Below are positions 1 through 64,000 of a stretch of DNA of 64,000 nt, in pieces. Source of the stretch: Desulfofundulus kuznetsovii DSM 6115 (GTDB lineage: Bacteria > Bacillota > Desulfotomaculia > Desulfotomaculales > Desulfovirgulaceae); the NCBI RefSeq assembly GCF_000214705.1, contig NC_015573.1, positions 1,325,001 to 1,389,000 on the forward strand, read 5' to 3'. Each line of letters begins with the position of its first letter. The first letter of the stretch is position 1. The position numbers and the translations under genes were made by a program. The notes under the pieces are model-generated. The model was given only the letters and a program-made list of their open reading frames with translations, ran no database searches and was not told where the DNA came from.

Positions 1-1
1 G

Positions 2-250
2 GCTGTGTTGGCCGAGCGCCTTGCCGGTCGCGGTACGGACTCCATCGAAGAGATTCAAAGACGGTTGCACTGGGCTAACACGGAACTAAGGTTCCTTTTC
101 CGTTACGATTATGTGGTGATTAACCGGCATGTTGAGGAAGCAGTTGCTGTCCTGCAATCGATTCTTGTAGCCGAAAAATGCCGTCCTCAGCGCATAAAAA
201 TGGATGAAAGCTGGGGTAATTTAACGGATCTTAAAGAAAATTCCTGGTGA
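2..250 (+). CDS. gmk: Guanylate kinase, C-terminal part (5' end outside window)
   Basis: ATP:GMP phosphotransferase of purine nucleotide metabolism, cytoplasmic. Only about 82 C-terminal residues are present. They contain the family's LID-region pattern RGTDS followed by EI.RRL, then YDYVVINRHVEEAV, which matches the conserved YDYVV.N.....A segment that precedes the C-terminal helix. The gene ends in TGA and rpoZ starts 15 bp later, an arrangement (gmk-rpoZ-coaBC) common in Firmicutes, so co-transcription is likely. The start and P-loop cannot be seen. Confidence 0.9.
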   Translation, partial: AVLAERLAGRGTDSIEEIQRRLHWANTELRFLFRYDYVVINRHVEEAVAVLQSILVAEKCRPQRIKMDESWGNLTDLKENSW

Positions 251-265
251 GTACGGGGGATCGCC

Positions 266-472
266 ATGAATCAACCGTCTTTAGACGAACTAATGAAAAA
301 AGTTGATAGCCGCTACACGCTGGTCGTGGTGGTGGCGAAAAGAGCAAGAATGCTGACGGAAACAGGCGAAGAAGAAGGAGATAATCCGGCGGTAAAGCCG
401 GTTACCAGGGCATTACACGAGGTTGTCCGGGGTCAGATCCGTTACCGCCGGACCAAACATGGCTTTAAGTAG
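266..472 (+). CDS. rpoZ: DNA-directed RNA polymerase omega subunit
   Basis: Small subunit that helps assemble RNA polymerase by clamping the beta' subunit. The 68-residue product has the family pattern: an N-terminal PSLDELMKKVDSRYTLVVVVAKRAR block, the NPAVKPVTRALHEV block that in other omegas reads KPV..A..E, and a basic tail. Length is normal for the family. The ATG follows a GGGGGA ribosome site. It sits between gmk and coaBC, its usual place in clostridia-like Firmicutes. Confidence 0.93.
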   Translation: MNQPSLDELMKKVDSRYTLVVVVAKRARMLTETGEEEGDNPAVKPVTRALHEVVRGQIRYRRTKHGFK

Positions 473-491
473 TGCACGGGAGGCGAAAAGC

Positions 492-1700
492 ATGCTTGCG
501 GACAGGTCCGTCATCCTGGGCGTAACCGGGGGAATTGCCGCCTATAAAGCCGCGGAGCTAGCCAGTGCCCTCGTCAAGGCCGGTGCCCTGGTGGACGTGG
601 TCATGACACAGGCGGCACAGGAATTTGTGCGACCCCTAACCTTTGCCGCCCTTACCGGGCGACCGGTGCATACTGACCTGTTCAACCCCCCTGCCGGTGG
701 GGCTATTCCCCACATTGAGCTGGCCACCAGAGCCGATTTAGTTGTGATTGCCCCAGCCACGGCGAACATCCTGGCCAAGCTGGCCCACGGCTTCGCCGAT
801 GATCTTTTAAGCTCCCTGGTTTTAGCGGTTACCTGCCCCGTGCTCCTCTGCCCGGCCATGAACGCCTGCATGTATGCGCACCCGGCGGTGCAGGCCAACC
901 TGAAACGGCTTGTTGAGATGGGTTACCATATTTTAGAACCGGAGGCAGGCCGCCTGGCCTGTGGTGTGGAAGGCCGTGGACGTTTGCCTGCCCCTGAGGT
1001 TATCCTGGAACATATTAAAGGCCTGATCTCTTCACCGGGTGATTTCGGTGGAATAAAGGTCCTGGTTACCGCCGGAGGGACCAGGGAGCCCCTGGATCCG
1101 GTGCGTTATATCTCCAACCGCAGTTCAGGCAAAATGGGCTACGCCCTGGCCGCGGCAGCTATACAGCGCGGGGCCGCGGTTACCCTGGTATCCGCTCCCA
1201 CCAGTTTGGATCCGCCCGCTGGGGCGGAGCTGGTTTCCGTGGAAACCGCCCGGCAGATGTACCAGGCTGTAATGGAACGCTTTTCCACCCAGGATGTGGT
1301 TATTAAAGCGGCAGCAGTAGCCGACTACCGCCCCAAAATAGTGGCGGACCAGAAAATAAAAAAGAGCGAGGGAACTCTGATCCTGGAGCTGGAAAAAAAT
1401 CCCGATATATTATATGAACTGGGGCAACGCAAAGAACCACACCAGACACTGGTAGGTTTTGCTGCTGAAACCGAAGATTTGGAGGCCAATGCCCAGCAAA
1501 AGCTGCGCAAGAAAAATCTGGATCTGCTGGTGGCCAATGATGTTACCCAACCGGGGGCGGGCTTTGGCGCCGACACCAACATTGTCAAGCTGTTCTATCG
1601 CGACGGGCGTACCCAATCCCTGCCGGTGATGGATAAAAAAACACTGGCACACCGTATCCTCGATGCGGTTATAGAGCTGCGTTACCCGGGGAACAGCTAA
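492..1700 (+). CDS. coaBC: Bifunctional phosphopantothenoylcysteine decarboxylase / phosphopantothenate-cysteine ligase
   Basis: Two consecutive steps of coenzyme A synthesis. The N-terminal CoaC half is an FMN flavoprotein: GVTGGIAAYKA at the start, HIELATRADLVVIAPATAN with the catalytic His, the PAMN motif, and the substrate-clamp Cys in ACGVEGRGR. The CoaB half begins near residue 195 with VLVTAGGTREPLDPVR and SNRSSGKMG, followed by AAVADYRP and KIKK, which bind CTP and phosphopantothenate. I place the start at the ATG at 492 (402 aa) because GGGAGG lies 8 bp upstream; a longer frame opening inside rpoZ would add residues not usual in the family. Next plus-strand relative is priA. Confidence 0.95.
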   Translation: MLADRSVILGVTGGIAAYKAAELASALVKAGALVDVVMTQAAQEFVRPLTFAALTGRPVHTDLFNPPAGGAIPHIELATRADLVVIAPATANILAKLAHGFADDLLSSLVLAVTCPVLLCPAMNACMYAHPAVQANLKRLVEMGYHILEPEAGRLACGVEGRGRLPAPEVILEHIKGLISSPGDFGGIKVLVTAGGTREPLDPVRYISNRSSGKMGYALAAAAIQRGAAVTLVSAPTSLDPPAGAELVSVETARQMYQAVMERFSTQDVVIKAAAVADYRPKIVADQKIKKSEGTLILELEKNPDILYELGQRKEPHQTLVGFAAETEDLEANAQQKLRKKNLDLLVANDVTQPGAGFGADTNIVKLFYRDGRTQSLPVMDKKTLAHRILDAVIELRYPGNS

Positions 1701-1713
1701 AAGCTATGTATCC

Positions 1714-2079
1714 TTACCACAAAGTGAAGTATATTTGTTGTCCTTCTTTGGTGGCTCTGACCAGTTCACAATGGCGTAAAACTGCAAACTGTTTTTCCAG
1801 TTCCCACTGGGGCAGATTAAAGGTACTGGCCAGTTCTTCCTTGGTTGCCTTCCCCTTTTCCTTGATGTATTCATAAATTCTCTTCTGGAGCGGGGTCAGA
1901 CCTGCGGTGCCTGTCTGTCCCAGCTGTGTTCTGGTGGCTTTAGCGCTGGCCACGGCCGTCGGGTCGCAGGGTTTCGGAGGTTGCAGGGCGGCAATGTAAC
2001 AGTCCTCGCATAAAGTTTGCCCGTAATAGTCATAGCTGTCTTGCGGCGGTACTTCCTCCTGACATCTGACGCACTTCAC
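1714..2079 (-). CDS. Zinc-ribbon plus winged-helix DNA-binding protein
   Basis: Not a named family to me. The N-terminus has two CxxC pairs (CVRC near residue 3, CEDC near residue 25) spaced as a small zinc ribbon or treble clef; a low-complexity linker follows; residues about 62-121 form a winged-helix domain (TPLQKRIYEYI, then TKEELASTFNLPQWELEKQFAVLRHCELV). This suggests a small transcription factor or adaptor. The GTG at 2079 lies about 9 bp after an AAGGGGG ribosome site; a TTG three codons upstream is the alternative start. It is convergent with coaBC and stands alone. Confidence 0.6.
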   Translation of the reverse strand: MKCVRCQEEVPPQDSYDYYGQTLCEDCYIAALQPPKPCDPTAVASAKATRTQLGQTGTAGLTPLQKRIYEYIKEKGKATKEELASTFNLPQWELEKQFAVLRHCELVRATKEGQQIYFTLW

Positions 2080-2144
2080 AGCGATCAACCCCCTTACAAA
2101 AATGTTAAATTTCCCCCGTTTGCGACCGGGGGTTGAAAGGCTTT

Positions 2145-2591
2145 TTACAATTTATCCAGGCCCTGTTGCAGTTTAACTAAAAGACGGATAAGGGTTTCCT
2201 TTTCTTCGATGTTTAAGCTGGATGTGGCTCGTTTAAGCAGGTCCATGTGCAGGGGCAAGACCCCGTGGATAAGCTGTACGGCCCGGGGAGTGATTTGGGC
2301 GCGGATCACACGCCGGTCTTTAGGATCAACAACACGGACTACCAGCCCGTCCCTTTCCAACCGGTCCACCAGGCCGGTAATATTGGCCCGGCTAACCAGC
2401 ATGCGCTGCCCCAGTTCGGAAAGGGGAAGGCCCTCTTCCCCGGCATAATACAGTTCCATCAGGGCATTAAATTTGGGCTGGGAAAGGTTGAAATGGGCAA
2501 AGTGCCTGGCCAGCAAGTCTTCCAGCAAATCCATCGTTCGGGTAAGCTCAATTACGGTACGTACGGCCAGGTAACCTTCTCCCTGGGGCAA
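2145..2591 (-). CDS. MarR-family transcriptional regulator
   Basis: Dimeric winged-helix repressor family that senses small molecules or oxidants. The sequence shows the MarR core: LSQPKFNALMELYYAGEEGLPLSELGQRMLVSRANITGLVDRLERDGLVVR, with the DPKDRR wing, then a C-terminal dimerisation helix. The TTG at 2591 is preferred because GGGAGG is 7 bp upstream; an ATG two codons earlier would leave only 1 bp. A good sigma-A promoter and a perfect palindrome lie upstream, suggesting autoregulation. The regulated target may be the plus-strand gene beginning at 2775, read divergently from the same region. The inducer is unknown. Confidence 0.85.
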   Translation of the reverse strand: MPQGEGYLAVRTVIELTRTMDLLEDLLARHFAHFNLSQPKFNALMELYYAGEEGLPLSELGQRMLVSRANITGLVDRLERDGLVVRVVDPKDRRVIRAQITPRAVQLIHGVLPLHMDLLKRATSSLNIEEKETLIRLLVKLQQGLDKL

Positions 2592-2623
2592 GCACATTCC
2601 TCCCAAAAGTATTCTGTACTTTA

Positions 2624-2652
2624 ATTGTAAATATATTAAATACTTTCGTCAA
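2624..2652 (-). promoter_or_regulatory. Sigma-A promoter of the MarR-family gene
   Basis: Read on the minus strand: TTGACG (-35, plus positions 2647-2652), a 17 bp spacer, then TACAAT (-10, plus 2624-2629). Two mismatches in total to the consensus and ideal spacing. The ribosome site and start of the MarR gene follow about 30 bp on. Confidence 0.7.
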
Positions 2653-2666
2653 CGGTTTATAACCGT
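2652..2666. promoter_or_regulatory. Palindromic operator candidate, ACGGTT-TAT-AACCGT
   Basis: Perfect 6-3-6 inverted repeat that touches the -35 box of the MarR gene and lies between it and the divergent promoter for the next plus-strand gene. Its position fits a repressor site controlling both directions. That MarR itself binds here is inference. Confidence 0.45.
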
Positions 2667-2704
2667 ATCATATGCTTCCCGCGGACACGGGATTGCTTTA
2701 ATTT

Positions 2705-2732
2705 TTGACCCTTGAGAGTGTAAATGTATCCT
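2705..2732 (+). promoter_or_regulatory. Candidate sigma-A promoter for the gene at 2775
   Basis: TTGACC at 2705-2710, 16 bp spacer, TATCCT at 2727-2732. The -10 box covers an in-frame ATG at 2724, which argues that translation begins at the later ATG at 2775. Confidence 0.45.
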
Positions 2733-2774
2733 TTTAGCGCCAAGGGCAGTAAAATATACCAGGGAGTGAGCGCC

Positions 2775-3233
2775 ATGTTTTTCCATCCCTGGTTTTCCGC
2801 ACCTCATTGTCCGGAACGGCATAAGTGGCGCCAGGTCGACAAAGTCGACATCCGGCTCGGTGAATTAACCATGCGCATGAGCCGTCGCAACAAGATGAAT
2901 GTGCCGGCGGAATTTTCGGCCTTTATTCCACGGGCTGAATTGCGCCGGCGTTATTACAGCGGTGGAGAGCTGACCCGGGAAGACGAATTCATTTTAAGCA
3001 GCATTACCATTACCCACGCACCCCGTTTTCCCTCGGAGGAAGAACGGTTACCGGTACCGGTGTCGCCGCCCGGGATGCTGGAGGCGGCAGATAAGGGTGC
3101 GGAAACAGAAAAACCGGCAATTAACATAAATTGGCAGTTTGAGGGACCGAAAAAAGAGTCCCTACCGGCGGTTTCTGCCCCGCCCCCCCGGGCCTGTGTA
3201 CCCCGCCTGAAGTTTGGTAGCAGGGAGAGATAA
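2775..3233 (+). CDS. Hypothetical protein upstream of priA
   Basis: Unrecognised 152-residue protein. It begins with an aromatic, His-rich stretch (MFFHPWFSAPHCPERHKW), has a charged middle with RMSRRNK and RAELRRRYYSGGELTREDEFIL, and a Pro-rich, low-complexity second half. No signal peptide or membrane helix is evident. The ATG at 2775 follows AGGGAG; an upstream ATG at 2724 lies inside the likely -10 box. It stops 2 bp before priA, so the two are probably one transcript, but this alone does not give a function. Confidence 0.55.
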   Translation: MFFHPWFSAPHCPERHKWRQVDKVDIRLGELTMRMSRRNKMNVPAEFSAFIPRAELRRRYYSGGELTREDEFILSSITITHAPRFPSEEERLPVPVSPPGMLEAADKGAETEKPAININWQFEGPKKESLPAVSAPPPRACVPRLKFGSRER

Positions 3234-3235
3234 GG

Positions 3236-5437
3236 TTGCACGCGGAAGTGCTGGTGTCTTTAGCTCTCCGTCAGGTGGACAAGGTCTTTCATTATAACGT
3301 GCCCTCTTCCCTGGCGGGCAAGGTGCAGGTTGGCAGCCGGGTGCTGGTACCCTTCGGCCGCCGTAAAGTAGAGGGCTATGTGGTTGGTTTTAGTCCGGCA
3401 CCGAACCCTGCCGATTTAAAGGATGTGGCTGCCCTTTTAGACGAGGGGCCCCTATTCACTCCCCACCAGCTGGCCCTGGCCCGCTGGATGGCGGCCTATT
3501 ACCTCTGCCCTACGGTTAAAGCACTGCGAGCCATGATCTGGCCCCTTTTGCAGGTGAAGGGGCCGAAAAAGGTACGGGGATTGTGGCCGGCGGCCTGCTG
3601 CGAGGCTCCCGATTTCCGGCGAGCACCAAAGAGTGCTGCGGTGTGGCAGGTTATTCAGGCCCGCCCCGGCCTGTCCAGGAAGGAACTGGCAGAAGCGGCC
3701 GGCGTTTCCCCCCGGGTGGTGGATGCCATGGTTGCCAGGGGGCTTTTACGTAGTGAGGAACGCATTGAGTCCCGGGATCCGTGCCAGGATTTGCCTGAAA
3801 AAAGGATAAAACCACCTGTTCTCCATGGGGAACAGATCCGGGCGGTAAGCAAGATTATCGAGGCCCTGGATCAAAAAGGCGGACGGCAGGTTTTTTTGCT
3901 CCACGGGGTAACGGGCAGCGGGAAAACTGAGGTTTACCTCCATGCCATCGCTGCGGCCCTGGCCCGGGGAAAACAGGCCATGATGCTGGTTCCGGAGATT
4001 GCCCTTACCCCCCAGATGATTGATATTTTCAGGGGGCGTTTTGGCCGCCAGGTGGCTGTGCTACATAGCCGCCTTTCCGACGGGGAAAGATATGATGAAT
4101 ATCAGCGCCTTCGTACCGGCGAGGCCGGGGTGGTGCTGGGTGCCCGCTCGGCCATTTTTGCCCCCCTAGAGCAACCCGGTTTGATCATTTTGGATGAGGA
4201 ACACGAACCCTCCTACAAACAGGAGGAAAGTCCTCGCTATCATGCCCGGACGGTGGCCCTGCGTTTGGCCGGGTATGCCGGGGCGGTGGTAGTTCTGGGT
4301 AGCGCCACCCCCTCCCTGGAATCGTATTGCCAGGCCGTTGGTGGGGGGGCGTACCATTTGCTGGAACTGACCCGGCGGGTGGGCGAACTCCCCTTGCCTT
4401 CCGTGCGCCTTGTCGACCTGCGCCGGGAGTTGCAGGAAGGAAACAAGGGCATCTTTTCCCGTGATCTCCAGGAAGCCATAGCTCGACGATTGTCCCGCCG
4501 GGAACAGGTTATCCTTTTTTTAAACCGGCGGGGTTATTCCACGCTGGTGGTTTGCCGGGAATGCGGTCTGGTGCTGAAATGCCCTCACTGCGATATTTCC
4601 CTCACCTATCATGTCAGCGGTCGGCTACGCTGTCATTATTGCAACTACAGTGTGCTGGCTCCTTCCCTGTGTCCCGGTTGCGGCAGCCGGCATGTAGCCT
4701 ATCTGGGTATGGGCACCCAAAAGGTAGAACAGGAAATCCGGCGATTATTTCCCACGGCCCGCGTACTGCGGTTGGACAGCGATACCGTAGGCCGGCGGGG
4801 TGCCCACAGAGAGATCGTAGACAGTTTTCGTGAGGGTGAAGCGGACATCCTCATTGGTACCCAGATGGTGGCCAAGGGGCTGGATATTCCCGGCGTAACC
4901 CTGGTTGGAGTGATCAATGCCGATATTTCCCTTTATATGCCCGATTTTCGAGCCAGCGAACGTACTTTTCAGCTGCTCACCCAGGTGGCCGGTCGCTCCG
5001 GCCGGGGAGAGCAGGGGGGAGAGGTGCTGATCCAGACCTATTCCCCGGATCACTATGCCGTGACCTGTGCCCAAAACCATGATTACCAGGGATTTTACCG
5101 CCGGGAAATGGCTTTAAGGCGGACCCTGGGCTACCCTCCTTATACCCATCTCGCCCGGTTGCTGGTCACCGGGAGGATGGAAAAGGAGGTCCAGGAGGCG
5201 GCAGATTTCCTGGCCCAAGCAGTACATGCTGCTGGCGTGCCTGTTGAACTGCTGGGGCCGGCCCCTGCTCCCCTCACCCGCATTAAGGATCGCTACCGCT
5301 GGCACCTGGTATTGAAAGCTTCGGCGCAGGGCGTTCTGCGGGAAGCGGCAACGGCTGCCCTGGACGGTTTTTCCGGGACGGGCCGGTACCGCCGGGTTCA
5401 GGTTTCCGTGGACATTGCCCCGCAAAGTATGATGTAA
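3236..5437 (+). CDS. priA: Primosomal protein N' (replication restart helicase PriA)
   Basis: 3'-to-5' superfamily 2 DNA helicase that recognises stalled forks and reloads the replisome. Visible in order: N-terminal 3'-DNA-binding domain; Walker A GVTGSGKTEVY near residue 223; DEEH box in LDEEHEPSYKQ; a two-zinc insertion with eight cysteines (CRECGLVLKCPHC, then CHYCNYS and CPGCGS); helicase motifs IGTQMVAKGLDIPGV and QVAGRSGRG. At 733 residues it has normal length. It starts with TTG two bases after the preceding stop. def follows after 17 bp, the usual priA-def-fmt order. Confidence 0.96.
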   Translation: MHAEVLVSLALRQVDKVFHYNVPSSLAGKVQVGSRVLVPFGRRKVEGYVVGFSPAPNPADLKDVAALLDEGPLFTPHQLALARWMAAYYLCPTVKALRAMIWPLLQVKGPKKVRGLWPAACCEAPDFRRAPKSAAVWQVIQARPGLSRKELAEAAGVSPRVVDAMVARGLLRSEERIESRDPCQDLPEKRIKPPVLHGEQIRAVSKIIEALDQKGGRQVFLLHGVTGSGKTEVYLHAIAAALARGKQAMMLVPEIALTPQMIDIFRGRFGRQVAVLHSRLSDGERYDEYQRLRTGEAGVVLGARSAIFAPLEQPGLIILDEEHEPSYKQEESPRYHARTVALRLAGYAGAVVVLGSATPSLESYCQAVGGGAYHLLELTRRVGELPLPSVRLVDLRRELQEGNKGIFSRDLQEAIARRLSRREQVILFLNRRGYSTLVVCRECGLVLKCPHCDISLTYHVSGRLRCHYCNYSVLAPSLCPGCGSRHVAYLGMGTQKVEQEIRRLFPTARVLRLDSDTVGRRGAHREIVDSFREGEADILIGTQMVAKGLDIPGVTLVGVINADISLYMPDFRASERTFQLLTQVAGRSGRGEQGGEVLIQTYSPDHYAVTCAQNHDYQGFYRREMALRRTLGYPPYTHLARLLVTGRMEKEVQEAADFLAQAVHAAGVPVELLGPAPAPLTRIKDRYRWHLVLKASAQGVLREAATAALDGFSGTGRYRRVQVSVDIAPQSMM

Positions 5438-5454
5438 TTGAGGAGGTTTAAGGG

Positions 5455-5919
5455 GTGGCAGTTTTTAAGATCGTCCTTTATGGAGATGAGGTATTGCGTG
5501 AGAAGGCCAGGCCGGTTGCCAAAATTACCCCCAATATTCATAAGCTCTTGGATAACCTGCGGGATACCATGTATCACGCCCGGGGGGTAGGGCTGGCCGC
5601 GCCCCAGATCGGGGTCTCAAAGCGGGTAATTGTGGTGGATACCGGAGAAGGCTTAATTGAGTTAATCAATCCTGAAGTTGTAGAGGCCCGGGGAGAAGAA
5701 ACTGATACCGAGGGATGTTTGAGCCTGCCCAATGTGGTAGGGGAAGTGACCAGGGCCGCTGAAGTGCGGGTCAAAGGGCTGGATAGGTACGGTAACCCGG
5801 TAGAACATCATGCCCGGGGTTTCCAGGCCAGGGCATTGCAGCATGAAATTGATCACCTGGATGGCATACTATTTATCGATCGGGCCGTGCGCATCCGGCG
5901 TGTCAAGCCAGGGGCCTGA
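5455..5919 (+). CDS. def: Peptide deformylase
   Basis: Removes the formyl group from the N-terminal Met of nascent proteins, using a metal ion. All three signature motifs are present: [17 protein letters not shown] (metal-binding Cys) and QHEIDHLDG (two metal-binding His and catalytic Glu). The 154-residue length is typical. Starts with GTG behind GAGGAGGTTTAAGGG. It lies directly before fmt, whose product adds the formyl group that Def removes. Confidence 0.96.
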
Positions 5920-5937
5920 TTAGGGAGCGAAGGATTT

Positions 5938-6903
5938 ATGCGTGTTGTGTTTATGGGTACTCCCGACTTTGCCGTCCCCGCCCTGAAGGCGCTGGTGGAT
6001 GCCGGCTACCCGGTGGTAGGAGTGGTTACCCAGCCCGATCGTCCCAAAGGAAGGGGCAAAAAAATTCAACCCTCTCCGGTGAAACAGGCTGCCCTGCACA
6101 TGGGGCTGCCGGTCCTGCAGCCCGTCCGGGTACGGGACGCTGCCTTTGTTGAGCAGCTTAAACAGCTGGAGCCGGAAGTAATTGTGGTGGCGGCCTTTGG
6201 ACAGATCCTGCCGCCCTCCATTTTGCACCTTCCTCCCCGGGGGTGTATCAATATTCATGCTTCTTTATTGCCCCGTTACCGGGGAGCTGCTCCCATTCAC
6301 CGGGCAATCATGAATGGGGAGAGGGAAACGGGTGTAACCATCATGCTCATGGACGAGGGTCTGGATACGGGTGACATCCTGTTGCAGCAAGCCATATCCA
6401 TTGGCGAAGAGGACAATGCCGGAACGGTTCATGATCGGCTGGCCAGGATTGGGGCAGACCTTTTGCTGAAAACACTGTACCTTTTAAAAGAGGGGCGTGT
6501 TCAAGGGCGTCCCCAGCAAGATAGCCTGGCCACCTATGCACCCCCATTAACCCGGGAGGATGAGATAATTGACTGGGAGAGACCCGCCCGGGATTTATAC
6601 AACCAGATCCGGGGGCTGGACCCCTGGCCCGGTGCCCGGACCTGGTGGGGAGAACAGGTGCTCAAGGTCTGGCGGGCGGGGGTGAAGGAGGAAGCTGCTC
6701 CAAGAGGAGCCTTGCCCGGTCAGGTTATAGCCGGCGGTGAAGAAGTGGTGGTGGCCACAGGCAGGGGTTGCCTTTCTTTGCGGGAAGTGCAGCTGCAGGG
6801 AGGACGGCGTTTACCCGTGGCGGAGTTTTTGCGCGGTCACCCCCTGGCTCCGGGGACGGTTCTGGGCGGTCAAAGGGCGGTTGCCATTCATGAACACTCA
6901 TAA
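5938..6903 (+). CDS. fmt: Methionyl-tRNA formyltransferase
   Basis: Transfers a formyl group from 10-formyl-tetrahydrofolate to initiator Met-tRNA. The N-terminal domain has MRVVFMGTPDFAVPAL and the active-site block CINIHASLLPRYRGAAPI with catalytic Asn and His, followed by MDEGLDTGDIL with the catalytic Asp. The C-terminal OB-like domain (after about residue 205) binds tRNA. At 321 residues it is of usual length. It starts 18 bp after def, and its last 14 bp overlap the next gene. Confidence 0.96.
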   Translation: MRVVFMGTPDFAVPALKALVDAGYPVVGVVTQPDRPKGRGKKIQPSPVKQAALHMGLPVLQPVRVRDAAFVEQLKQLEPEVIVVAAFGQILPPSILHLPPRGCINIHASLLPRYRGAAPIHRAIMNGERETGVTIMLMDEGLDTGDILLQQAISIGEEDNAGTVHDRLARIGADLLLKTLYLLKEGRVQGRPQQDSLATYAPPLTREDEIIDWERPARDLYNQIRGLDPWPGARTWWGEQVLKVWRAGVKEEAAPRGALPGQVIAGGEEVVVATGRGCLSLREVQLQGGRRLPVAEFLRGHPLAPGTVLGGQRAVAIHEHS

Positions 6904-7651
6904 GCGGCTATTCTTAGGGCTTTTAGGGGCCAGCCTGTTATTGGTAGCTTTACTGGCGGCGGGTACCTGGTACTTGATTTTTAACCCTGCCCGTTCCATT
7001 GCCTACCAGGTGATCCTTTTTACCATGGTTTCCCTGCTGGTAGGGGTCGTCTTTTTGGCTTTTGGCGGCCTGGCGGGAATAGTGATTACCCTTCTGGCAG
7101 CTCGTACCTTTGAACCGCTGCAGGGGCCCATGCGGGTGGCTGTAAATTTGTTTTTCCCGGTGGCCCTTGCCCTTGGCCGCCTGCTGCGCATAGATCCCAA
7201 CCGGATTAAAAGATCCTTTATTGAGGTCAACAACCAGCTGGTACGGGCCAGGCACCTGAAGGTGCAGCCAAAAGAATTGCTTTTGCTTGTACCCCACTGC
7301 CTGCAGTATAGCGAATGTCCCCATAAAATCACGGTTTATGTTGACAACTGCCGCCGCTGTGGGAGATGCTGTATAAGCAAGTTACTGGACCTGAAGGATA
7401 AGTACGGGTTTAATATGGGCCTGGCTACAGGGGGGACCCTGGCCCGTAAATACGTGCGAGAATACCACCCCCGGGCGATTGTAGCCGTTGCCTGCGAACG
7501 GGATTTGGCCAGCGGCATTCTGGACAGCAATCCCATTCCCGTTCTGGGGGTGACCAACGAGCGACCCTGCGGACCCTGTTTTAATACCTGCGTGTCCATA
7601 CCCATGGTGGAGGGAGCCATTCGCTACTTTTGCGGGTTGGATAAGGAGTGA
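6890..7651 (+). CDS. DUF116 membrane protein
   Basis: Conserved clostridial protein of unknown biochemical role. Two hydrophobic helices lie at residues about 6-30 and 42-70. The cytoplasmic part has HCLQYSECPHKI, the cluster CRRCGRCC with further Cys residues downstream (CERD, CGPCFNTC), and GLATGGTLARKYVREYHP, the DUF116 core; the cysteines suggest metal or Fe-S binding, which is inference. The start at 6890 overlaps fmt by 14 bp and has AAGGGCGG upstream. The fmt-DUF116-rsmB order is recurrent in Desulfotomaculum-like genomes as far as I recall. Confidence 0.8.
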   Translation: MNTHKRLFLGLLGASLLLVALLAAGTWYLIFNPARSIAYQVILFTMVSLLVGVVFLAFGGLAGIVITLLAARTFEPLQGPMRVAVNLFFPVALALGRLLRIDPNRIKRSFIEVNNQLVRARHLKVQPKELLLLVPHCLQYSECPHKITVYVDNCRRCGRCCISKLLDLKDKYGFNMGLATGGTLARKYVREYHPRAIVAVACERDLASGILDSNPIPVLGVTNERPCGPCFNTCVSIPMVEGAIRYFCGLDKE

Positions 7652-7657
7652 TTGGTT

Positions 7658-9019
7658 TTGGCCCGGATCAATGCCCGGGAAGTGGCCTTAAAGGTTTTAT
7701 ATGCCGTGGATCAGGAGGAGGCATATGCCAACCTGGCCCTGGACCGCATTCTGGAACATTACCGCCCTGGTAAGCTGGACCGGGCCTTTGCGACCGAGCT
7801 GGCCTACGGCGTCCTGCGCCGTTTAAATACTCTGGACTGGCTCCTGGGCCACTTCTTACGCCAACCCCTGGCTTCCCAGAACCCGTGGATCCGGAACCTC
7901 CTTCGCCTGGGAGCTTATCAAATCATGTATATGGACCGGGTACCTGACTCGGCGGCGGTCAATGAGTCTGCTGAACTGGCCCGCCGTTACGGTCACCCCG
8001 GGGCGGTGGGTTTCGTGAACGGTGTGCTGCGCAACCTGGCCCGGCGGGGCAGGCAGATACCTCTCCCCGATCTAAAGGACGACCCGGTTGCCTACATTTC
8101 CCTTTATTACTCCCATCCTGCCTGGCTGGTCCGGCGGTGGCTTAAGGAATATGGTTTGGAGGAAACAATAGCCCTCTGCCAGGCCAACAACGGACCGGCT
8201 CCCAACACGGTGCGTACCAACACGCTGAAGATCAGCCGGCAGGAGTTGATGGAACGGTTAGGGGAAGAGGGTGTGACGGCAGAACCCACATCCTTTGCTC
8301 CGGAAGGATTGAAGATAGCCGGTTTTCCTTCCCTGCACAGCTTTGCTCCCTTTGAAGAAGGCCTGTTCCTGGTCCAGGATGAAAGTTCCATCCTGGTGGG
8401 ACATGCCCTGTCGCCTTTACCGGGGGCGCGGGTACTGGATGCGGCAGCTGCTCCAGGTACCAAGACCACACACCTGGCCCAGTTGATGGGGGACCGGGGG
8501 GAAATAACCGCCCTGGACATCCATCCCCATAAAATAAAGTTGATTGCCGCCAACTGTCGCCGCCTGGGCATTACCTGTGTCCGGCCCGTGGAGGCGGATG
8601 CCCGTCATCTTGACCAGAGCACACATCATCAATGGGATTTTATCCTGCTGGATGCCCCCTGTTCCGGGTTGGGGGTGCTCCGGCGGCGGCCCGATGCCCG
8701 CTGGCGCAAGACCGAAGCTTCCATTGCGGAAATGGCAGGCCTGCAGAAAGAGATGCTGGAGGGGGTGGCCCGCTGCCTGAAACCGGGCGGGGTGCTGGTA
8801 TACAGTACCTGTACCGTAACCAGGGAAGAAAACCTCGGCCAGGTGGAAGACTTTCTAAACCGCCACCCAGAGTTTCAACTGGAAGATCTTTCAACACTTT
8901 TGCCTGCCGGTCTGGATGAACAGGGAACCCTGTCCCGCGGTTATATCCAGCTTTTACCCCACCGGCACGGGATGGACGGATTTTTCATGGCCCGCCTGCG
9001 CAAGAGGGTCCCTGTGTGA
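7658..9019 (+). CDS. rsmB: 16S rRNA (cytosine-967-C5) methyltransferase
   Basis: SAM-dependent methylation of C967 in 16S rRNA. An N-terminal NusB-like RNA-binding domain (ALKVLYAVDQEEAY, ELAYGVLR) is followed by a Rossmann methyltransferase: SAM motif VLDAAAAPGTKTTHLA, motif IV LDAPCSGLGVLRRRPD with the release Cys, and motif VI YSTCTVTREEN with the catalytic Cys. TTG at 7658 gives MARINAREVALKVL and sits 9 bp from AAGGAG; a TTG two codons earlier is possible. It follows DUF116 directly. Confidence 0.94.
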   Translation: MARINAREVALKVLYAVDQEEAYANLALDRILEHYRPGKLDRAFATELAYGVLRRLNTLDWLLGHFLRQPLASQNPWIRNLLRLGAYQIMYMDRVPDSAAVNESAELARRYGHPGAVGFVNGVLRNLARRGRQIPLPDLKDDPVAYISLYYSHPAWLVRRWLKEYGLEETIALCQANNGPAPNTVRTNTLKISRQELMERLGEEGVTAEPTSFAPEGLKIAGFPSLHSFAPFEEGLFLVQDESSILVGHALSPLPGARVLDAAAAPGTKTTHLAQLMGDRGEITALDIHPHKIKLIAANCRRLGITCVRPVEADARHLDQSTHHQWDFILLDAPCSGLGVLRRRPDARWRKTEASIAEMAGLQKEMLEGVARCLKPGGVLVYSTCTVTREENLGQVEDFLNRHPEFQLEDLSTLLPAGLDEQGTLSRGYIQLLPHRHGMDGFFMARLRKRVPV

Positions 9020-9113
9020 GTGGCGTCCGCCCCGAAGAAGCGGCTTTCCCAACCAGGGACATTGTCGCCTCATAGTAAAGACTCCAGGATCTGAAAATTT
9101 TTAGTTGCGGGTA

Positions 9114-9122
9114 TGGTATAAT
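9114..9122 (+). promoter_or_regulatory. Extended -10 promoter for rlmN
   Basis: TGGTATAAT, a perfect -10 with the extended TGN element; a second overlapping TATAAT starts at 9122. No convincing -35 box, as expected for extended -10 promoters. Transcription would start near 9130, so translation of rlmN must begin at the ATG at 9162 rather than at earlier in-frame ATGs. Confidence 0.6.
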
Positions 9123-9161
9123 ATAATGATAGGTGATGTCGACGAAACGGGGAACACGGCC

Positions 9162-10196
9162 ATGGTTAATTTAAAGGACCTCACCCTTGACCAGATAAAG
9201 GACCTTTTAGGCCGGTTGGGGGAACCGCCTTACAGGGCCCTGCAACTGGCCCGCTGGCTTTTCCAGCGGAATTGCCTGTCCTGGGATGAGATGACCGATC
9301 TGCCCAAGGACTTGCGGGCCAGGCTAAAAGACATAGCCCTTTTGCGCGGTTTGACATTGGTGCGGAAACAGGTTTCCCGCCGGGGGGATGCCATAAAGTA
9401 CTTATACGGCCTGGCTGACGGCCAGGCCGTAGAAAGCGTGTTTATGCGCTACATTTACGGTTGCTCCGCTTGCATTTCCACCCAGGTGGGGTGCCGTATG
9501 GGCTGCCGTTTTTGTGCTTCCACCATTGGCGGCTTTATTCGAAACCTTTCACCAGGGGAAATGTACGATCAGGTTTTAGCCATGCAATCCGACGTTGGTG
9601 AGAGGATCAGCCACGTTGTGCTCATGGGGTCCGGGGAACCCCTGGACAACTTCGACCACGTCATGATTTTTCTAGAACACCTTACCGCACCCTACGGTTT
9701 GCAGATTGGATACCGGCATATTACTCTATCTACCTGCGGGGTAGTACCGGGAATTTTAAAGTTGTCCCGGCGGCGCCTGCCTTTAACCCTGGCCGTATCC
9801 CTGCACGCCCCTAACGATGAACTACGTAACCGTCTTATGCCCATCAACCGGCGCTATCCCCTGGGTGAGCTTATACCCGCCTGCCGGGAATACATAAAAC
9901 TTACCGGCCGGCGTATCACCTTTGAGTATGTCCTTTTGGCCAGCGTGAACGATAGCCCACGCTTTGCCCTCGAACTGGCCCGGCTGGTGGGGGGATTGCT
10001 TTGCCATATCAACCTTATCCCGGCGAATCCTGTGAGCACAAGGGAGTTTTCCCGTACTCCCGCGGCGCGGGTACAGCGCTTTAAAAATTTACTGGAGAAG
10101 GCCGGTCTTTCAGTAACGGTGCGGCGGGAACTGGGCAGCGACATTGATGCCGCTTGCGGGCAACTGCGTCGCCGCGTTCTGGGATTGAATAGATAG
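9162..10196 (+). CDS. rlmN: Dual-specificity 23S rRNA/tRNA (adenine-C2) methyltransferase RlmN
   Basis: Radical SAM enzyme methylating C2 of A2503 in 23S rRNA and A37 in some tRNAs. The [4Fe-4S] triad is CRMGCRFC within CISTQVGCRMGCRFCAST; other landmarks are MGSGEPLDNFD, ITLSTCGVVPGI, LAVSLHAPNDELRNRLMPINRRYPL and FEYVLL. The ATG at 9162 gives 344 residues, the usual length. It appears to be the first gene of a new transcript that continues into the FHA/kinase block. Confidence 0.94.
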   Translation: MVNLKDLTLDQIKDLLGRLGEPPYRALQLARWLFQRNCLSWDEMTDLPKDLRARLKDIALLRGLTLVRKQVSRRGDAIKYLYGLADGQAVESVFMRYIYGCSACISTQVGCRMGCRFCASTIGGFIRNLSPGEMYDQVLAMQSDVGERISHVVLMGSGEPLDNFDHVMIFLEHLTAPYGLQIGYRHITLSTCGVVPGILKLSRRRLPLTLAVSLHAPNDELRNRLMPINRRYPLGELIPACREYIKLTGRRITFEYVLLASVNDSPRFALELARLVGGLLCHINLIPANPVSTREFSRTPAARVQRFKNLLEKAGLSVTVRRELGSDIDAACGQLRRRVLGLNR

Positions 10197-10210
10197 GGAG
10201 GGGGACCCCC

Positions 10211-10990
10211 ATGGGACTCTTTTCCGGTTTGGAAGGTAGTTTGGAAAGATACATTGAGGGCTTCTTCCGGGATAAATTTAAAGGCCGGGTACAGCCGTTA
10301 GAAATGGCCAAGAGGTTGGCCCGGGAAATGCGCGACCGGAAACGGATAAGTATCAGCCGGATTTATGTACCCAATGAGTTTACCATTTATTTACACCCTG
10401 AGGATTACCGGGCGGTTTCTTCCATTGCTCCCCTTATGGCCCGGGAGTTACAGGATTACCTGGCCCAGAAAGCGCAGGAAAAAAATTTTACCCTGGTTGC
10501 CCCTCCCCGGGTGGAAATCCAGGAGGACACGGCAGTGCCGGAGGGCCAGATGCGCATTGAGGGACGCTTTGGGGATGCAGCTTACATGCCTGGCGAAGAG
10601 GAAACAGGTACGGCTGGAAACAGGGAAGGGGAGTTTGAGGATACCCTGGAATATCAACCGGCCAGGTACACCGCCCCGGTACCGGTAGTTTCCGCGGGGC
10701 CCAGGGCGCGCCTGGTGGTCAAGGCCGGCCCCCAGGTAGGGAAGGTTTTTCCCCTGCAACCTTCCACCATGGTTATTGGCCGGCGGGATACCTGTGATGT
10801 GGTTTTCAGCGATAGCAGTGTTTCCCGACGCCACGCCCAGCTGGAATACCGGGGTGGAGAGTATGTGATTACGGATTTGGGCAGCACTAACGGTGTCTAT
10901 GTTAATGGGGTACGGGTGAATACCAAGGTCTTGGCTCCGGGGGATGCCATTAAAATGGGCGCCACCCTTTGTATTTTCGAGGTGGAATGA
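10211..10990 (+). CDS. FhaA-like protein: DUF3662 domain plus C-terminal FHA domain
   Basis: Phosphothreonine-binding adaptor. The N-terminal 120 residues match the DUF3662 domain of actinobacterial FhaA (MGLFSGLEGSLERYIEGFF, then EMAKRLAREMRDRKRISISRIYVPNEFTIYL). A variable linker leads to an FHA domain at about 165-259 with GRRDTCDVVFSDSSVSRRHAQLEY and ITDLGSTNGVYVNG, containing the conserved Arg, Ser-Arg-His and Asn residues. The ATG has AGGGAGGGGGACCCCC upstream. Its neighbours (second FHA protein, PP2C phosphatase, RodA, PBP, PASTA kinase) indicate a role in Ser/Thr-phosphorylation control of envelope growth. Confidence 0.88.
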   Translation: MGLFSGLEGSLERYIEGFFRDKFKGRVQPLEMAKRLAREMRDRKRISISRIYVPNEFTIYLHPEDYRAVSSIAPLMARELQDYLAQKAQEKNFTLVAPPRVEIQEDTAVPEGQMRIEGRFGDAAYMPGEEETGTAGNREGEFEDTLEYQPARYTAPVPVVSAGPRARLVVKAGPQVGKVFPLQPSTMVIGRRDTCDVVFSDSSVSRRHAQLEYRGGEYVITDLGSTNGVYVNGVRVNTKVLAPGDAIKMGATLCIFEVE

Positions 10991-10991
10991 T

Positions 10992-11513
10992 GTGCTGGGC
11001 CTTTTGCTAACGCTATTGCGGTATCTTTTCCTTTTTCTTCTTTACGCCTTTTTATTTGTGGTAGTCCGCCAGATGTTTTTGGGTCTCCGGGAATACCCGG
11101 CCATGGCCACCCCGGCTGCCGCCGGGAGAAACCCCGGCAATGAAACCAAACCCCTTCACGGTTCCCGGGAAGCTGCTGTTCCGAAACCGGGTGGGCGGCT
11201 GGTGGTTCTGGCCAGTCCCGATCCCCGGCTGGAAAAGGGAATGACCTTTTACCTGGGGGAAAGGATTACCCTGGGGCGGGGTGAACATAACGGCCTGGTT
11301 ATCCCTGATCCTTTTTCCTCCCAGGAGCATGCGGTCATTTTTTCCCGGGGTGACCAGTACTGGGTGCAGGATCTGGGCAGTTTAAACGGTACCTATCTTA
11401 ATGAGGTGCGCCTGGACCGGCCCACCGTTCTGGCCGACGGCGACCGTCTACGTATCGGCGGCGTTACCTTTCAATTTGTGAGGTGGGCTTATGAAGTGGA
11501 GTCAAGCCAGTGA
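10992..11513 (+). CDS. FhaB-like membrane-anchored FHA protein
   Basis: Starts with GTG one base after the previous stop, behind GAGGTGG. The N-terminal helix (residues about 2-27, LLLTLLRYLFLFLLYAFLF) is a membrane anchor; a linker is followed by an FHA domain at about 85-165 with LGRGEHNGLVIPDPFSSQEHAVI and VQDLGSLNGTYLNEVR. This is the architecture of actinobacterial FhaB/FipA, which recruits phosphorylated partners at the membrane. Its 3' end overlaps the phosphatase gene by 23 bp, implying translational coupling. Confidence 0.85.
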   Translation: MLGLLLTLLRYLFLFLLYAFLFVVVRQMFLGLREYPAMATPAAAGRNPGNETKPLHGSREAAVPKPGGRLVVLASPDPRLEKGMTFYLGERITLGRGEHNGLVIPDPFSSQEHAVIFSRGDQYWVQDLGSLNGTYLNEVRLDRPTVLADGDRLRIGGVTFQFVRWAYEVESSQ

Positions 11514-12207
11514 CGCGGGGCTGGTACGGCGGATAAATGAAGACAGCCTGTGTATAGAACCCGGGTTGGGTTTGTTTGTTGTGGCCGATGGCATGGGCGG
11601 TCATCAGGCCGGCGAAATTGCCAGCCGGACGGCCATCGCTGAACTGGTGCGCTTCCTTAAGGCACGCCATCCTTTCCCGGACGATCCGGGAACAATACTG
11701 GTGCAGGGTGTGCAAGAAGCCAACCGGCTGGTTTATCAATTATCTTCCAGCAACCTCAGCTACCGGGGTATGGGTACCACCTTAACCGCGGCCCTGGTTA
11801 CAAAGGATTATCTTTACCTGGCCCATGTGGGAGATAGCCGTATATACCTGTTGCGCAAGGGAAAAATGCACCAGCTTACGGAAGATCATTCCCTGGTCCA
11901 GGAGCTGGTTCGGCTGGGGGGCCTCAGTGAAGAGCAGGCCCGTTGCCATCCCCAGCGCAATGTGCTCACCCGTGCTCTAGGTATTGAACCCAGGGTAGAG
12001 GTGGATGGAGCTCGGGTAAAAATCCAGCCTGGTGACAAAGTCCTCCTGTGTACCGATGGCTTGACGGTGCATTTATCACCCCAGGAGATAGTCATGCTGG
12101 TGGAAAAAAACCCGGATTTGAACCGGGCCGTGAACAAGCTGGTGCAGGTCGCCCTTGAGCGGGGTGGCAGTGATAACATTACCGTGATCTTAATGGCGGT
12201 GGAATGA
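11491..12207 (+). CDS. prpC: PP2C-type Ser/Thr protein phosphatase
   Basis: Metal-dependent phosphatase that reverses the action of the PASTA kinase encoded downstream. All PP2C motifs are present: SDAGLVRRINEDS, VADGMGGHQAGE, GMGTTLTAAL, VGDSRIYLLR, LCTDGLT and DNITVILM, including the metal-binding Asp residues. At 238 residues it is close to PrpC/Stp1. The ATG lies within the preceding FHA gene and its stop overlaps the start of the SEDS gene, so the block is tightly coupled. Confidence 0.94.
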   Translation: MKWSQASDAGLVRRINEDSLCIEPGLGLFVVADGMGGHQAGEIASRTAIAELVRFLKARHPFPDDPGTILVQGVQEANRLVYQLSSSNLSYRGMGTTLTAALVTKDYLYLAHVGDSRIYLLRKGKMHQLTEDHSLVQELVRLGGLSEEQARCHPQRNVLTRALGIEPRVEVDGARVKIQPGDKVLLCTDGLTVHLSPQEIVMLVEKNPDLNRAVNKLVQVALERGGSDNITVILMAVE

Positions 12208-13529
12208 AGATGTTTTCTCCGGGGGCATGCCATTTGCGGGCCGTCGAAGGAAAGTTGCTTTTTTGGGCCTGCGCTTACCTGCTGGTAGGAGCGGGGGCAC
12301 TTTATTTCCTTAAGCCGGCGCCGTCCACAGCAGTGGTGCTGATAGGTGCGCTGGCCACCATGGCGGCCTTCTGGGGCCTTCACTTCTTCTGGTCATGGAC
12401 CGGTTTTGCCGGGGATCCCTTTTTGCTGCCCCTGGTGGCCTTTTTTTCCTCTACCAGCCTGGTTTTTCTTTATCGTTTAAATCCGGCTTACGCAGTACGT
12501 CAGTTTGTGTGGTTGATGATCGGCCTGTTTACCCTTTGGGTGATTACCCGCTTCTTACTTCGTTACCGGGTGCTGGCCGATTATAAGTATGTTTATGCCC
12601 TGGCGGGAATAATCGGCCTTTTGCTGCCCATATTTCTTGGGGTGGAGCAGGGAGGGGCAAAAAGTTGGCTGGATTTAGGATTGTTTCAGGTGCAGCCCTC
12701 GGAGTTTGTGAAGATCCTGCTGGTGCTTTTCCTGGCCTCCTTTCTGGCCGAAAACCGCCTGGCCCTGGCTGAAGGTACCCGGACGCTAATGGGTATTGCC
12801 CTGCCTGCACCGCAGGAATGGGGACCCTTGCTGGTCATGTGGGGTGTTTCCCTTTTGCTCTTAATCTTTCAAAAGGACCTGGGTGCTGCGCTTATTTATT
12901 TTACTACCTTTTTGGCCATGGTTTACGCCAGCACAGCCCGGGTAGCCTATGTTTGCCTGGGAGGAGCGCTTTTTTTAGCCGGGGCGGCAGGCAGTTACGC
13001 CCTTTTTGAACACGTCCGGCTGCGGGTGGAAATCTGGCTCAATCCCTGGAAGTACGTGGAAACCGCCGGTTACCAGGTGGTTCAATCCCTTTTCGCCCTG
13101 GCAGCGGGTGGACTCACCGGATCCGGGCTAGGTGCTGGCCTGCCCCAGTTCGTTCCGGCGGTGCATACTGATTTTATTTTTGCGGCTATAACTGAGGAAT
13201 TGGGTCTGGCCGGCGGCCTTGGCCTGTTAATCATTTATATGCTCTTTGTCTACCGGGGGTTCGTTATTGCTCTGGCGGCCCGGGATGATTTTGCCTGCCT
13301 TCTGGCGGCAGGATTTACCGCTTTAATGGGATTGCAAACCTTTATCATTATTGCCGGAGTAATCAAGCTGTTGCCCTTGACTGGAGTTACTCTACCTTTT
13401 GTCAGTTACGGTGGCAGTTCCCTGGTGGCCAATTTCATCATTTTGGGCCTTTTATTGAATATATCCCACGAGACACAGGTTGGAGTCGTTGAAAAACGGT
13501 TAGCGCGTTGGAAGCATTGGCGGGGGTGA
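12204..13529 (+). CDS. rodA: SEDS-family peptidoglycan polymerase (RodA/FtsW type)
   Basis: Polytopic glycosyltransferase that polymerises lipid II, working with a class B PBP. About ten membrane helices are evident. SEDS landmarks: QPSEFVKILLVLFLA, QKDLGAALIYF, GSGLGAGLPQFVPAVHTDFIFAAITEELG, and the C-terminal SYGGSSLVANFIILGLLLN. The ATG overlaps the phosphatase stop. In the actinobacterial counterpart of this cluster the protein is called RodA, and its partner PbpA is encoded next; FtsW cannot be excluded from sequence alone. Confidence 0.88.
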   Translation: MKMFSPGACHLRAVEGKLLFWACAYLLVGAGALYFLKPAPSTAVVLIGALATMAAFWGLHFFWSWTGFAGDPFLLPLVAFFSSTSLVFLYRLNPAYAVRQFVWLMIGLFTLWVITRFLLRYRVLADYKYVYALAGIIGLLLPIFLGVEQGGAKSWLDLGLFQVQPSEFVKILLVLFLASFLAENRLALAEGTRTLMGIALPAPQEWGPLLVMWGVSLLLLIFQKDLGAALIYFTTFLAMVYASTARVAYVCLGGALFLAGAAGSYALFEHVRLRVEIWLNPWKYVETAGYQVVQSLFALAAGGLTGSGLGAGLPQFVPAVHTDFIFAAITEELGLAGGLGLLIIYMLFVYRGFVIALAARDDFACLLAAGFTALMGLQTFIIIAGVIKLLPLTGVTLPFVSYGGSSLVANFIILGLLLNISHETQVGVVEKRLARWKHWRG

Positions 13530-13531
13530 AA

Positions 13532-14962
13532 ATGAAAAATAATATCCGTCGGTTAAGCTATTTGATCCTGGGTTCCTTTGTCGTCTTAAGCCTGTATATC
13601 GGTTATGTGAATGTATTCCTGGGGCCGGCTCTGGCCACGGACCCCCATAACCGGCGCCTGGCTGCTTATGAGGCTAAAGTGCACCGGGGCACCATTTACG
13701 ACCGCCGGGGAGCAGCACTGGCGAAAAGCGAAGGAGACAGGCGCAGCTACCCCTTGGGAAAAGATGCCGCCCACGTAGTAGGTTTTATCTCCCAGCGTTA
13801 CGGGCGCACCGGGCTGGAATCGGCCTATGACCGTTATCTTTTAGCCATGACCGACGAAGAAAAAATTGAGGTGATTATTGACCGCCTGCTGGGGCGTCCC
13901 CGGGTGGGCAACGATGTGGTGGTTACTCTGGATGCCCGCCTGCAGCAGTTGGCCATGCGGCTTATGGGTAAACGGCGGGGAGCAGTGGTGGCACTGGATC
14001 CAAGGAACGGGGAGATCTTAGCCCTGGCCAGCAGCCCCAGCTACGATCCCAATGCCATCGGGCAACCGGCTGGCCGTTCTCCTGATGGCAAGGTTCTTAC
14101 CGTATACGACTTGTTGCAGCGGGATAAAGGGGCTCCGCTTTTAAACCGGGCTACCCAGGGGGCCTATCCGCCCGGCTCAACCTTTAAATTAATCACCGCA
14201 GCCGGTGCCCTGACTACAAATCCCGAGGTGATCAAACGTATTTTTAATTGTCAGGGTAGTCTAATAATCGATGGTTTTCGACTTGCCGATACTGCTGCTC
14301 ACGGGGCGGTGGATTTCTACCGGGCCCTGGCGGTGTCCTGCAATACCACTTTTGCCCGACTGGGCCTGGAGATGGGAGCAGAAAGGTTTTACCAGACTGC
14401 CCGCGCTTTTGGCTTGACTTTAAACCCCTGGGCGGGTGGCCTTCCGGAGGTTGCTTACCGGCCCGGGACCCTCGCCCCCCCGGAAAAGATGAATAAACCC
14501 CATCTGGGCTCCAGTGCCATCGGTCAGGGGGAGGTGCTGGTCAACCCGTTGCAAATGGCCCTGGTGGCGGCAGCCATTGCCAACGACGGGGTAATTATGC
14601 GCCCCCACCTTTTAGCCCGGGTACAGGACCCGTACGGAGGAGTGCTTTTACAGTCTGTCCCCAGGCCCTGGCTTACCGCGATCAGTCCGGAGGTTGCCGG
14701 TGTCATCAAGGAGGCTATGGTGGATGTGGTAAGGGAGGGAACCGGCAGGGGGGCGGCCCTTTCCGGGATAACCGTGGCCGGTAAAACAGGCTCGGCCCAG
14801 AACCCCAAAGGGGACACCCATGCCTGGTTTGTTGGCTTTGCCCCGGCCGAAAAACCCCGGGTGGTAGTGGCGGTGATTGTGGAAAACGGTGGTGCCGGCG
14901 GGGTGGTGGCCGCCCCCATTGCCCGGGAGATGATCCGGGCGGTACTGACTGCCGGCCCGTAG
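13532..14962 (+). CDS. pbpA: Class B penicillin-binding protein (transpeptidase)
   Basis: Cross-links peptidoglycan. An N-terminal membrane anchor (YLILGSFVVLSLYIGYV) precedes HRGTIYDRRGAALA of the dimerisation region. The transpeptidase has the active-site serine in STFK (Ser216), SCN (Ser269) and KTG (Lys418). Length of 476 matches actinobacterial PbpA rather than longer PBP2 proteins; no PASTA domain. The ATG at 13532 begins two bases after the rodA stop with GGGGGTG as ribosome site. Its genomic pairing with the SEDS protein predicts a joint polymerase-transpeptidase complex. Confidence 0.92.
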   Translation: MKNNIRRLSYLILGSFVVLSLYIGYVNVFLGPALATDPHNRRLAAYEAKVHRGTIYDRRGAALAKSEGDRRSYPLGKDAAHVVGFISQRYGRTGLESAYDRYLLAMTDEEKIEVIIDRLLGRPRVGNDVVVTLDARLQQLAMRLMGKRRGAVVALDPRNGEILALASSPSYDPNAIGQPAGRSPDGKVLTVYDLLQRDKGAPLLNRATQGAYPPGSTFKLITAAGALTTNPEVIKRIFNCQGSLIIDGFRLADTAAHGAVDFYRALAVSCNTTFARLGLEMGAERFYQTARAFGLTLNPWAGGLPEVAYRPGTLAPPEKMNKPHLGSSAIGQGEVLVNPLQMALVAAAIANDGVIMRPHLLARVQDPYGGVLLQSVPRPWLTAISPEVAGVIKEAMVDVVREGTGRGAALSGITVAGKTGSAQNPKGDTHAWFVGFAPAEKPRVVVAVIVENGGAGGVVAAPIAREMIRAVLTAGP

Positions 14963-14997
14963 TTTAGAATAAAATGGAATTGGAAAAGCTAAACTAC
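14959..14997. repeat. 9-bp inverted repeat spanning the pbpA stop codon
   Basis: GTAGTTTAG at 14959-14967 and CTAAACTAC at 14989-14997 are perfect complements with a 21-nt loop. The left arm contains the pbpA stop codon and the right arm ends 26 bp before pknB. No U-run follows, so it is more likely an mRNA stability or coupling element than a terminator. Confidence 0.4.
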
Positions 14998-15023
14998 CCA
15001 ACCAAGACTTGAGGTGACAAGTA

Positions 15024-16886
15024 ATGATTGGGAGGCAGTTGGGAAACCGGTACGAAATCCTGGAACAACTGGGCGGCGGGGGAATGGCCGTTGTTTATAA
15101 AGGCCGGGATACTTTCTTAAACCGCCTGGTTACCATTAAGATTTTGCGCCCCGAATTCTCCTCGGATAAGGACTTTACCCGCCGTTTTCGCCGGGAAGCC
15201 CAGGCGGTGGCCAGCCTTTCCCACCCCAACATCGTGTCCATTTACGATGTGGGGCAGGAAGATGACATCCAGTACCTGGTGATGGAGTATGTGGACGGGG
15301 AGGACTTGAAAACCGTCATCCGCCGGGAAGGTGCCCTGCCTCCGGAAAAGGCGGTGCAGATTGCTTTCCAGGTCCTGGAGGCCCTGGAACACGCCCACGA
15401 GAACAACATCGTGCACCGGGATATTAAACCCCATAATATCCTGATTACAAAGAGTGGGCGGGCAAAACTAACTGATTTCGGCATTGCCCGGGAGGCCACG
15501 GCGGCAACCGTCACCCAGACCGATACCATTGTAGGGTCGGTACACTACCTCTCGCCGGAGCAGGCCCGGGGGGAACTGGCCGGCCCCCAGTCGGACCTCT
15601 ATTCCCTGGGCGTGGTTCTTTATGAAATGCTTACCGGTAGCGTTCCCTTTGCCGGGGACAGTCCCATTGCCGTAGCCATCAAACACATCCAGGAAGAACC
15701 GGAGCCCCCCTCCCGGCGCAATCCTGCTGTTTCCCCCGGGCTTGAGCAGGTAATCCTGCGGGCCATGCAGAAAAATCCCCAGTCGCGTTTTGCTTCCGCC
15801 CGGGAGATGGCCCGGCACCTGGAAAATCTTTTTGCCCGGGACGGGGAAGAGGTCACCCGTTTCATTCCCCTGGATGAAATGGCCACCCGGGTGCTCAAGC
15901 CGGTAGAGAAGCCCCGTCGCAGGTTGCGTCCGGCGGGATGGGTGGCCCTGACCCTTCTCCTGCTTGCCCTTTTGGCAGGGGGCGCCTATGCCCTGAATAG
16001 TTATCTTATAGGACCGCCCCCGGTTACAGTGCCATCAGTAATAAACAAGGAGTTGTCCGAGGCCCAGAAGATACTGGCTGATTTGGGATTGCGGGTGAAA
16101 GTGCGCAAGGAGCATCATCCCAGGATCCCCGAGGGATTTGTTATTGACCAGGATATTGGCCCGGCGGATGCGCCGGTAAAGCCTCCCCGGGATATCACCC
16201 TCACGGTCAGCCTGGGTCCCGACCTGCGGGAAGTACCCGACCTGTACCGGCTGAGTCTGGAAGACGCGCGCATACGCCTGACTGAAAGGGGTTTGGTCCT
16301 GGCCGAACAGGTGCAGAAGGGCTACGACGATAACGTTCCCCCGGATCTGATCTTTCAACAATCTCCTGCTGCCGGGGAACGGGTAGCTCCCAACACCCCG
16401 GTGACGGTTTATCTTTCCCTGGGACCAAAGCCCAGGCAGTCCAGGGTGCCCAACCTCATCGGGCTGACCCTGGACCAGGCCCGGGCCAAGCTGGCCGAAA
16501 ACAACCTGAGCCTGGATGAAAATGTCGAGTGGGTTGAGAGTACCGATTACTTCCAGAATCAGGTGGTCAGCCAGGATCCTGCTCCCAACGGCATGGTTGA
16601 GCAGGGCACGTCCGTAAAGGTAACCTTGAGCAAAGGGCCGGGACCCGTGCCCAGGGAGGCCCGGGTGAAGGTGCCCCTTGACAACGACGGGCAGGCCCAC
16701 CAGGTTAAAATAGTGATTAACGATGTCCGGGGAACCACTTTAGCCTACGTAAATACCCATCAACCGGGGGAGACGGTATTAACGACCGTACGCTATTACG
16801 GCCAGGCTACTATCCAGGTGTACGTTGACAATAAACTGGTAAAACAAAAATCTCTTCAAGAGGGAAAAAATGATGACGATAGTTGA
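15024..16886 (+). CDS. prkC: Membrane Ser/Thr protein kinase with PASTA repeats (PrkC/PknB type)
   Basis: Hanks-type kinase sensing muropeptides or lipid II. The kinase domain (about 10-270) has the Gly loop LGGGGMAVVYKG, ATP-binding Lys39, HRDIKPHN with catalytic Asp133, and DFGIA with Asp151. A membrane helix lies near 303-327. Three PASTA repeats follow (about 336-400, 403-471, 472-540; each ends in a V.V.LS.GP-type strand). A further C-terminal domain of about 75 residues is unusual to me in function but common in related anaerobes. Lies between pbpA and rsgA, matching the prpC-prkC-rsgA-rpe order of Firmicutes. Confidence 0.95.
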   Translation: MIGRQLGNRYEILEQLGGGGMAVVYKGRDTFLNRLVTIKILRPEFSSDKDFTRRFRREAQAVASLSHPNIVSIYDVGQEDDIQYLVMEYVDGEDLKTVIRREGALPPEKAVQIAFQVLEALEHAHENNIVHRDIKPHNILITKSGRAKLTDFGIAREATAATVTQTDTIVGSVHYLSPEQARGELAGPQSDLYSLGVVLYEMLTGSVPFAGDSPIAVAIKHIQEEPEPPSRRNPAVSPGLEQVILRAMQKNPQSRFASAREMARHLENLFARDGEEVTRFIPLDEMATRVLKPVEKPRRRLRPAGWVALTLLLLALLAGGAYALNSYLIGPPPVTVPSVINKELSEAQKILADLGLRVKVRKEHHPRIPEGFVIDQDIGPADAPVKPPRDITLTVSLGPDLREVPDLYRLSLEDARIRLTERGLVLAEQVQKGYDDNVPPDLIFQQSPAAGERVAPNTPVTVYLSLGPKPRQSRVPNLIGLTLDQARAKLAENNLSLDENVEWVESTDYFQNQVVSQDPAPNGMVEQGTSVKVTLSKGPGPVPREARVKVPLDNDGQAHQVKIVINDVRGTTLAYVNTHQPGETVLTTVRYYGQATIQVYVDNKLVKQKSLQEGKNDDDS

Positions 16887-16913
16887 AAAGGGGGGAGTGC
16901 AACCGGTTAAAAG

Positions 16914-17789
16914 ATGCTGCGGGAAGGAACAGTGGTCAAGGCTTACGGCGGACATTATTATGTAGCGGGCGGTGAGGAAATACACGATTGCGCCTTGAGG
17001 GGGCGCTTTCGCCGGGAAAAAAAACAGGTGCTGGTGGGAGACCGGGTTACCTTTCGCCTCCAACCCCACGGTCAGGGGGTAATTGAAGAGATACACCCCC
17101 GCCGGACTATCCTTGTGCGTCCGCCGGTTGCCAATGTAGACCGGGCGCTGATTGTGTTTGCGATGAAGGATCCCGACCCCAATACCTTTTTACTGGATCG
17201 GTTTCTCATCCAGGCCGAACATGCCGGGGTAGGGCCGGCCATTTGTTTTAACAAGGTGGACCTGGGAGAAGATCTAAGCCGGGATATGATCGGGGCCTAC
17301 CGCCGGGCAGGTTATCCGGTTGTTTGTACCAGCACCCTGGATGGCAGCGGCCTTGATGAATTGCGTGCCCTGCTACAGGGGCATATTACCGTACTGGCCG
17401 GACCTTCCGGGGTGGGCAAGTCCAGTCTGTTAAATGCCCTGGTCCCCGGTTTAAATCTGAAAACCGGGGAGATCAGCCGCAAATTGGGCCGTGGCCGGCA
17501 TACCACCAGGCATGTGGAACTCCTGCGCTTGCCCGGGGGAGGTCTGGTAGCAGATACCCCGGGATTTTCCAGTCTTTACTTACCCGAAATGAAACGGGAA
17601 GAACTGGGGGAGTTCTATCCGGAATTTGTGTCCCGTCGCGACGGTTGTCGTTTCACCGGTTGCCTGCATTTCCAGGAGCCCGGTTGTGCGGTAAAAAGGG
17701 CCGTCGAGGAAGGGGAAATTTCCGCCTTTCGCTACGAAAACTATTTACAACTGCTGCAGGAAGTAATGGAACTGGAGAGGAGATACTGA
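16914..17789 (+). CDS. rsgA: Small ribosomal subunit biogenesis GTPase RsgA
   Basis: Circularly permuted GTPase assisting 30S maturation. N-terminal OB fold (MLREGTVVKAYGGHYYV), then G4 FNKVDL ahead of the P-loop GPSGVGKSSLLNAL (about residue 163) and DTPGF, the permuted order diagnostic of the family; a C-terminal zinc site uses Cys and His residues in CRFTGCLHFQEPGCAVK. A stop codon two codons upstream fixes the start at or after the ATG at 16914. The next gene, rpe, starts immediately after its stop. Confidence 0.95.
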   Translation: MLREGTVVKAYGGHYYVAGGEEIHDCALRGRFRREKKQVLVGDRVTFRLQPHGQGVIEEIHPRRTILVRPPVANVDRALIVFAMKDPDPNTFLLDRFLIQAEHAGVGPAICFNKVDLGEDLSRDMIGAYRRAGYPVVCTSTLDGSGLDELRALLQGHITVLAGPSGVGKSSLLNALVPGLNLKTGEISRKLGRGRHTTRHVELLRLPGGGLVADTPGFSSLYLPEMKREELGEFYPEFVSRRDGCRFTGCLHFQEPGCAVKRAVEEGEISAFRYENYLQLLQEVMELERRY

Positions 17790-18452
17790 GTGATCAAAAT
17801 AGCACCGTCGATTCTCTCGGCCAACTTTGCCCGCCTTAGGGAAGACGTGCAGCGGGTGGAGAGGGCCGGGGCAGACTACCTCCACCTTGACGTCATGGAC
17901 GGCCGCTTCGTGCCCAACATTACCATCGGGCCACTGGTAGTGGCAGCTCTGCGGCCCCACAGCCGGTTGTTTTTTGACGTTCATTTAATGATCGAAGAGC
18001 CCGACCGTTATATAGATTCCTTTGTTGAGGCGGGGGCAGACCTGATCACGGTACATGTGGAAGCCTGCCGGCACCTGCACCGCACGCTCACGCATATCCG
18101 GGAAAAGGGGGTCAGGGCCGGGGTGGCCCTGAATCCGGCCACTCCTCCTGAAGTGCTGGAATACCTGCCCGGACTTTTTGATCTGGTACTGGTGATGACC
18201 GTTAACCCGGGCTTTGGTGGACAGGCCTTTATTCCCCAGGTCCTCCCTAAAATCCGCAGGATCCGGGAGATGCTGGATGGTGCCGGGTTGGAGGTGGAAA
18301 TCCAGGTGGACGGTGGTATCAATCCCTCCACCGCCCCACTGGTGGTACAGGCCGGGGCTACGGTACTGGTGGCTGGTTCGGCTGTTTTTGGTGCTCCGGA
18401 TCCGGCAGCGGCTATCCAGGTAATCCGGCAGGCGGCAAAAGGGGGTGAGTAA
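17790..18452 (+). CDS. rpe: Ribulose-phosphate 3-epimerase
   Basis: Interconverts ribulose 5-phosphate and xylulose 5-phosphate in the pentose phosphate pathway. TIM-barrel landmarks: IAPSILSANFARL, LHLDVMDGRFVPN with metal ligands, DVHLMIEEPDRYI, LVMTVNPGFGGQ, and QVDGGINPSTAPLVVQAGATVLVAGSAVF. At 220 residues it has full length. GTG start abuts the rsgA stop; the order rsgA-rpe is typical of Firmicutes. Confidence 0.96.
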   Translation: MIKIAPSILSANFARLREDVQRVERAGADYLHLDVMDGRFVPNITIGPLVVAALRPHSRLFFDVHLMIEEPDRYIDSFVEAGADLITVHVEACRHLHRTLTHIREKGVRAGVALNPATPPEVLEYLPGLFDLVLVMTVNPGFGGQAFIPQVLPKIRRIREMLDGAGLEVEIQVDGGINPSTAPLVVQAGATVLVAGSAVFGAPDPAAAIQVIRQAAKGGE

Positions 18453-18575
18453 ATGGCTGTCTGGAAGTGCCAGGAGTGCGGGAATGTGGTGGAGGCCCGC
18501 TGCAAGCCCGGCAAGTGTAAGTCTTGCGGCGCACCCAAAGATAAGCTGGTCAAGGAAGCCCAGCCCAGGAAGTAG
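18453..18575 (+). CDS. RCKP-type rubredoxin-like mini-protein (40 aa)
   Basis: Too short for routine gene calling but clearly coding in appearance. The ATG follows the rpe stop with GGGGGTGAG upstream. The product carries CxxC (CQEC, residues 6-9), then RCKPGKC and KSCG, giving a four- to five-cysteine rubredoxin-like knuckle, and a Lys/Arg-rich tail. Small proteins with an RCKP signature are annotated in anaerobes as rubredoxin-like domain proteins; their role is not known. Metal binding is inferred from the cysteine spacing. Confidence 0.7.
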   Translation: MAVWKCQECGNVVEARCKPGKCKSCGAPKDKLVKEAQPRK

Positions 18576-18698
18576 TTCCCTGGAGCAACAATGCCCCATA
18601 CATAACCTGGTGGAGATAAACCCGAAAGGAGCGACTTTTATTTAGAAATTTGTCGCAGGCACAGGCAGGAATTTCTTCCCTTTTCATCAAAACCTTCC

Positions 18699-18750
18699 TT
18701 AGCCTGTAGTGCGAAAACGGCGTGGGGCCATGCCGTTCTAAGGCTAATTT
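18699..18750 (+). terminator. Nested hairpin upstream of cheW, terminator-like
   Basis: Outer arms TTAGCC (18699-18704) and GGCTAA (18742-18747) enclose inner arms AACGGCGTGG (18716-18725) and CCATGCCGTT (18728-18737) that pair with one G-U wobble. A T-rich stretch follows. It probably ends the rsgA-rpe transcript, although a structured leader of cheW is possible. Confidence 0.45.
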
Positions 18751-18783
18751 TGTTTGATAGCAATTTAGGAAGGGGAGTCAATT

Positions 18784-19197
18784 ATGGGCGATGAGCAACA
18801 AGTGGTAATCTTCCAGTTAAACGATCAACAATATGCCCTGCCCATCCAGGAAACCCAGGAGATTATTCGCATGACCGATATTACCCGGGTGCCCAACACT
18901 AAAAGTTACGTTGAGGGTATCATCAACCTCAGGGGTAGTATCGTGCCGGTAATAAACCTGAACAGGCGCCTGGACCTGCCTGTGCGGGATTACACCGATG
19001 CCACCCGGATCATTGTGGTGGAGTATGAAGGACAAAAAGTGGGTATGATTGTTGATAACGTTCTGGAGGTAGGTCGATACAACGCCGATGAAATGGAACC
19101 GCCGGCGGTGGCGGGAGACAACATGGAGTTCCTCCGGGGGGTAATAAAAAAAGGCGACCGCCTGTGGTTATTGCTCAACCTGGGCCGGGTTTTGTAG
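18784..19197 (+). CDS. cheW: CheW-like chemotaxis coupling protein
   Basis: SH3-like adaptor that links chemoreceptors to the histidine kinase CheA. The 137-residue protein is a single CheW domain: VVIFQLNDQQYALPIQETQEIIR, ITRVPNTKSYVEGIINLRGSIVPVINLNRRL, and VGMIVDNVLEV. The ATG follows AGGAAGGGGAG. It is isolated: no cheA, cheY, receptor or motility gene is nearby, so it may serve a distant chemotaxis cluster or another receptor-linked output. A terminator-like hairpin lies on each side, suggesting a single-gene transcript. Confidence 0.9.
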   Translation: MGDEQQVVIFQLNDQQYALPIQETQEIIRMTDITRVPNTKSYVEGIINLRGSIVPVINLNRRLDLPVRDYTDATRIIVVEYEGQKVGMIVDNVLEVGRYNADEMEPPAVAGDNMEFLRGVIKKGDRLWLLLNLGRVL

Positions 19198-19220
19198 GCC
19201 GCGGGTTTTGCCTTGTTTCA

Positions 19221-19242
19221 GGGCCACACCGGTGGCCCTTTG
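19221..19242 (+). terminator. Rho-independent terminator-like hairpin after cheW
   Basis: GGGCCAC (19221-19227) and GTGGCCC (19232-19238) pair perfectly with a 4-nt loop, followed by TTTGTTGT. Placed 24 bp after the cheW stop. The U-run is imperfect. Confidence 0.55.
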
Positions 19243-19324
19243 TTGTGGATTTTGCTTTCTTTCAGGGGGCGTTCCTCGGCGTTTCCCCTTAGTATTTTGT
19301 ATTTTACATAAAGAGGTGTTTTGC

Positions 19325-21043
19325 TTGTCCAACCAGGAAACACTGCGTTCCCGCCTGCTGGGCATAGATGGCCGTGGTTACGGTGCCTATAAGTCCATTG
19401 GCGGCAGCTATTCCTTTGGCCGTTACACTCTCTTTATTGATCACGTACAAAGCGATCCCTTCGCACCCCCCAGCCGCCTGCGGGTGCGGGTGGATCAGCG
19501 TTTGGCCAGTTTTCCTCCCGAACTGTATGCCACCACCCCCCGGAGAATTGCCCTGGAGGACTACCTGATGCGCCAGTTTGGCCGGGCAATCAGCCGCCAT
19601 GCCCGGGGGCACCGGGGTACCGGTAAAAGCGGCCTGATCACTATAGGTCACTGCGGCCAGGAAATTCTCGAGCGTACCGGGGCAGTTGTTAATAAAGAGT
19701 ATGTAGAGATCCGTTTTAACGTTGGTCTGCCTGCCCGGGGACGTACCATTACCGGCCGGGAAGCAGTGCGCATCTTCTTTGAAGAGATTCCGGCCATTGT
19801 CAACGAATCCCTGTTTTATAAAAGTCTTGACGCAGCGGCCTTAAAACAACAGGTGGAACTGGTGGAAGACCAGGAATTTTTAAGGGCCCAGCTGGATGAA
19901 CGGGGCCTGGTGGCCTTTGTGGCCAACGGGGCCATCCTGCCCAGGGAAAGCGGCGTAAGCGACCGTCCTTTAACCCGGGGGCGGGTAATTCCCTTTCAAT
20001 CCCCGCCGGAACTGGAGGTTTCCTTTGAGCTGCCCAATCGCGGTACGGTGACTGGCATGGGCGTTCCCCGGGGGGTCACCCTCATTGTGGGAGGAGGCTA
20101 CCACGGCAAATCCACCCTTTTGCGGGCCCTGGAACGGGGAGTTTACAACCATATCCCCGGAGACGGGCGGGAACTGGTGATTACCGTGGATGACGCGGTG
20201 AAAATCCGGGCCGAGGACGGCCGCAGCGTGGAAAAGGTGGATATCAGCGCTTTTATAAACAATTTACCCCATGGCCAGGATACCCGGGCTTTTTCCACGG
20301 AAAACGCCAGTGGCAGCACTTCGCAGGCGGCCAACATCGTGGAGGCCCTGGAAGTGGGGACCCGTTTGTTGCTTCTTGACGAGGATACCAGTGCCACCAA
20401 CTTTATGATCCGGGATGGCCGCATGCAGGAACTGGTGGCCAAGGAATTCGAACCCATCACCCCCTTTATCGACAGGGTGCGCCAGCTTTACGAGCACCTG
20501 GGGGTTTCCACCGTCCTGGTGGTGGGCGGATCGGGGGATTACTTTGCGGTGGCCGACCGGGTCATTATGATGCAAAACTACATCCCCCTGGATGTAACCC
20601 GGCGGGCCAGGGAGATTGCTTTGCGCCACCGTGATGAGCGCCGGGTAGAGGCTGTTGGTACTTTTAACCGGATTACCCGCCGTATCCCTTTGCCTGCCTC
20701 CTTTATCCTCGAGGGACGGGCCAAGGTAAAAGCGCGGGGTACCGATGAAATTATCTACGGCCACATGGATATTGACCTGCAGGATGTGGAGCAACTGGTG
20801 GACCCCGCTCAATTGCGGGCCATAGCTGAGATTATCAAGTATGCGGCTAAACACTACGTTAACGGGGAACGAACCTTGAGGGAAGTAGTCCTGGCGGTGC
20901 TGGCGGATATAGATAGAGAGGGCCTGGATGTTGTATCTCCCTTTAAAGGCCTGCACCCGGGGGATTATGCCCGCCCCCGGGTGCAGGAAATTGCCGCCGC
21001 TATTAACCGCTACCGCCGCTTGCAGGTGCGCCAGCAGTTATAA
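19325..21043 (+). CDS. Predicted ATPase of the ABC class (PF09818 family)
   Basis: Soluble P-loop ATPase family of unknown role. Residues about 245-270 have the Walker A-like GGGYHGKSTLL; FSTENASGSTSQAANIVEALEVG resembles an ABC signature region, and LLLLDEDTSATNFM is a Walker B with catalytic Asp-Glu. An N-terminal domain (about 1-230) rich in IGHCGQEILERT-type motifs is characteristic of this family. TTG at 19325 is chosen because AAGAGGTG lies 6 bp upstream. 572 residues is the usual size. It faces the minus-strand ymcA-like gene tail to tail. Confidence 0.85.
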   Translation: MSNQETLRSRLLGIDGRGYGAYKSIGGSYSFGRYTLFIDHVQSDPFAPPSRLRVRVDQRLASFPPELYATTPRRIALEDYLMRQFGRAISRHARGHRGTGKSGLITIGHCGQEILERTGAVVNKEYVEIRFNVGLPARGRTITGREAVRIFFEEIPAIVNESLFYKSLDAAALKQQVELVEDQEFLRAQLDERGLVAFVANGAILPRESGVSDRPLTRGRVIPFQSPPELEVSFELPNRGTVTGMGVPRGVTLIVGGGYHGKSTLLRALERGVYNHIPGDGRELVITVDDAVKIRAEDGRSVEKVDISAFINNLPHGQDTRAFSTENASGSTSQAANIVEALEVGTRLLLLDEDTSATNFMIRDGRMQELVAKEFEPITPFIDRVRQLYEHLGVSTVLVVGGSGDYFAVADRVIMMQNYIPLDVTRRAREIALRHRDERRVEAVGTFNRITRRIPLPASFILEGRAKVKARGTDEIIYGHMDIDLQDVEQLVDPAQLRAIAEIIKYAAKHYVNGERTLREVVLAVLADIDREGLDVVSPFKGLHPGDYARPRVQEIAAAINRYRRLQVRQQL

Positions 21044-21424
21044 CTAGACCTCACAGCCGCAGCAGCAACTGCAGCTTTCATCGGAACAGGAATGCTGGCC
21101 GCCGGAAATGGCATCGCTAATGATCTGGTTGATTTCTTCCAGTAACTGTTCGAAGTTGTGTTGAGCACGGAAAAATTCCGTAATCAACGGGTTATCCATC
21201 ATGCGCTTTTCCAGATCTTCCACATCGGCCTTCTGGCTTTCCGTAAGTTCCAGGCCCTGGGTCTGGATCATTTGCAGGAACCGCTGCTTTTGATGAAATT
21301 CATCGATGATTTGCTTGGCGGCAGGATCCTGCAGCATAGCCTGCTGGGCCTGGATCATGGCCGCCAACTCCTGGGAGCGGGCAATTTCTTCTCCCAGTTC
21401 CCGGGCCTTTGCGATTACAGACAC
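21044..21424 (-). CDS. YlbF/YmcA-family protein with Cys-rich tail
   Basis: Helical protein related to RicA (YmcA) and RicF (YlbF), which in Bacillus subtilis form an Fe-S-containing complex affecting mRNA processing, sporulation and competence. Residues 1-105 match the family (AKARELGEEIARSQEL, then DPAAKQIIDEFHQKQRFLQ). The C-terminus ends in CSDESCSCCCGCEV, with six Cys in 14 residues, a plausible metal or Fe-S site. GTG at 21424 is 8 bp from GGGAGG. It is downstream of miaB, as ymcA is in Bacillus, which supports a YmcA-type assignment. Confidence 0.8.
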   Translation of the reverse strand: MSVIAKARELGEEIARSQELAAMIQAQQAMLQDPAAKQIIDEFHQKQRFLQMIQTQGLELTESQKADVEDLEKRMMDNPLITEFFRAQHNFEQLLEEINQIISDAISGGQHSCSDESCSCCCGCEV

Positions 21425-21455
21425 ATCAATCACCTCCCATCCGGGGAAATATTGA

Positions 21456-22793
21456 TCATACCGTCGCCGCCAATTTGCCTTCCAGGTGGGTGAGGCGGGC
21501 TCCGGTAACAGTCACATTCACCAGTTGCCCGGCGAGGTCACTGGAGCCGGGGAAAATCACCAGCCGGTTGGTCCTGGTGCGGCCGCTCATCATTTCGGGG
21601 TTAGTTTTGCTTTCGCCTTCCACCAGAACCTGCTCCACCCGGCCAACGAGGGCCTGGTTATGGGCCAGGGTGATTTCGTTTTGTCTTTCAATGAGCTTTT
21701 GGATCCTTTCGCTTTTTATTCCGTCGGGCACCTGTTCGGGGAGGCGCGCCGCCGGGGTGCCCGGCCGGGGGTTATATACAAAGGTAAAGGCGCCGTCAAA
21801 GCGCACCCTTTCCACCAGATCCATGGTCTGAGCAAAATCCTCTTCCGTTTCCCCCGGGAACCCTACCATGATATCAGTGGTTATGGCCACGCCGGGTATA
21901 GCCCGGCGAATGCGCTCCACCAGGTCCAGGTAATAGTCCCGGTCGTAACCCCGGTTCATCAGCTTCAAGATACGGTTGCTGCCTGCCTGCACGGGCAGGT
22001 GGATATGTTCGCATACGTGGGGACAGCGGGCAATGGTATCAATCAGTTCCTGGGTAAAATCCCGGGGATGGGAGGTGGTAAAACGAATACGCCAAAGACC
22101 AGGAATTTGATCCACTTCTGCTAGCAGGCGGGCAAAACTGGTCGGCCCGGGCAAATCCTTACCGTAAGAATTCACATTCTGCCCTAAAAGGGTGACTTCC
22201 CGGTAGCCTTCCTGTACCAGCTGGCGAATTTCGTTAAGAATGTCTTCCGGCCGGCGGCTGCGTTCCCGCCCGCGCACGTAGGGTACAATACAGTAGGTGC
22301 AAAAGTTATTGCAGCCGTAGGTAATGTTTACCCAGGCCTTCACCCTGGAGGCCCGGCGGATAGGCAGGTTTTCCACGATCTCTCCGGCCTGATCCCATAC
22401 CTCCATCACCCTTTCCCGGCATTCCCGGGCCTGTAAAAGGAGTTCGGGCAGGCGGTGTAAGTTGTGGGTACCCAGGATGAGATCCACCTGGGGAAAACGG
22501 TTTTTGATTTTGCGGGCTACTCCCGGCTGCTGGGTCATGCATCCAGCTATGCCAATGATCAGGTCGCCCTTTTTATCCTTTAAGTGAGCCAGGCGCCCCA
22601 AAAGGCCGTAGATCTTGTTTTCGGCCGTTTCCCGCACGCAGCAGGTGTTTACCAGTATTACATCGGCCTCACCGGTGCTGGCGGCTGGTTCGTAACCCAG
22701 GGATTCCAGCATGCCGGCTATTACCTCAGAGTCATGGTCATTCATCTGGCACCCAAAGGTTATTACTTCATAAGTGGGTATTCTTTCCTTCAT
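21456..22793 (-). CDS. miaB: tRNA-2-methylthio-N6-dimethylallyladenosine synthase
   Basis: Radical SAM methylthiotransferase acting on i6A37 of tRNA, downstream of the MiaA reaction whose gene also lies in this window. N-terminal UPF0004 domain with the auxiliary cluster cysteines (FGCQMN, NTCCVRE, AGCMTQQ), radical SAM triad in [19 protein letters not shown], and a C-terminal TRAM domain. The ATG at 22793 (445 aa) is preceded by GGGAAGGGATCAGG; an upstream in-frame extension has no ribosome site. Diverges from mutS. Confidence 0.95.
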
Positions 22794-22901
22794 ACCTGAT
22801 CCCTTCCCGTTACTCCTCGTATTATATCTTATTTGGGGCCCGGGCGCAAACTTATTTTCATCATGGCTTCGGAGCCTGGACATCGGAACCGGGTTTTCCT
22901 T

Positions 22902-22928
22902 TTGCCTGGCAGTTCTTTGTGTTATAAT
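22902..22928 (+). promoter_or_regulatory. Promoter of mutS
   Basis: TATAAT at 22923-22928 with extended TGT before it, and TTGCCT at 22902-22907 (15 bp spacer, short). The AGGAGGGG ribosome site of mutS follows at about 22936. The perfect -10 plus TGN makes it a good candidate in spite of the spacer. Confidence 0.5.
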
Positions 22929-22950
22929 GGTGCCCAGGAGGGGATTATTG

Positions 22951-25554
22951 GTGTCTTACACCCCCATGCTGAAACAGTATTTGCAGATTAAACAGAATTA
23001 TCAAGACGCTATACTCTTTTTTCGTCTCGGGGATTTTTACGAAATGTTTTTTGATGATGCCCTGGTAGCCTCGCGGGAACTGGAAATTACTCTTACCGGG
23101 AGGGACGCCGGGGCAGCCGGCCGGGTGCCCATGTGCGGGGTGCCCTATCATGCGGCGGACACCTATATTGCCCGTTTAATTGAACGGGGGTACAAGGTGG
23201 CCATTTGCGACCAGGTCGAGGACCCGGCCGATGCCAGGGGGATCGTGCGGCGGGAAGTGACCCGGGTGGTTACCCCCGGCACGATCATGGAATGCCTGGA
23301 GGAAAGAAAACATAATTTCCTGGCCGCTGTAGTTGAAAAAGGCAATGCTTACGGTCTGGCCGTGGTGGACGTAACCACGGGCCTGTTCATGGTTACCCAG
23401 ATAGACGGCCGGGATGCCCTGCTGGATGAACTAATCCGCCTGGAACCGGCCGAGGTTCTCCTGCCCGATATACCCCTTTACCGGGAACTGGCCGGGGCCG
23501 TCAAGTCCCGGCTGCCCAAAGCGGTTATTTCCTTCTGGAGTCCCGCCGCCTTCGAGCGGGGGGAGGCGGTCCGGAGCTTACAGGAACAGCTGGGAACGGG
23601 TTGGACCCGCTCCGGTTTAAGCGGCCTGCCCCTGGCCATCCTTTGTGCCGGGGGAATGCTGAATTACCTTAAGGCCACCCAGAAGCGGGAACTGGGCCAG
23701 ATCAACCGGGTAGAAATATACAGTGGGGGCCAGTACATGCACCTGGACGGGGTCACCCGGCGCAATCTGGAGTTAACCAGTTCCTTAAGGGATGGCTCCC
23801 GTTGGGGTACCCTTCTCTGGGTGCTGGACCACACGGTTACGGCCATGGGCGGGCGTTTATTGAAGTCCTGGCTGGAGCGCCCCCTGCTGGATGTCCAGGC
23901 CATTCGTGCCCGGCAGGATGCGGTGGAGGAACTGGTCAATGATAGTCTTGCCCGCCAGGAACTGCAACACCTTTTAAAGACCATTTACGATTTGGAAAGG
24001 TTATCCTCCCGGGTAGTCTACGGCACCGCCGGCCCCCGGGATTTGCTTGCCTTGAAAAACTCCCTGGCCGTTTTGCCAAAGGTAAAAAAGGTGCTATGCA
24101 ATAAAAAAGCTCCCCTCTGGCAGGAGATTGCCGGAGATCTGGACTGCCTGGAAGATGTTGTCCAGCTCTTAGATGAAGCTATTGACGCCGATCCCCCTGC
24201 CGGTTCCAGAGAAGGTGGTATCATCCGGGAGGGGTATCATCCCGAGGTGGACCGCCTGCGCCAGGCCAGCCGGGAGGGTAAAAACTGGCTGGCCCAGCTG
24301 GAAGCCCGGGAAAAGGAGCGTACCGGTATCCGCTCCTTGAAGGTTGGCTTTAATAAGGTGTTTGGTTATTACCTGGAAGTAACCCGCCCCAACCTTGATC
24401 TTGTGCCCGCCGACTACATACGCAAGCAGACCCTGGCCGGGGCGGAGCGTTTTATTACCCCGGAGCTAAAGGAACTGGAAGAACAAATCCTGGGAGCAGA
24501 AGAAAGGCTTGTTCAGCTGGAATACCGCTTATTTACCGAAATAAGGGAAAAAGTGGCTGCCCAGGTGAGGCGCATTCAACAGGCAGCGGGGGCGGTAGCC
24601 CGTACCGATGCCCTTCTTTCCCTGGCCGAGGCAGCGGTGAAGGGAAATTATGTCCGTCCCGAGGTAAACGACGGTTCCCGCATTACCATCCGGGAAGGGC
24701 GTCACCCGGTAGTGGAGCAGGTGCTTGAGCCGGGGGAATTTGTGCCCAACGACGTGGATCTGGGGGGCGATACCCGCCTGATCCTGCTTACCGGGCCCAA
24801 TATGGCGGGGAAGAGCACCTATATGCGCCAGGTGGCCCTGCTGGTATTAATGGCCCAGGTGGGTAGCTTTATTCCCGCTGCTTCCGGGGAAATAGGCATT
24901 GTGGACCGCATTTTTACCCGGGTGGGGGCCAGCGACGACCTGGCTGCGGGGCAAAGCACCTTCATGGTGGAGATGAGCGAATGCCAGGTAATTGTCAGTG
25001 CGGCCACGCCCCGGAGTTTGATCATCATGGATGAGGTGGGGCGGGGTACCAGCACCTACGACGGCATCAGCATTGCCCGGGCACTGGTGGAATACATCGT
25101 GCGCCGCATCGGTGCCCGAACCCTCTTTTCCACTCATTATCACGAATTGACTGAACTGGATGTCTTGCCCGGGGTCAAAAACTTTACCGTTGCCGTGGAG
25201 GAAAGGGGAGAAGACGTGGTTTTCCTGCGCCGGGTACGTCCCGGGCGGGCAGACCGCAGTTACGGCATCCAGGTGGCCCGCCTGGCGGGCTTGCCCGGGG
25301 AAATCCTGCAAAGGGCCGAAGAAATACTCCACGAACTGGAGTACCGCCGGGACGGGGGAGCTGTAAGCCCGGCGCCAAGGGACCTGCCGGCTCACAGGGA
25401 GGAGAAAACTGCGGTTCCCAAACATCCTATCCTGGATGAACTGGTGAAACTGGATCTGTGGCAAATGACTCCCCTGGAGGCCCTGAATACCCTTGCCGCC
25501 TGGCAGCGGAGTTTAAAACAGGGTGTAAGGCGGGTCACCGGCCACGGTAGTTAG
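22951..25554 (+). CDS. mutS: DNA mismatch repair protein MutS
   Basis: Recognises mispaired and looped bases and recruits MutL. N-terminal mismatch-binding domain with [15 protein letters not shown] (Phe and Glu of the F-x-E contact), connector and lever domains, then the ATPase: Walker [14 protein letters not shown] (about residue 615), [12 protein letters not shown] Walker B and signature, FSTHYHEL. Length 867 is typical of MutS1. GTG at 22951 follows AGGAGGGG by 7 bp. Unlike in most Firmicutes, mutL is not the next gene; two accessory genes intervene. Confidence 0.96.
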
Positions 25555-25603
25555 AGTGGTCATTCCTTGGAAAAGAGATTTCGGTAGGGGGTGAAACCTT
25601 CCC

Positions 25604-27286
25604 GTGTATATAGGCATAGATGTCGGAGGCACCTGTACTGATGCGGTTCTCCTGGATCGAGGGCTGGTCCGGGCCATGGCCAAGGTACCTACCCGGGAGG
25701 ACCTGTTATCCTCCCTTCTGGAAGCCCTGGACGAGATTATGAAAGGAGTAGAGGGGGAACTGGTGGAGCGGGTGGTCTTCAGTACCACCGTAATCACAAA
25801 TTTGATTGCGGAAAAGAAATACGATCCCGTGGGCTTGATCCTTATGCCCGGGCCCGGCTTAAGCCCCAGCCTGTACCGTTTCCCTACCGACACGCATATC
25901 ATCCAGGGAGCCATTGACTACCGGGGGCGGGAGATTATTCCGCTGCGCTTGACCGAGGTGGACCAGGCTGCCGCAGAACTGGCAGCCAGGGGTTATCGTA
26001 AGGTGGCTGTAGTGGGTAAATTTTCGTGCCGCAACCACCGTCATGAAAAGGAAGTGGCCGCCCGCGTACTATGGAACTACCCCGACTGGCATGTGGAACT
26101 GGGTCACCAGGTAGCCGGACAATTGAACTTTCCCCGCCGGGTGGTTTCCACTTATCTCACCTGTGCCACCCGGGAAAAGTACCAGTTTTTTGTTCGTTCC
26201 GTCCAGGAGGCCATCTCACAGCGGGGAATAAAGGGTGCCATTTTTATTCTCAAGGCCGACGGCGGTACCCTGCCCCTGGAAAGTTCCCTGGAGGTGCCCG
26301 TGGAAACCATTTTTAGCGGGCCGGCGGCCAGTACGTTGGGAGTACAGGCGTTGACGCCGCCGGGGGAAACGGCGGTGGTGGTGGATATTGGTGGTACCAC
26401 CACCGACCTGGCCCTGATCTTGAGCGGCCAACCTCTTTTAGCCTCCCGGGGAGCCCGGGTGGATGACATGCTCACTCATGTACGGGCGCTGGCGGTGAAA
26501 TCGGTGCCCGTGGGAGGCGACAGCGTTGTCGAACGGGTAGGGAAGGACATTATCATTTATTCCGAGCGCCTGGGAGCTCCCTACTGCCTTGGTGGTCCTT
26601 TGCCCACACCCACCGATGCCTTGAGGGTGCTGGGGTTAACCAGGCTTGGGGATGTCGACCGGGCCCGGGAAGCCATGCAGATGCTGGGCGCACCTTTAGG
26701 GCTTTCCGTTGCCGAAGTGGCCAGCCGGGTGACCACCCGGGTAATTGAAACCATTACCCGGGAAATTGAAGCCATGTTTAGCCGCTGGGAGCAGGAACCG
26801 GCTTACCGGGTTTGGGAAGTGCTGCAGAAGAAGAAAGTACGCCCCAGTACCGTGGTGGGTGTGGGCGGTGGAGCGGCCGGTTTTGTTTCCCAGATTGCTG
26901 CCCGTTTGGGGTGTTACCCGGTGATCCCGCCCTACGCCCCGGTGGCCAACGCCATCGGAGCGGCAGTGGCCCGGCCTACCCTGCAGGTAACCTTAAGGGC
27001 CGACACGGAGCAGGGTATATATATCATCCAGGAGGAGGGCTACCAGGGAAAGATCACCGAACGTTCCTTCAATGAGGAAAAGGCTTTAGAACTGGCCAAA
27101 GAATGGCTGTGCAAGCGGGCCGCCCGTCACGGGCTGGAAGACTGCGTGGAAGGGTTGGAGGTTACCAGGCGGGAAGTCTTCAACATGGTGCGGGACTGGG
27201 TGACGGTCGGTCGCTTAATTGATGTCACCGTACAGACCCGGCGGGGGATTTTGTACCACGTGGGAGCGGGGGGGACCAGTGAATGA
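25604..27286 (+). CDS. Hydantoinase/oxoprolinase-family protein
   Basis: ASKHA-fold family that includes the A subunits of hydantoinase, 5-oxoprolinase and acetone carboxylase. Visible: MYIGIDVGGTCTDAVLL (first nucleotide-binding loop), ISGPAAS-type FSGPAASTLGVQAL, VVDIGGTTTDLALI (second loop), and GVGGGAAGFVSQIA near residue 425. At 560 residues it is a stand-alone HyuA-like protein; no HyuB partner is encoded nearby, so enzymatic identity is open. GTG start; its stop overlaps the next start by 4 bp, suggesting a working relation with the deacetylase-like protein. Confidence 0.8.
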   Translation: MYIGIDVGGTCTDAVLLDRGLVRAMAKVPTREDLLSSLLEALDEIMKGVEGELVERVVFSTTVITNLIAEKKYDPVGLILMPGPGLSPSLYRFPTDTHIIQGAIDYRGREIIPLRLTEVDQAAAELAARGYRKVAVVGKFSCRNHRHEKEVAARVLWNYPDWHVELGHQVAGQLNFPRRVVSTYLTCATREKYQFFVRSVQEAISQRGIKGAIFILKADGGTLPLESSLEVPVETIFSGPAASTLGVQALTPPGETAVVVDIGGTTTDLALILSGQPLLASRGARVDDMLTHVRALAVKSVPVGGDSVVERVGKDIIIYSERLGAPYCLGGPLPTPTDALRVLGLTRLGDVDRAREAMQMLGAPLGLSVAEVASRVTTRVIETITREIEAMFSRWEQEPAYRVWEVLQKKKVRPSTVVGVGGGAAGFVSQIAARLGCYPVIPPYAPVANAIGAAVARPTLQVTLRADTEQGIYIIQEEGYQGKITERSFNEEKALELAKEWLCKRAARHGLEDCVEGLEVTRREVFNMVRDWVTVGRLIDVTVQTRRGILYHVGAGGTSE

Positions 27287-28653
27287 AAAATAATAAAACC
27301 GGCCTGGTATTTTTCCCTGCCTTTGACTGGGCCATTTCGCCCACCCACCCGGAACGGGAAGAACGTCTTTTATACACCCGGGATCAGATCTTTGAAGAAG
27401 GAGTTCTGGATCTGCCCGAAATAGAGGAGTACGCCCCCCGCCTGGCCACCATCCACGACATTGCCCGGGTACACTTCTGTGTTCCCCGGGTGCAAAGCCA
27501 GGTTACCGAGGCCCATCTTATTGCCGCCGGTTCGGCCACCCTGCTGGCCGATGCCATTGTGCATGGAGAATTAAAAAACGGTTTTGCCCTGGTGCGTCCC
27601 CCGGGGCACCATGCCATGCGGGTGGTCCACGGCAACCGGGGTTTTTGTAATATCAATAATGAGGCCATTCTGGTGGAATACCTGCGCCGCCACCATGGTA
27701 TTAAGCGCATTGCCATTGTCGACTCGGACGTACATCACGGGGATGGTACCCAGGACATCTTCTATCACGATCCCGATGTCCTGTTTATCTCTTTTCACCA
27801 GGACGGGCGTACCATTTACCCCGGAACGGGATTTCCCAATGAACTGGGCGGTCCCGGGGCCTATGCCCGCACCATTAATATTCCCCTGCCCCCGGGACTG
27901 GGCGATGAGACCTTTCATTATGTGGTGGATAATTTGATTTTACCGATCTTAGAAGACTTTAAACCGGAATTTATTATCAATTCCGCGGGGCAGGACAACC
28001 ATTTTACCGATCCCCTGGGCAGCATGCGTTTTACGGCCAGGGGCTACGCCGAGTTCACCCGCAAGCTTAACCCCCACCTGGCGGTGCTGGAGGGGGGATA
28101 TGCCATTGAAACGGCTCTGCCCTATGTCAATCTGGCCATCCTGCTGGCCCTGGCCGGCCATGACTATTCTTACGTGCGGGAGCCCGAATGGCCCGGAACG
28201 ATGCCGGAAAACCCGGAACGGGTAGCCAGGGTACAACGGGTGGTAGAACAGCTTAGAAATGTGTGGGAAAACAGGGACCGGGTGGACCTGGATAAGATTT
28301 TTGGTACAGGGACTTTTTACCAGCGCCGCAAGCATATCTACTACGATACCGACTACATTGAAGAGGAACAGCTGGAAAGGGTACGCCGCTGTCCCAACTG
28401 CCCCGGCTATATTACCATTGACTCCCGGGCCGATCATGGCTACGGCCACCCCAACCGGGTGTTTTGCGTGTCCATACCTTTTACGGCCTGTGGGGCCTGT
28501 CAGACAGAGGCTTACGATGCCTACGAACAGGCCAGGGGGCTTGCGCAGTACCAGTTTGTCTACCTGCAGGATAAATCCACCGATACATTCCTGGCCTTTG
28601 ACCGGGATAAGGGCCAGGAATGGGTTTCCGAGGGTCCAAAGGTGGGGGAATAA
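27283..28653 (+). CDS. Histone-deacetylase-family protein (AcuC/HDAC fold) with C-terminal zinc ribbon
   Basis: Zn-dependent amidohydrolase fold that removes acetyl groups from lysines or polyamines. Catalytic features are present: RPPGHHA, DSDVHHGDGTQDIF (Zn ligands Asp149 and His151) and SAGQDNH, with the third ligand Asp238; the last motif is normally SAGFDAH, so the Gln is a variation. Beyond about residue 330 there is an extension with CPNC (370-373) and CGAC (about 404-407), which looks like a zinc ribbon and is not part of the standard fold. Coupled by a 4-bp overlap to the hydantoinase-like gene; its stop abuts mutL. Confidence 0.85.
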   Translation: MKNNKTGLVFFPAFDWAISPTHPEREERLLYTRDQIFEEGVLDLPEIEEYAPRLATIHDIARVHFCVPRVQSQVTEAHLIAAGSATLLADAIVHGELKNGFALVRPPGHHAMRVVHGNRGFCNINNEAILVEYLRRHHGIKRIAIVDSDVHHGDGTQDIFYHDPDVLFISFHQDGRTIYPGTGFPNELGGPGAYARTINIPLPPGLGDETFHYVVDNLILPILEDFKPEFIINSAGQDNHFTDPLGSMRFTARGYAEFTRKLNPHLAVLEGGYAIETALPYVNLAILLALAGHDYSYVREPEWPGTMPENPERVARVQRVVEQLRNVWENRDRVDLDKIFGTGTFYQRRKHIYYDTDYIEEEQLERVRRCPNCPGYITIDSRADHGYGHPNRVFCVSIPFTACGACQTEAYDAYEQARGLAQYQFVYLQDKSTDTFLAFDRDKGQEWVSEGPKVGE

Positions 28654-30429
28654 TTGCCGAAGATTGTTATTCTGGATGAAACTACGGCCAACCAGATTGC
28701 CGCCGGTGAGGTGGTGGAAAGACCGGCCTCGGTGGTCAAGGAACTGGTGGAGAACTCCCTGGATGCCGGGGCTTCAACCATCTCGGTGGAGATTGAACAG
28801 GGGGGCCTGACCCGCATTGTAGTCCGGGACAACGGCTGCGGCATGGACGAGGAGGACGCGCAGCTTGCCCTTTTACGCCATGCTACCAGCAAAATCCGCG
28901 GGCCGGCGGATCTTTCCCGGATCACCACCCTGGGCTTCAGGGGAGAGGCGCTGCCCAGTATAGCCGCGGTAAGCAAATTGACCCTGAAGACCCGCACTGC
29001 CACTGCCGACCGGGGAACTTTTATGGAGGTGGAAGGGGGCAAGGTGATCAATAGCGGCCCCGCCGCCCTGGCTCCGGGGACCATTGTCACCGTGGAAAAC
29101 CTTTTCTATAACACTCCGGCCAGGAAAAAATATATGAAGTCCCCCGGTACCGAGGGGGGTGTGGTGGGAGACTATGTTTTCCGCCTCGCCCTGGCCCGGC
29201 CGGAGGTGGCCATGCGGTTTACCCATAACCGGCGGCAGGTTTTTGCCTCGCCGGGGACCGGCAAGCTGCTGGACGTTATCGCATCCTTCTATGGTTCCGA
29301 GCTGGCCCGGGAAATGCTTCCGGTAGAGGAGAACTCCGGGGATTGGCTGCTGATAAGGGGGTATACCGGACGGCCCACCCTGCACCGCAGCAACCGCCGC
29401 CAGGTCACCGTGTTGATCAACGGCCGGTACGTGTACAGCCCCCTGGTTACCATGGCGGTGTGCGAGGCATACCACACCCTTTTACCGGCCGGCCGTTACC
29501 CGGTGGCGGTGATTTCCCTTTCCGTCGCTCCGGAACTGCTGGATGTCAATGTTCACCCGGCCAAGCTGGAGGTCCGGCTGGCCCGGGAAAGGGAAGTGTC
29601 GGAGGCCGTTACCCGCGCCGTCCGGAAGGCCCTGGTGGGGAACCGGCTGGTCATTCCAGGAGCGGTGCTGCGGGAGCACGGGCCTGGTTCGCGGGAGGAG
29701 TCCCTGCCACGGGTACCCCGTTTCTTCCCGCCGGAGGCCGGTAGGCAACAGGTTTTGTTTCCAGACCATCCGCCGCACAGCCTCCCCCCGGCCGGTAGGA
29801 AGGGTTACGTGGCCGAAGCGGCGCCGGTGTATGACCATACCGGGCCCTCCTTCCCTGCGGTAGAGTATGTGGGCCAGCTCATGCCCACCTATCTTTTAGC
29901 CGCGGGACCGGATGGACTGTATATTGTTGACCAGCATGCCGCCCACGAGCGGGTTCTCTATGAAAAATACCTGGCCGCACTGGCCGGCCCGGGAGCAGCT
30001 TCCCAGATGCTTGCGCTGCCGGTGAATGTCTTTCTCACCCACCGGGAAGCCCGCCTGTTGGAAGCACACCGGGAATTCCTTGCTTCCCTGGGATTTGTAC
30101 TGGATTTCTTCAGCCAGGATACGGTGGTGGTACGGGGACTACCACCGGATTTTCCCCCGGGAGAAGGTGAATCCTACTTGCGGGACATAATTGGTTACCT
30201 GGATGAACCCGGCCGCTCCCCATCCCGGGAGGACCTGGTGCATCACCTGGCAGCTCAGGCTGCCTGCCGGGCGGCAATAAAGGCCGGGGAAGGACTATCC
30301 GGGGAGGAGGCCAGGTCCCTTTTGGAGCAGCTGGCGGCGGCCGGGAATCCTTTTACCTGTCCCCACGGCAGGCCAACCATTATCCATGTTTCTCACCAGG
30401 AACTGGCTCAGCGCTTTAAACGCTGCTAA
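28654..30429 (+). CDS. mutL: DNA mismatch repair protein MutL (endonuclease type)
   Basis: GHKL ATPase that couples MutS to strand incision. N-terminal motifs: IAAGEVVERPASVVKELVENSLDAG, DNGCGM, TLGFRGEALPSIA and NLFYNTPAR. The C-terminal domain keeps the metal-dependent nicking motif DQHA-AH-E-RVLY-E starting at Asp426, plus AACRAAIKAGE and CPHGRPT, so this is the nicking type found in bacteria lacking MutH. TTG start directly after the preceding stop. A Pro/Arg-rich linker (about 345-400) separates the halves. Confidence 0.96.
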   Translation: MPKIVILDETTANQIAAGEVVERPASVVKELVENSLDAGASTISVEIEQGGLTRIVVRDNGCGMDEEDAQLALLRHATSKIRGPADLSRITTLGFRGEALPSIAAVSKLTLKTRTATADRGTFMEVEGGKVINSGPAALAPGTIVTVENLFYNTPARKKYMKSPGTEGGVVGDYVFRLALARPEVAMRFTHNRRQVFASPGTGKLLDVIASFYGSELAREMLPVEENSGDWLLIRGYTGRPTLHRSNRRQVTVLINGRYVYSPLVTMAVCEAYHTLLPAGRYPVAVISLSVAPELLDVNVHPAKLEVRLAREREVSEAVTRAVRKALVGNRLVIPGAVLREHGPGSREESLPRVPRFFPPEAGRQQVLFPDHPPHSLPPAGRKGYVAEAAPVYDHTGPSFPAVEYVGQLMPTYLLAAGPDGLYIVDQHAAHERVLYEKYLAALAGPGAASQMLALPVNVFLTHREARLLEAHREFLASLGFVLDFFSQDTVVVRGLPPDFPPGEGESYLRDIIGYLDEPGRSPSREDLVHHLAAQAACRAAIKAGEGLSGEEARSLLEQLAAAGNPFTCPHGRPTIIHVSHQELAQRFKRC

Positions 30430-30445
30430 AGGGGAGGTGGTGTTT

Positions 30446-31249
30446 TTGTCGGCCGTGTGCGTGGTCACCACGGGCCACCGGGCCGGTACCCCGGAGTTGG
30501 AACTGGCTACCAGGTTTAGTTTGCGGCTGGGGGTGCCCCTGGTACCCCGTGCCGGCCTTTCCATTTCTGCTCTGGCTAAGAAATATGGAGTTTCCGGTGT
30601 TCTGGTGGTCTCGGCCCGCCGGGTTTCCTATTTCTATAATGGTGAAGAGCTTTTTCTGCACCCCAGCATGGCCAAATTACGTATAAGCGAAATAAAAGCT
30701 GGAAAAACTGATTGGATGATTAAAGCCATGGGCTTACAACCGGGGGACTGGATTTTAGACTGCACCCTGGGCCTGGGGGTGGACGCCACCGTGGCTTCCT
30801 TTGTGGTGGGTAACCAGGGCCGGGTGGTAGGGGTGGAGTCGTCCCCTGTGCTTGCGGTTCTTGTGGAGCACGGCCTTAAAACCTATCGCGACCATGCCCC
30901 CCGGGAATTGATTGAAGCCATGGCCCGCATTGAGGTGGTTTGCGCCAATCATTTATCCTATTTAAAAGGGCTGGCCGCAGAAAGCTTTGATGTGGTTTAC
31001 TTTGATCCCATGTTTCGCAAACCTCTTGAAAAATCCGCGGCCATCAACCCCGTGCGCCTGGTAGGTAATCCCGCCCCCCTTTCAGTTCAGGCTGTAGAGG
31101 AAGCCGTAAGGGTGGCCCGGCGACGGGTGGTGATGAAGGAAACCCGGGACAGCGGTGAGTTTGCCCGGCTGGGTTTTACCCGGGTCCAGGGTGGCAAATC
31201 CTCCCCCGTGGCTTACGGGATCATCGAAAAAAGAGGGGGAACGGGTTGA
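30446..31249 (+). CDS. RsmJ-like SAM-dependent methyltransferase
   Basis: Class I methyltransferase resembling RsmJ, the 16S rRNA G1516 N2-methyltransferase. Motif I is ILDCTLGLGVDATVASFV (RsmJ has D.T.GLG.DA), motif II VVGVESSPVLAVL, motif IV VVYFDPMFRKP (RsmJ: VYLDPMFP), followed by RRRVVMKETR. The N-terminal 90 residues form a domain also seen in clostridial relatives. TTG at 30446 lies 8 bp after GGGGAGG; a GTG two codons earlier is too close. Target RNA is inferred only from similarity. Stop overlaps miaA. Confidence 0.7.
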   Translation: MSAVCVVTTGHRAGTPELELATRFSLRLGVPLVPRAGLSISALAKKYGVSGVLVVSARRVSYFYNGEELFLHPSMAKLRISEIKAGKTDWMIKAMGLQPGDWILDCTLGLGVDATVASFVVGNQGRVVGVESSPVLAVLVEHGLKTYRDHAPRELIEAMARIEVVCANHLSYLKGLAAESFDVVYFDPMFRKPLEKSAAINPVRLVGNPAPLSVQAVEEAVRVARRRVVMKETRDSGEFARLGFTRVQGGKSSPVAYGIIEKRGGTG

Positions 31250-32244
31250 TGGAAACACCTATACCCCTGTTGGTCCTGGTTGGCCCTACAGCCGTGGGTA
31301 AAACCGCCGTTTCGGTAGAGGTAGCCCTAAGATTGGGGGGAGAGATTGTTTCCGCCGATTCCATGCTGGTCTACCGCTATATGGATATCGGCACGGCCAA
31401 ACCAACAATGGAAGAACGGCGGGGCATTCCCCACTATATGATTGACATCATTGAACCCGATGAGCCCTACAGCGTGGCCCTTTACCAGGCGCAGGCCCGG
31501 CAACATATCCGTGAAATATGGGAGCGGGGCAAGCTACCCCTTTTAGTCGGGGGTACCGGGCTTTATGTCCGCTCGGTAATTGAACCCTACCATTTCACCA
31601 GTGCCGGCGTAGATGAAGGTTTTCGCCGTAAGCTCATGAGGGAGGCAGAGGAAAAGGGGCCGCAAGCCCTTTACCGGCGCCTGGTCGAGGTGGACCCGGA
31701 GACGGCGGCCCGGGTTCATCCCAACAACTTAAAGCGAGTGATCCGGGCCCTGGAAGTTTATCACCTCACGGGGCGCCCCATGTCAAGCGCCTTGCGGGAA
31801 GAAGGGGAAAAGCCTCCTTATAATTTTTTCATCCTTGGACTGACCATGGATCGGCAGCGGCTGTACCGGCGCATCGAAACCCGGGTGGATCAGATGATGG
31901 AGATGGGTCTGGTAGAAGAGGTGCAGGGCCTTTTAGACCGGGGGTACAGTCCCCGCTTAACCTCCATGCAGGGTCTCGGATACAAGGAAATTATCGCCTA
32001 CCTGCGGGGGCTGTCCACGATGGATGAAGCAGTTCATTTGCTCAAAAGGAACACGAGGCGTTTTGCCAAAAGGCAGTTTACCTGGTTCAAACGGGACCCG
32101 CGGATTAACTGGGTAAATGTAGGGCAGTATACCAGTTTAACGGAAGTCGCCCGAGAAATTACGAGGCGGGCAGAAGGAGTATTGTTAAATACGTCGAAGA
32201 GCAAATTAGAAAAAAATACTACCGACGGAGGGACCTGCCAATGA
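31249..32244 (+). CDS. miaA: tRNA dimethylallyltransferase
   Basis: Prenylates A37 of tRNAs reading UNN codons, the substrate of MiaB encoded earlier in the window. Landmarks: P-loop [55 protein letters not shown] and [21 protein letters not shown] at 31249 overlaps the previous stop; a TTG one codon earlier is possible. 331 residues is slightly longer than average. The hfq start overlaps its 3' end, the conserved mutL-miaA-hfq order. Confidence 0.95.
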
Positions 32245-32483
32245 GCAAGCCACAAATAAATTTGCAGGACGCCTTTTTAAATCAGGTGCGCAAGGAAAAT
32301 GTTCCCGTGACCATCTTTCTGGTCAACGGTTTCCAGCTAAAGGGAGTGGTCAGGGGCTTTGACAATTTTACCGTCATTTTGGAAAGTGACGGCAAGCAAA
32401 TGATGGTTTATAAACACGCCATTTCCACCGTCAGCCCTATGCGTCCCATGAGTACCTCCTTTTCCGAACAAAAAGCACAATAA
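32241..32483 (+). CDS. hfq: RNA chaperone Hfq
   Basis: Sm-like hexameric RNA chaperone. The 80-residue protein has the Sm1 motif ([36 protein letters not shown]) and Sm2 with the proximal-face YKHAIST. ATG at 32241 is inside the end of miaA. A strong terminator follows, so hfq closes this transcript. Confidence 0.96.
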
Positions 32484-32485
32484 AT

Positions 32486-33436
32486 TCAAGGAGCCGGTCT
32501 CTCCGTTGGAGGGGCCTTTTTGTTTGATTCATTTTGTTTACCTGCCTGTCCTTCCTGTCTGATAAAGTCCCAGAAGGCTCCGGCGGCGAAACTCCCCGGC
32601 CATTCCGGCGCATGGATCAAGTAAAGGTAGCGGGTCAGGTCCATATTCTGCAGGGTCACCTGGCACACCCTTCCCAGGGCCAGGGGTTCGGCGGCGGCCA
32701 GGGCGGAAACCAGGCTGACCCCCAGGCCAGCCTGTACAGCCGTAATTACGGCCCGGGTGCTACCCAGCTCCATCACCACCCGCGCCCCTTCCAGAGAGTA
32801 GCCTGCCTGGGCCAACTTTGCCTCCAGGGAGCGGCGAGTGCCCGAGCCCGGTTCCCTCAGGATCAGGGGTTGGTCAAGCAATTCACCTGGACTTACCGTT
32901 TTCCGGTTCGCCCAGGGGTGTTCCGGTCCTACAATAAGCACCAGCCGGTCCCGATACCAGGGCAAACATTCCAGCCCTTCTTCTTTGACAGGTGCCCCGG
33001 TGACTCCCAGATCGATTTCCCTTTCCCGTACCCAGCGGATAACCTCACCGCTTCCGGCTATGCGCAGGGTAACCTCCACTCCCGGGTAATGCCGGCGAAA
33101 GCGGCCGATCAGCAGGGGCAGCAGGTATTCACCGGGAATGGTGCTGGCTCCCAGGCAAAGATATCCCCTTTTAAGCCCCTTCAGTTCATCCAGTCCGGCT
33201 TTGATTTTTTGAAAATGGCGCAATATTTGCCGGGCTTCGGGGTAGAGAAGGCGTCCGGCTTCGGTAAGTTCCACCTTTTTATCGCCCCGGTAAAAAAGGG
33301 TGGCACCCAGGCTTTCCTCCAGCGACTTAATTTGAAAGCTCACTGCCGGCTGGCTCATATAAAGATGCTTGGCCGCCCGGGTGAAGCTCTGCAGTTCCGC
33401 TACCCATAAAAAGGCTTCCAGCTGTTTTAAGTTCAT
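32486..33436 (-). CDS. LysR-family transcriptional regulator
   Basis: Tetrameric regulator with N-terminal winged helix (MNLKQLEAFLWVAELQSFTRAAKHLYMSQPAVSFQIKSLEESLG) and periplasmic-binding-like effector domain (LCLGASTIPGEYLLPLLIGRFRRHYP and later). The sequence resembles the CysL/RbcR-CbbR branch in its start, but effector type cannot be read. Its ATG overlaps the stop of the PLP-enzyme gene by 4 bp on the same strand, so it is translated from the same transcript and may control that gene. Family certain; target uncertain. Confidence 0.9.
   Translation of the reverse strand: MNLKQLEAFLWVAELQSFTRAAKHLYMSQPAVSFQIKSLEESLGATLFYRGDKKVELTEAGRLLYPEARQILRHFQKIKAGLDELKGLKRGYLCLGASTIPGEYLLPLLIGRFRRHYPGVEVTLRIAGSGEVIRWVREREIDLGVTGAPVKEEGLECLPWYRDRLVLIVGPEHPWANRKTVSPGELLDQPLILREPGSGTRRSLEAKLAQAGYSLEGARVVMELGSTRAVITAVQAGLGVSLVSALAAAEPLALGRVCQVTLQNMDLTRYLYLIHAPEWPGSFAAGAFWDFIRQEGQAGKQNESNKKAPPTERPAP
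32496..32525 (+). terminator. Rho-independent terminator after hfq
   Basis: GGTCTCTCC (32496-32504) pairs with GGAGGGGCC (32508-32516) with two G-U wobbles and a 3-nt loop, followed by TTTTTGTTT. It overlaps the 3' end of the convergent LysR gene. Confidence 0.75.
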
Positions 33437-34680
33437 TCCTGTTCCCCCGCCAGTACCGCCCTGGCTGCCGCAAGCACGGCCAACCGGACATATTCCTTGG
33501 ACAAGCCTCCCTGCATATACACCGCGTAAGGTTCACGCATGGGTGCGTCGGCGCTCAACTCGATGGAGGAACCCTGCACAAAGGTGCCGGCTGCCATGAC
33601 CACCGCGTCACCATAGCCGGGCATGTCCACCGGTTGAGGCCGCACATGGGAATCCACGGGAGAAGACTGCTGCAATCCCCGGCAGAAAGCAAGAACCCTT
33701 TCGGGTGAGCCCAAAAGAATAGCCTGGACAATGTCGGTGCGCTCTTCCTGGGGTGCGGGGTCTACTTTAAAACCCAGCCGTTCAAAGAGGCGGGCGGCAA
33801 AGATGGCCCCTTTTAAAGCTTCGGCTACCACATGGGGAGCCAGGAAGAGCCCCTGGAAGAGCAGGCGCTGGTAGTCGGGACTGGGTCCAACTTCACTGCC
33901 CAGGCCCGGCGCCGTCAGGCGGCTAGCAGCCATTTCCACGTAAGGCTGCCTCCCCACCACGTAGCCGCCGCCGGGAGCCAGGCCCCCGCCGGGGTTTTTA
34001 ATTAACGATCCGGCTACGAGGTCCGCTCCTACCGCCGGGGGTTCCAGGGGCTCGACAAATTCACCGTAACAGTTGTCCACAAAGATTACCACGTGGGGGT
34101 GTTTTTTCTTAATCCATGCGATGGCCCGGCCCATCTCGTCCAGGTTCAGGGAAGGGCGTAAACTGTAGCCCCGGGAACGTTGAAACATTACCATGCGGGT
34201 GCGTTGATTCAGTGCCCGGGCAATTTCAACCATGTCAAGGCTGCCATCGGGCAATAGCTCCACCTGCCGGTAGGCAACGCCCATTTCCTTTAAAGATCCC
34301 GGAGCATGGCCCCTAATGCCGATCATTTCCTGGAGGGTATCATAGGGTGCTCCCGTTACTGCCAGCAATTCGTCTCCGGGACGTAAAACCCCAAACAAGC
34401 ACAGGGCAATGGCATGGGTGCCGCTGACAATTTGCCCCCGCACCAGGGCCGCCTCGGCTTGAAATGCCCGGGCATACACCTTTTCCAGGGTTTCCCGTCC
34501 CTGGTCACCGTAACCGTAGCCGGTAGAACCCTTTAAATGATAATCGCTTACCCGGGCGTAGAGAAAGGCGTCCAGTACCCGGGCGTGGTTTTGACGTGCC
34601 ACCGCTTCTACTTTCTGGTAATAAGGCTTTACTTCTTCTTCTACTTCTGCCGCCAACGTGGTTAAGTCTGTTGCAATCAA
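33433..34680 (-). CDS. Methionine gamma-lyase family PLP enzyme (YnbB / 'aluminum resistance' type)
   Basis: Fold type I PLP enzyme family related to methionine gamma-lyase; cystathionine-type lyase activity on sulfur amino acids is likely but substrate is not established. Landmarks: STGYGYGDQGRETLEKVYA, QIVSGTHAIALCLFGVLRPGDELL, VFVDNCYGEFVEP (PLP-binding Asp) and SLIKNPGGGLAPGGGYVVG with the Schiff-base Lys. The TTG at 34680 is 6 bp after AAGGGGAGT; 415 residues matches the family. In Bacillus the homologue ynbB also lies near hfq, which fits this location. Confidence 0.85.
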   Translation of the reverse strand: MIATDLTTLAAEVEEEVKPYYQKVEAVARQNHARVLDAFLYARVSDYHLKGSTGYGYGDQGRETLEKVYARAFQAEAALVRGQIVSGTHAIALCLFGVLRPGDELLAVTGAPYDTLQEMIGIRGHAPGSLKEMGVAYRQVELLPDGSLDMVEIARALNQRTRMVMFQRSRGYSLRPSLNLDEMGRAIAWIKKKHPHVVIFVDNCYGEFVEPLEPPAVGADLVAGSLIKNPGGGLAPGGGYVVGRQPYVEMAASRLTAPGLGSEVGPSPDYQRLLFQGLFLAPHVVAEALKGAIFAARLFERLGFKVDPAPQEERTDIVQAILLGSPERVLAFCRGLQQSSPVDSHVRPQPVDMPGYGDAVVMAAGTFVQGSSIELSADAPMREPYAVYMQGGLSKEYVRLAVLAAARAVLAGEQE

Positions 34681-34817
34681 GCTAAGACTCCCCTTTGTGT
34701 AGTATAGATGGCATTCTTTCAACGCTTTATCACGCAATTCACAGCCCGCGGTGCATTGACCCCGGCTACACGTGTTTGGTGTTCGTTTCCAGTGCTCCCG
34801 GGCGGCGGCTCTGATCC

Positions 34818-34839
34818 ATTTGACTGTGTTATGTCAAAT
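34818..34839. repeat. 7-bp inverted repeat upstream of the PLP-enzyme gene
   Basis: ATTTGAC (34818-34824) and GTCAAAT (34833-34839), 8-nt loop, overlapping the end of spoVK and about 140 bp before the start of the PLP-enzyme gene. It could be an operator for the LysR protein or an mRNA hairpin; no U-run follows on either strand. Confidence 0.3.
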
Positions 34840-35793
34840 TCCCGGGCTGCTTTCGTGTGCCTGGAGTATATCTTCCCGGGTGATGGTCATTAATTCCTCC
34901 CGGCTAACCTGCCCCTTGCGTACCAAACGTACCGCCTGCTGGCGTATGGCCCGTTCAATGAGATTGCGCACCAGGCGGGCATTGCCGCTGTGCACGTGAA
35001 GGGAACGGGTTTCCTCCAGAATGAGGCGCAGTTCGTCCCGGGCTCCCGGGGACAAATGGTACTGGCGCTTTTTCAACATCAGGTCCGCTATGGCCAAAAG
35101 CTCCGTGGTGGTGTAATCGGGAAAGGTGATGTGGATGGGAAACCGGGAGCGCAGGCCGGGATTGCTTTCCATAAACCATTCCATCTCCTGGCGGTAACCG
35201 GCCAGGATAAGAATCAAATTGTCCTTGTGATCTTCCATTCCTTTGACCAGGGCGTCAATGGCTTCCCGTCCAAAATCCTTTTCACCGCCCCGGGCCAGGG
35301 AATAGGCTTCATCGATAAAGAGAATGCCTCCCAGGGCCTTTTTAATCTGATCCCTGGTTTTTTGCGCCGTGTGGCCGATGTATTCCCCCACCAGGTCTGC
35401 CCTTTCCACTTCTACCAGGTGGCCCTTGGGTAACACCCCTACCTCTTTGAAGAGACGGCCGATGATACGGGCCACGGTGGTTTTGCCCGTCCCCGGATTG
35501 CCCTTAAAGACCATGTGCAAAACCTGGGGTTCGGTGGCCAGCTTTTCCCTTTGCCGCCGGCGCTGGATTTCCACAAAGGCGTGGATTTCCCCCACCAGCT
35601 TTTTTACCCCCGCAAGACCCACCAAAGAGTCCAGTTCTTTCATAATTTCCCGGACGTTTTTCTGGCGCTGGTCTTCACCTCCACCATGGTTTTTTTCCGG
35701 TTGTCCCCCCGGTGAAAAAACAGGAAAGTTTCGGCGTTCATTTTCTAAAGTTCCGTTCTGTTCGCTGTGGTTTTGCCAGAGCCTGATTTTCAC
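34834..35793 (-). CDS. spoVK: Stage V sporulation protein K (AAA+ ATPase)
   Basis: AAA+ ATPase of the CbxX/CfqX type needed for spore maturation in Bacillus. After a charged N-terminal stretch of about 50 residues the core begins (LDSLVGLAGVKKLVGEIHAFVEIQRRR), with Walker A GNPGTGKTTVARIIG, Walker B GGILFIDEAYSLARGG, the arginine-finger region GLRSRFPIHI and the lid SGNARLVRNLIERAI. GTG at 35793 sits 7 bp after GAGGTGATC; TTG one codon earlier is an alternative. It marks the organism as an endospore former. Confidence 0.93.
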   Translation of the reverse strand: MKIRLWQNHSEQNGTLENERRNFPVFSPGGQPEKNHGGGEDQRQKNVREIMKELDSLVGLAGVKKLVGEIHAFVEIQRRRQREKLATEPQVLHMVFKGNPGTGKTTVARIIGRLFKEVGVLPKGHLVEVERADLVGEYIGHTAQKTRDQIKKALGGILFIDEAYSLARGGEKDFGREAIDALVKGMEDHKDNLILILAGYRQEMEWFMESNPGLRSRFPIHITFPDYTTTELLAIADLMLKKRQYHLSPGARDELRLILEETRSLHVHSGNARLVRNLIERAIRQQAVRLVRKGQVSREELMTITREDILQAHESSPGI

Positions 35794-36077
35794 CAAAGGT
35801 GATCACCTCGCGGGCCAGGGGTTTACTTTAAAATTATACGCCTGCCCGGGAGGATCATTGACCTTCTTTGGGATTGTTTAGCCTCTTTAGGTTATTATTC
35901 CCATTGGCTTTCTTTCCTAAAGTTTTGGAGCCGCCCAGAGCTATTTTTCTATCCCTCCCTGGTTTCTCCTGCTGTCACCTAGCATTTTCCCTGACATTGA
36001 GGAGGGTTTGGTTTCCGGGTATCGAATTATGTTAATAATCGCAATGGCCTTAATATTCTGAGGGAGGGGCGGCTGCT
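35794..36077. other. Intergenic region between divergent spoVK and the sensor kinase gene
   Basis: 284 bp, AT-rich in its centre. On the minus strand a TATAAT (plus 35833-35838) could serve spoVK; its -35 is weak. For the plus-strand kinase gene no convincing sigma-A or -24/-12 promoter stands out; TTGACC at 35859 lacks a well-placed -10. A purine-rich GAGGGAGGGGCGG ribosome site precedes the kinase start. Confidence 0.4.
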
Positions 36078-37715
36078 TTGGACATTTACCGGCGATTTTT
36101 GCCCCTGCGCACAAGGCTGGCCATTTTATCCTTTGTTTCGGTGGTGCTGTCCATTTTAGTGGCCGTAATACTCATGGGGGTTAAGGTTTCTCGCCTGCTG
36201 GAAGAGGAAATGGGCATGCGTGCTTTGGCCATTGCCCGGACCCTGGCCCAGATGGAGGCCATCCAGAATAATGTGGGACATCCCGGCGGTGCCAGCATCA
36301 TTCAGCCCGTGGCTGAAAAAATCAGGCTGGCCACCGGGGTGGAGTACATTGTCGTGGTGGATATGAACCGGGTGCGTTACTCTCATCCGGTGGCGGAACG
36401 CATCGGAGGCAAATTTTCCGATCGGGATCTGGACCCGGCCCTGTCCGGCCGGGAATATATTACCCGTACCGCCGGGGTAATGGGTCCGGCCGTCCGTGCC
36501 TTTTCTCCCATCAAGGTAGATGAAGGCACGCGGCAGGTGGGAGTGGTGGTGGTAGGTATTATTACCCCTACCTTTGCCGAGCTCTTCCGGGCCATCCAGG
36601 CCCAGCTCTACCCATCCCTGGCCATCGGTTTGCTGGCCGGTTTGCTGGGTTCCCTCTACCTGGCCAGCAGGATTAAGGGGGCTATGTTTACCCTGGAACC
36701 CGAGGAGATTGCCCGCATCCTGGAAGAGCGTACGGCTATGCTCCAGGCCATGGGCGAGGGTATTATTGCCATCGACCGGGATATGCGCATTACGGTGATC
36801 AACGAAGAAGCCAAACGTTTGTTGGGTGCGGATGACGAGGTGGTGGGCCGGTCCATTACCGAAGTGCTCCCGGATAGTTTTTTACCCCGGGTGTTGCAAA
36901 CGGGCCAACCGGAGTTTAACCAGGAGCGGGTTTTAAAAAACACGGTCGTTATTGTTAACCGGGTGCCGGTGCGGGTGAAGGGGGAGGTTGTGGGTGCCCT
37001 GGCTTCCTTTCGGGATCGCACCGAGGTGCATCACCTGGCCGAGGAATTGACCGGGGTCAAATCCTTTGTGGAGGCCCTGCGAGTGCAAAACCACGAATAT
37101 CTCAACCGTTTGCACACCATTGCCGGTCTGCTCCAGTTGAACCGGGTGCAGGAGGCGGTGGATTACATCTTTGCGGTTACTGAGGAACAACAGGAACTTA
37201 CCCGCCTGCTGACCAAGAACATCTGTGATTACAGCATAGCCGGACTACTGCTGGGTAAATACAGTCGGGCACGGGAACTGCAAGTGGATCTCTATATCGA
37301 CCGCTCCTGCCGGCTTTCCCGGTTGCCGCCCCATATGGATGCTGCTGCCCTGGGGGTGGTGCTGGGTAATCTTCTAGAAAACGCCCTTGATGCGGTGCGG
37401 GAGATGGAGCCCTCCCGCAGGCGGGTGGCATTTGAGATGCGGAATGATTCGGGGGGTCTGGTGGTGATTGTGCGGGACTGGGGATCGGGCATACCGTCCC
37501 ATCTCCAGGAGCGGATCTTTGAACAGGGGTTTTCTACCAAAGGAACCGGGCGGGGGATTGGCCTGTATCTGGTGAAAAAGCATGTTGATACAGCCGGCGG
37601 AGAGATTACCGTACACTCCCGGGAAGGGGAGGGAACCACTATTACAGTGCGTATTCCGGGGGAAAGTCCTTGCAGTACACCCTCGAGCAAGGCAATCCAG
37701 GGGGTGACATCGTGA
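36078..37715 (+). CDS. DcuS/CitA-type sensor histidine kinase
   Basis: Membrane sensor of the citrate/C4-dicarboxylate class. TM1 at about 14-36, an extracytoplasmic PAS/Cache domain (about 37-170, with EYIVVVDMNRVRYSHP and AFSPIKV), TM2 near 172-195, a cytoplasmic PAS domain (about 220-320), then the class-typical phosphorylation motif VQNHEYLNRLHTIAGLLQL with His339 and the ATPase motifs NLLENALDAV, DWGSGIP and GRGIGLYLVKKHV. TTG start. The adjacent response regulator and the TRAP binding protein gene suggest it detects an external carboxylate and controls its uptake. Confidence 0.92.
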   Translation: MDIYRRFLPLRTRLAILSFVSVVLSILVAVILMGVKVSRLLEEEMGMRALAIARTLAQMEAIQNNVGHPGGASIIQPVAEKIRLATGVEYIVVVDMNRVRYSHPVAERIGGKFSDRDLDPALSGREYITRTAGVMGPAVRAFSPIKVDEGTRQVGVVVVGIITPTFAELFRAIQAQLYPSLAIGLLAGLLGSLYLASRIKGAMFTLEPEEIARILEERTAMLQAMGEGIIAIDRDMRITVINEEAKRLLGADDEVVGRSITEVLPDSFLPRVLQTGQPEFNQERVLKNTVVIVNRVPVRVKGEVVGALASFRDRTEVHHLAEELTGVKSFVEALRVQNHEYLNRLHTIAGLLQLNRVQEAVDYIFAVTEEQQELTRLLTKNICDYSIAGLLLGKYSRARELQVDLYIDRSCRLSRLPPHMDAAALGVVLGNLLENALDAVREMEPSRRRVAFEMRNDSGGLVVIVRDWGSGIPSHLQERIFEQGFSTKGTGRGIGLYLVKKHVDTAGGEITVHSREGEGTTITVRIPGESPCSTPSSKAIQGVTS

Positions 37716-38398
37716 GCGTCATTGAGGTGCTGATTGTCGAGGATGATCCCATGGTGGTGGAGGTAAACCGGGGTTTCGTCAATACCGTACCCGGTTTTAA
37801 GGTAGTGGGCGTAGCCCGTACGGGAAAGGAAGCGGTGCAGCTGGCGGCCCGGTTAAAACCCGCCCTGACCCTTTTGGATGTTTACCTGCCGGATATGAGC
37901 GGCTTGGCCGCCCTGCAGGAAATTCGCCGCCTGGGGTTGCCCACCGATGTATTGCTGGTAACGGCGGCCCAGGATGCGGAGACGATTCAAAACGCCTTCC
38001 GCTACGGGGCGGTGGATTACATCATCAAACCCTTCAAGTTCAGCCGTTTGAAGAGTGCTCTGGAGGGTTTCGCCCTTTTGTACAGCCGCTTAAACAAAGA
38101 AGGCCGGCTGGAGCAGGATGATATCGACCAGCTGGCCCGGGGAAGGGTGCCAGTGGTTATTGATGAAGAGGCAGAAGAGATGCCCAAGGGTTTAAACGGG
38201 GTAACCTTAAAGCAGGTTTTACTTTTGCTCATTAAAGACGGCGGGGCCCTGTCGGCCGAGGAGGTGGCCGTCGCCCTGGGCCTGGCCAGGGTGACGGCCC
38301 GCCGGTATTTAGAATATTTGAGCCAGCTGGGCAAGGTGACGGTGGAATTGCAATACGGTTCGGTGGGACGTCCCATCAAAAGATATAAGATAGTTTAA
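37712..38398 (+). CDS. CitB/DcuR-type response regulator
   Basis: Partner of the preceding kinase. The receiver domain has EDDPMVVEVNR, phospho-acceptor Asp56 in LLDVYLPDMSG, the switch Thr in VTAAQD and the conserved Lys in IKPFKFSRL. The C-terminal part (about 160-228) is a winged-helix-like domain (LSAEEVAVALGLARVTARRYLEYLSQLGKV), standard for this family, not a sigma-54 activator. GTG at 37712 overlaps the kinase stop by 4 bp and follows AGGGGGTGA. Likely activates dctP transcription downstream. Confidence 0.92.
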   Translation: MSVIEVLIVEDDPMVVEVNRGFVNTVPGFKVVGVARTGKEAVQLAARLKPALTLLDVYLPDMSGLAALQEIRRLGLPTDVLLVTAAQDAETIQNAFRYGAVDYIIKPFKFSRLKSALEGFALLYSRLNKEGRLEQDDIDQLARGRVPVVIDEEAEEMPKGLNGVTLKQVLLLLIKDGGALSAEEVAVALGLARVTARRYLEYLSQLGKVTVELQYGSVGRPIKRYKIV

Positions 38399-38429
38399 CT
38401 GCTGAACATAAAGACCAAAATTAACTTTA

Positions 38430-38446
38430 TGGCCGCAATATTGCGG
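38430..38446 (+). promoter_or_regulatory. Palindrome and possible -24/-12 element upstream of the first dctP
   Basis: CCGCAATATTGCGG (38433-38446) is a perfect 14-bp palindrome. The same bases, read from 38430 (TGGCCGCAATATTGCG), carry GG and GC exactly 10 bp apart as in sigma-54 promoters. It lies about 120 bp before the gene. Either an operator for the upstream response regulator or a sigma-54 promoter fits; a -12 TTGCG is a slightly poor match. Confidence 0.4.
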
Positions 38447-38566
38447 ATTGATGGTAAATGGGGGTAGAATTAAGGCAAGATGTCAGAAAACTGGAGCAAT
38501 TAACATATTACTGAATTGGGATTGCTTCCCGGGGTCACTCCGTAAAGGAGGTTGCAGTGGTCGGCC

Positions 38567-39613
38567 ATGCTTGATTGGGCAAAGAAATGGTTGTTGTTCT
38601 TTATGGCGGTGGTCTTGATCACCACGGGATGCGACCGGCGGGGGCCCGACGGGGAACAGGTAGATCCCCGGGAAAAGATTGTAATCAAGTTTTCCCACGT
38701 GGTGGCCGAGGATACCCCTAAAGGGCAGGCGGCCCGGCGGTTTGCCCGGTTGGTGCAGGAGCGGACCGGGGGGCGGGTGGAAGTACAGGTTTTTCCCAAT
38801 TCCGTACTCTATAAGGATGGAGAGGAATTGGACGCCCTGCAGAAAGGTGCGGTCCAGATCATTGCCCCTACCACATCCAAGTTAAGCAGCCTGGCTCCCC
38901 AGTGGCAGTTGCTGGATTTACCATATCTTTTTGAGAACGAAGAACAGGTGCACAAGGCGCTCGATGGGGAAATAGGCAAAAAGCTTTTTGCCACCCTGGA
39001 ACCCCATAATATTCATCCCCTGGCCTTCTGGGATAATGGATTTAAACAGATGACCAACAGCAAAAGACCCCTGGTGCATCCCCGGGATTTCGCCGGTTTA
39101 ACTTTCCGGGTGATGATTAACAGCCAGGTGCTGGAAGAGCAGTTCCGTAAACTGGGCGCAAGCGCCACCCAGATGCCTTTTAACGATGTTTACGGTGCCC
39201 TGTCCGGAAATCAGGTGGACGGCCAGGAAAACACCATGTCCAATATTTATTCCCAGCGTTTTTACCAGGTACAGCCCTATATGACGGTTAGCAATCATGG
39301 TTATATTGGTTATGTAGTGCTGACCAATGCCACCTTTTGGCGCTCATTACCCCCGGACATCCGTGAAATTATCGAGGAAACCATGGCCGAGGTGACCCGG
39401 TGGGAGCGGGAGCAGGCGGCACACATAAATGACAAAAACTTCAGGCAAATTAAGGAGTCGGGAAAGGTCCAGGTACACATCCTGACCGCGGAAGAAAGGG
39501 CAGAGTGGCAGGCGGCTCTGGAACCCCTTTACGAGCAATTCAAGCCGGTTATCGGTGCTGAGCTGCTGGAGGAAGCGTTTTGTTTAAAGGGTTCCCGTGC
39601 CGCCGGTTCCTGA
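38567..39613 (+). CDS. dctP: TRAP transporter solute-binding lipoprotein (DctP family), orphan copy
   Basis: Extracytoplasmic binding protein for carboxylates. N-terminal lipoprotein signal ending in ITTGC (acylated Cys near residue 21). DctP landmarks: KFSHVVAEDTPKGQAA, DFAGLTFRV with the substrate-binding Arg, FNDVYGALSGNQVDGQENT. No dctQ or dctM follows directly; an insertion sequence lies between this gene and a second dctP with its own dctQM, so it may share that permease or act as a sensor-linked binder for the kinase upstream. ATG at 38567 is 15 bp from AAAGGAGG; a TTG at 38552 is too near it. Confidence 0.88.
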   Translation: MLDWAKKWLLFFMAVVLITTGCDRRGPDGEQVDPREKIVIKFSHVVAEDTPKGQAARRFARLVQERTGGRVEVQVFPNSVLYKDGEELDALQKGAVQIIAPTTSKLSSLAPQWQLLDLPYLFENEEQVHKALDGEIGKKLFATLEPHNIHPLAFWDNGFKQMTNSKRPLVHPRDFAGLTFRVMINSQVLEEQFRKLGASATQMPFNDVYGALSGNQVDGQENTMSNIYSQRFYQVQPYMTVSNHGYIGYVVLTNATFWRSLPPDIREIIEETMAEVTRWEREQAAHINDKNFRQIKESGKVQVHILTAEERAEWQAALEPLYEQFKPVIGAELLEEAFCLKGSRAAGS

Positions 39614-39845
39614 AGGGCCGTGGTTATTGGCCTTTAAATGACGAAGCCTCTCGGAAAATAAATACAGGAGTTGGTAATTATAGGTTAAAGAGGTTATGAA
39701 GTAACAAACAGGGACTGCCGCCAAAACAAATCGTCAAAATAGGCGTCCTGGTAAATAATGACACCTAAAAAAGAGTATAGTGAACCAGCCCTTAACCAAA
39801 GGGTTTTTAAGAAAAGTTTCAGTTAAACCAGCAGCCGAAGAATGT

Positions 39846-41291
39846 TCAAGCGGCCACTTTTTCGGAACCAAAAATTAAGGCCAAAACATCCGGTTTTTCT
39901 TTGGCTACCCAGGCGTCCAAATGCTGGTTCATGGCGATTAAGTGCGCCCGCCAGTACCATTGCATCCGGCTTCTTACTCGGCAGTCCTCCAGGCGGTAGT
40001 CAATTTTCTTACGTTTGTTTGAGCGCTCCGAAGCGGTCCGGGTGTTGTAAATCTCTTTCCAGGCCCGGGTTCCCCGCGGAATCCGGGTAAAAAGGCGCAA
40101 GTCCCACTCCGGCTTGGTGTAAACTACCCGGCCGTAAGAAGAAGGAGAACACGGCTGCTCGCACACCACTTTCTCCCGGTGTTTACGCTTCCCGGCCATC
40201 TTCGGGCAGCGCCATTTAAGCCGGCAGCGTTCCTTGTTAAATCCATAATAGGCCATGGGGTAGCCCTTTGGGCAAAGGGGGATGCCAAACTCATTAACCT
40301 TGATTGGCGGTTCATAATTAAAGTTACCGCTGGCTCTACCGTTTAAGGCAATAAAGGCAGCCAGTTCCCATTCGTTCAGCAGGCGGTAAAAGTCGTAGGT
40401 ATCGTGGGCCGAATCTCCCACAAAACCACCGAAACGTAAGTTTGGGAAGAGTTTTCTTGCCTCGGCCAAAGCCACCACCCCCGTCACGCTGTCGTGCCGG
40501 GAGGCATTTACTAAGCGCAAGTAAATGGGCAAATCATTTTGACTGGTACAGGCGTTTAGCTCGTAAAGAGTATGGCCGAAGAAATACTCTTCCCGGTGGC
40601 TATCCCAACCCCAGGTGGCGTCAGGATCGGAGTAACGCCGTGGACAATCACAGCGGTAGATCCCTTTTTCCCGGCATTTGCAAACCTTGACTCCGGAAGA
40701 ACTGGCGCCTGTGCGCACGGACGTGCCGTCTCCGGAGACCAAAAGGTTTTCGGGAATGAGGCCCTTTTCTACCGATTGGTCCACAAAACCGCGGGCAAAC
40801 AACTTTTGGATGAGCCTTTCGGGCCGTTTCTCAAAAGTCCGGCCGGCTAAAGCCCGATCCACCAATCTCTTGATGACACCTGGGTGTTTGGGAGCCATCT
40901 TTTCCCCTGCTTTAAGTTTCTTGCGGGGCTTTTTCAAAGGAGCACGGAGCTGCATCCGGCGGCGTTTTAACTCCGCCTGATCAGCCAACCAGGCGCGCTT
41001 TAAAAAGTCGTAAAAAGTACCTACGCCGGGTACATGGTGAGGAGGAACTTTTCCGTCCGGCAAAACTTCCTCTTCAGCTGGCTTAAACCCGCAGATAACC
41101 GCGAGAATTCGGTTTCTCTTTAAATCCCGGGCCCACTGCGTAATCCCGGTAACTTTACACTCTATCGTCACTACCAAAGAACGCAGCATATCGGTGGGGT
41201 CAGTGGCCGGTCTTCCTTGATCAGAAGCATACATGCCGGTCAAATAATCGCGAAGGGGGTCCAAGTTGAGTAAATAAGCCTTGTTAATCAC
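39846..41291 (-). CDS. DDE-type IS transposase
   Basis: 481-residue transposase with a probable RNase H-like DDE catalytic triad: Asp in VSGDGTSVRTG, Asp in FVGDSAHDTYDF, and Glu in TASERSNKRKK. The N-terminal part has RPATDPTDMLRSLVVTIECKVTGITQWARDLKRN, typical of IS4/IS5/IS1182-like proteins; a Cys-rich insertion (CKCREKGIYRCDC and others) is present. Exact IS family not assigned. GTG start. Intact reading frame, so potentially active. AT-rich flanks differ from the surrounding GC-rich genes. Confidence 0.85.
   Translation of the reverse strand: MINKAYLLNLDPLRDYLTGMYASDQGRPATDPTDMLRSLVVTIECKVTGITQWARDLKRNRILAVICGFKPAEEEVLPDGKVPPHHVPGVGTFYDFLKRAWLADQAELKRRRMQLRAPLKKPRKKLKAGEKMAPKHPGVIKRLVDRALAGRTFEKRPERLIQKLFARGFVDQSVEKGLIPENLLVSGDGTSVRTGASSSGVKVCKCREKGIYRCDCPRRYSDPDATWGWDSHREEYFFGHTLYELNACTSQNDLPIYLRLVNASRHDSVTGVVALAEARKLFPNLRFGGFVGDSAHDTYDFYRLLNEWELAAFIALNGRASGNFNYEPPIKVNEFGIPLCPKGYPMAYYGFNKERCRLKWRCPKMAGKRKHREKVVCEQPCSPSSYGRVVYTKPEWDLRLFTRIPRGTRAWKEIYNTRTASERSNKRKKIDYRLEDCRVRSRMQWYWRAHLIAMNQHLDAWVAKEKPDVLALIFGSEKVAA
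39846..41291 (-). mobile_element. Insertion sequence between two dctP paralogues (minimal extent)
   Basis: The transposase gene plus unresolved ends. I compared the flanks (39,614-39,845 and 41,292-41,580) by eye and found neither convincing terminal inverted repeats nor a target duplication, so the borders given are only those of the coding region. Its location, oriented opposite to the TRAP genes, separates the two-component system and first dctP from the complete TRAP operon. Confidence 0.7.
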
Positions 41292-41580
41292 TTTCTCATA
41301 AAGTTTTAGCTAACTGGGATCTTCCTTTTTCAGGTGGGTAAGCAAAAACTCCTGGTACTCGGCATGGGAACGGCACTCTTTAACCAATAAAAACACCCCC
41401 AAGAATTAACAATGGTAATTAATACCATCCAATTCCATTTTTGGGGGGTTGCGAAAAAGTCAAGGGCGATATCACTTATTGAGGTAAAACCACATTAATT
41501 TATTCTTGTGTTAATCGCATTTACTTCTCTAATCACAAACTTACATGGCATTTCGTCCCTCCAAAAATTTGGGGGTGAAA

Positions 41581-41605
41581 AAAATAACGGGGCGCTGAGC
41601 CCCGT
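41581..41605 (-). terminator. Minus-strand terminator-like hairpin upstream of the transposase gene
   Basis: ACGGGGC (41587-41593) and GCCCCGT (41599-41605) form a 7-bp stem with a 5-nt loop; reading leftward it is followed by TATTTTTTTC. It would stop transcription entering the insertion sequence from the right, a feature several IS elements carry. Confidence 0.55.
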
Positions 41606-41664
41606 GGATGGCAAGCAGTTAGGATTTCCGAGAGACTACATGACCTGAAGGGGGGTATGCGCTG

Positions 41665-41691
41665 TTTACATAATAGGGAAACCGGTATACT
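41665..41691 (+). promoter_or_regulatory. Candidate sigma-A promoter of the TRAP operon
   Basis: TTTACA at 41665-41670 and TATACT at 41686-41691, 15-bp spacer. About 60 bp ahead of the dctP ATG. No GG-N10-GC element was found in this region, so this operon is probably not sigma-54-dependent. Confidence 0.4.
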
Positions 41692-41749
41692 GAGTATTCA
41701 GAAGTTTTTAAGTTGACTGACTGATAAAATCATAAGGAGGTCGAATGAC

Positions 41750-42778
41750 ATGAAAAAGGTATGGCAAATCCTTCTGGTGGGTCTTTTAGCCCTGGGCCTG
41801 GCGCTTACCGCTTCCGGTTGTGGCGGAGAAAAGAAGAGCTCCCAGGGGACCGGGGAGAAGAAACCCATTGTAGTTAAATTTTCCCACGTAGTGGCTGAAA
41901 CCACACCCAAGGGACAGGCGGCCTTAAAATTCAAAGAATTACTGGAGACCAAATCCAACGGTGAGTTCAAGGTGGAGGTTTTCCCTTCCTCCCAGCTTTA
42001 CGGTGACAAGGAAGAGCTGGAGGCCTTGATGGCTAACAACGTGCAGCTCATTGCCCCTTCGGCGACCAAGCTGGTGGGGTTCAACCCGGCCTTCCAGCTG
42101 GTGGATATGCCTTTCCTGTTTGAGAGCGATGAAGCTGCCTACAAGTTCTACGACGGGGAATACGGCCAGAAGCTGCTGCATTCCCTGGAGCCCCATGGCA
42201 TGCTGGGACTGGCCTGGTGGCCCAACGGTTCCAAGCACTTCACCAACAGCAAGCGGCCTTTAAAGAGACCGGAGGACTTCAAGGGTTTGAAGTTCCGCAC
42301 CCAAACCGGCGGTGTGCTGGATGAGCAGTTTAAGGCTTTAGGTGCCGGTTCCCAGACCCTGGCCTTTGGTGAAGTGTATGTGGCCCTGCAAAATGGGACT
42401 GTGGACGGTCAGGAAAACACCTTCAACAACATAGAGACCCAGAAGTATGCCGAGGTACAGAAATACATGACCGTCTCCGGCCATGGTCGTATTGACTACG
42501 TGGTTCTGACCAACACCACCTTCTGGAACAGCCTGACCGATGAACAGAAGAAGCTCTTTGTGGAATGCATGAAAGAGGCTACCGACTTTGAGCGCCAGCT
42601 GTGTGATGAACTGAACCAGAAAAGCTTTGAGAACCTGAAGAACAGCGGCAAGCTTCAAATCTATACCCTGACCGAGGAAGACCGCAAGGCCTTTGTCGAA
42701 GCCATGAAGCCGGTGTATGACAAGTATACCGATAAGATCGGTAAGGAGTACATTGAAGCGGCCCGGAATACTAAATAA
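41750..42778 (+). CDS. dctP: TRAP transporter solute-binding lipoprotein (DctP family)
   Basis: Binds the carboxylate outside the membrane and delivers it to DctQM. Signal peptide with lipobox TASGC (Cys at about residue 24). Landmarks: KFSHVVAETTPKGQAALKF, DFKGLKFRT with the conserved carboxylate-binding Arg, FGEVYVALQNGTVDGQENT. Clearly paralogous to the dctP at 38567 (shared TNSKRPL and VVLTN.TFW segments). ATG behind AAGGAGGTCG. A strong terminator follows before dctQ, which would keep binding protein in excess over permease. Confidence 0.95.
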   Translation: MKKVWQILLVGLLALGLALTASGCGGEKKSSQGTGEKKPIVVKFSHVVAETTPKGQAALKFKELLETKSNGEFKVEVFPSSQLYGDKEELEALMANNVQLIAPSATKLVGFNPAFQLVDMPFLFESDEAAYKFYDGEYGQKLLHSLEPHGMLGLAWWPNGSKHFTNSKRPLKRPEDFKGLKFRTQTGGVLDEQFKALGAGSQTLAFGEVYVALQNGTVDGQENTFNNIETQKYAEVQKYMTVSGHGRIDYVVLTNTTFWNSLTDEQKKLFVECMKEATDFERQLCDELNQKSFENLKNSGKLQIYTLTEEDRKAFVEAMKPVYDKYTDKIGKEYIEAARNTK

Positions 42779-42789
42779 AGATTTTGACC

Positions 42790-42830
42790 GGGGGACGGGC
42801 CCCGGTTGATACCAGCCCGTCCCCCTTTTT
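42790..42830 (+). terminator. Intra-operon terminator/attenuator after dctP
   Basis: Perfect 11-bp stem GGGGGACGGGC (42790-42800) / GCCCGTCCCCC (42815-42825), 14-nt loop, then TTTTT. Strongest terminator in the window. Partial read-through into dctQM is inferred, since those genes show no obvious own promoter. Confidence 0.85.
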
Positions 42831-42895
42831 ACCCCTTGTTTCGCCAAATTGCGAAAAAATATGACATTCACCTGCCTTTTTGAGGGGGGTTTAGT

Positions 42896-43405
42896 GTGGA
42901 GCGATTCAAGAAAGCTTATGCGGCCTTTGAGGACTACTTTACTGGAGGTCTTTTGTTTACCGGGCTGACACTGGTCTTTGTCAACGTCCTGTTGCGTTAT
43001 ATTTGGGGGCGCCCCCAGTCCCTCCTGGATGAGTTTTCCATTTATTTCGTGGTATGGGGGACTTTATGCGGTATTGCCGTGGCTTTGAGGAACGACCACC
43101 ATATCAAAGTGGAGATGTTCTTCAGGCTGCTGCCCCTGGGGGTCCGGCACAAGGTGAGCATTGTGGCCCATTTAATCGGGGTGGGTTTTGCCCTGTTTTA
43201 CACCTTTTACGGGTACCAGCTGGTACATACTTACATCATTTCCGGGCAACGTTCAACCGACAGCCAGTTTCCCTTATGGATTGTCAACCTGGTTATGCCC
43301 GTCAGTGGGGTAATGTTTACCGTCCGTTTTATAGAGAAACTTTTATTTCATTTTAAAAATGGCGGAAAAGACTGGTTAGCTGCCCAGAGTAGACGCCCAG
43401 ACTAA
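42896..43405 (+). CDS. dctQ: TRAP transporter small permease subunit
   Basis: Four-helix membrane subunit joining the binding protein to DctM. Helices at about 15-35 (GGLLFTGLTLVFVNVLLRYIW), 45-65, 85-108 and 125-150; the family pattern LLRYIWGRPQSLLDEFSIYFVVW and ALRNDHHIKVEMFFRLLP is clear. 169 residues, GTG start after GAGGGGGGT. Na+-driven import, not ATP-driven, is the family's mechanism. Confidence 0.92.
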   Translation: MERFKKAYAAFEDYFTGGLLFTGLTLVFVNVLLRYIWGRPQSLLDEFSIYFVVWGTLCGIAVALRNDHHIKVEMFFRLLPLGVRHKVSIVAHLIGVGFALFYTFYGYQLVHTYIISGQRSTDSQFPLWIVNLVMPVSGVMFTVRFIEKLLFHFKNGGKDWLAAQSRRPD

Positions 43406-43435
43406 AAAGAATGAATATGGAAAGGAGTGCCGCCG

Positions 43436-44719
43436 ATGGAAACGGCGTTGCTGTTTTGTATATTCGTGCTGCTCTTCCTGATCAACGTGCCCGTTGCCAT
43501 CAGCCTGGCGGTAGCTGCCCTAATCGTTTTAGCTACCACCACCGACTTTACCATGTACATGATCGTCCAGCGCATGTTTGCCTCCCTCTTATCCCCGCCT
43601 CTCATGGCCATTCCGGCCTTTGTCTTTGCCGGAGTGCTCATGTCCCACGGGGGTATTGCCAGGTACCTCATTGCCGCCCTGCGCAGCTGGTTCGGCCACC
43701 TGCCTGGAGGTCTGTCGGTGGTTACCATTCTGGCCTGCGCCATCTTTGCCGCCATTTCCGGTTCCAGCCCGGCTACGGCTGCGGCCATCGGTGCCATTAT
43801 GCTTCCGGCGATGATTGAAGGGGGTTACGATAAGCGTTACGCCATGGGCCTTATTGCCGCCTCGGGTACCCTGGGTATTCTCGTCCCGCCCAGTGTGACC
43901 ATGGTGGTTTACGGGATAGTGGCTGAGGAATCTATTGGCAAACTTTTCATGGGCGGGCTGCTGCCCGGTCTTTTCCTGGCCGGCATGCTGGTTGTCTTTG
44001 CCATCATTTATGCCCGAGTTAAAGGTTACGGAGCTGGTGAACCGGCTTCATGGCGGGAGCGCTGGACGGCCACCATCAAGGCCCTGCCCGGCGCCTTTTT
44101 ACCGATCTTCATTTTGGGAAGTATTTATTTGGGTATAGTTACCCCCACTGAGGCAGCAGTGCTTTCCGTATTTTATACCATCATCGTTTCCGCTTTTATT
44201 TACCGGGAGTTAAAGCTACCGGACATTCGTAAAGTATTCCGGGAGGCCATCAATATCTCTTCAATGATCTACCTGATTATTGCCGCTGCCATGGTTTTCG
44301 GCCTGTTCCTGACCTCAGAACAGGTGCCCAATAAGATAGCCGAATGGATTGCCGACAGCCACCTGAACCGTTATGCCTTCTTTTTTGCCACCAACCTGAT
44401 GTTCTTCATCATGGGCACTTTCCTGGAGGCCGTTTCCATTACCCTGATTACCCTGCCCCTGCTGCTGCCCATCATCAAGGCGCTGAACATCGACCTGATC
44501 CAGTTTGCCGTGGTCATGACGGTGAATATGGAGCTGGCCATGATTACCCCGCCGGTGGGCCTGAACCTCTTTGTGGTTTCGGCCATGGCTAAAGCGCGGG
44601 TCGAAGAGGTAATCAGGGGCGTGCTGCCCTTTATCTTAATTCTCATTGCCGGACTGGTTATCTTTATCTTCTGGCCTGATATTTCCCTGTACATTCCCCG
44701 GGTGCTGATGGAACGTTAA
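43436..44719 (+). CDS. dctM: TRAP transporter large permease subunit
   Basis: Elevator-type transport subunit with about 12 membrane segments and two re-entrant hairpins. Landmarks: [73 protein letters not shown], and [14 protein letters not shown] at 43436 is 8 bp from AAAGGAG; an in-frame GTG at 43427 overlaps that site. Length of 427 is standard. Followed 19 bp later by the sigma-54 activator gene, implying regulator and transporter are co-expressed. Confidence 0.95.
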
Positions 44720-44738
44720 CCGGCTGGGGGGAGAAAGC

Positions 44739-46439
44739 ATGGACGGCTTGTTTGAAACCCTTTGTACCGCTCTTGGTATGATTGCCCGGCTGGCCGGTGG
44801 CTATGCCACGGTTATTGATCTGTGCAGTGGCAACACCAAAACCGTGGATGCCTCGGGCCAGGAGGTTCCCCATTACCCCCTGGAAAACTATGAGGGTCTG
44901 GAAGAGGCCCGGCAAAGCAGTGGTCCCCTGCTGTTTCCTTCCCGCAGGGAAGAAGGGGTACTGCATTTCTTCCTGCCCCTGGAGGGTTGCCTTCTGGCAG
45001 TAAACAATTTGCTGCGTGCCCGCCGGGAGGCCGGTTTAAAGGCAACCTTCCGGGAGGCCCTCCCTTTGATTGCCCGGGTGGCCGGGGGCGAGGCGGTGCT
45101 CTTTGACCGCCAGGGGATGCGCTTTTTCAGCGTGGGGTCGGATGGAAAGGAATCGGTCAGGGGGATGGGGGAATTTACCTACCTGGGCAGGCAGGCCATG
45201 GAACTGGGGCGGCCGGTAATCGGGCCGTCCCTGCTGGAGGAGGGGGCCATGGCCGTGCGTATTCCGATCACTGCGGAGTTTGGCATGGGTTTTAACAATG
45301 TCCTGGCGGTAAAACAAAAGAAAATGCTGGCTGCTTCCCACCGGCAGGGCTACCCCCGCTATACCTTTGCCCATATCATTGGTACCAGCCGGGCCATCCA
45401 GCAATGTATCCGGCAGGCCCGCCAGGTGGCTGTAACCAACTCCACGGTATTGCTCTACGGCGAAACGGGTACCGGAAAGGAACTCTTTGCCCAGTCCATT
45501 CACAATGCCAGCCAGCGGTCCGGCGGCCCCTTTGTGGCCATAAACTGTGGGGCCATTCCGGCCAGCCTGGTGGAGAGCCAGCTATTCGGTTATGAAGCCG
45601 GGGCTTTTACCGGTGCCCGCAAGGAGGGCCAACCGGGGGTTTTTGAACAGGCTAACAGTGGTACCCTTTTCCTGGATGAGATTAGCGAAATGGAGCTGGA
45701 ACTGCAGTCCCGTTTATTGAGGGTACTGCAGGAACGGGAAGTGGTGCGCATTGGGGGAAAAAAACCTATCCCCGTGGATGTGCGGGTAATTGCTTCCACC
45801 AATAAGGACCTGTGGCAAATGGTAGTCAGCGGTAAATTCCGGCAGGACCTGTTTTACCGCCTCAATGTGGTGGATCTGCGCATTCCCCCTCTGCGGGAAA
45901 GGGTGGAAGATATTCCCCTGCTGGTACGGCACTTTATCAAACAGTTCCATGATACCTTCGGTACCTTTGTCCGGGACATCTCTGATGAGGCCCTGGCATG
46001 CCTCATGGGTTACGGCTGGCCGGGTAATGTAAGGGAATTGCAGAACTGCATTGAAAGAACCATGAACCTGGCCACTCATGAAGTGATCCAGCCGGCGGAT
46101 CTTCCCGCCTTTATTCGCAACTGCTCCTGTCGGCTGCCGGAAAACACAGCAACAGCTACCCAATCCGGACAAATCGTACCGGTATATTCCTTTGCAAAAT
46201 TGAATTCCCAGGGGCATCTGCCAAAGACCGATCACGATGGATCTTTTTTTAAAACACCAAGTTTTTGCGTGTTGAAAGGAACTACCCAGGCCGTAGAACG
46301 GTCAACCATCCTGCGGGTACTGGAAGAAACGGGTTACAACCGCCGGCGAACTGCTGAGAAGCTGGGTATCAGCACCACCACTTTGTGGCGCAAGATGAAG
46401 AGACTCGGGCTGCTGTCAGGGTCGACAACGGGTTCTTAA
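44739..46439 (+). CDS. Sigma-54-dependent transcriptional activator
   Basis: Enhancer-binding protein. Residues 1-205 form a sensor region without a motif I can name (possibly GAF-like); no receiver domain. The AAA+ core starts near 210 ([19 protein letters not shown]) with Walker A GETGTGKE (from Gly241), the sigma-54 contact loop GAFTGA (about 288), Walker B TLFLDEIS and [21 protein letters not shown] Fis-type HTH ends the protein ([27 protein letters not shown]). Lies between a TRAP transporter and a gene block with a -24/-12 promoter, so it very likely activates that block in response to an imported acid. Confidence 0.93.
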
Positions 46440-46460
46440 AAAAACCTTTTCCCCTTTGTG

Positions 46461-46488
46461 GCCATGGCTTGTGGAGCCGTGGCTTTTC
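46461..46488 (+). terminator. Terminator after the sigma-54 activator gene
   Basis: GCCATGGCT (46461-46469) pairs with AGCCGTGGC (46475-46483) with one G-U wobble and a 5-nt loop, followed by TTTTCAT. Located 21 bp after the stop codon. Confidence 0.65.
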
Positions 46489-46491
46489 ATA

Positions 46492-46534
46492 TTTGCAATG
46501 TTTGTTATTGCATAATCTCAAACACCATTGCAAA
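46492..46534. promoter_or_regulatory. Upstream activator site candidate: TTTGCAATG ... CATTGCAAA
   Basis: TTTGCAATG (46492-46500) and CATTGCAAA (46526-46534) are perfect 9-bp complements 25 bp apart; TTATTGCATAA lies between them at 46505-46515. The cluster is roughly 100-135 bp upstream of the -24/-12 promoter, the normal distance for enhancers of sigma-54 activators. Binding by the activator encoded just upstream is inferred. Confidence 0.55.
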
Positions 46535-46627
46535 AGTGAAACATTTAAAATAACCAAGGTACGTCTTCTGCCTTCAGACCTGCGCATATTGCTGCACTTC
46601 CGAGTCCTTTATGGTCGTCTTCTTGCT

Positions 46628-46643
46628 TGGCAAGGAATTTGCT
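46628..46643 (+). promoter_or_regulatory. Sigma-54 (-24/-12) promoter of the lyase/ligase operon
   Basis: TGGCAAGGAATTTGCT: TGGCA at -24 and TTGCT at -12 with GG and GC exactly 10 bp apart, one mismatch to the TGGCAC-N5-TTGCW consensus. It lies 29 bp before the ATG of the CitE-like gene, whose AGGAGGTGAGG ribosome site falls in between. Confidence 0.75.
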
Positions 46644-46671
46644 CCTCACTGGAAGCAGGAGGTGAGGTTGA

Positions 46672-47574
46672 ATGGAAAAGCCGCTACGCAGTTTTCTCTT
46701 TGCTCCCGCCAGCGACTTGCGCAAGGTAGACAAGGCCTTGTCCCTTGATGCCGATGCGGTGATCCTGGACCTGGAAGATGCCGTGGCGGTGTCCGAAAAG
46801 GTACGGGCACGGAGCCTGGTGCTGGATGTTCTTGGACGTATGAACCGCGAGGGTATTTACGTGCGGGTGAACGGGGTCAACACCCGCTGGATTGTGGGTG
46901 ACCTGATGGCGGTGGTGGGGGGCCGGCCGGCGGGCATCATGCTGCCCAAGGCTGAAGATGCCGAAGAAGTCAGGCGGGTGGACTGGCTCATTGGCCAGCT
47001 GGAAAGGGAATACGGCTTGCCGGCCGGCGAGATGGAACTCATTCCCCTGGTGGAAACGGCCCGGGGGGTGATGAATGCCTATGAGGTGGCCACCAGCTGC
47101 CCGCGGGTAAAGCGGCTGGCTTTCGGGGCCGTGGATTACACCCTGGACATCGGCATATCGCTGACCGGTCAGGGTACGGAGATCTTTTATGCCCGCTCCC
47201 ATCTGGTGGTGGCCAGCCGGGCGGCCGGCATTGAAGGACCCATCGATACAGTTTACCCCAACATTAAAGATGAGGAAGGGCTGGCAGAGGAATGCCGCCT
47301 GGTGCGCAGTCTGGGCTTTGCCGGTAAGCTGGTGATCCACCCGGCGCAACTGGGACCCGTAAACGAAATCTTTTCTCCCACGCCCAGGGAAATTGATTAT
47401 GCGGCTAAAGTGGCACAGGCCTTTGCACAGGCCGAAGCTGAAGGCATTGCGGCAGTGCAGCTGGAGGGTAAGTTTATTGATTACCCCGTGGCAGCCTGGG
47501 CCAGGCGGACGCTGGCCATTGCCCGGGCTTTAGGTCTGGCGGGGGAAAAAGGGTCGGAAGAACAAAGAGTTTGA
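46672..47574 (+). CDS. CitE-like acyl-CoA lyase (HpcH/HpaI superfamily)
   Basis: TIM-barrel, Mg-dependent C-C lyase of the CitE branch, whose members cleave citryl-, malyl-, citramalyl- or methylmalyl-CoA. Landmarks: RSFLFAPAS, ILDLEDAV (metal-linked Glu35-Asp36), VRVNG with substrate Arg, PLVETARGV with metal-binding Glu, FGAVDYTLDIG, and GIEGPIDTVYPNIKDEEGL. CitD and CitF are absent, so this is a free CoA-ester lyase, not a citrate lyase subunit. First gene behind a -24/-12 promoter and directly before a SucCD-like ligase, which would supply its CoA ester. The specific substrate cannot be read from sequence. Confidence 0.85.
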   Translation: MEKPLRSFLFAPASDLRKVDKALSLDADAVILDLEDAVAVSEKVRARSLVLDVLGRMNREGIYVRVNGVNTRWIVGDLMAVVGGRPAGIMLPKAEDAEEVRRVDWLIGQLEREYGLPAGEMELIPLVETARGVMNAYEVATSCPRVKRLAFGAVDYTLDIGISLTGQGTEIFYARSHLVVASRAAGIEGPIDTVYPNIKDEEGLAEECRLVRSLGFAGKLVIHPAQLGPVNEIFSPTPREIDYAAKVAQAFAQAEAEGIAAVQLEGKFIDYPVAAWARRTLAIARALGLAGEKGSEEQRV

Positions 47575-47586
47575 GGGGGGAAAACA

Positions 47587-48813
47587 GTGGGTCGCCTGCT
47601 GGAACATCACAGCAAGCAGTTGTTCAAAGAGATGGGCATAGCGGTGCCCAGTTACGAGGTGGCCACCAGCGAAGACGAAGCTCAGGAGGCCGCCCGGCGT
47701 ATAGGTAAACCCGTGGTCATTAAGGCGCTGGTGCCCGTGGGCAAACGGGGTAAGGCCGGAGCTATTAAATTTGCCGACACGCCACAGGAAGCAGCTTTAA
47801 GGGCCGGGGAGTTGCTGGGCATCACGGTGCGGCATTTCCCCGTGGAAAAGGTCCTGGTGGAAGAAAAACTGGACGTGGCCCAGGAATGGTACCTTTCCAT
47901 TACCTACGATAAGAACAAACAGTTGCCGGTGATCATCGCCAGCACCAGGGGCGGGGTGGATGTGGAGGAATTGAGCCGTTCCTACCCGGCCGAGATGGTT
48001 ATTCACCAGGTGGACCCCTTTGAAGGCCTGCCCGGCTTTCGGGCCAGAGAGATCTGGGCGGACCTTGGGGTAGGGGGCAAACTGCTGGGTGCCGCAGGGG
48101 CGCTGTTAAGCAAACTCTATGCCACCTTTGACCGTTATGATGCCTATCTTTTGGAGGTCAACCCGCTGGTGGTAACCACCGGGGGAGAACTGGTAGCCGC
48201 GGCGGCGGTGATGAGCGTGGATGATAGCGCCATGTACCGCCAGCCCCGTCTTGCGGACATGGTCCAGCTGGGCAGTGAACGTGCCTGGCGTCCCCTTACG
48301 GAACTGGAAAAGAAAATGGTGGAAGTAAATGAATCCGACCCCTACCGGGGTACGGCCCGCTATACCGAGATGCCCGGCGGTGATATTGGATTCATGTGCG
48401 GGGGTGGTGGCGGCAGCCTCCTGTGCTTTGATACCCTGGTGTCCCTGGGGGGGCGGCCGGCCAATTATTCAGAAGTAGGGGGTAACCCGCCCGAAGCAAA
48501 GGTATACGGCCTGACCAAAGGAATCCTTTCCAAACCTGGAGTGAAAGGGTTATTTGTCGCCCATAACATTACCAATAATACCCAGGTGGATGTGCTGGCC
48601 CGGGGGATAATCCGGGCGTTAAAAGATCTAAACATTGATCCGGTTACCTTCCCGGTGGTGGTGCGGGAAGCCGGAGTCAATGATGCCGTAGCCCGGGAGC
48701 TCTTTACGGCAGCCGGGGTGGAGTATTACGGTGATGAGGTAACTCTCACCGAGGCATGTGCCCGGATGGTGGCCCGGATGAAGGAAGTTTACGGGGAAGG
48801 GGGACGGCCATAA
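47587..48813 (+). CDS. SucC-like acyl-CoA ligase beta subunit (divergent)
   Basis: ATP-grasp subunit forming a CoA thioester from a carboxylic acid with the following alpha subunit. The N-terminal ATP-grasp part is clear (GRLLEHHSKQLFKEMGI, KRGKAGAIKFADTPQEA, EVNPLV). The C-terminal nucleotide/CoA domain departs from true succinyl-CoA synthetase: where the mmc-cluster copy has ANGAGITMG this protein has CGGGGGSLL (Cys271 to about 279), and GGG-T replaces in the next loop. 408 residues, GTG start behind GGGGGG. The lyase gene upstream suggests the product is a 3-hydroxy-dicarboxyl- or tricarboxyl-CoA, for example malyl-, citramalyl-, citryl- or itaconyl-CoA. Confidence 0.8.
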   Translation: MGRLLEHHSKQLFKEMGIAVPSYEVATSEDEAQEAARRIGKPVVIKALVPVGKRGKAGAIKFADTPQEAALRAGELLGITVRHFPVEKVLVEEKLDVAQEWYLSITYDKNKQLPVIIASTRGGVDVEELSRSYPAEMVIHQVDPFEGLPGFRAREIWADLGVGGKLLGAAGALLSKLYATFDRYDAYLLEVNPLVVTTGGELVAAAAVMSVDDSAMYRQPRLADMVQLGSERAWRPLTELEKKMVEVNESDPYRGTARYTEMPGGDIGFMCGGGGGSLLCFDTLVSLGGRPANYSEVGGNPPEAKVYGLTKGILSKPGVKGLFVAHNITNNTQVDVLARGIIRALKDLNIDPVTFPVVVREAGVNDAVARELFTAAGVEYYGDEVTLTEACARMVARMKEVYGEGGRP

Positions 48814-49710
48814 ATGGGCATTCTTATTGATCGCCATTCCCGCATTGTGATTCAGGGGATCACCGGCCGGGAGGCCAGTATGGTCACCAGGCACACCCTG
48901 GCCTACGGTACCCGTATTGTGGCCGGGGTGACACCGGGGAAGGGTGGGCAGGAGGTCCACGGCGTACCGGTGTACGATACCTTAAAGGCGGCTTGCCGGG
49001 AACATCAACCGGATACGTCCTTGATCTACGTCCCTCCTGCCTTTGTTTACGATGCCGTGGCTGAAGCGGTGGCCAACGGGATCAAGCTGATTCTTATTCC
49101 CACCGAAAACGTCCCGCAAAAGGATGCGGTAAAATTCTTAAATCTGGCCCGTCGGGCCGGGGTGCGGGTGATCGGCCCCAATTCCGTGGGCATGATCAAT
49201 CCCGGCGAACGGGTGAAATTGGGGGCCATTGGGGGAGATAATGTGGAGCGCTGCTTTGTGCCCGGCCCGGTGGGAGTGATTTCCAGAAGCGGTGGGATGA
49301 CTGCCGAAACCTCTTGGATGATCAAGCGTGCCGGTTACGGGGTGAGCACCAGTGTTAGCATTGGCGGGGATGCCCTTATTGGTAGTACCATTAAAGACCT
49401 GCTGGCTCTTTTTGAAGCCGACCCACAGACTCGCGCCGTGGTCGTTTTTTCCGAACCGGGTACTTCCCAGGAGGAGGAAGCGGCAGCCTTCATCCAGGAA
49501 AGAGGATTTACCAAGCCGCTAATTGCTTACATTGCCGGCCGCTTTACGGAGGACATGCCCGAAGGGACTGTTTTTGGACACGCGGCAGCCCTGATTTCCG
49601 GCAATTACGGTCGTCCTTCCATCAAGGCTGCCAGGTTGAGGGAAGCCGGTGCCCATGTGCTGGATAATTTTGATGACCTGATTCCCACTCTAAAACAGAT
49701 CCTGGGGTAA
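48814..49710 (+). CDS. SucD-like acyl-CoA ligase alpha subunit
   Basis: CoA-binding and phosphohistidine subunit partnering the preceding gene. N-terminal Rossmann CoA-binding domain ([35 protein letters not shown]), IGPNSVGMINPGERVKLG, SRSGGMTAE, SIGGDALIGST. The phospho-His lies in FGHAAALISG, where ordinary SucD has [11 protein letters not shown] immediately follows the beta-subunit stop. Less similar to the mmc-cluster SucD than expected for a duplicate, consistent with a different acid substrate. Confidence 0.83.
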   Translation: MGILIDRHSRIVIQGITGREASMVTRHTLAYGTRIVAGVTPGKGGQEVHGVPVYDTLKAACREHQPDTSLIYVPPAFVYDAVAEAVANGIKLILIPTENVPQKDAVKFLNLARRAGVRVIGPNSVGMINPGERVKLGAIGGDNVERCFVPGPVGVISRSGGMTAETSWMIKRAGYGVSTSVSIGGDALIGSTIKDLLALFEADPQTRAVVVFSEPGTSQEEEAAAFIQERGFTKPLIAYIAGRFTEDMPEGTVFGHAAALISGNYGRPSIKAARLREAGAHVLDNFDDLIPTLKQILG

Positions 49711-49750
49711 GGACGAGGGAATCTCAATGAAGAAAGTAAGGTGATTTTCC

Positions 49751-51157
49751 ATGTTATCCCACCGGCTGGCCGACTTTATTGGCCAGATCCAATATGATAT
49801 GCTTCCCGCGACCACAGTGCATATGGCCAGGCTGGCTTTCCTGGACTGGCTGGGTTCGGCTGCGGCCGGCGGTCAGCAGGCACCTGCTCAAAAGGTCCAG
49901 GCGGTTGTAAAGCAGCAGGGGGGCTCTCCCCAGGCCACCCTGCTGGCGACCGGGGAGAAGATCTCCTGCCTCAATGCGGCCCTGGCCAACGGCATTGCCT
50001 CCCATATCATGGAACTGGATGATGTGCACCGGGCCGCCATCATCCATGCCGGGGCGGCAGTGATACCGGCTGCCCTGGCCGTGGCGGAGATGATCAGGGC
50101 GAGCGGCCGCCAGTTGTTGGAGGCCATTGTGGTGGGTTATGAAGTGGCCATCCGGGTTGGCGAGGCCGTTACCCCGTCACACTATTACTTCTGGCACACC
50201 ACCGGTACCTGCGGTACCTTTGGTGCGGCGGCTGCGGCCGGAAAGCTTTTGGGTTTAAATAAAGAACAGCTGGTCTGGGCCCTGGGCAATGCCGGTACCC
50301 AGGCTGCCGGATTGTGGGAATTTCTGGTCGACGGGGCCATGTCCAAACACCTCCACCCGGGTAAGGCCGCCCAGAATGGCGTGCTGGCCGCTTTGCTGGC
50401 CAGAGAAGGTTTTACTGGAGCCATGCGTATTCTAGAAGGGGAAAGGGGGTTCTGCCGGGCTACGGCTCCCCAGTTTGACCTGAGTAAAATTACCGCCGGC
50501 CTGGGCAAACCTCCCTACAAAGTGGAAGAAAACTCCTTTAAAATCCATGCCTCCTGCCGTCATACCCATCCGGCGGTGGATGTAGTCCTGGAGCTGGCTA
50601 CTCGCTATGGTCTTAAACCAGCTGATATAGCTACTATCACCGTCCGTACATACCGCACGGCCCTGGACATTACCGCCAATCACCAGCCGACCACGGTTTA
50701 TGCGGCCAAGTTCAGCCTGCCCTTCTGTGTGGCCCTGGCCCTGAAAACCGGACATTGTGGTCCAGAGGACTTTACCCCGGCCAATCTTTTTGATCCGGAA
50801 ATTCGGGAACTGATGTCCCGGGTAACCCTGGTGATGGACGAGGAGCTTGACGCCCTCCATCCTGCCCGCTGGCCGGCAGTGGTGGAGATAAGCACTCCGT
50901 CCGGCCAGGCATACCGGGGACGGATGGATTTTCCCCGGGGCGACCCGGAAAATCCGGTTACTGCCGAAGAACTGGTGACCAAGTTCCATGCTCTGGCTGC
51001 CGGACCCTGGGGAGAACAGAGGTCGCGGGTTCTGGCGCAGGCGGTTCTGGATCTGGAGAACGTGGTAGATGTGGCCGATTTGTTCCAGGTACTTTCGCCA
51101 AACCACTATGGGAGGGTATGGCACTCCTCCTGCGGAATAACACAGCACGAAAGGTGA
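49751..51157 (+). CDS. MmgE/PrpD-family protein
   Basis: Family that includes 2-methylcitrate dehydratase (PrpD), cis-aconitate decarboxylase and iminodisuccinate epimerase. Landmarks: FLDWLGSAAAGG, NAALANGIASHIMELDDVHR, HAGAAVIPAALAVAE, VVGYEVAIRVGEAV, HTTGTCGTFGAAAAAGKLLGL, KHLHPGKAAQNGVLAALLAREGFTGA (about 195-225) and SCRHTHPAVD. 468 residues is normal. Since reactions in the family differ (dehydration, decarboxylation, epimerisation) its role is open; next to a CoA ligase and CitE-like lyase, a tri- or dicarboxylate such as aconitate or methylcitrate is plausible. Confidence 0.85.
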   Translation: MLSHRLADFIGQIQYDMLPATTVHMARLAFLDWLGSAAAGGQQAPAQKVQAVVKQQGGSPQATLLATGEKISCLNAALANGIASHIMELDDVHRAAIIHAGAAVIPAALAVAEMIRASGRQLLEAIVVGYEVAIRVGEAVTPSHYYFWHTTGTCGTFGAAAAAGKLLGLNKEQLVWALGNAGTQAAGLWEFLVDGAMSKHLHPGKAAQNGVLAALLAREGFTGAMRILEGERGFCRATAPQFDLSKITAGLGKPPYKVEENSFKIHASCRHTHPAVDVVLELATRYGLKPADIATITVRTYRTALDITANHQPTTVYAAKFSLPFCVALALKTGHCGPEDFTPANLFDPEIRELMSRVTLVMDEELDALHPARWPAVVEISTPSGQAYRGRMDFPRGDPENPVTAEELVTKFHALAAGPWGEQRSRVLAQAVLDLENVVDVADLFQVLSPNHYGRVWHSSCGITQHER

Positions 51158-51193
51158 ACACGAAACACGGTGTAGCCGGGGAGGCCAGTATTA

Positions 51194-52411
51194 ATGAAAG
51201 GTTCCTTTACTGAATTGCAAAACCGGGTTATCCAGCGGGGGCTGTGTACTGCCTGTGGAACTTGCGCCGGGGTGTGCCCGGCAGGGGCCATCGGCTGGGC
51301 TTATGTGGATGACGAACCACTGCCTGAATTAACCGGGGAATGTGCCGGCTGCAATATCTGTACCACCGTCTGCCCCGGGGAAGAGGTGAACTTACCTGCC
51401 CTGGAACAGTTTGTTTTTGGCCGGGTTAGGGAAGAACAGATTCCCGACCTGGGTTTTTACCGGGAAGCCCGAGTTGGCTGGGCCACTGACCGGGTCACCA
51501 GGCAACTGGGTGCCAGCGGGGGATTGGTTACGGCCCTGCTGATTTATGCCCTGGAAAAGGGCATTATCGATGGCGCGCTGGTAGCCGGTTTCCGGCAGGA
51601 TCTGCCCTGGCGTACCGAGGCCAGGCTGGCGGTTAATGGTGAGCAACTCCTGGCCGCTGCCAGGAGCAAATATGCCTGTGTACCGGTAAACACCCTTTTA
51701 AACCAGGCTCTGGAACAGGGTTACCGGCGCCTGGCGGTGGTGGGCTTGCCCTGTCATATCCACGGCTTGCGCAAGATGCAGTTTTACGGTCAGCCCGCTT
51801 CCCTGACCCGGGGCGTGGTGCTGATGGTGGGGCTTTTCTGCGCTTCCCAGTTTTATTTTGAGGGTACCCGCCACCTGCTGGTAGAACGTCTGGGGGTAGA
51901 TAGACTGGAAGATATTGCCTCGCTGAGCTACCGGGGCGGCGATTGGCCTGGCCACCTGGTGGTGGAACTGAAGGACGGGCGGAGGCTGCTCCTGGACCGC
52001 CACGAGTATATGTACCACCATCTCATGCCTGCTTTCAAACGGGATCGCTGCGAGATGTGCGTGGATTGGGCTGCGGAACTGGCTGACCTCTCGGTAGGTG
52101 ACTACTGGGACCCGCAGGTGCGGGCCGGGCATGCTTTAGGAACATCTTCCTGCCTGGTGCGCAGTCCAGCTGGTGAAGAGCTGCTGGATGGGGCCGTGAA
52201 AAACGGCTATGTGGAAACAATTCCCCTGGAAGCTGCCCGCCTGGCCGCCGGGATAGGGTACGAGCTAAAAAAGCACGCGGCAGCCTTCCGGTTAAGGCAG
52301 CGGCGTCGTTTTGGCTGGCCCGTACCTGAGTATCATCGCCAGACCAATTATACCCCATTCGCCCGGGAACTGCATCTGGCTCCGGAAACAAAAAGCGACG
52401 TTGAAAAGTAA
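51194..52411 (+). CDS. FrhB/FdhB-like iron-sulfur flavoprotein with N-terminal 2x[4Fe-4S] domain
   Basis: Belongs to the coenzyme F420 hydrogenase/dehydrogenase beta-subunit family. Residues 18-70 hold two [4Fe-4S] motifs (CTACGTCAGVCP and CAGCNICTTVCP); the FrhB N- and C-domains follow (GASGGLVTALLIYALEKG, VGLPCHIHGLRKMQ, RCEMCVDWAAELADLSVGDYWD). Such proteins bind FAD and move electrons between ferredoxin, F420 or NAD(P)H and partner enzymes. Its place just before the SdhA/SdhB-like pair suggests it is their electron-transfer partner, in lieu of a membrane anchor; this is inference. Confidence 0.85.
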   Translation: MKGSFTELQNRVIQRGLCTACGTCAGVCPAGAIGWAYVDDEPLPELTGECAGCNICTTVCPGEEVNLPALEQFVFGRVREEQIPDLGFYREARVGWATDRVTRQLGASGGLVTALLIYALEKGIIDGALVAGFRQDLPWRTEARLAVNGEQLLAAARSKYACVPVNTLLNQALEQGYRRLAVVGLPCHIHGLRKMQFYGQPASLTRGVVLMVGLFCASQFYFEGTRHLLVERLGVDRLEDIASLSYRGGDWPGHLVVELKDGRRLLLDRHEYMYHHLMPAFKRDRCEMCVDWAAELADLSVGDYWDPQVRAGHALGTSSCLVRSPAGEELLDGAVKNGYVETIPLEAARLAAGIGYELKKHAAAFRLRQRRRFGWPVPEYHRQTNYTPFARELHLAPETKSDVEK

Positions 52412-52446
52412 GGGTGCAAAAGGATTTAAGGAGGTGCTTTGGAAGA

Positions 52447-54129
52447 ATGCTCATGCACGAAGTGCTGGTGGTGGGGGGCGGGCTGGCCGGCCTGATGGCT
52501 GCGCTGGTGGCCTCGCAAAAGGCCGATGTGGCCGTTTTGAGCAAGATCTATCCCACCCGTTCCCACAGCGGAGCGGCACAGGGAGGGTTTAACGCCGCCC
52601 TGGGGGAAGACGATAGTATCGAGTCCCACATCTTTGACACGGTCAAGGGGAGCGATTACCTGGGGGATCAAGATGCCGTCGAGGTACTTTGCAGTGAGGG
52701 ACCGGAAGTGATTTTAGAGCTGGAGAGGATGGGTGTGCCCTGGACCCGTACCCCCGAAGGCAGGGTGGCCCAGCGCTCCCTGGGTGGTGCCGGCTTTCCC
52801 CGGGCCTGCTTTGCCGCCGATTTCTCCGGCCATGTAGTCCTGCATACCCTTTTTGAACAGGTTCTCAGACGGGGAATTAAGATTTATCCAGAATGGCATC
52901 TGGTGGAATTACTGGTGGAAGACGGGCAGGTGGCCGGGGTGCTGGCCTATGACCTGGCCCGGGCCAGGTTGGAAGTAATCCGCAGTAAGGCGGTCATCCT
53001 GGCCACAGGTGGATACGGCCGGGCCTTCGCCAAAACCACCAATGCCCACGCCAACACGGGAGACGGGATGGCCATTGCTTACCGGGCGGGAGCAGTTCTT
53101 TCGGATATGGAGTTCGTCCAGTTCCATCCCACCACCTTGTACGGTACCAACATTCTTATTTCCGAAGCGGCCCGGGGAGAGGGCGGTTACCTGCGCAATT
53201 ATGACGGTGAACGGTTTATGGTTCATTACGCACCCCAGAAGATGGAACTGGCTCCCCGGGATGTGGTTTCCCGGGCCATTTTCAAGGAGATTAAGGAGGG
53301 GCGCGGATTTGAGGGACAGTACGTGCATCTGGATCTAACCCACCTGGGAGAGGCCCTGGTGGCGGAACGCCTGCCCCAGGTGCGGGATCTGGCCATCCGG
53401 TATGCCGGGGTGGATCCCGCCAGGGCACCCATGCCCATCGAACCGGCCCAGCACTACAGTATGGGCGGAGTACGCACCGATGTTTGGGGTATGACCAGTT
53501 TGCCCGGCCTTCTGGCCGCAGGCGAGGTGGCCAATGTAAGCGTGCACGGGGCCAATCGGCTGGGAGGCAATTCCCTGCTGGAGACGGTGGTTTTTGGCCG
53601 GCGGGCTGGTCACCGGGCTGCCCAACTGGCCCGTCAGGAGCCCTGGCCAACCCTTTCTGCAGCAACCATAACCCGTGCTTATGAATCCTGGTCATCCCTG
53701 TTAGCCGGTCGGGGACAAGGGGTTCAGGAGGACAGCACTTTTGCCATCCGGCAGGAGATGACCAACCTGATGACCAACCAGGTTGGGGTATTCAGGGTGG
53801 GCAGTGAGCTGGAAGATGCGGTTAACCGGCTGGCTGTACTAAAAGAACGTTACCAAAGGCTTAAGGCCCCCGGTGGAATGCAACCCTTTAACTACGCCCT
53901 GATGGATTATCTTGAGGTAGGGTACCTTTTAGATTTGTGTGAAGTCATTGCCCGGGGGGCGTTACGCCGCACCGAGAGCCGGGGAGCCCATTACCGGCTT
54001 GACTATCCGCAGCGGGATGATCAGAACTGGCTGTGCCATACTTTTGTGCGCCGCGGGGAAGACGGACCGGAGTTCAGTAACGGTCCGGTGAAGATTACCC
54101 GTTATGCACCGCAGGAGAGGGGGTACTAG
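52447..54129 (+). CDS. Succinate dehydrogenase/fumarate reductase-type flavoprotein subunit
   Basis: FAD enzyme oxidising or reducing a dicarboxylate such as succinate/fumarate. FAD-binding VVGGGLAGLMAA; covalent-flavin His40 in SHSGAAQGGFNA; catalytic HPTTLYG, ARGEGGYLRN, RDVVSRAI, QHYSMGGVRTD and GANRLGGNSLLE all intact. The ATG at 52447 follows AAGGAGG at 12 bp. 560 residues, slightly shorter than SdhA. It overlaps functionally with the following iron-sulfur subunit gene, but no SdhC/SdhD anchor is present. Alternatives within the fold include methylsuccinate- or tricarballylate-type dehydrogenases. Confidence 0.88.
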   Translation: MLMHEVLVVGGGLAGLMAALVASQKADVAVLSKIYPTRSHSGAAQGGFNAALGEDDSIESHIFDTVKGSDYLGDQDAVEVLCSEGPEVILELERMGVPWTRTPEGRVAQRSLGGAGFPRACFAADFSGHVVLHTLFEQVLRRGIKIYPEWHLVELLVEDGQVAGVLAYDLARARLEVIRSKAVILATGGYGRAFAKTTNAHANTGDGMAIAYRAGAVLSDMEFVQFHPTTLYGTNILISEAARGEGGYLRNYDGERFMVHYAPQKMELAPRDVVSRAIFKEIKEGRGFEGQYVHLDLTHLGEALVAERLPQVRDLAIRYAGVDPARAPMPIEPAQHYSMGGVRTDVWGMTSLPGLLAAGEVANVSVHGANRLGGNSLLETVVFGRRAGHRAAQLARQEPWPTLSAATITRAYESWSSLLAGRGQGVQEDSTFAIRQEMTNLMTNQVGVFRVGSELEDAVNRLAVLKERYQRLKAPGGMQPFNYALMDYLEVGYLLDLCEVIARGALRRTESRGAHYRLDYPQRDDQNWLCHTFVRRGEDGPEFSNGPVKITRYAPQERGY

Positions 54130-54131
54130 GA

Positions 54132-54785
54132 ATGAACGTGGTGTTAAACATCTGCCGCTTTAACCCCGGAGTGGATGCAAAACCCTACTTTCAAGAATTT
54201 ACCGTGTTGGTGGAAGAGCATAACACGGTGCTGGATGCCCTGCTGCAGGCCTGGCAGCAGGATCCCGGGTTATCCTTTCGCCGCTCCTGCCGCAGCGCCA
54301 TTTGTGGTTCCTGTGCCCTTTGTATCAACGGGCGTCCCGGCCTGGCCTGCCAGACCCTGATTCGTAACGCCATAACTGAGGGCGGACGCATTACCCTGGA
54401 GCCACTACCCCATTTCAGACAGCTGAAAGACCTGGTGGTGGATCTGGACCCCTTCTTTGAATCTCTTAAAGCAGTAGTTCCCTGGGTGGTTATCCGGGAC
54501 AATCACGACGGTCGCATGGCGCCGGAGGTGGCACGGAAACTGGAAAGCCCGGCTACCTGCATTCTCTGTGGGGTTTGTCACGCAGCCATGGACGATCCCG
54601 GAGAAGTAAAACCGGCGGCCGTGGTGAAGGGTTTGCGGCTGGCCCTGGATCCCCGGGATGCCCTGGGTGCCGCCCGCCTGCAGTTAATGAAGGTACCTCG
54701 TGACATTTTAAGGCTATTTATTAAAAATTTACCTGAGAAATGTCCCAAAGGAATCACGGTGCCTGAGGACGTATGCCATTTATAA
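54132..54785 (+). CDS. SdhB/FrdB-like iron-sulfur subunit lacking the 3Fe-4S site
   Basis: 217 residues. The N-terminal [2Fe-2S] ligands are complete: Cys53, Cys58, Cys61 and Cys73, with spacing identical to Escherichia coli SdhB. The [4Fe-4S] ligands are also complete: Cys143, Cys146, Cys149 (CILCGVC) and Cys204 (KCPKGI). All three [3Fe-4S] ligands of ordinary SdhB are replaced: Met153, Arg194 and Leu200 stand at the expected places. The 3Fe-4S centre normally hands electrons to quinone, so this subunit probably passes electrons to a soluble partner. No membrane anchor gene follows, only a hairpin. ATG two bases after the flavoprotein stop. Confidence 0.85.
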   Translation: MNVVLNICRFNPGVDAKPYFQEFTVLVEEHNTVLDALLQAWQQDPGLSFRRSCRSAICGSCALCINGRPGLACQTLIRNAITEGGRITLEPLPHFRQLKDLVVDLDPFFESLKAVVPWVVIRDNHDGRMAPEVARKLESPATCILCGVCHAAMDDPGEVKPAAVVKGLRLALDPRDALGAARLQLMKVPRDILRLFIKNLPEKCPKGITVPEDVCHL

Positions 54786-54790
54786 ATCAA

Positions 54791-54825
54791 ACAAAGGAAT
54801 GGCCATTAACGTGCCATTCCTTTGT
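54791..54825. terminator. 13-bp perfect hairpin after the SdhB-like gene
   Basis: ACAAAGGAATGGC (54791-54803) pairs perfectly with GCCATTCCTTTGT (54813-54825), 9-nt loop. No U-run on the plus strand, so termination may be partial or it may protect the mRNA end; the next ribosome site follows directly. Confidence 0.5.
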
Positions 54826-54846
54826 GCTTGAGAAAGGAAGTGAGAC

Positions 54847-55488
54847 ATGATGAGCAGGTGTGCAGAATGTGGAATTTATGCTTGCTACACGGGACAGATG
54901 GGAAAGATTCCGGAGCACTGTCCCATGAAATCCGAAAGCAGCGTTTATGAGGAAGCCAGAAAGGAGTACCAGGAACCGGGCGTATTTAATCTAGCTCTTA
55001 ACTCGGCCTTAACTGAATCTGCCGGTTACCGCAGATGGACCAGGCTGGAGGAAATCATCCAGTTCAGCCGCATGGCCGGCTTTACCAGATTGGGCCTGGC
55101 CTTCTGCGCTGGGTTGCGCAAAGAAGCAGCCGAGGTAGCAAAGATTTTCAAGCAGGCAGGATTTGTTGTCGAATCGGTAATGTGCAAGACCGGTTCTACG
55201 CCCAAAGAGTTTTTAGGTATACGGGACGAACAAAAGGTCCGCCCCGGTCAATTTGAACCCATGTGCAATCCCATCGCGCAGGCGTACATATTGAACCGGG
55301 CCGGGACGGAATTGAACGTTTTATTGGGCCTTTGTGTCGGTCACGATAGTTTATTCATCAAATATTCGGCAGCTCCGGTCACCGTTCTGGCAGTCAAGGA
55401 CAGGGTGCTGGCCCATAATCCCCTGGGAGCCGTTTACGCTGCCCATTATTATACCCCGAAGCTGGCAGCTTACAAAAAGTCAGATTAA
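54847..55488 (+). CDS. DUF1847 metal-binding-like protein
   Basis: Conserved protein of anaerobes, function unknown. The N-terminus has CAECGIYACYTG and a following CPM, giving four to five Cys typical of DUF1847; later residues include GFTRLGLAFCAGLRKEA, VVESVMCKTGSTPKE, MCNPIAQAYILN and LCVGHDSLFIKYS, i.e. further conserved Cys and a His-Asp. No signal peptide or membrane helix. It follows the hairpin by 22 bp with AAAGGAAGTGAG as ribosome site; the second ATG at 54850 is an alternative start. Whether it belongs to the upstream operon is uncertain. Confidence 0.8.
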   Translation: MMSRCAECGIYACYTGQMGKIPEHCPMKSESSVYEEARKEYQEPGVFNLALNSALTESAGYRRWTRLEEIIQFSRMAGFTRLGLAFCAGLRKEAAEVAKIFKQAGFVVESVMCKTGSTPKEFLGIRDEQKVRPGQFEPMCNPIAQAYILNRAGTELNVLLGLCVGHDSLFIKYSAAPVTVLAVKDRVLAHNPLGAVYAAHYYTPKLAAYKKSD

Positions 55489-55510
55489 GGGACAGGACAG
55501 GGGGGTAAAT

Positions 55511-56119
55511 TTAAAGTTTACGCAGCAAGCCCACTACCTTGCCCAGGATTAGCGGGTTTTTTACCCTGATGGGAGACATGGCCTTGTTTTCCGGTTGCAG
55601 GCGAATATGGTCGTTCTCCCGGAAGAATCTTTTTACCGTGGCTTCGTCCTCCAGAAGGGCTACCACAATGTCCCCGTTGTCGGCGCTGGGTTGGCGCCGG
55701 ACCACCACCAGGTCCCCATCCAGGATGCCGGCTTCAATCATGCTATCGCCCCGGACGGTAAGCATGAAGAATTCTCCTTCTCCGGTGAAACTGGCCGGCA
55801 GGGGAAAAACATCTTCCTGGTTTTCTACGGCCAGGATGGGTTCACCTGCTGCCACCCGTCCCAAAAGGGGGACCATCCGCACGGGCTGGCTTAAGGGCAA
55901 AGTATGCTCCCGTAGTTCTAATGCTCGGGGTTTGGTGGGATCCCGGCGTAATAGGCCTTTGTTTTCTAAACGCTTTAAATAGTGATGTACTGTAGAACTG
56001 GATTTCAGCCCGACTACCTGACCGATCTCCCGAACCGAAGGGGGATAGCCTTTGGTACGGATGTTTTCTTTAATTACTTCTAAAATAATCTTCTCCCGGG
56101 GAGTGAGTGCGGTGTTCAT
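55511..56119 (-). CDS. lexA: SOS repressor LexA
   Basis: Repressor of DNA-damage genes, self-cleaving with RecA*. N-terminal winged HTH ([29 protein letters not shown]), cleavage site Ala91-Gly92 in VAAGEP, and the Ser126/Lys163 dyad (GDSMIEAG and EATVKRF). At 202 residues it has standard length. ATG start behind AAGGAGG. A near-consensus SOS box overlaps its promoter (separate entry), consistent with autoregulation. Confidence 0.96.
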
Positions 56120-56145
56120 AACCCGTCAACCTCCTTTTTTTTTGA

Positions 56146-56184
56146 ATTATACCATAAAGGTCTTGGTGAAAAAACAGTTGTTCG
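56146..56184 (-). promoter_or_regulatory. lexA promoter with SOS box
   Basis: On the minus strand: CGAACAACTGTTTT (plus 56171-56184) matches the Firmicute SOS box CGAAC-N4-GTTCG type in 9 of 10 core bases (GAAC and GTT complete), followed by TGGTATAAT (plus 56146-56154), a perfect extended -10. The operator covers the -35 area, a good position for repression by LexA. Confidence 0.65.
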
Positions 56185-56204
56185 AAATTAATGTTTTTTA
56201 TTTT

Positions 56205-56220
56205 TTAGAAGGGATTAGAA
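56205..56220 (+). promoter_or_regulatory. Tandem TTAGAA repeat upstream of mmcA
   Basis: TTAGAA at 56205-56210 and 56215-56220, one helical turn apart, behind a T-rich tract. The same hexamer recurs upstream of mmcB. Candidate binding site for MmcA. Confidence 0.4.
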
Positions 56221-56273
56221 AAAAAGCGTCGAAATAATCCCGTAAATTTGGACCACGTAGAAGGTGAAGCGGC

Positions 56274-57980
56274 ATGCCCAGGTTGACCGTAGCCATTATC
56301 GGAGGCAATGAAGACGGTTATTCCATTTACCGCATGTTAAAGGCTGTGGGAGATGTGGAAATTTTGGGGGTGGCCGATCCCGATCCTTCATCTCCGGGAA
56401 TTAAAGCTGCGGCTGCGGACGGGGTTTTTACCACTGCCGATTATATGGAAATGGTGCGCCTGCCCGGCGTGGATGTTTTGATCGAAGCTACCGGAGATCC
56501 GGAGACCCAGATGAACCTGCACCGGATAAAGCCGCGGGGAACGTCCATCATGGAGGCCCGGGCGCTGGATCTTATGCTGGCCGTATTAAGGGAAAAGGAG
56601 AAGTTGCTTGAAGCACGGCGGGTGCAGGGAGAACTGGCCGCCATCCTGGATTCGGTTCAGGAGGCCATCGAAGTGGCGGACTCCCGCGGGGTGATCAAGT
56701 ACGTCAATCCGGCCTTTACCCGGATTACCGGCATCAGCGAAAAGGAAAGGATTGGACAGAATATTTTTGAAGCATCCCCCGATGGAGCTCTGGCCACGGT
56801 GTTGCGCACCGGCCGCAGCGTGGTGGGGCACCGTACAAAGGTAGGGGGGAGCAATGCGGAAGTCATTTCCAACGCCGCCCCTATCTTTGTGGATGGCAAG
56901 ATGGAAGGAGCGGTGGTGGTTTTTCAGCACTTTACCGACGTCATGAATTTAATGGAACAATTACGCCAGAGCACCAGCATTATCGAGAATCTCTCCGATA
57001 AATTCGGCCAGGTTACCACCAGTAAATACACTTTTGCCGATATCCTGGGCAACAGTGCCGAATTGCGTCGCTGTATCCAGGTGGCCGAGAGGGCAGCCCG
57101 TACAAACTCCACCGTTCTGTTGCTGGGAGAGAGCGGTACGGGTAAAGAGTTGTTTGCCCATGCCATCCATCATGCCAGCCCCCGCAGGGATAAGCCGTTT
57201 ATTAAGGTTAACTGTGCCGCCATCCCGGACAGCCTTTTGGAGAGCGAGTTTTTCGGGTACGCTAAGGGAGCCTTTACCGGAGCCGTTAAATCCAAGATCG
57301 GCAAGTTTGAACTGGCCCATGGTGGAACCATTTTTCTCGATGAAATTGGTGATATGAACCTGAACCTGCAGGGAAAACTGCTCCGGGTTTTGCAGGAAAT
57401 GGAGTTTGAGCGGGTGGGAGGCACCCAGACCATTAAAGTGGATGTACGGGTTATTGCGGCCACCAACCGCAACCTGCGAGAATTAATCCGCCAGGGCAGG
57501 TTCCGGGAAGACCTCTACTACCGGCTAAACGTAGTCGAAATTACCATTCCGCCCTTGCGGGTGCGCAAGGAAGATTTACCTATTTTGATCAACAACTTGA
57601 TTATCAAACTTAACCGCAAACTGGGCAAAAAAGTGAAGGGTTTGTCCAAGGATGCCGAGGAAATTCTCTACAGCTACGATTGGCCTGGAAATGTGCGGGA
57701 ACTGGAAAATGTCTTTGAACGGGTGATGGTAACCGTAGACGAAGAGATTTTTACCAAGAAACATTTTATCCAGCATGTCAGCCAGTTTAAGGCATCCCCG
57801 GAACGGGATATTGAGCTTATCCCCATTGATCAGATGGAACAATTGCTGATCAGAAAAGCTATCGCCAAATTTGGCACCAGTGTGGAAGGCAAGCGGCGGG
57901 CCGCCCAGGCGCTGAATATTTCCCTGGCCACACTGTATAACAAGCTAAAGAAAAGTCGAACTGAAGATTTCACCAATTAA
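56274..57980 (+). CDS. mmcA: PAS-domain sigma-54-dependent activator of the methylmalonyl-CoA cluster
   Basis: Three-part enhancer-binding protein. Residues 1-105 resemble a Rossmann fold ([17 protein letters not shown], then [10 protein letters not shown] and [15 protein letters not shown]), as in dehydrogenase or CoA-binding domains. A PAS domain spans about 120-235 ([30 protein letters not shown]). The AAA+ core has GESGTGKE from Gly285, GAFTGA near 333, and [19 protein letters not shown]; a Fis-type HTH ends it. Located just ahead of the mmc enzymes and a -24/-12 promoter, as in Pelotomaculum thermopropionicum, where mmcA is described as a PAS-containing sigma-54 regulator. Ligand unknown. 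Confidence 0.92.
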
Positions 57981-58003
57981 TAAGATTATAATTATTAGAC
58001 TAA

Positions 58004-58122
58004 TTCTAAAGGTTAGAACAAAGTGTCTATCCTTTTTACCCTAGAAGTAATCTATATCTCCAGTTTCTCTTTATAAAGTTTAGAAAAAGAGGGTGACACC
58101 CCTTTTATTTTTTATTTTAGAA
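58004..58122. promoter_or_regulatory. TTAGAA-repeat region upstream of mmcB (activator sites)
   Basis: Palindrome TTCTAA-AGG-TTAGAA at 58004-58018, plus TTAGAA at 58080-58085 and 58117-58122; CTAGAA at 58041 is a near match. These lie about 60-180 bp before the -24/-12 promoter. The T-tract leading into the last repeat resembles that before the repeats upstream of mmcA. Binding by MmcA is inferred. Confidence 0.5.
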
Positions 58123-58181
58123 TTGCCCTGGAGTAGGCGGTAAAAACACTTTTTGATTTATTGGCCGGTTTGTCCTGCATT

Positions 58182-58197
58182 TGGTATAAAAATTGCA
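58182..58197 (+). promoter_or_regulatory. Sigma-54 (-24/-12) promoter of the mmc operon
   Basis: TGGTATAAAAATTGCA: GG (58183-58184) and GC (58195-58196) exactly 10 bp apart, TTGCA perfect at -12, TGG-A at -24. It lies about 47 bp before the mmcB start and directly downstream of the activator gene. Confidence 0.72.
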
Positions 58198-58243
58198 CAT
58201 GTGAAATAGTTGCTCAGTAAAGGTGGAAGGGGGGAAAGGCTTT

Positions 58244-59086
58244 TTGCGCCTTGTAGACGCTGCTACCATTACAGCCACGGTAGCCGAATTATGCCAGAAA
58301 GCAAACTACGAGCTGGGTGAAGATGTACTGGAGGCATTCAAAGAGGCCCTGGATCAGGAAATTTCCCTCACGGGCAGGGATGTCCTGCAACAGTTGCTGG
58401 AAAATGCCCGTATTGCCCGGGAGGAGCAGGTCCCCATGTGCCAGGACACCGGTTTTGCCGTTGTTTTTCTGGAAGTGGGGCAGGAAGTGGTCATTACCGG
58501 GGGGGACCTGTACGAGGCAGTAAACGAAGGGGTGCGCCGGGGTTACCAGGAGGGTTACCTGCGTAAATCCATCGTTGATCACCCCCTGCGCCGCAAAAAT
58601 ACGGGGGATAATACGCCGGCGGTGATTCACACCCGCATTGTCCCCGGTGATAAACTAAAGATCATTGTTGCTCCCAAGGGGGGCGGCAGTGAGAACATGA
58701 GCGGCCTGCGCATGCTTAAGCCGGCTGAAGGGGTGGAGGGGGTTAAAAAGTTTGTCATCGAGCAGGTAAGAGCAGCCGGCCCCAATCCCTGTCCGCCCGT
58801 GGTGGTGGGTGTGGGTATTGGGGGCACCTTTGAAAAGGCCGCCTTGCTGGCCAAGGAAGCTCTCCTGCGCCCGTTGGGACAACCCCATCCTGATACCGAG
58901 ATTGCCTGCCTGGAAAGGGAGCTTTTGGAGGCCATTAATAATCTGGGCATCGGGCCCCAGGGCCTGGGCGGTCGCACCACTGCTCTGGCGGTGCACGTGG
59001 AAGTCTTCCCGTGCCATATAGCGAGCTTGCCGGTGGCAGTAAACATTAACTGCCATGCCAGCCGGCACAAAGAAGCAATACTCTAA
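58244..59086 (+). CDS. mmcB: Fumarate hydratase class I, alpha (N-terminal) subunit
   Basis: Iron-sulfur fumarase catalysing fumarate + H2O to malate, in two-subunit form. Landmarks: CQDTGFAVVFLEVGQEV with the first cluster Cys, HPLRRKNTGDNTPAVIHT, KGGGSENMS, GIGGTFEKAALLAKEALLRP, and ALAVHVEVFPCHIASLPVAVNINCHASRH with two further cluster Cys (PCHIASLP, NCH). TTG at 58244 gives MRLVDAATITATVAEL, in line with relatives; a GTG at 58223 lies in the ribosome site region. 280 residues. Partner is the next gene. Confidence 0.92.
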   Translation: MRLVDAATITATVAELCQKANYELGEDVLEAFKEALDQEISLTGRDVLQQLLENARIAREEQVPMCQDTGFAVVFLEVGQEVVITGGDLYEAVNEGVRRGYQEGYLRKSIVDHPLRRKNTGDNTPAVIHTRIVPGDKLKIIVAPKGGGSENMSGLRMLKPAEGVEGVKKFVIEQVRAAGPNPCPPVVVGVGIGGTFEKAALLAKEALLRPLGQPHPDTEIACLERELLEAINNLGIGPQGLGGRTTALAVHVEVFPCHIASLPVAVNINCHASRHKEAIL

Positions 59087-59115
59087 CGCGGGTATTGTGT
59101 AGGAGGTAGAAAAAT

Positions 59116-59670
59116 TTGCTCCAGATCAGGTTGACAACCCCGCTTACCGATGAGGTGGTAGAGAAGCTGCGCATTGGTCAGCGGGTTTTGTTAAACGGTA
59201 TACTCTATACGGCCCGGGATGCGGCCCATAAAAAAATGGTGGAGTTGCTGGACCGGGGGGAAGAGCTGCCCATTCCCATCAAGGGACAGGTTATTTACTA
59301 CGTGGGACCTTCGCCGGCTAAACCCGGGCGAGTAATAGGTTCGGCTGGTCCTACCACCAGTGGCCGGATGGACCCCTATGCGCCGCGCTTAATTGCCCTG
59401 GGTTTGAAGGGTATGATTGGCAAGGGGAAACGCTCTCCGGAAGTAATTAAAGCCATGAAGCAATACAAGGCTGTTTATTTTGCTGCCGTGGGAGGTGCAG
59501 CAGCATTGCTGGCCCGGGCCATCAAATCATGCCGGGTAGTGGCTTATCCGGAACTGGGTCCGGAGGCTATCCACGAGCTGGTGGTGGAGGACTTTCCGGT
59601 AATTGTGGTTAATGATATTCTGGGCGGCGATTTGTACGAAGAAGGAGTCAAAATTTATGCCGGCCGGTAA
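59116..59670 (+). CDS. mmcC: Fumarate hydratase class I, beta (C-terminal) subunit
   Basis: Completes the class I fumarase. The 184-residue protein has the C-terminal-domain signature: LTTPLTDEVVEKLRIGQRVLLNGILYTARDAAHKK, YYVGPSPAKPGRVIGSAGPTTSGRMD, KGMIGKGKRS and the active-site strand AVYFAAVGGAAALLA with EAIHELVVEDFPVIVVND. TTG start 8 bp after AGGAGGTAG. Together with mmcB it sits between succinate/fumarate and malate in the methylmalonyl-CoA route. Confidence 0.93.
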   Translation: MLQIRLTTPLTDEVVEKLRIGQRVLLNGILYTARDAAHKKMVELLDRGEELPIPIKGQVIYYVGPSPAKPGRVIGSAGPTTSGRMDPYAPRLIALGLKGMIGKGKRSPEVIKAMKQYKAVYFAAVGGAAALLARAIKSCRVVAYPELGPEAIHELVVEDFPVIVVNDILGGDLYEEGVKIYAGR

Positions 59671-59748
59671 CGGCTGGTAGTTTCCTTAATTTAGTAAAAA
59701 TTTTTTCGTGGGACTAAATAAAAGGGTCAGGCCAAAGGGGGAAAAATT

Positions 59749-60864
59749 GTGAAACTCTATGAATATATGGGCAAGGAGCTTTTTGCCCGCTACGGTTTGA
59801 CCGTACCCCGGGGTAAGATGGTCACCTCCCCGGATGAAGCGGCGGCAGTAGCGGCGGAAATCGGGGCACCGGTGGTAATCAAGTCCCAGGTGCTTTCGGG
59901 TAAGCGGGGTAAGGGAGGCGGGATTAAGTTTGCCGATACCCCGGAAGAGGCCCGCGAGGCAGCTGCCCAGGTTCTGGGCATGACGGTTCAGGGCCTGAAA
60001 GTAGAAATGGTCCTGGTGGAAGAAAAGCTGGCCATCGATCATGAGTTTTATGTGGCCATTACCGTAGACGGGGCAGCCAAAGCACCGGTTTTAATTGCCT
60101 CCGCCCAGGGCGGCATGGATATTGAAGAGGTCCCCGATGAATTTATCATCAAGGAACACCTGGATGTCTGCCTGGGTATCCAGCCCTATTTGTGCCGGGA
60201 AGTTTGCCGCCGGTTGGGTCTGACGGGCGCGGTGGCCAAGGAATTTGGCCGTTTGTTGCCTACCCTTTACCGTATTTTCCGGGAGAAGGACGCCGAGCTG
60301 GTAGAGATCAACCCGCTGGTGTTGAGCGGCGAAAAATTAATTGCCGCCGATGCCAAGGTGACTATCGATGACGAGGCCCTGTACCGGCAAAAGGATCTGC
60401 CCGTAGTGGATGACCGTACCGAGGCCGAACGGCAGGCCCACGCCCTGGGGCTCTCTTACGTTCAGCTGGATGGGAATATTGCTGTTATGGCAAATGGTGC
60501 CGGCATTACCATGGGTACCCTGGATATCATCCAGCATTACGGCGGTGCGCCAGCCAATTTCCTGGATGCCGGCGGCGGCACCGGGATGGAGGCCACAGCC
60601 AAAGCATTAGAGATCCTTCTTTCCACCAACCCACGGGTGATCTTCATTAACATCTTTGGGGGCATTACCCGGTGTGATGATGTGGCCAGGGCACTGGTCA
60701 AGGTGAAGCAGGAGAAGGGAATCAATGTTCCGGTAGTCATTCGTCTAGTTGGTACCAATGAAGAAGAGGGTGTACGCATCCTCAGGGAAAATGGCATTGA
60801 AGCCTACAGAATTATGCATGAGGCTGCGGCCAAGGCTGTAGAACTGGCCAGGGCCCAGGGTTAA
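59749..60864 (+). CDS. sucC: Succinyl-CoA synthetase (ADP-forming) beta subunit
   Basis: ATP-grasp subunit of succinate-CoA ligase, equivalent to mmcD of Pelotomaculum. Canonical features: MGKELFARYGLTVPRG, KRGKGGGIKFADTPEEA, LVEINPLV, GNIAVMANGAGITMGTLDII (from about residue 243), GGGTGMEATAKALEILL and FINIFGGITRCDDVA. 371 residues. In propionate oxidation it converts succinyl-CoA to succinate with substrate-level phosphorylation. Much more typical than the SucC-like protein of the 46-55 kb cluster. GTG start. Confidence 0.93.
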   Translation: MKLYEYMGKELFARYGLTVPRGKMVTSPDEAAAVAAEIGAPVVIKSQVLSGKRGKGGGIKFADTPEEAREAAAQVLGMTVQGLKVEMVLVEEKLAIDHEFYVAITVDGAAKAPVLIASAQGGMDIEEVPDEFIIKEHLDVCLGIQPYLCREVCRRLGLTGAVAKEFGRLLPTLYRIFREKDAELVEINPLVLSGEKLIAADAKVTIDDEALYRQKDLPVVDDRTEAERQAHALGLSYVQLDGNIAVMANGAGITMGTLDIIQHYGGAPANFLDAGGGTGMEATAKALEILLSTNPRVIFINIFGGITRCDDVARALVKVKQEKGINVPVVIRLVGTNEEEGVRILRENGIEAYRIMHEAAAKAVELARAQG

Positions 60865-60896
60865 AGGCACCCTCGATAAGGAAGGAGCGGTCAGGA

Positions 60897-61763
60897 GTGG
60901 CCATTATAGTTGATGAAAAAACCAATGTTCTGGTTCAGGGGATAACGGGTAACCAGGGCACGTTTCATACCAAGCAGATGCTGGCCTATGGAACACGGAT
61001 TGTCGCCGGGGTTTCCCCAGGCAAGGGCGGCCAGAAGGTGGAAGGGGTTCCCGTGTATGATACCGTGGCTGCGGCCATGGAAAACCATCAAATTGATGCC
61101 TCCGTGCTTTTCATTCCGGCTCCCTTTGCCAAAGATGCCGCTTTTGAAGCCATTGCCGCCGGGGTGCGGGTTGTGGTCATTATTACCGAGCATATTCCCG
61201 TCCATGATGAACTGGAGATCATTGCTTTTGCCCGGCGACGGGGCACAATAGTGATTGGCCCTAATACCTTTGGGATTGTTTCCTCGGGACGGTGCAAAAT
61301 TGGCATTCCACCCAATCAGTTCTTCGTGCCGGGCCACATTGGTGTAGTGGCGCGCAGCGGCACCCTGACCTACGAGATCGTGGCCAATCTAACAGCCAAC
61401 GGTTTAGGACAGTCGACGGTGGTCGGACTGGGTGGTGACCGGGTGGTTGGTTTGTCCTTTGTGGATGTTTTGGAGAAATTCGAAAAGGATCCGGAAACCA
61501 GGGCCGTGGTGCTGGTAGGTGAAATTGGGGGGAATGCGGAGGAAGAGGCTTCCCTGTTCATCAAGAAAATGACCAAGCCCGTGGTGGCCTATATTGCCGG
61601 GAAGAGCGCTCCTCCCGGAAAACGCATGGGCCATGCCGGGGCAATCATTGAGCGGGGGAAGGGTACCTTTGAGGGCAAGGTACAGGCACTGACGGCTGCC
61701 GGTGCCCGGGTGGCTACCCTGCCTTTCGAGGTACCCGGGTTGATTAAGGAAGCTCTAGGCTGA
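60897..61763 (+). CDS. sucD: Succinyl-CoA synthetase alpha subunit
   Basis: CoA-binding, phosphohistidine subunit (mmcE of Pelotomaculum). Landmarks: [75 protein letters not shown] and [13 protein letters not shown] with the phospho-His. 288 residues, GTG start behind GGAGCGGTCAGGA, 32 bp after sucC. Confidence 0.93.
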
Positions 61764-61783
61764 GTCTTTAAGGGGGGAGATGG

Positions 61784-63454
61784 ATGTTCGAAAAGGAAAA
61801 GCTGGAAAGCATCCGGGTGTCGGCCAAGGAATACCGGGAGCGGCTGGAAGCCCAGGTGAAAAAAAGACCGGAGAGGCAGGCCGGGTTTGCTACCGATTCG
61901 GGTATTGAAATCAAGACCCTGTATACTCCGGAGGATATAGCTGATCTTGATTACGAACGGGACCTCGGATTTCCGGGTTCCTACCCCTTTACCCGGGGAG
62001 TGCAGCCCAACATGTACCGGGGCCGGTTGTGGACCATGCGCCAGTATGCCGGCTTCGGTACAGCCGAAGAAACCAACGCCCGTTTCCGCTACCTGCTGGA
62101 ACAGGGACAGACTGGTTTGAGCGTAGCCTTTGACCTGCCCACCCAAATTGGTTATGATTCGGATCATCCCCTGGCCCGGGGCGAGGTGGGCAAGGTAGGG
62201 GTAGCCATTGATTCCTTAGAGGATATGGAAACCCTGTTCGAGGGCATTCCCCTGGACAAGGTGAGCACCTCCATGACCATTAATTCCCCGGCCGCCATCC
62301 TGCTGGCCATGTATATTGCCGTGGCGGAAAAGCAGGGAGTTACTCCCGACAAGCTCAACGGGACCATCCAAAATGATATCTTAAAAGAATACATTGCCAG
62401 GGGAACCTATATTTTTCCGCCCGGTCCATCCATGCGCCTGATTACCGATGTCTTTGCCTATTGTTCCAAGAATGTTCCCAACTGGAACACCATCAGCATC
62501 AGCGGCTACCATATCCGGGAGGCCGGTTCCACGGCGGTGCAGGAAGTGGCCTTTACCCTGGCCGACGGGATTGCCTATGTCCAGGCGGCCATTGATGCCG
62601 GCTTGAATGTGGACGATTTTGCTCCCCGCCTATCCTTCTTCTTTAACGCCCACCTGAACTTTTTCGAGGAAATTGCCAAGTTCCGGGCGGCCAGGCGGCT
62701 TTGGGCCAAGATCATGAGGGAGCGGTTTGGTGCCAAGAATCCCCGCTCCTGGATGCTGCGCTTCCATACCCAAACGGCAGGCTGCAGCCTGACGGCCCAG
62801 CAGCCTATGGTAAACATCATGCGTACCGCCTTTGAGGCCCTGAGTGCAGTGCTGGGCGGCACCCAGTCCCTGCACACCAACTCTTACGACGAAGCCCTGG
62901 CCCTGCCCAGCGACGAGTCGGTGCTCATAGCCCTGCGCACCCAGCAGGTAATCGGTTATGAAATTGGCGTTACCGATACGGTGGATCCCCTGGGCGGTTC
63001 GTACTATATTGAAAGCCTGACCAATGAAATTGAAGAAAAGGCCATGGCTTATATTAAGAAAATTGACGAGCTGGGCGGTGCTCCCGAGGCGATTGAATTT
63101 ATGCAGAAAGAAATTAAGGACAGCGCCTACCGCTATCAGATGGACATTGAAAGCGGCAAAAAGGTGGTTATTGGTATTAACAAATTCCAGATGGAGTATG
63201 AAAAGCCCAAAAATTTGTTAAAAGTGGACCCGGCAGTAGCGGAACGCCAGACGGCCAAGCTGCAGGCATTGAAGGCCCGCCGGGATAACCAGAAAGTGAA
63301 GCAGGTATTAAACAACCTGCGGGAAGCGGCATCCACCAAGGAAAACTTAATGCCCCTGTTTATTGACGCCGTAAAAGCTTATGCCACCCTGGGAGAAATT
63401 TGCGACACCCTGCGGGAAGTCTTTGGCGAGTATCGCCAGCAAATTGTCTTTTAA
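61784..63454 (+). CDS. mmcF: Methylmalonyl-CoA mutase, catalytic (large) subunit
   Basis: Adenosylcobalamin-dependent isomerisation of succinyl-CoA and (R)-methylmalonyl-CoA; this subunit carries the TIM barrel and the next gene the B12 domain. Landmarks: [122 protein letters not shown], and [10 protein letters not shown]. 556 residues is the normal size for a split mutase. ATG with GGGGGGAGATGG upstream. Confidence 0.96.
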
Positions 63455-63472
63455 GGCAAGGAGGGGAGATAG

Positions 63473-63898
63473 ATGAGTGAACGGCCCATTCGGGTCCTGG
63501 TGGCCAAACCGGGCCTGGACGGTCATGACCGGGGGGCCAAGGTTATTGCCCAGGCCCTGCGGGATGCCGGAATGGAAGTTATTTATACCGGATTGCGGCA
63601 GACTCCCGAGCAAATTGTGGAAGCAGCCCTCCAGGAGGATGTGCAGGTGGTGGGCTTGAGCATTCTCTCCGGCGCGCACATGCACCTCTTCCCGGCGGTG
63701 GTGGAGGGATTGCGGGCCCAGGGAGCTGATGACATACTGGTGGTGGGTGGGGGGATCATCCCCGACGAGGATATTCCCCTCTTGAAGGAAGCGGGGATCG
63801 CGGAAATTTTTGGCCCCGGCACCCCCACAACGGAGATTATCCGCTTTATCCGGGAGGAAGTGGCGAAAAGGACCCAGAAGGAGGAGGAAAAACAGTGA
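63473..63898 (+). CDS. mmcG: Methylmalonyl-CoA mutase, B12-binding (small) subunit
   Basis: Cobalamin-binding flavodoxin-like domain with the DxHxxG motif ([11 protein letters not shown], lower-ligand His), SILSGAH and [10 protein letters not shown]. 141 residues, standard for the separate C-terminal chain. ATG behind GGAGGGGAGAT, 18 bp after the large subunit. Its stop overlaps the epimerase start by 3 bp. Confidence 0.95.
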
Positions 63899-64000
63899 TC
63901 GGGATCAAAAAAATCGATCACATCGGCATTGCCGTTAAGGATCTGGCTAAAGCCATTGAGTTTTACGAGGGCCTTTTAGGGTTGAAGGTGACAGGCACCG
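63895..64000 (+). CDS. mmcH: Methylmalonyl-CoA epimerase, N-terminal part (3' end outside window)
   Basis: Interconverts (R)- and (S)-methylmalonyl-CoA. The 35 visible residues, from a GTG at 63895, read as the start of a VOC/glyoxalase-fold epimerase: [22 protein letters not shown], with the metal-binding His in DHIGIAV, followed by LLGLKV. It overlaps the B12 subunit gene by 4 bp. The rest lies beyond the window. Confidence 0.88.

Follow-up and report, generated by a model that had tools for sequence, protein, structure and literature searches.

It has been proposed that the FrhB-SdhA-SdhB proteins of Pelotomaculum thermopropionicum (SDH2, PTH_1490-1492) form a cytoplasmic NADH-linked fumarate reductase fed through FrhB, the NADH-oxidising subunit being unidentified in the relevant passages of this 2023 account (PMC10308238). 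In the activity measurements described there, NADH:fumarate activity was 35.7 mU/mg in soluble fractions and 5.7 mU/mg in membranes, and the substrate assayed was fumarate, not methylsuccinate (PMC10308238). The main text of that paper makes no mention of the term 3Fe-4S (PMC10308238). In Syntrophobacter fumaroxidans, the sections of a 2012 report that concern sdhAB-1 (Sfum_0172-0174) describe it as lacking a membrane anchor and both the [4Fe-4S] and the [3Fe-4S] cluster, and call it 'not a conventional Sdh or Frd' (PMC3570798). A further precedent is the itaconate/methylsuccinate cluster of the Pseudomonadota, in which, according to the sections of the source on these enzymes, MmgE/PrpD proteins are (S)-(R)-methylsuccinate isomerases with named residues and without activity on mesaconate or the other acids tested (PMC12290011). 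The same sections describe dehydrogenation of the CoA ester by an acyl-CoA dehydrogenase, the use of a CoA transferase, and hydration of mesaconate by class I fumarases (PMC12290011).

Here we analyse a stretch of 64,000 nucleotides (the window) from Desulfofundulus kuznetsovii DSM 6115, whose genome is a single contig of 3,601,386 bases (NC_015573.1, of which the window is positions 1,325,001 to 1,389,000). We propose, at slightly under an even chance (roughly 0.47), that the SdhAB proteins encoded in it are a soluble, quinone-independent relative of SDH/FRD that acts on methylsuccinate/mesaconate in a branched C5-dicarboxylate operon and is wired to soluble carriers. An earlier note on this DNA had drawn attention to the SdhB-like subunit, but had overlooked the transporter, the lyase, the CoA ligase and the MmgE/PrpD protein of the same operon (Table 1).

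Table 1. Features of the operon and of nearby genes, in window coordinates.
Feature	Coordinates	Strand	Basis
sCache-PAS sensor kinase and DpiA-type response regulator, candidate dicarboxylate sensor	36078..38398	+	
TRAP solute-binding protein DctP, C4-dicarboxylate type	41750..42778	+	
TRAP small permease DctQ	42896..43405	+	
TRAP large permease DctM	43427..44719	+	
Sigma-54-dependent regulator	44739..46439	+	
CitE-family lyase, candidate citramalyl-CoA lyase	46672..47574	+	
SucC-like CoA ligase beta (SucC1) with Citrate_bind domain, candidate citramalate-CoA ligase	47587..48813	+	
SucD-like CoA ligase alpha (SucD1)	48814..49710	+	
MmgE/PrpD, candidate (S)-(R)-methylsuccinate isomerase	49751..51157	+	
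FrhB/FdhB-type flavoprotein with 2x[4Fe-4S], candidate redox partner	51194..52411	+	
SdhA-like flavoprotein with the covalent-FAD His and the His/Arg of the substrate site retained and Leu in place of E. coli Phe119	52414..54129	+	
SdhB-like subunit with [2Fe-2S] and [4Fe-4S], without [3Fe-4S]	54132..54785	+	sequence, alignment, AlphaFold2 model
DUF1847 protein, directly after SdhB	54847..55488	+	Pfam
Class I two-subunit fumarase, candidate mesaconate hydratase; separate unit beyond lexA and a regulator	58223..59670	+	

The locus can be compared with each of the described systems in turn. The 3,025,375-base genome in our set (G094, locus L055), which we take to be P. thermopropionicum, shares with the window the FrhB-SdhA-SdhB order, orthology, an anchor-free set and an upstream MmgE, but unlike the window has no CitE/SucCD beside the set in the stretch read. 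Locus L155 (G530, 4,990,251 bases, at 209 kb), presumably Sfum_0172-0174 of S. fumaroxidans, matches the window at 66% for SdhB, 78% for SdhA and 66% for MmgE, and differs from it in the order SdhA-SdhB-MmgE and in having no FrhB, CitE or SucCD match in the stretch; in contrast to the published description, its SdhB keeps the [4Fe-4S] C..C..C motif and the distal C-P. Canonical complex II (SQR/QFR) has the same SdhA and SdhB folds, FAD site, [2Fe-2S] and [4Fe-4S], whereas the window set lacks [3Fe-4S], has a shorter loop and tail, and is encoded in an anchor-free operon. The type E (SdhABEF) and TfrAB enzymes differ in their CCG-domain subunit, which is absent from the five operon proteins scanned (no match at E up to 0.001 in SdhB, SdhA, FrhB, DUF1847 or MmgE) and is not fused to SdhB. 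With the Pseudomonadota cluster the window shares an MmgE/PrpD protein of isomerase type, a CitE-family lyase and what would be CoA activation of a C5 dicarboxylate, and in it SdhAB and a SucCD-type ligase would take the place of the acyl-CoA dehydrogenase and the CoA transferase, respectively (PMC12290011).

The 217-residue product of the open reading frame at 54132-54785, for which the coordinates and translation given previously were both correct, matched Fer2_3 in the domain scan and, of the SdhB/FrdB models listed, exceeded the cut-off of one, the subfamily model TIGR00384, and stayed under it for the rest. An AlphaFold2 model built from 40 sequences, comprising orthologues and 20 canonical rows, had a mean pLDDT of 88.7; the canonical rows were added after a model from 20 orthologues alone was poor (pLDDT 64). 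This model superposed on 2wp9_B (Z 22.7, rmsd 2.5, 216 residues) and on E. coli SdhB, 1nek_B (Z 22.5, rmsd 2.5, 216 residues), the latter over its whole length (Foldseek E 1.4e-18, TM 0.85), and as modelled the protein has the complex-II SdhB fold of a ferredoxin domain followed by a helical Fe-S domain. Cys53, 58, 61 and 73 and Cys143, 146, 149 and 204 align with cluster ligands, while none of the three [3Fe-4S] positions is Cys. The eight had been said to match E. coli SdhB, and all are indeed present and aligned, except that the third [2Fe-2S] position, Cys in FrdB, is Asp63 in E. coli SdhB. The lost ligands had been named as Met153, Arg194 and Leu200; none is Cys, but MAFFT gives Met153, Leu195 and Leu200, the second being Leu195 or Arg194 depending on gap placement because the window SdhB lacks one residue ahead of the last motif. 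Whichever placement is used, there is no Cys in residues 150-203. Other cysteines at the [3Fe-4S] site were considered and rejected, as none is conserved in the alignment of the 22 clade rows: the C-terminal domain has four conserved Cys, with a fifth or sixth in only 8 of the 22.

All 22 full-length orthologues keep the eight ligands and have lost the three [3Fe-4S] cysteines, whereas all three are kept in 21 of 21 canonical SdhB rows, several of which were covered only to about 250 residues. The alignment with SdhB homologues that the earlier note had called for supports its claim that the quinone-proximal cluster is absent, and the triple loss (in none of the canonical rows) is, on this alignment, a property of the clade and beyond chance. 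Within the window's order (113 genomes) the clade orthologues are 54-98% identical. Beyond it they occur in a Syntrophobacteraceae MAG (L045) and in two further genomes of that MAG's order (39 genomes). The L045 SdhAB (SdhB at 5054-5701, on an 8.3 kb contig) grouped with the L155 and L156 rows (99/97), and is therefore probably real rather than misbinned. Other SdhBs were about 42% identical or less to the window SdhB over most of its length. A sample of 398 genomes of the phylum (E up to 1e-40, at most seven candidates per genome being scored) yielded 28 fetched rows outside the clade, all with full motifs as judged by eye, and a plasmid search with SdhB (150 records) gave best rows of about 38% identity. 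In the SdhB tree a single branch (support 100/99) separates the clade from the other rows, and so one loss suffices.

The clade SdhB is under purifying selection, with dN/dS of 0.04-0.25 among the pairs whose dS was below 1.5 (43 of 78 pairs, from 13 of the 22 rows). The earlier statement that the ligand loss was 'not decay' stands as far as the eight retained ligands and this selection are concerned, but 3 of 23 loci look broken or misassembled: G002 has remnants, G022 a deletion in SdhA and G103 a truncated SdhA. In G002, a genome of the same genus (L066, L084), SdhA is missing and FrhB and SdhB are in fragments, which points to locus decay or misassembly; these fragments were kept out of the alignments and the 22 rows, were included in the 23 loci (22 full-length and this remnant) used for neighbourhood counts, and were scored as SdhB- and FrhB-bearing in the co-occurrence table. 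We note that the SdhA frame of G087 (L058, 5254-6813) is about 653 residues long, some 70 more than its relatives, the extra part preceding the last 39 residues.

As had been noted of SdhC and SdhD, there is no membrane anchor gene in the window's SdhAB operon. The same genome encodes two other SdhBs with full ligands, one beside two Sdh_cyt genes and the other beside a single larger one, and a search of the whole genome for an anchor elsewhere found three Sdh_cyt matches (E up to 0.001), all at these other two sdh loci. The tail beyond the last ligand is 6-18 residues long in clade SdhBs and at least 22 in canonical rows, and clade SdhBs have gaps where E. coli has W164 and H207. P160, S161, W164, H207 and I209 are, we assume, the quinone-site positions of E. 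coli SdhB; residues of this site were dropped as evidence, since the other such positions vary in canonical rows too. We infer from these sequences that SdhAB is quinone-independent and soluble in D. kuznetsovii, and it is likely that it functions in a soluble chain, as suggested previously.

Besides SdhA, the commonest neighbour of the clade SdhB across the 23 loci is MmgE/PrpD. At 17 of them it adjoins either SdhAB itself or the block FrhB-SdhAB, lying on the upstream side at 15 and on the downstream side at the other two, L155 and L156; this variation in position indicates that the link between MmgE and SdhAB has outlasted rearrangement. CitE and SucCD are found upstream in 10 of 23 and are absent beside SdhAB in the other 13, some of which are on short contigs. 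FrhB adjoins SdhA in only 7 of 23. The earlier note had taken FrhB adjacency as the context of the ligand loss and had suggested a search for the same triple loss next to frhB-like genes; the loss is present in every one of the 22 orthologues, but 16 of the 23 loci have no adjacent FrhB, and FrhB and DUF1847 occur without SdhAB in G001. In this genome of the same genus (L157, 8497-15684), FrhB, DUF1847 and one DctP-like gene are kept, and the genes running from the TRAP permeases through SdhB have, by eye, given way to apparent branched-chain ABC transporter genes. FrhB orthologues (70% or more identity) are encoded away from SdhAB in G085, G086 and G088 and, in broken form, in G095. Over the 113 genomes, both FrhB and clade SdhB were found in 12, SdhB only in 8, FrhB only in 2 and neither in 91 (Fisher 2e-9, ignoring kinship; FrhB at 70% or more identity, with fragments counted). 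In G085, G086 and G088, which are Pelotomaculum-type, an NADH:flavin oxidoreductase-type protein (Pfam, G085 copy) lies upstream of MmgE and is a possible other partner. The D. kuznetsovii genome has four FrhB-type genes by family scan. As regards F420, which may be a partner of FrhB, it has one F420_ligase match (30.7 bits, cut-off 25) and no CofD match at E up to 0.001, a search whose control matched in 6 of 14 genomes and exceeded the cut-off in 3. The FrhB adjacent to SdhA, with two [4Fe-4S] motifs of its own, is the best candidate partner in this genome, and would contact SdhB.

The window MmgE has H85, E88, H99, Y145, H149, K199 and K264, with spacing 3-11-46-4-50-65, compared with 3-11-46-4-50-64 in the P. 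aeruginosa isomerase and 3-11-46-5-48-68 in the IDS epimerase. Five of six intervals are thus equal to those of the isomerase and the sixth is off by one, whereas three differ from the epimerase. This catalytic pattern is present in all 18 MmgEs from clade loci (one of them, L160, from a clade genome only), but is not exclusive to them, being present also in the MmgEs of L181 and L182, which have no CitE/CoA-transferase cluster within 5 kb. The Tyr common to isomerase and epimerase is present in the window MmgE, and cis-aconitate decarboxylase (12vw), as aligned, lacks it. A tree was built from the 18 MmgEs and 17 further MmgE/PrpD rows, the plasmid matches being picked by similarity to the window protein and no assayed isomerase being among the rows. 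In it the 18 shared a group of 24 rows (96/93) with six plasmid MmgEs, of which three came from clusters complete for MaoC hydratase, acyl-CoA dehydrogenase, CoA transferase and CitE, and the other three from partial clusters. L178, the fourth row from a complete cluster, fell outside this group, and support for the 18 among themselves was only 75/45. On its residue pattern, the window MmgE is a candidate methylsuccinate isomerase.

In SdhA, the covalent-FAD His and the substrate-site His and Arg are kept, as are all the site residues tested except Phe119 and Thr254, the latter being Ser. Position 119, at which the Phe of E. coli SdhA presumably touches the substrate, is Leu in all 20 clade rows and, among 19 canonical rows, Phe in 14 and Met in 5, counted without rows missing that column and without a non-SdhA flavoprotein (the second match of L065, with Ser at 119). 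SucC1 contains a Citrate_bind domain (48 bits) that was not detected in the housekeeping SucC2 at E up to 1e-5. Its score was 192.7 bits to citryl-CoA synthetase and 151.8 bits to E. coli SucC, whereas for SucC2 the order was reversed (151.5 and 275 bits); the best SucC1 score was to a Thermus-type SucC (3ufx, 221.6 bits), and SucD1 showed no such shift (citryl-CoA synthetase 212.1 bits, E. coli SucD 217.2 bits). The two SucCD pairs of the window (47587-49710 and 59749-61763) lie 10 kb apart and differ in the C-terminal domain of SucC, which is Citrate_bind in one and Ligase_CoA in the other. The CitE-type protein matched the mitochondrial citrate lyase beta-like protein (2e-39) about as well as other acyl-CoA lyases, a comparison that does not tell these lyases apart. 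The DctP was closest to chains named as C4-dicarboxylate binders. A transposase-type gene (DDE_Tnp_1; 39846-41291, minus strand) lies between two DctP genes in the window, unlike in G003, G004, G005, G006 and G008, in which the two adjoin. The DUF1847 protein has an N-terminal Cys-rich stretch, accompanies several clade loci as well as FrhB in G001, and had no NCBIfam match; its Pfam entry is a family of unknown function.

In the pathway that we propose, methylsuccinate would be imported by the TRAP transporter, its stereoisomers interconverted by MmgE/PrpD, and methylsuccinate and mesaconate interconverted as free acids by SdhA. Mesaconate would then be hydrated to citramalate by the class I fumarase, citramalyl-CoA would be made by SucCD1, and this would be cleaved to pyruvate and acetyl-CoA by the CitE-type lyase. 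Electrons would run along SdhA FAD, [2Fe-2S] and [4Fe-4S], leaving or entering at the last of these via a soluble partner without the use of a [3Fe-4S] cluster. The substrate, direction and redox partner of SdhAB are predictions from the gene content. The succinate/fumarate potential is given as +30 mV in the relevant section of the S. fumaroxidans paper (PMC3570798), and by analogy the methylsuccinate/mesaconate couple should lie near it. With a couple near this value, oxidation of methylsuccinate onto a low-potential FrhB-type carrier would be uphill and reduction of mesaconate downhill; the presence of an isomerase, however, suggests that both stereoisomers are consumed, and thus oxidation. 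The potential therefore favours reduction, if FrhB uses low-potential carriers, and the isomerase favours oxidation, such that the direction could be either way.

Other explanations must be weighed against this pathway. It is conceivable, though on balance unlikely, that the set is a cytoplasmic fumarate reductase in which FrhB takes electrons from NADH or ferredoxin, directly or via another subunit, and SdhBA reduces fumarate to succinate, with MmgE and the lyase mere neighbours. This would be energetically downhill, it accords with an SdhA succinate/fumarate site kept save for the two substitutions described above and with the gene order of L055, and it is the published proposal for the orthologous SDH2 and its FrhB, although the soluble NADH:fumarate activity reported in that part of the paper came from soluble fractions and not from the purified gene product (PMC10308238). 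It also leaves unexplained MmgE, the citrate-binding domain of SucC1, the CitE lyase and the Phe119Leu change, and sits poorly with a neighbourhood in which MmgE is adjacent far more often than FrhB. We consider it improbable that the substrate is another substituted succinate, either tricarballylate, converted via aconitate, citrate and citryl-CoA to oxaloacetate and acetyl-CoA, or some alkylsuccinate. The citrate-binding domain and citryl-CoA synthetase score of SucC1 and the CitE family of the lyase would suit such a route, and there are MmgE/PrpD members that handle aconitate and methylcitrate, but the DctP resembles C4-dicarboxylate binders, and the MmgE has the Tyr that 12vw lacks, E. 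coli PrpD being too distant for safe alignment.

There is only a small chance that SdhAB binds a partner, in the membrane or reactive with quinone, whose gene lies elsewhere and which supplies the missing cluster, as has been proposed for the type E enzymes: the type E FrdB of S. fumaroxidans is described, in the section on that enzyme, as lacking [3Fe-4S], possibly compensated by FrdE/F (PMC3570798). In the window, however, a scan of five operon proteins found no CCG-domain or anchor protein, all three Sdh_cyt matches go with the other sdh sets, and SdhB has a short tail and lacks two loop positions. That the gene is a decaying paralogue without function could be argued from the broken loci of G002, G022 and G103, but is very improbable, being largely refuted by the selection data and by the retention of all eight ligands throughout the clade. 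Our preferred reading remains the soluble methylsuccinate/mesaconate enzyme. Its extension to a whole anaerobic methylsuccinate pathway across the window's order and the Syntrophobacterales, with dehydrogenation of the free acid (not the CoA ester) or mesaconate reduction by a soluble complex-II relative without the quinone-side cluster, on FrhB/ferredoxin-type carriers, is put forward more tentatively, as somewhat doubtful.

The absence of [3Fe-4S] from a presumed orthologue has been in print since 2012, and the general fact is as such partly known; the new elements are a function proposed from the operon and a corrected list of the clusters. In a literature search of open-licence PMC papers, we recognised neither a free-acid SdhAB-type methylsuccinate dehydrogenase nor a [3Fe-4S]-less SdhB beside MmgE among the matches listed. 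If our reading is true, complex II would have been made soluble by dropping a single cluster while the rest of the wire was kept. It would also give a testable function to the odd Sdh/FRD genes of syntrophic propionate oxidisers, and would add a further, anaerobic route of methylsuccinate metabolism.
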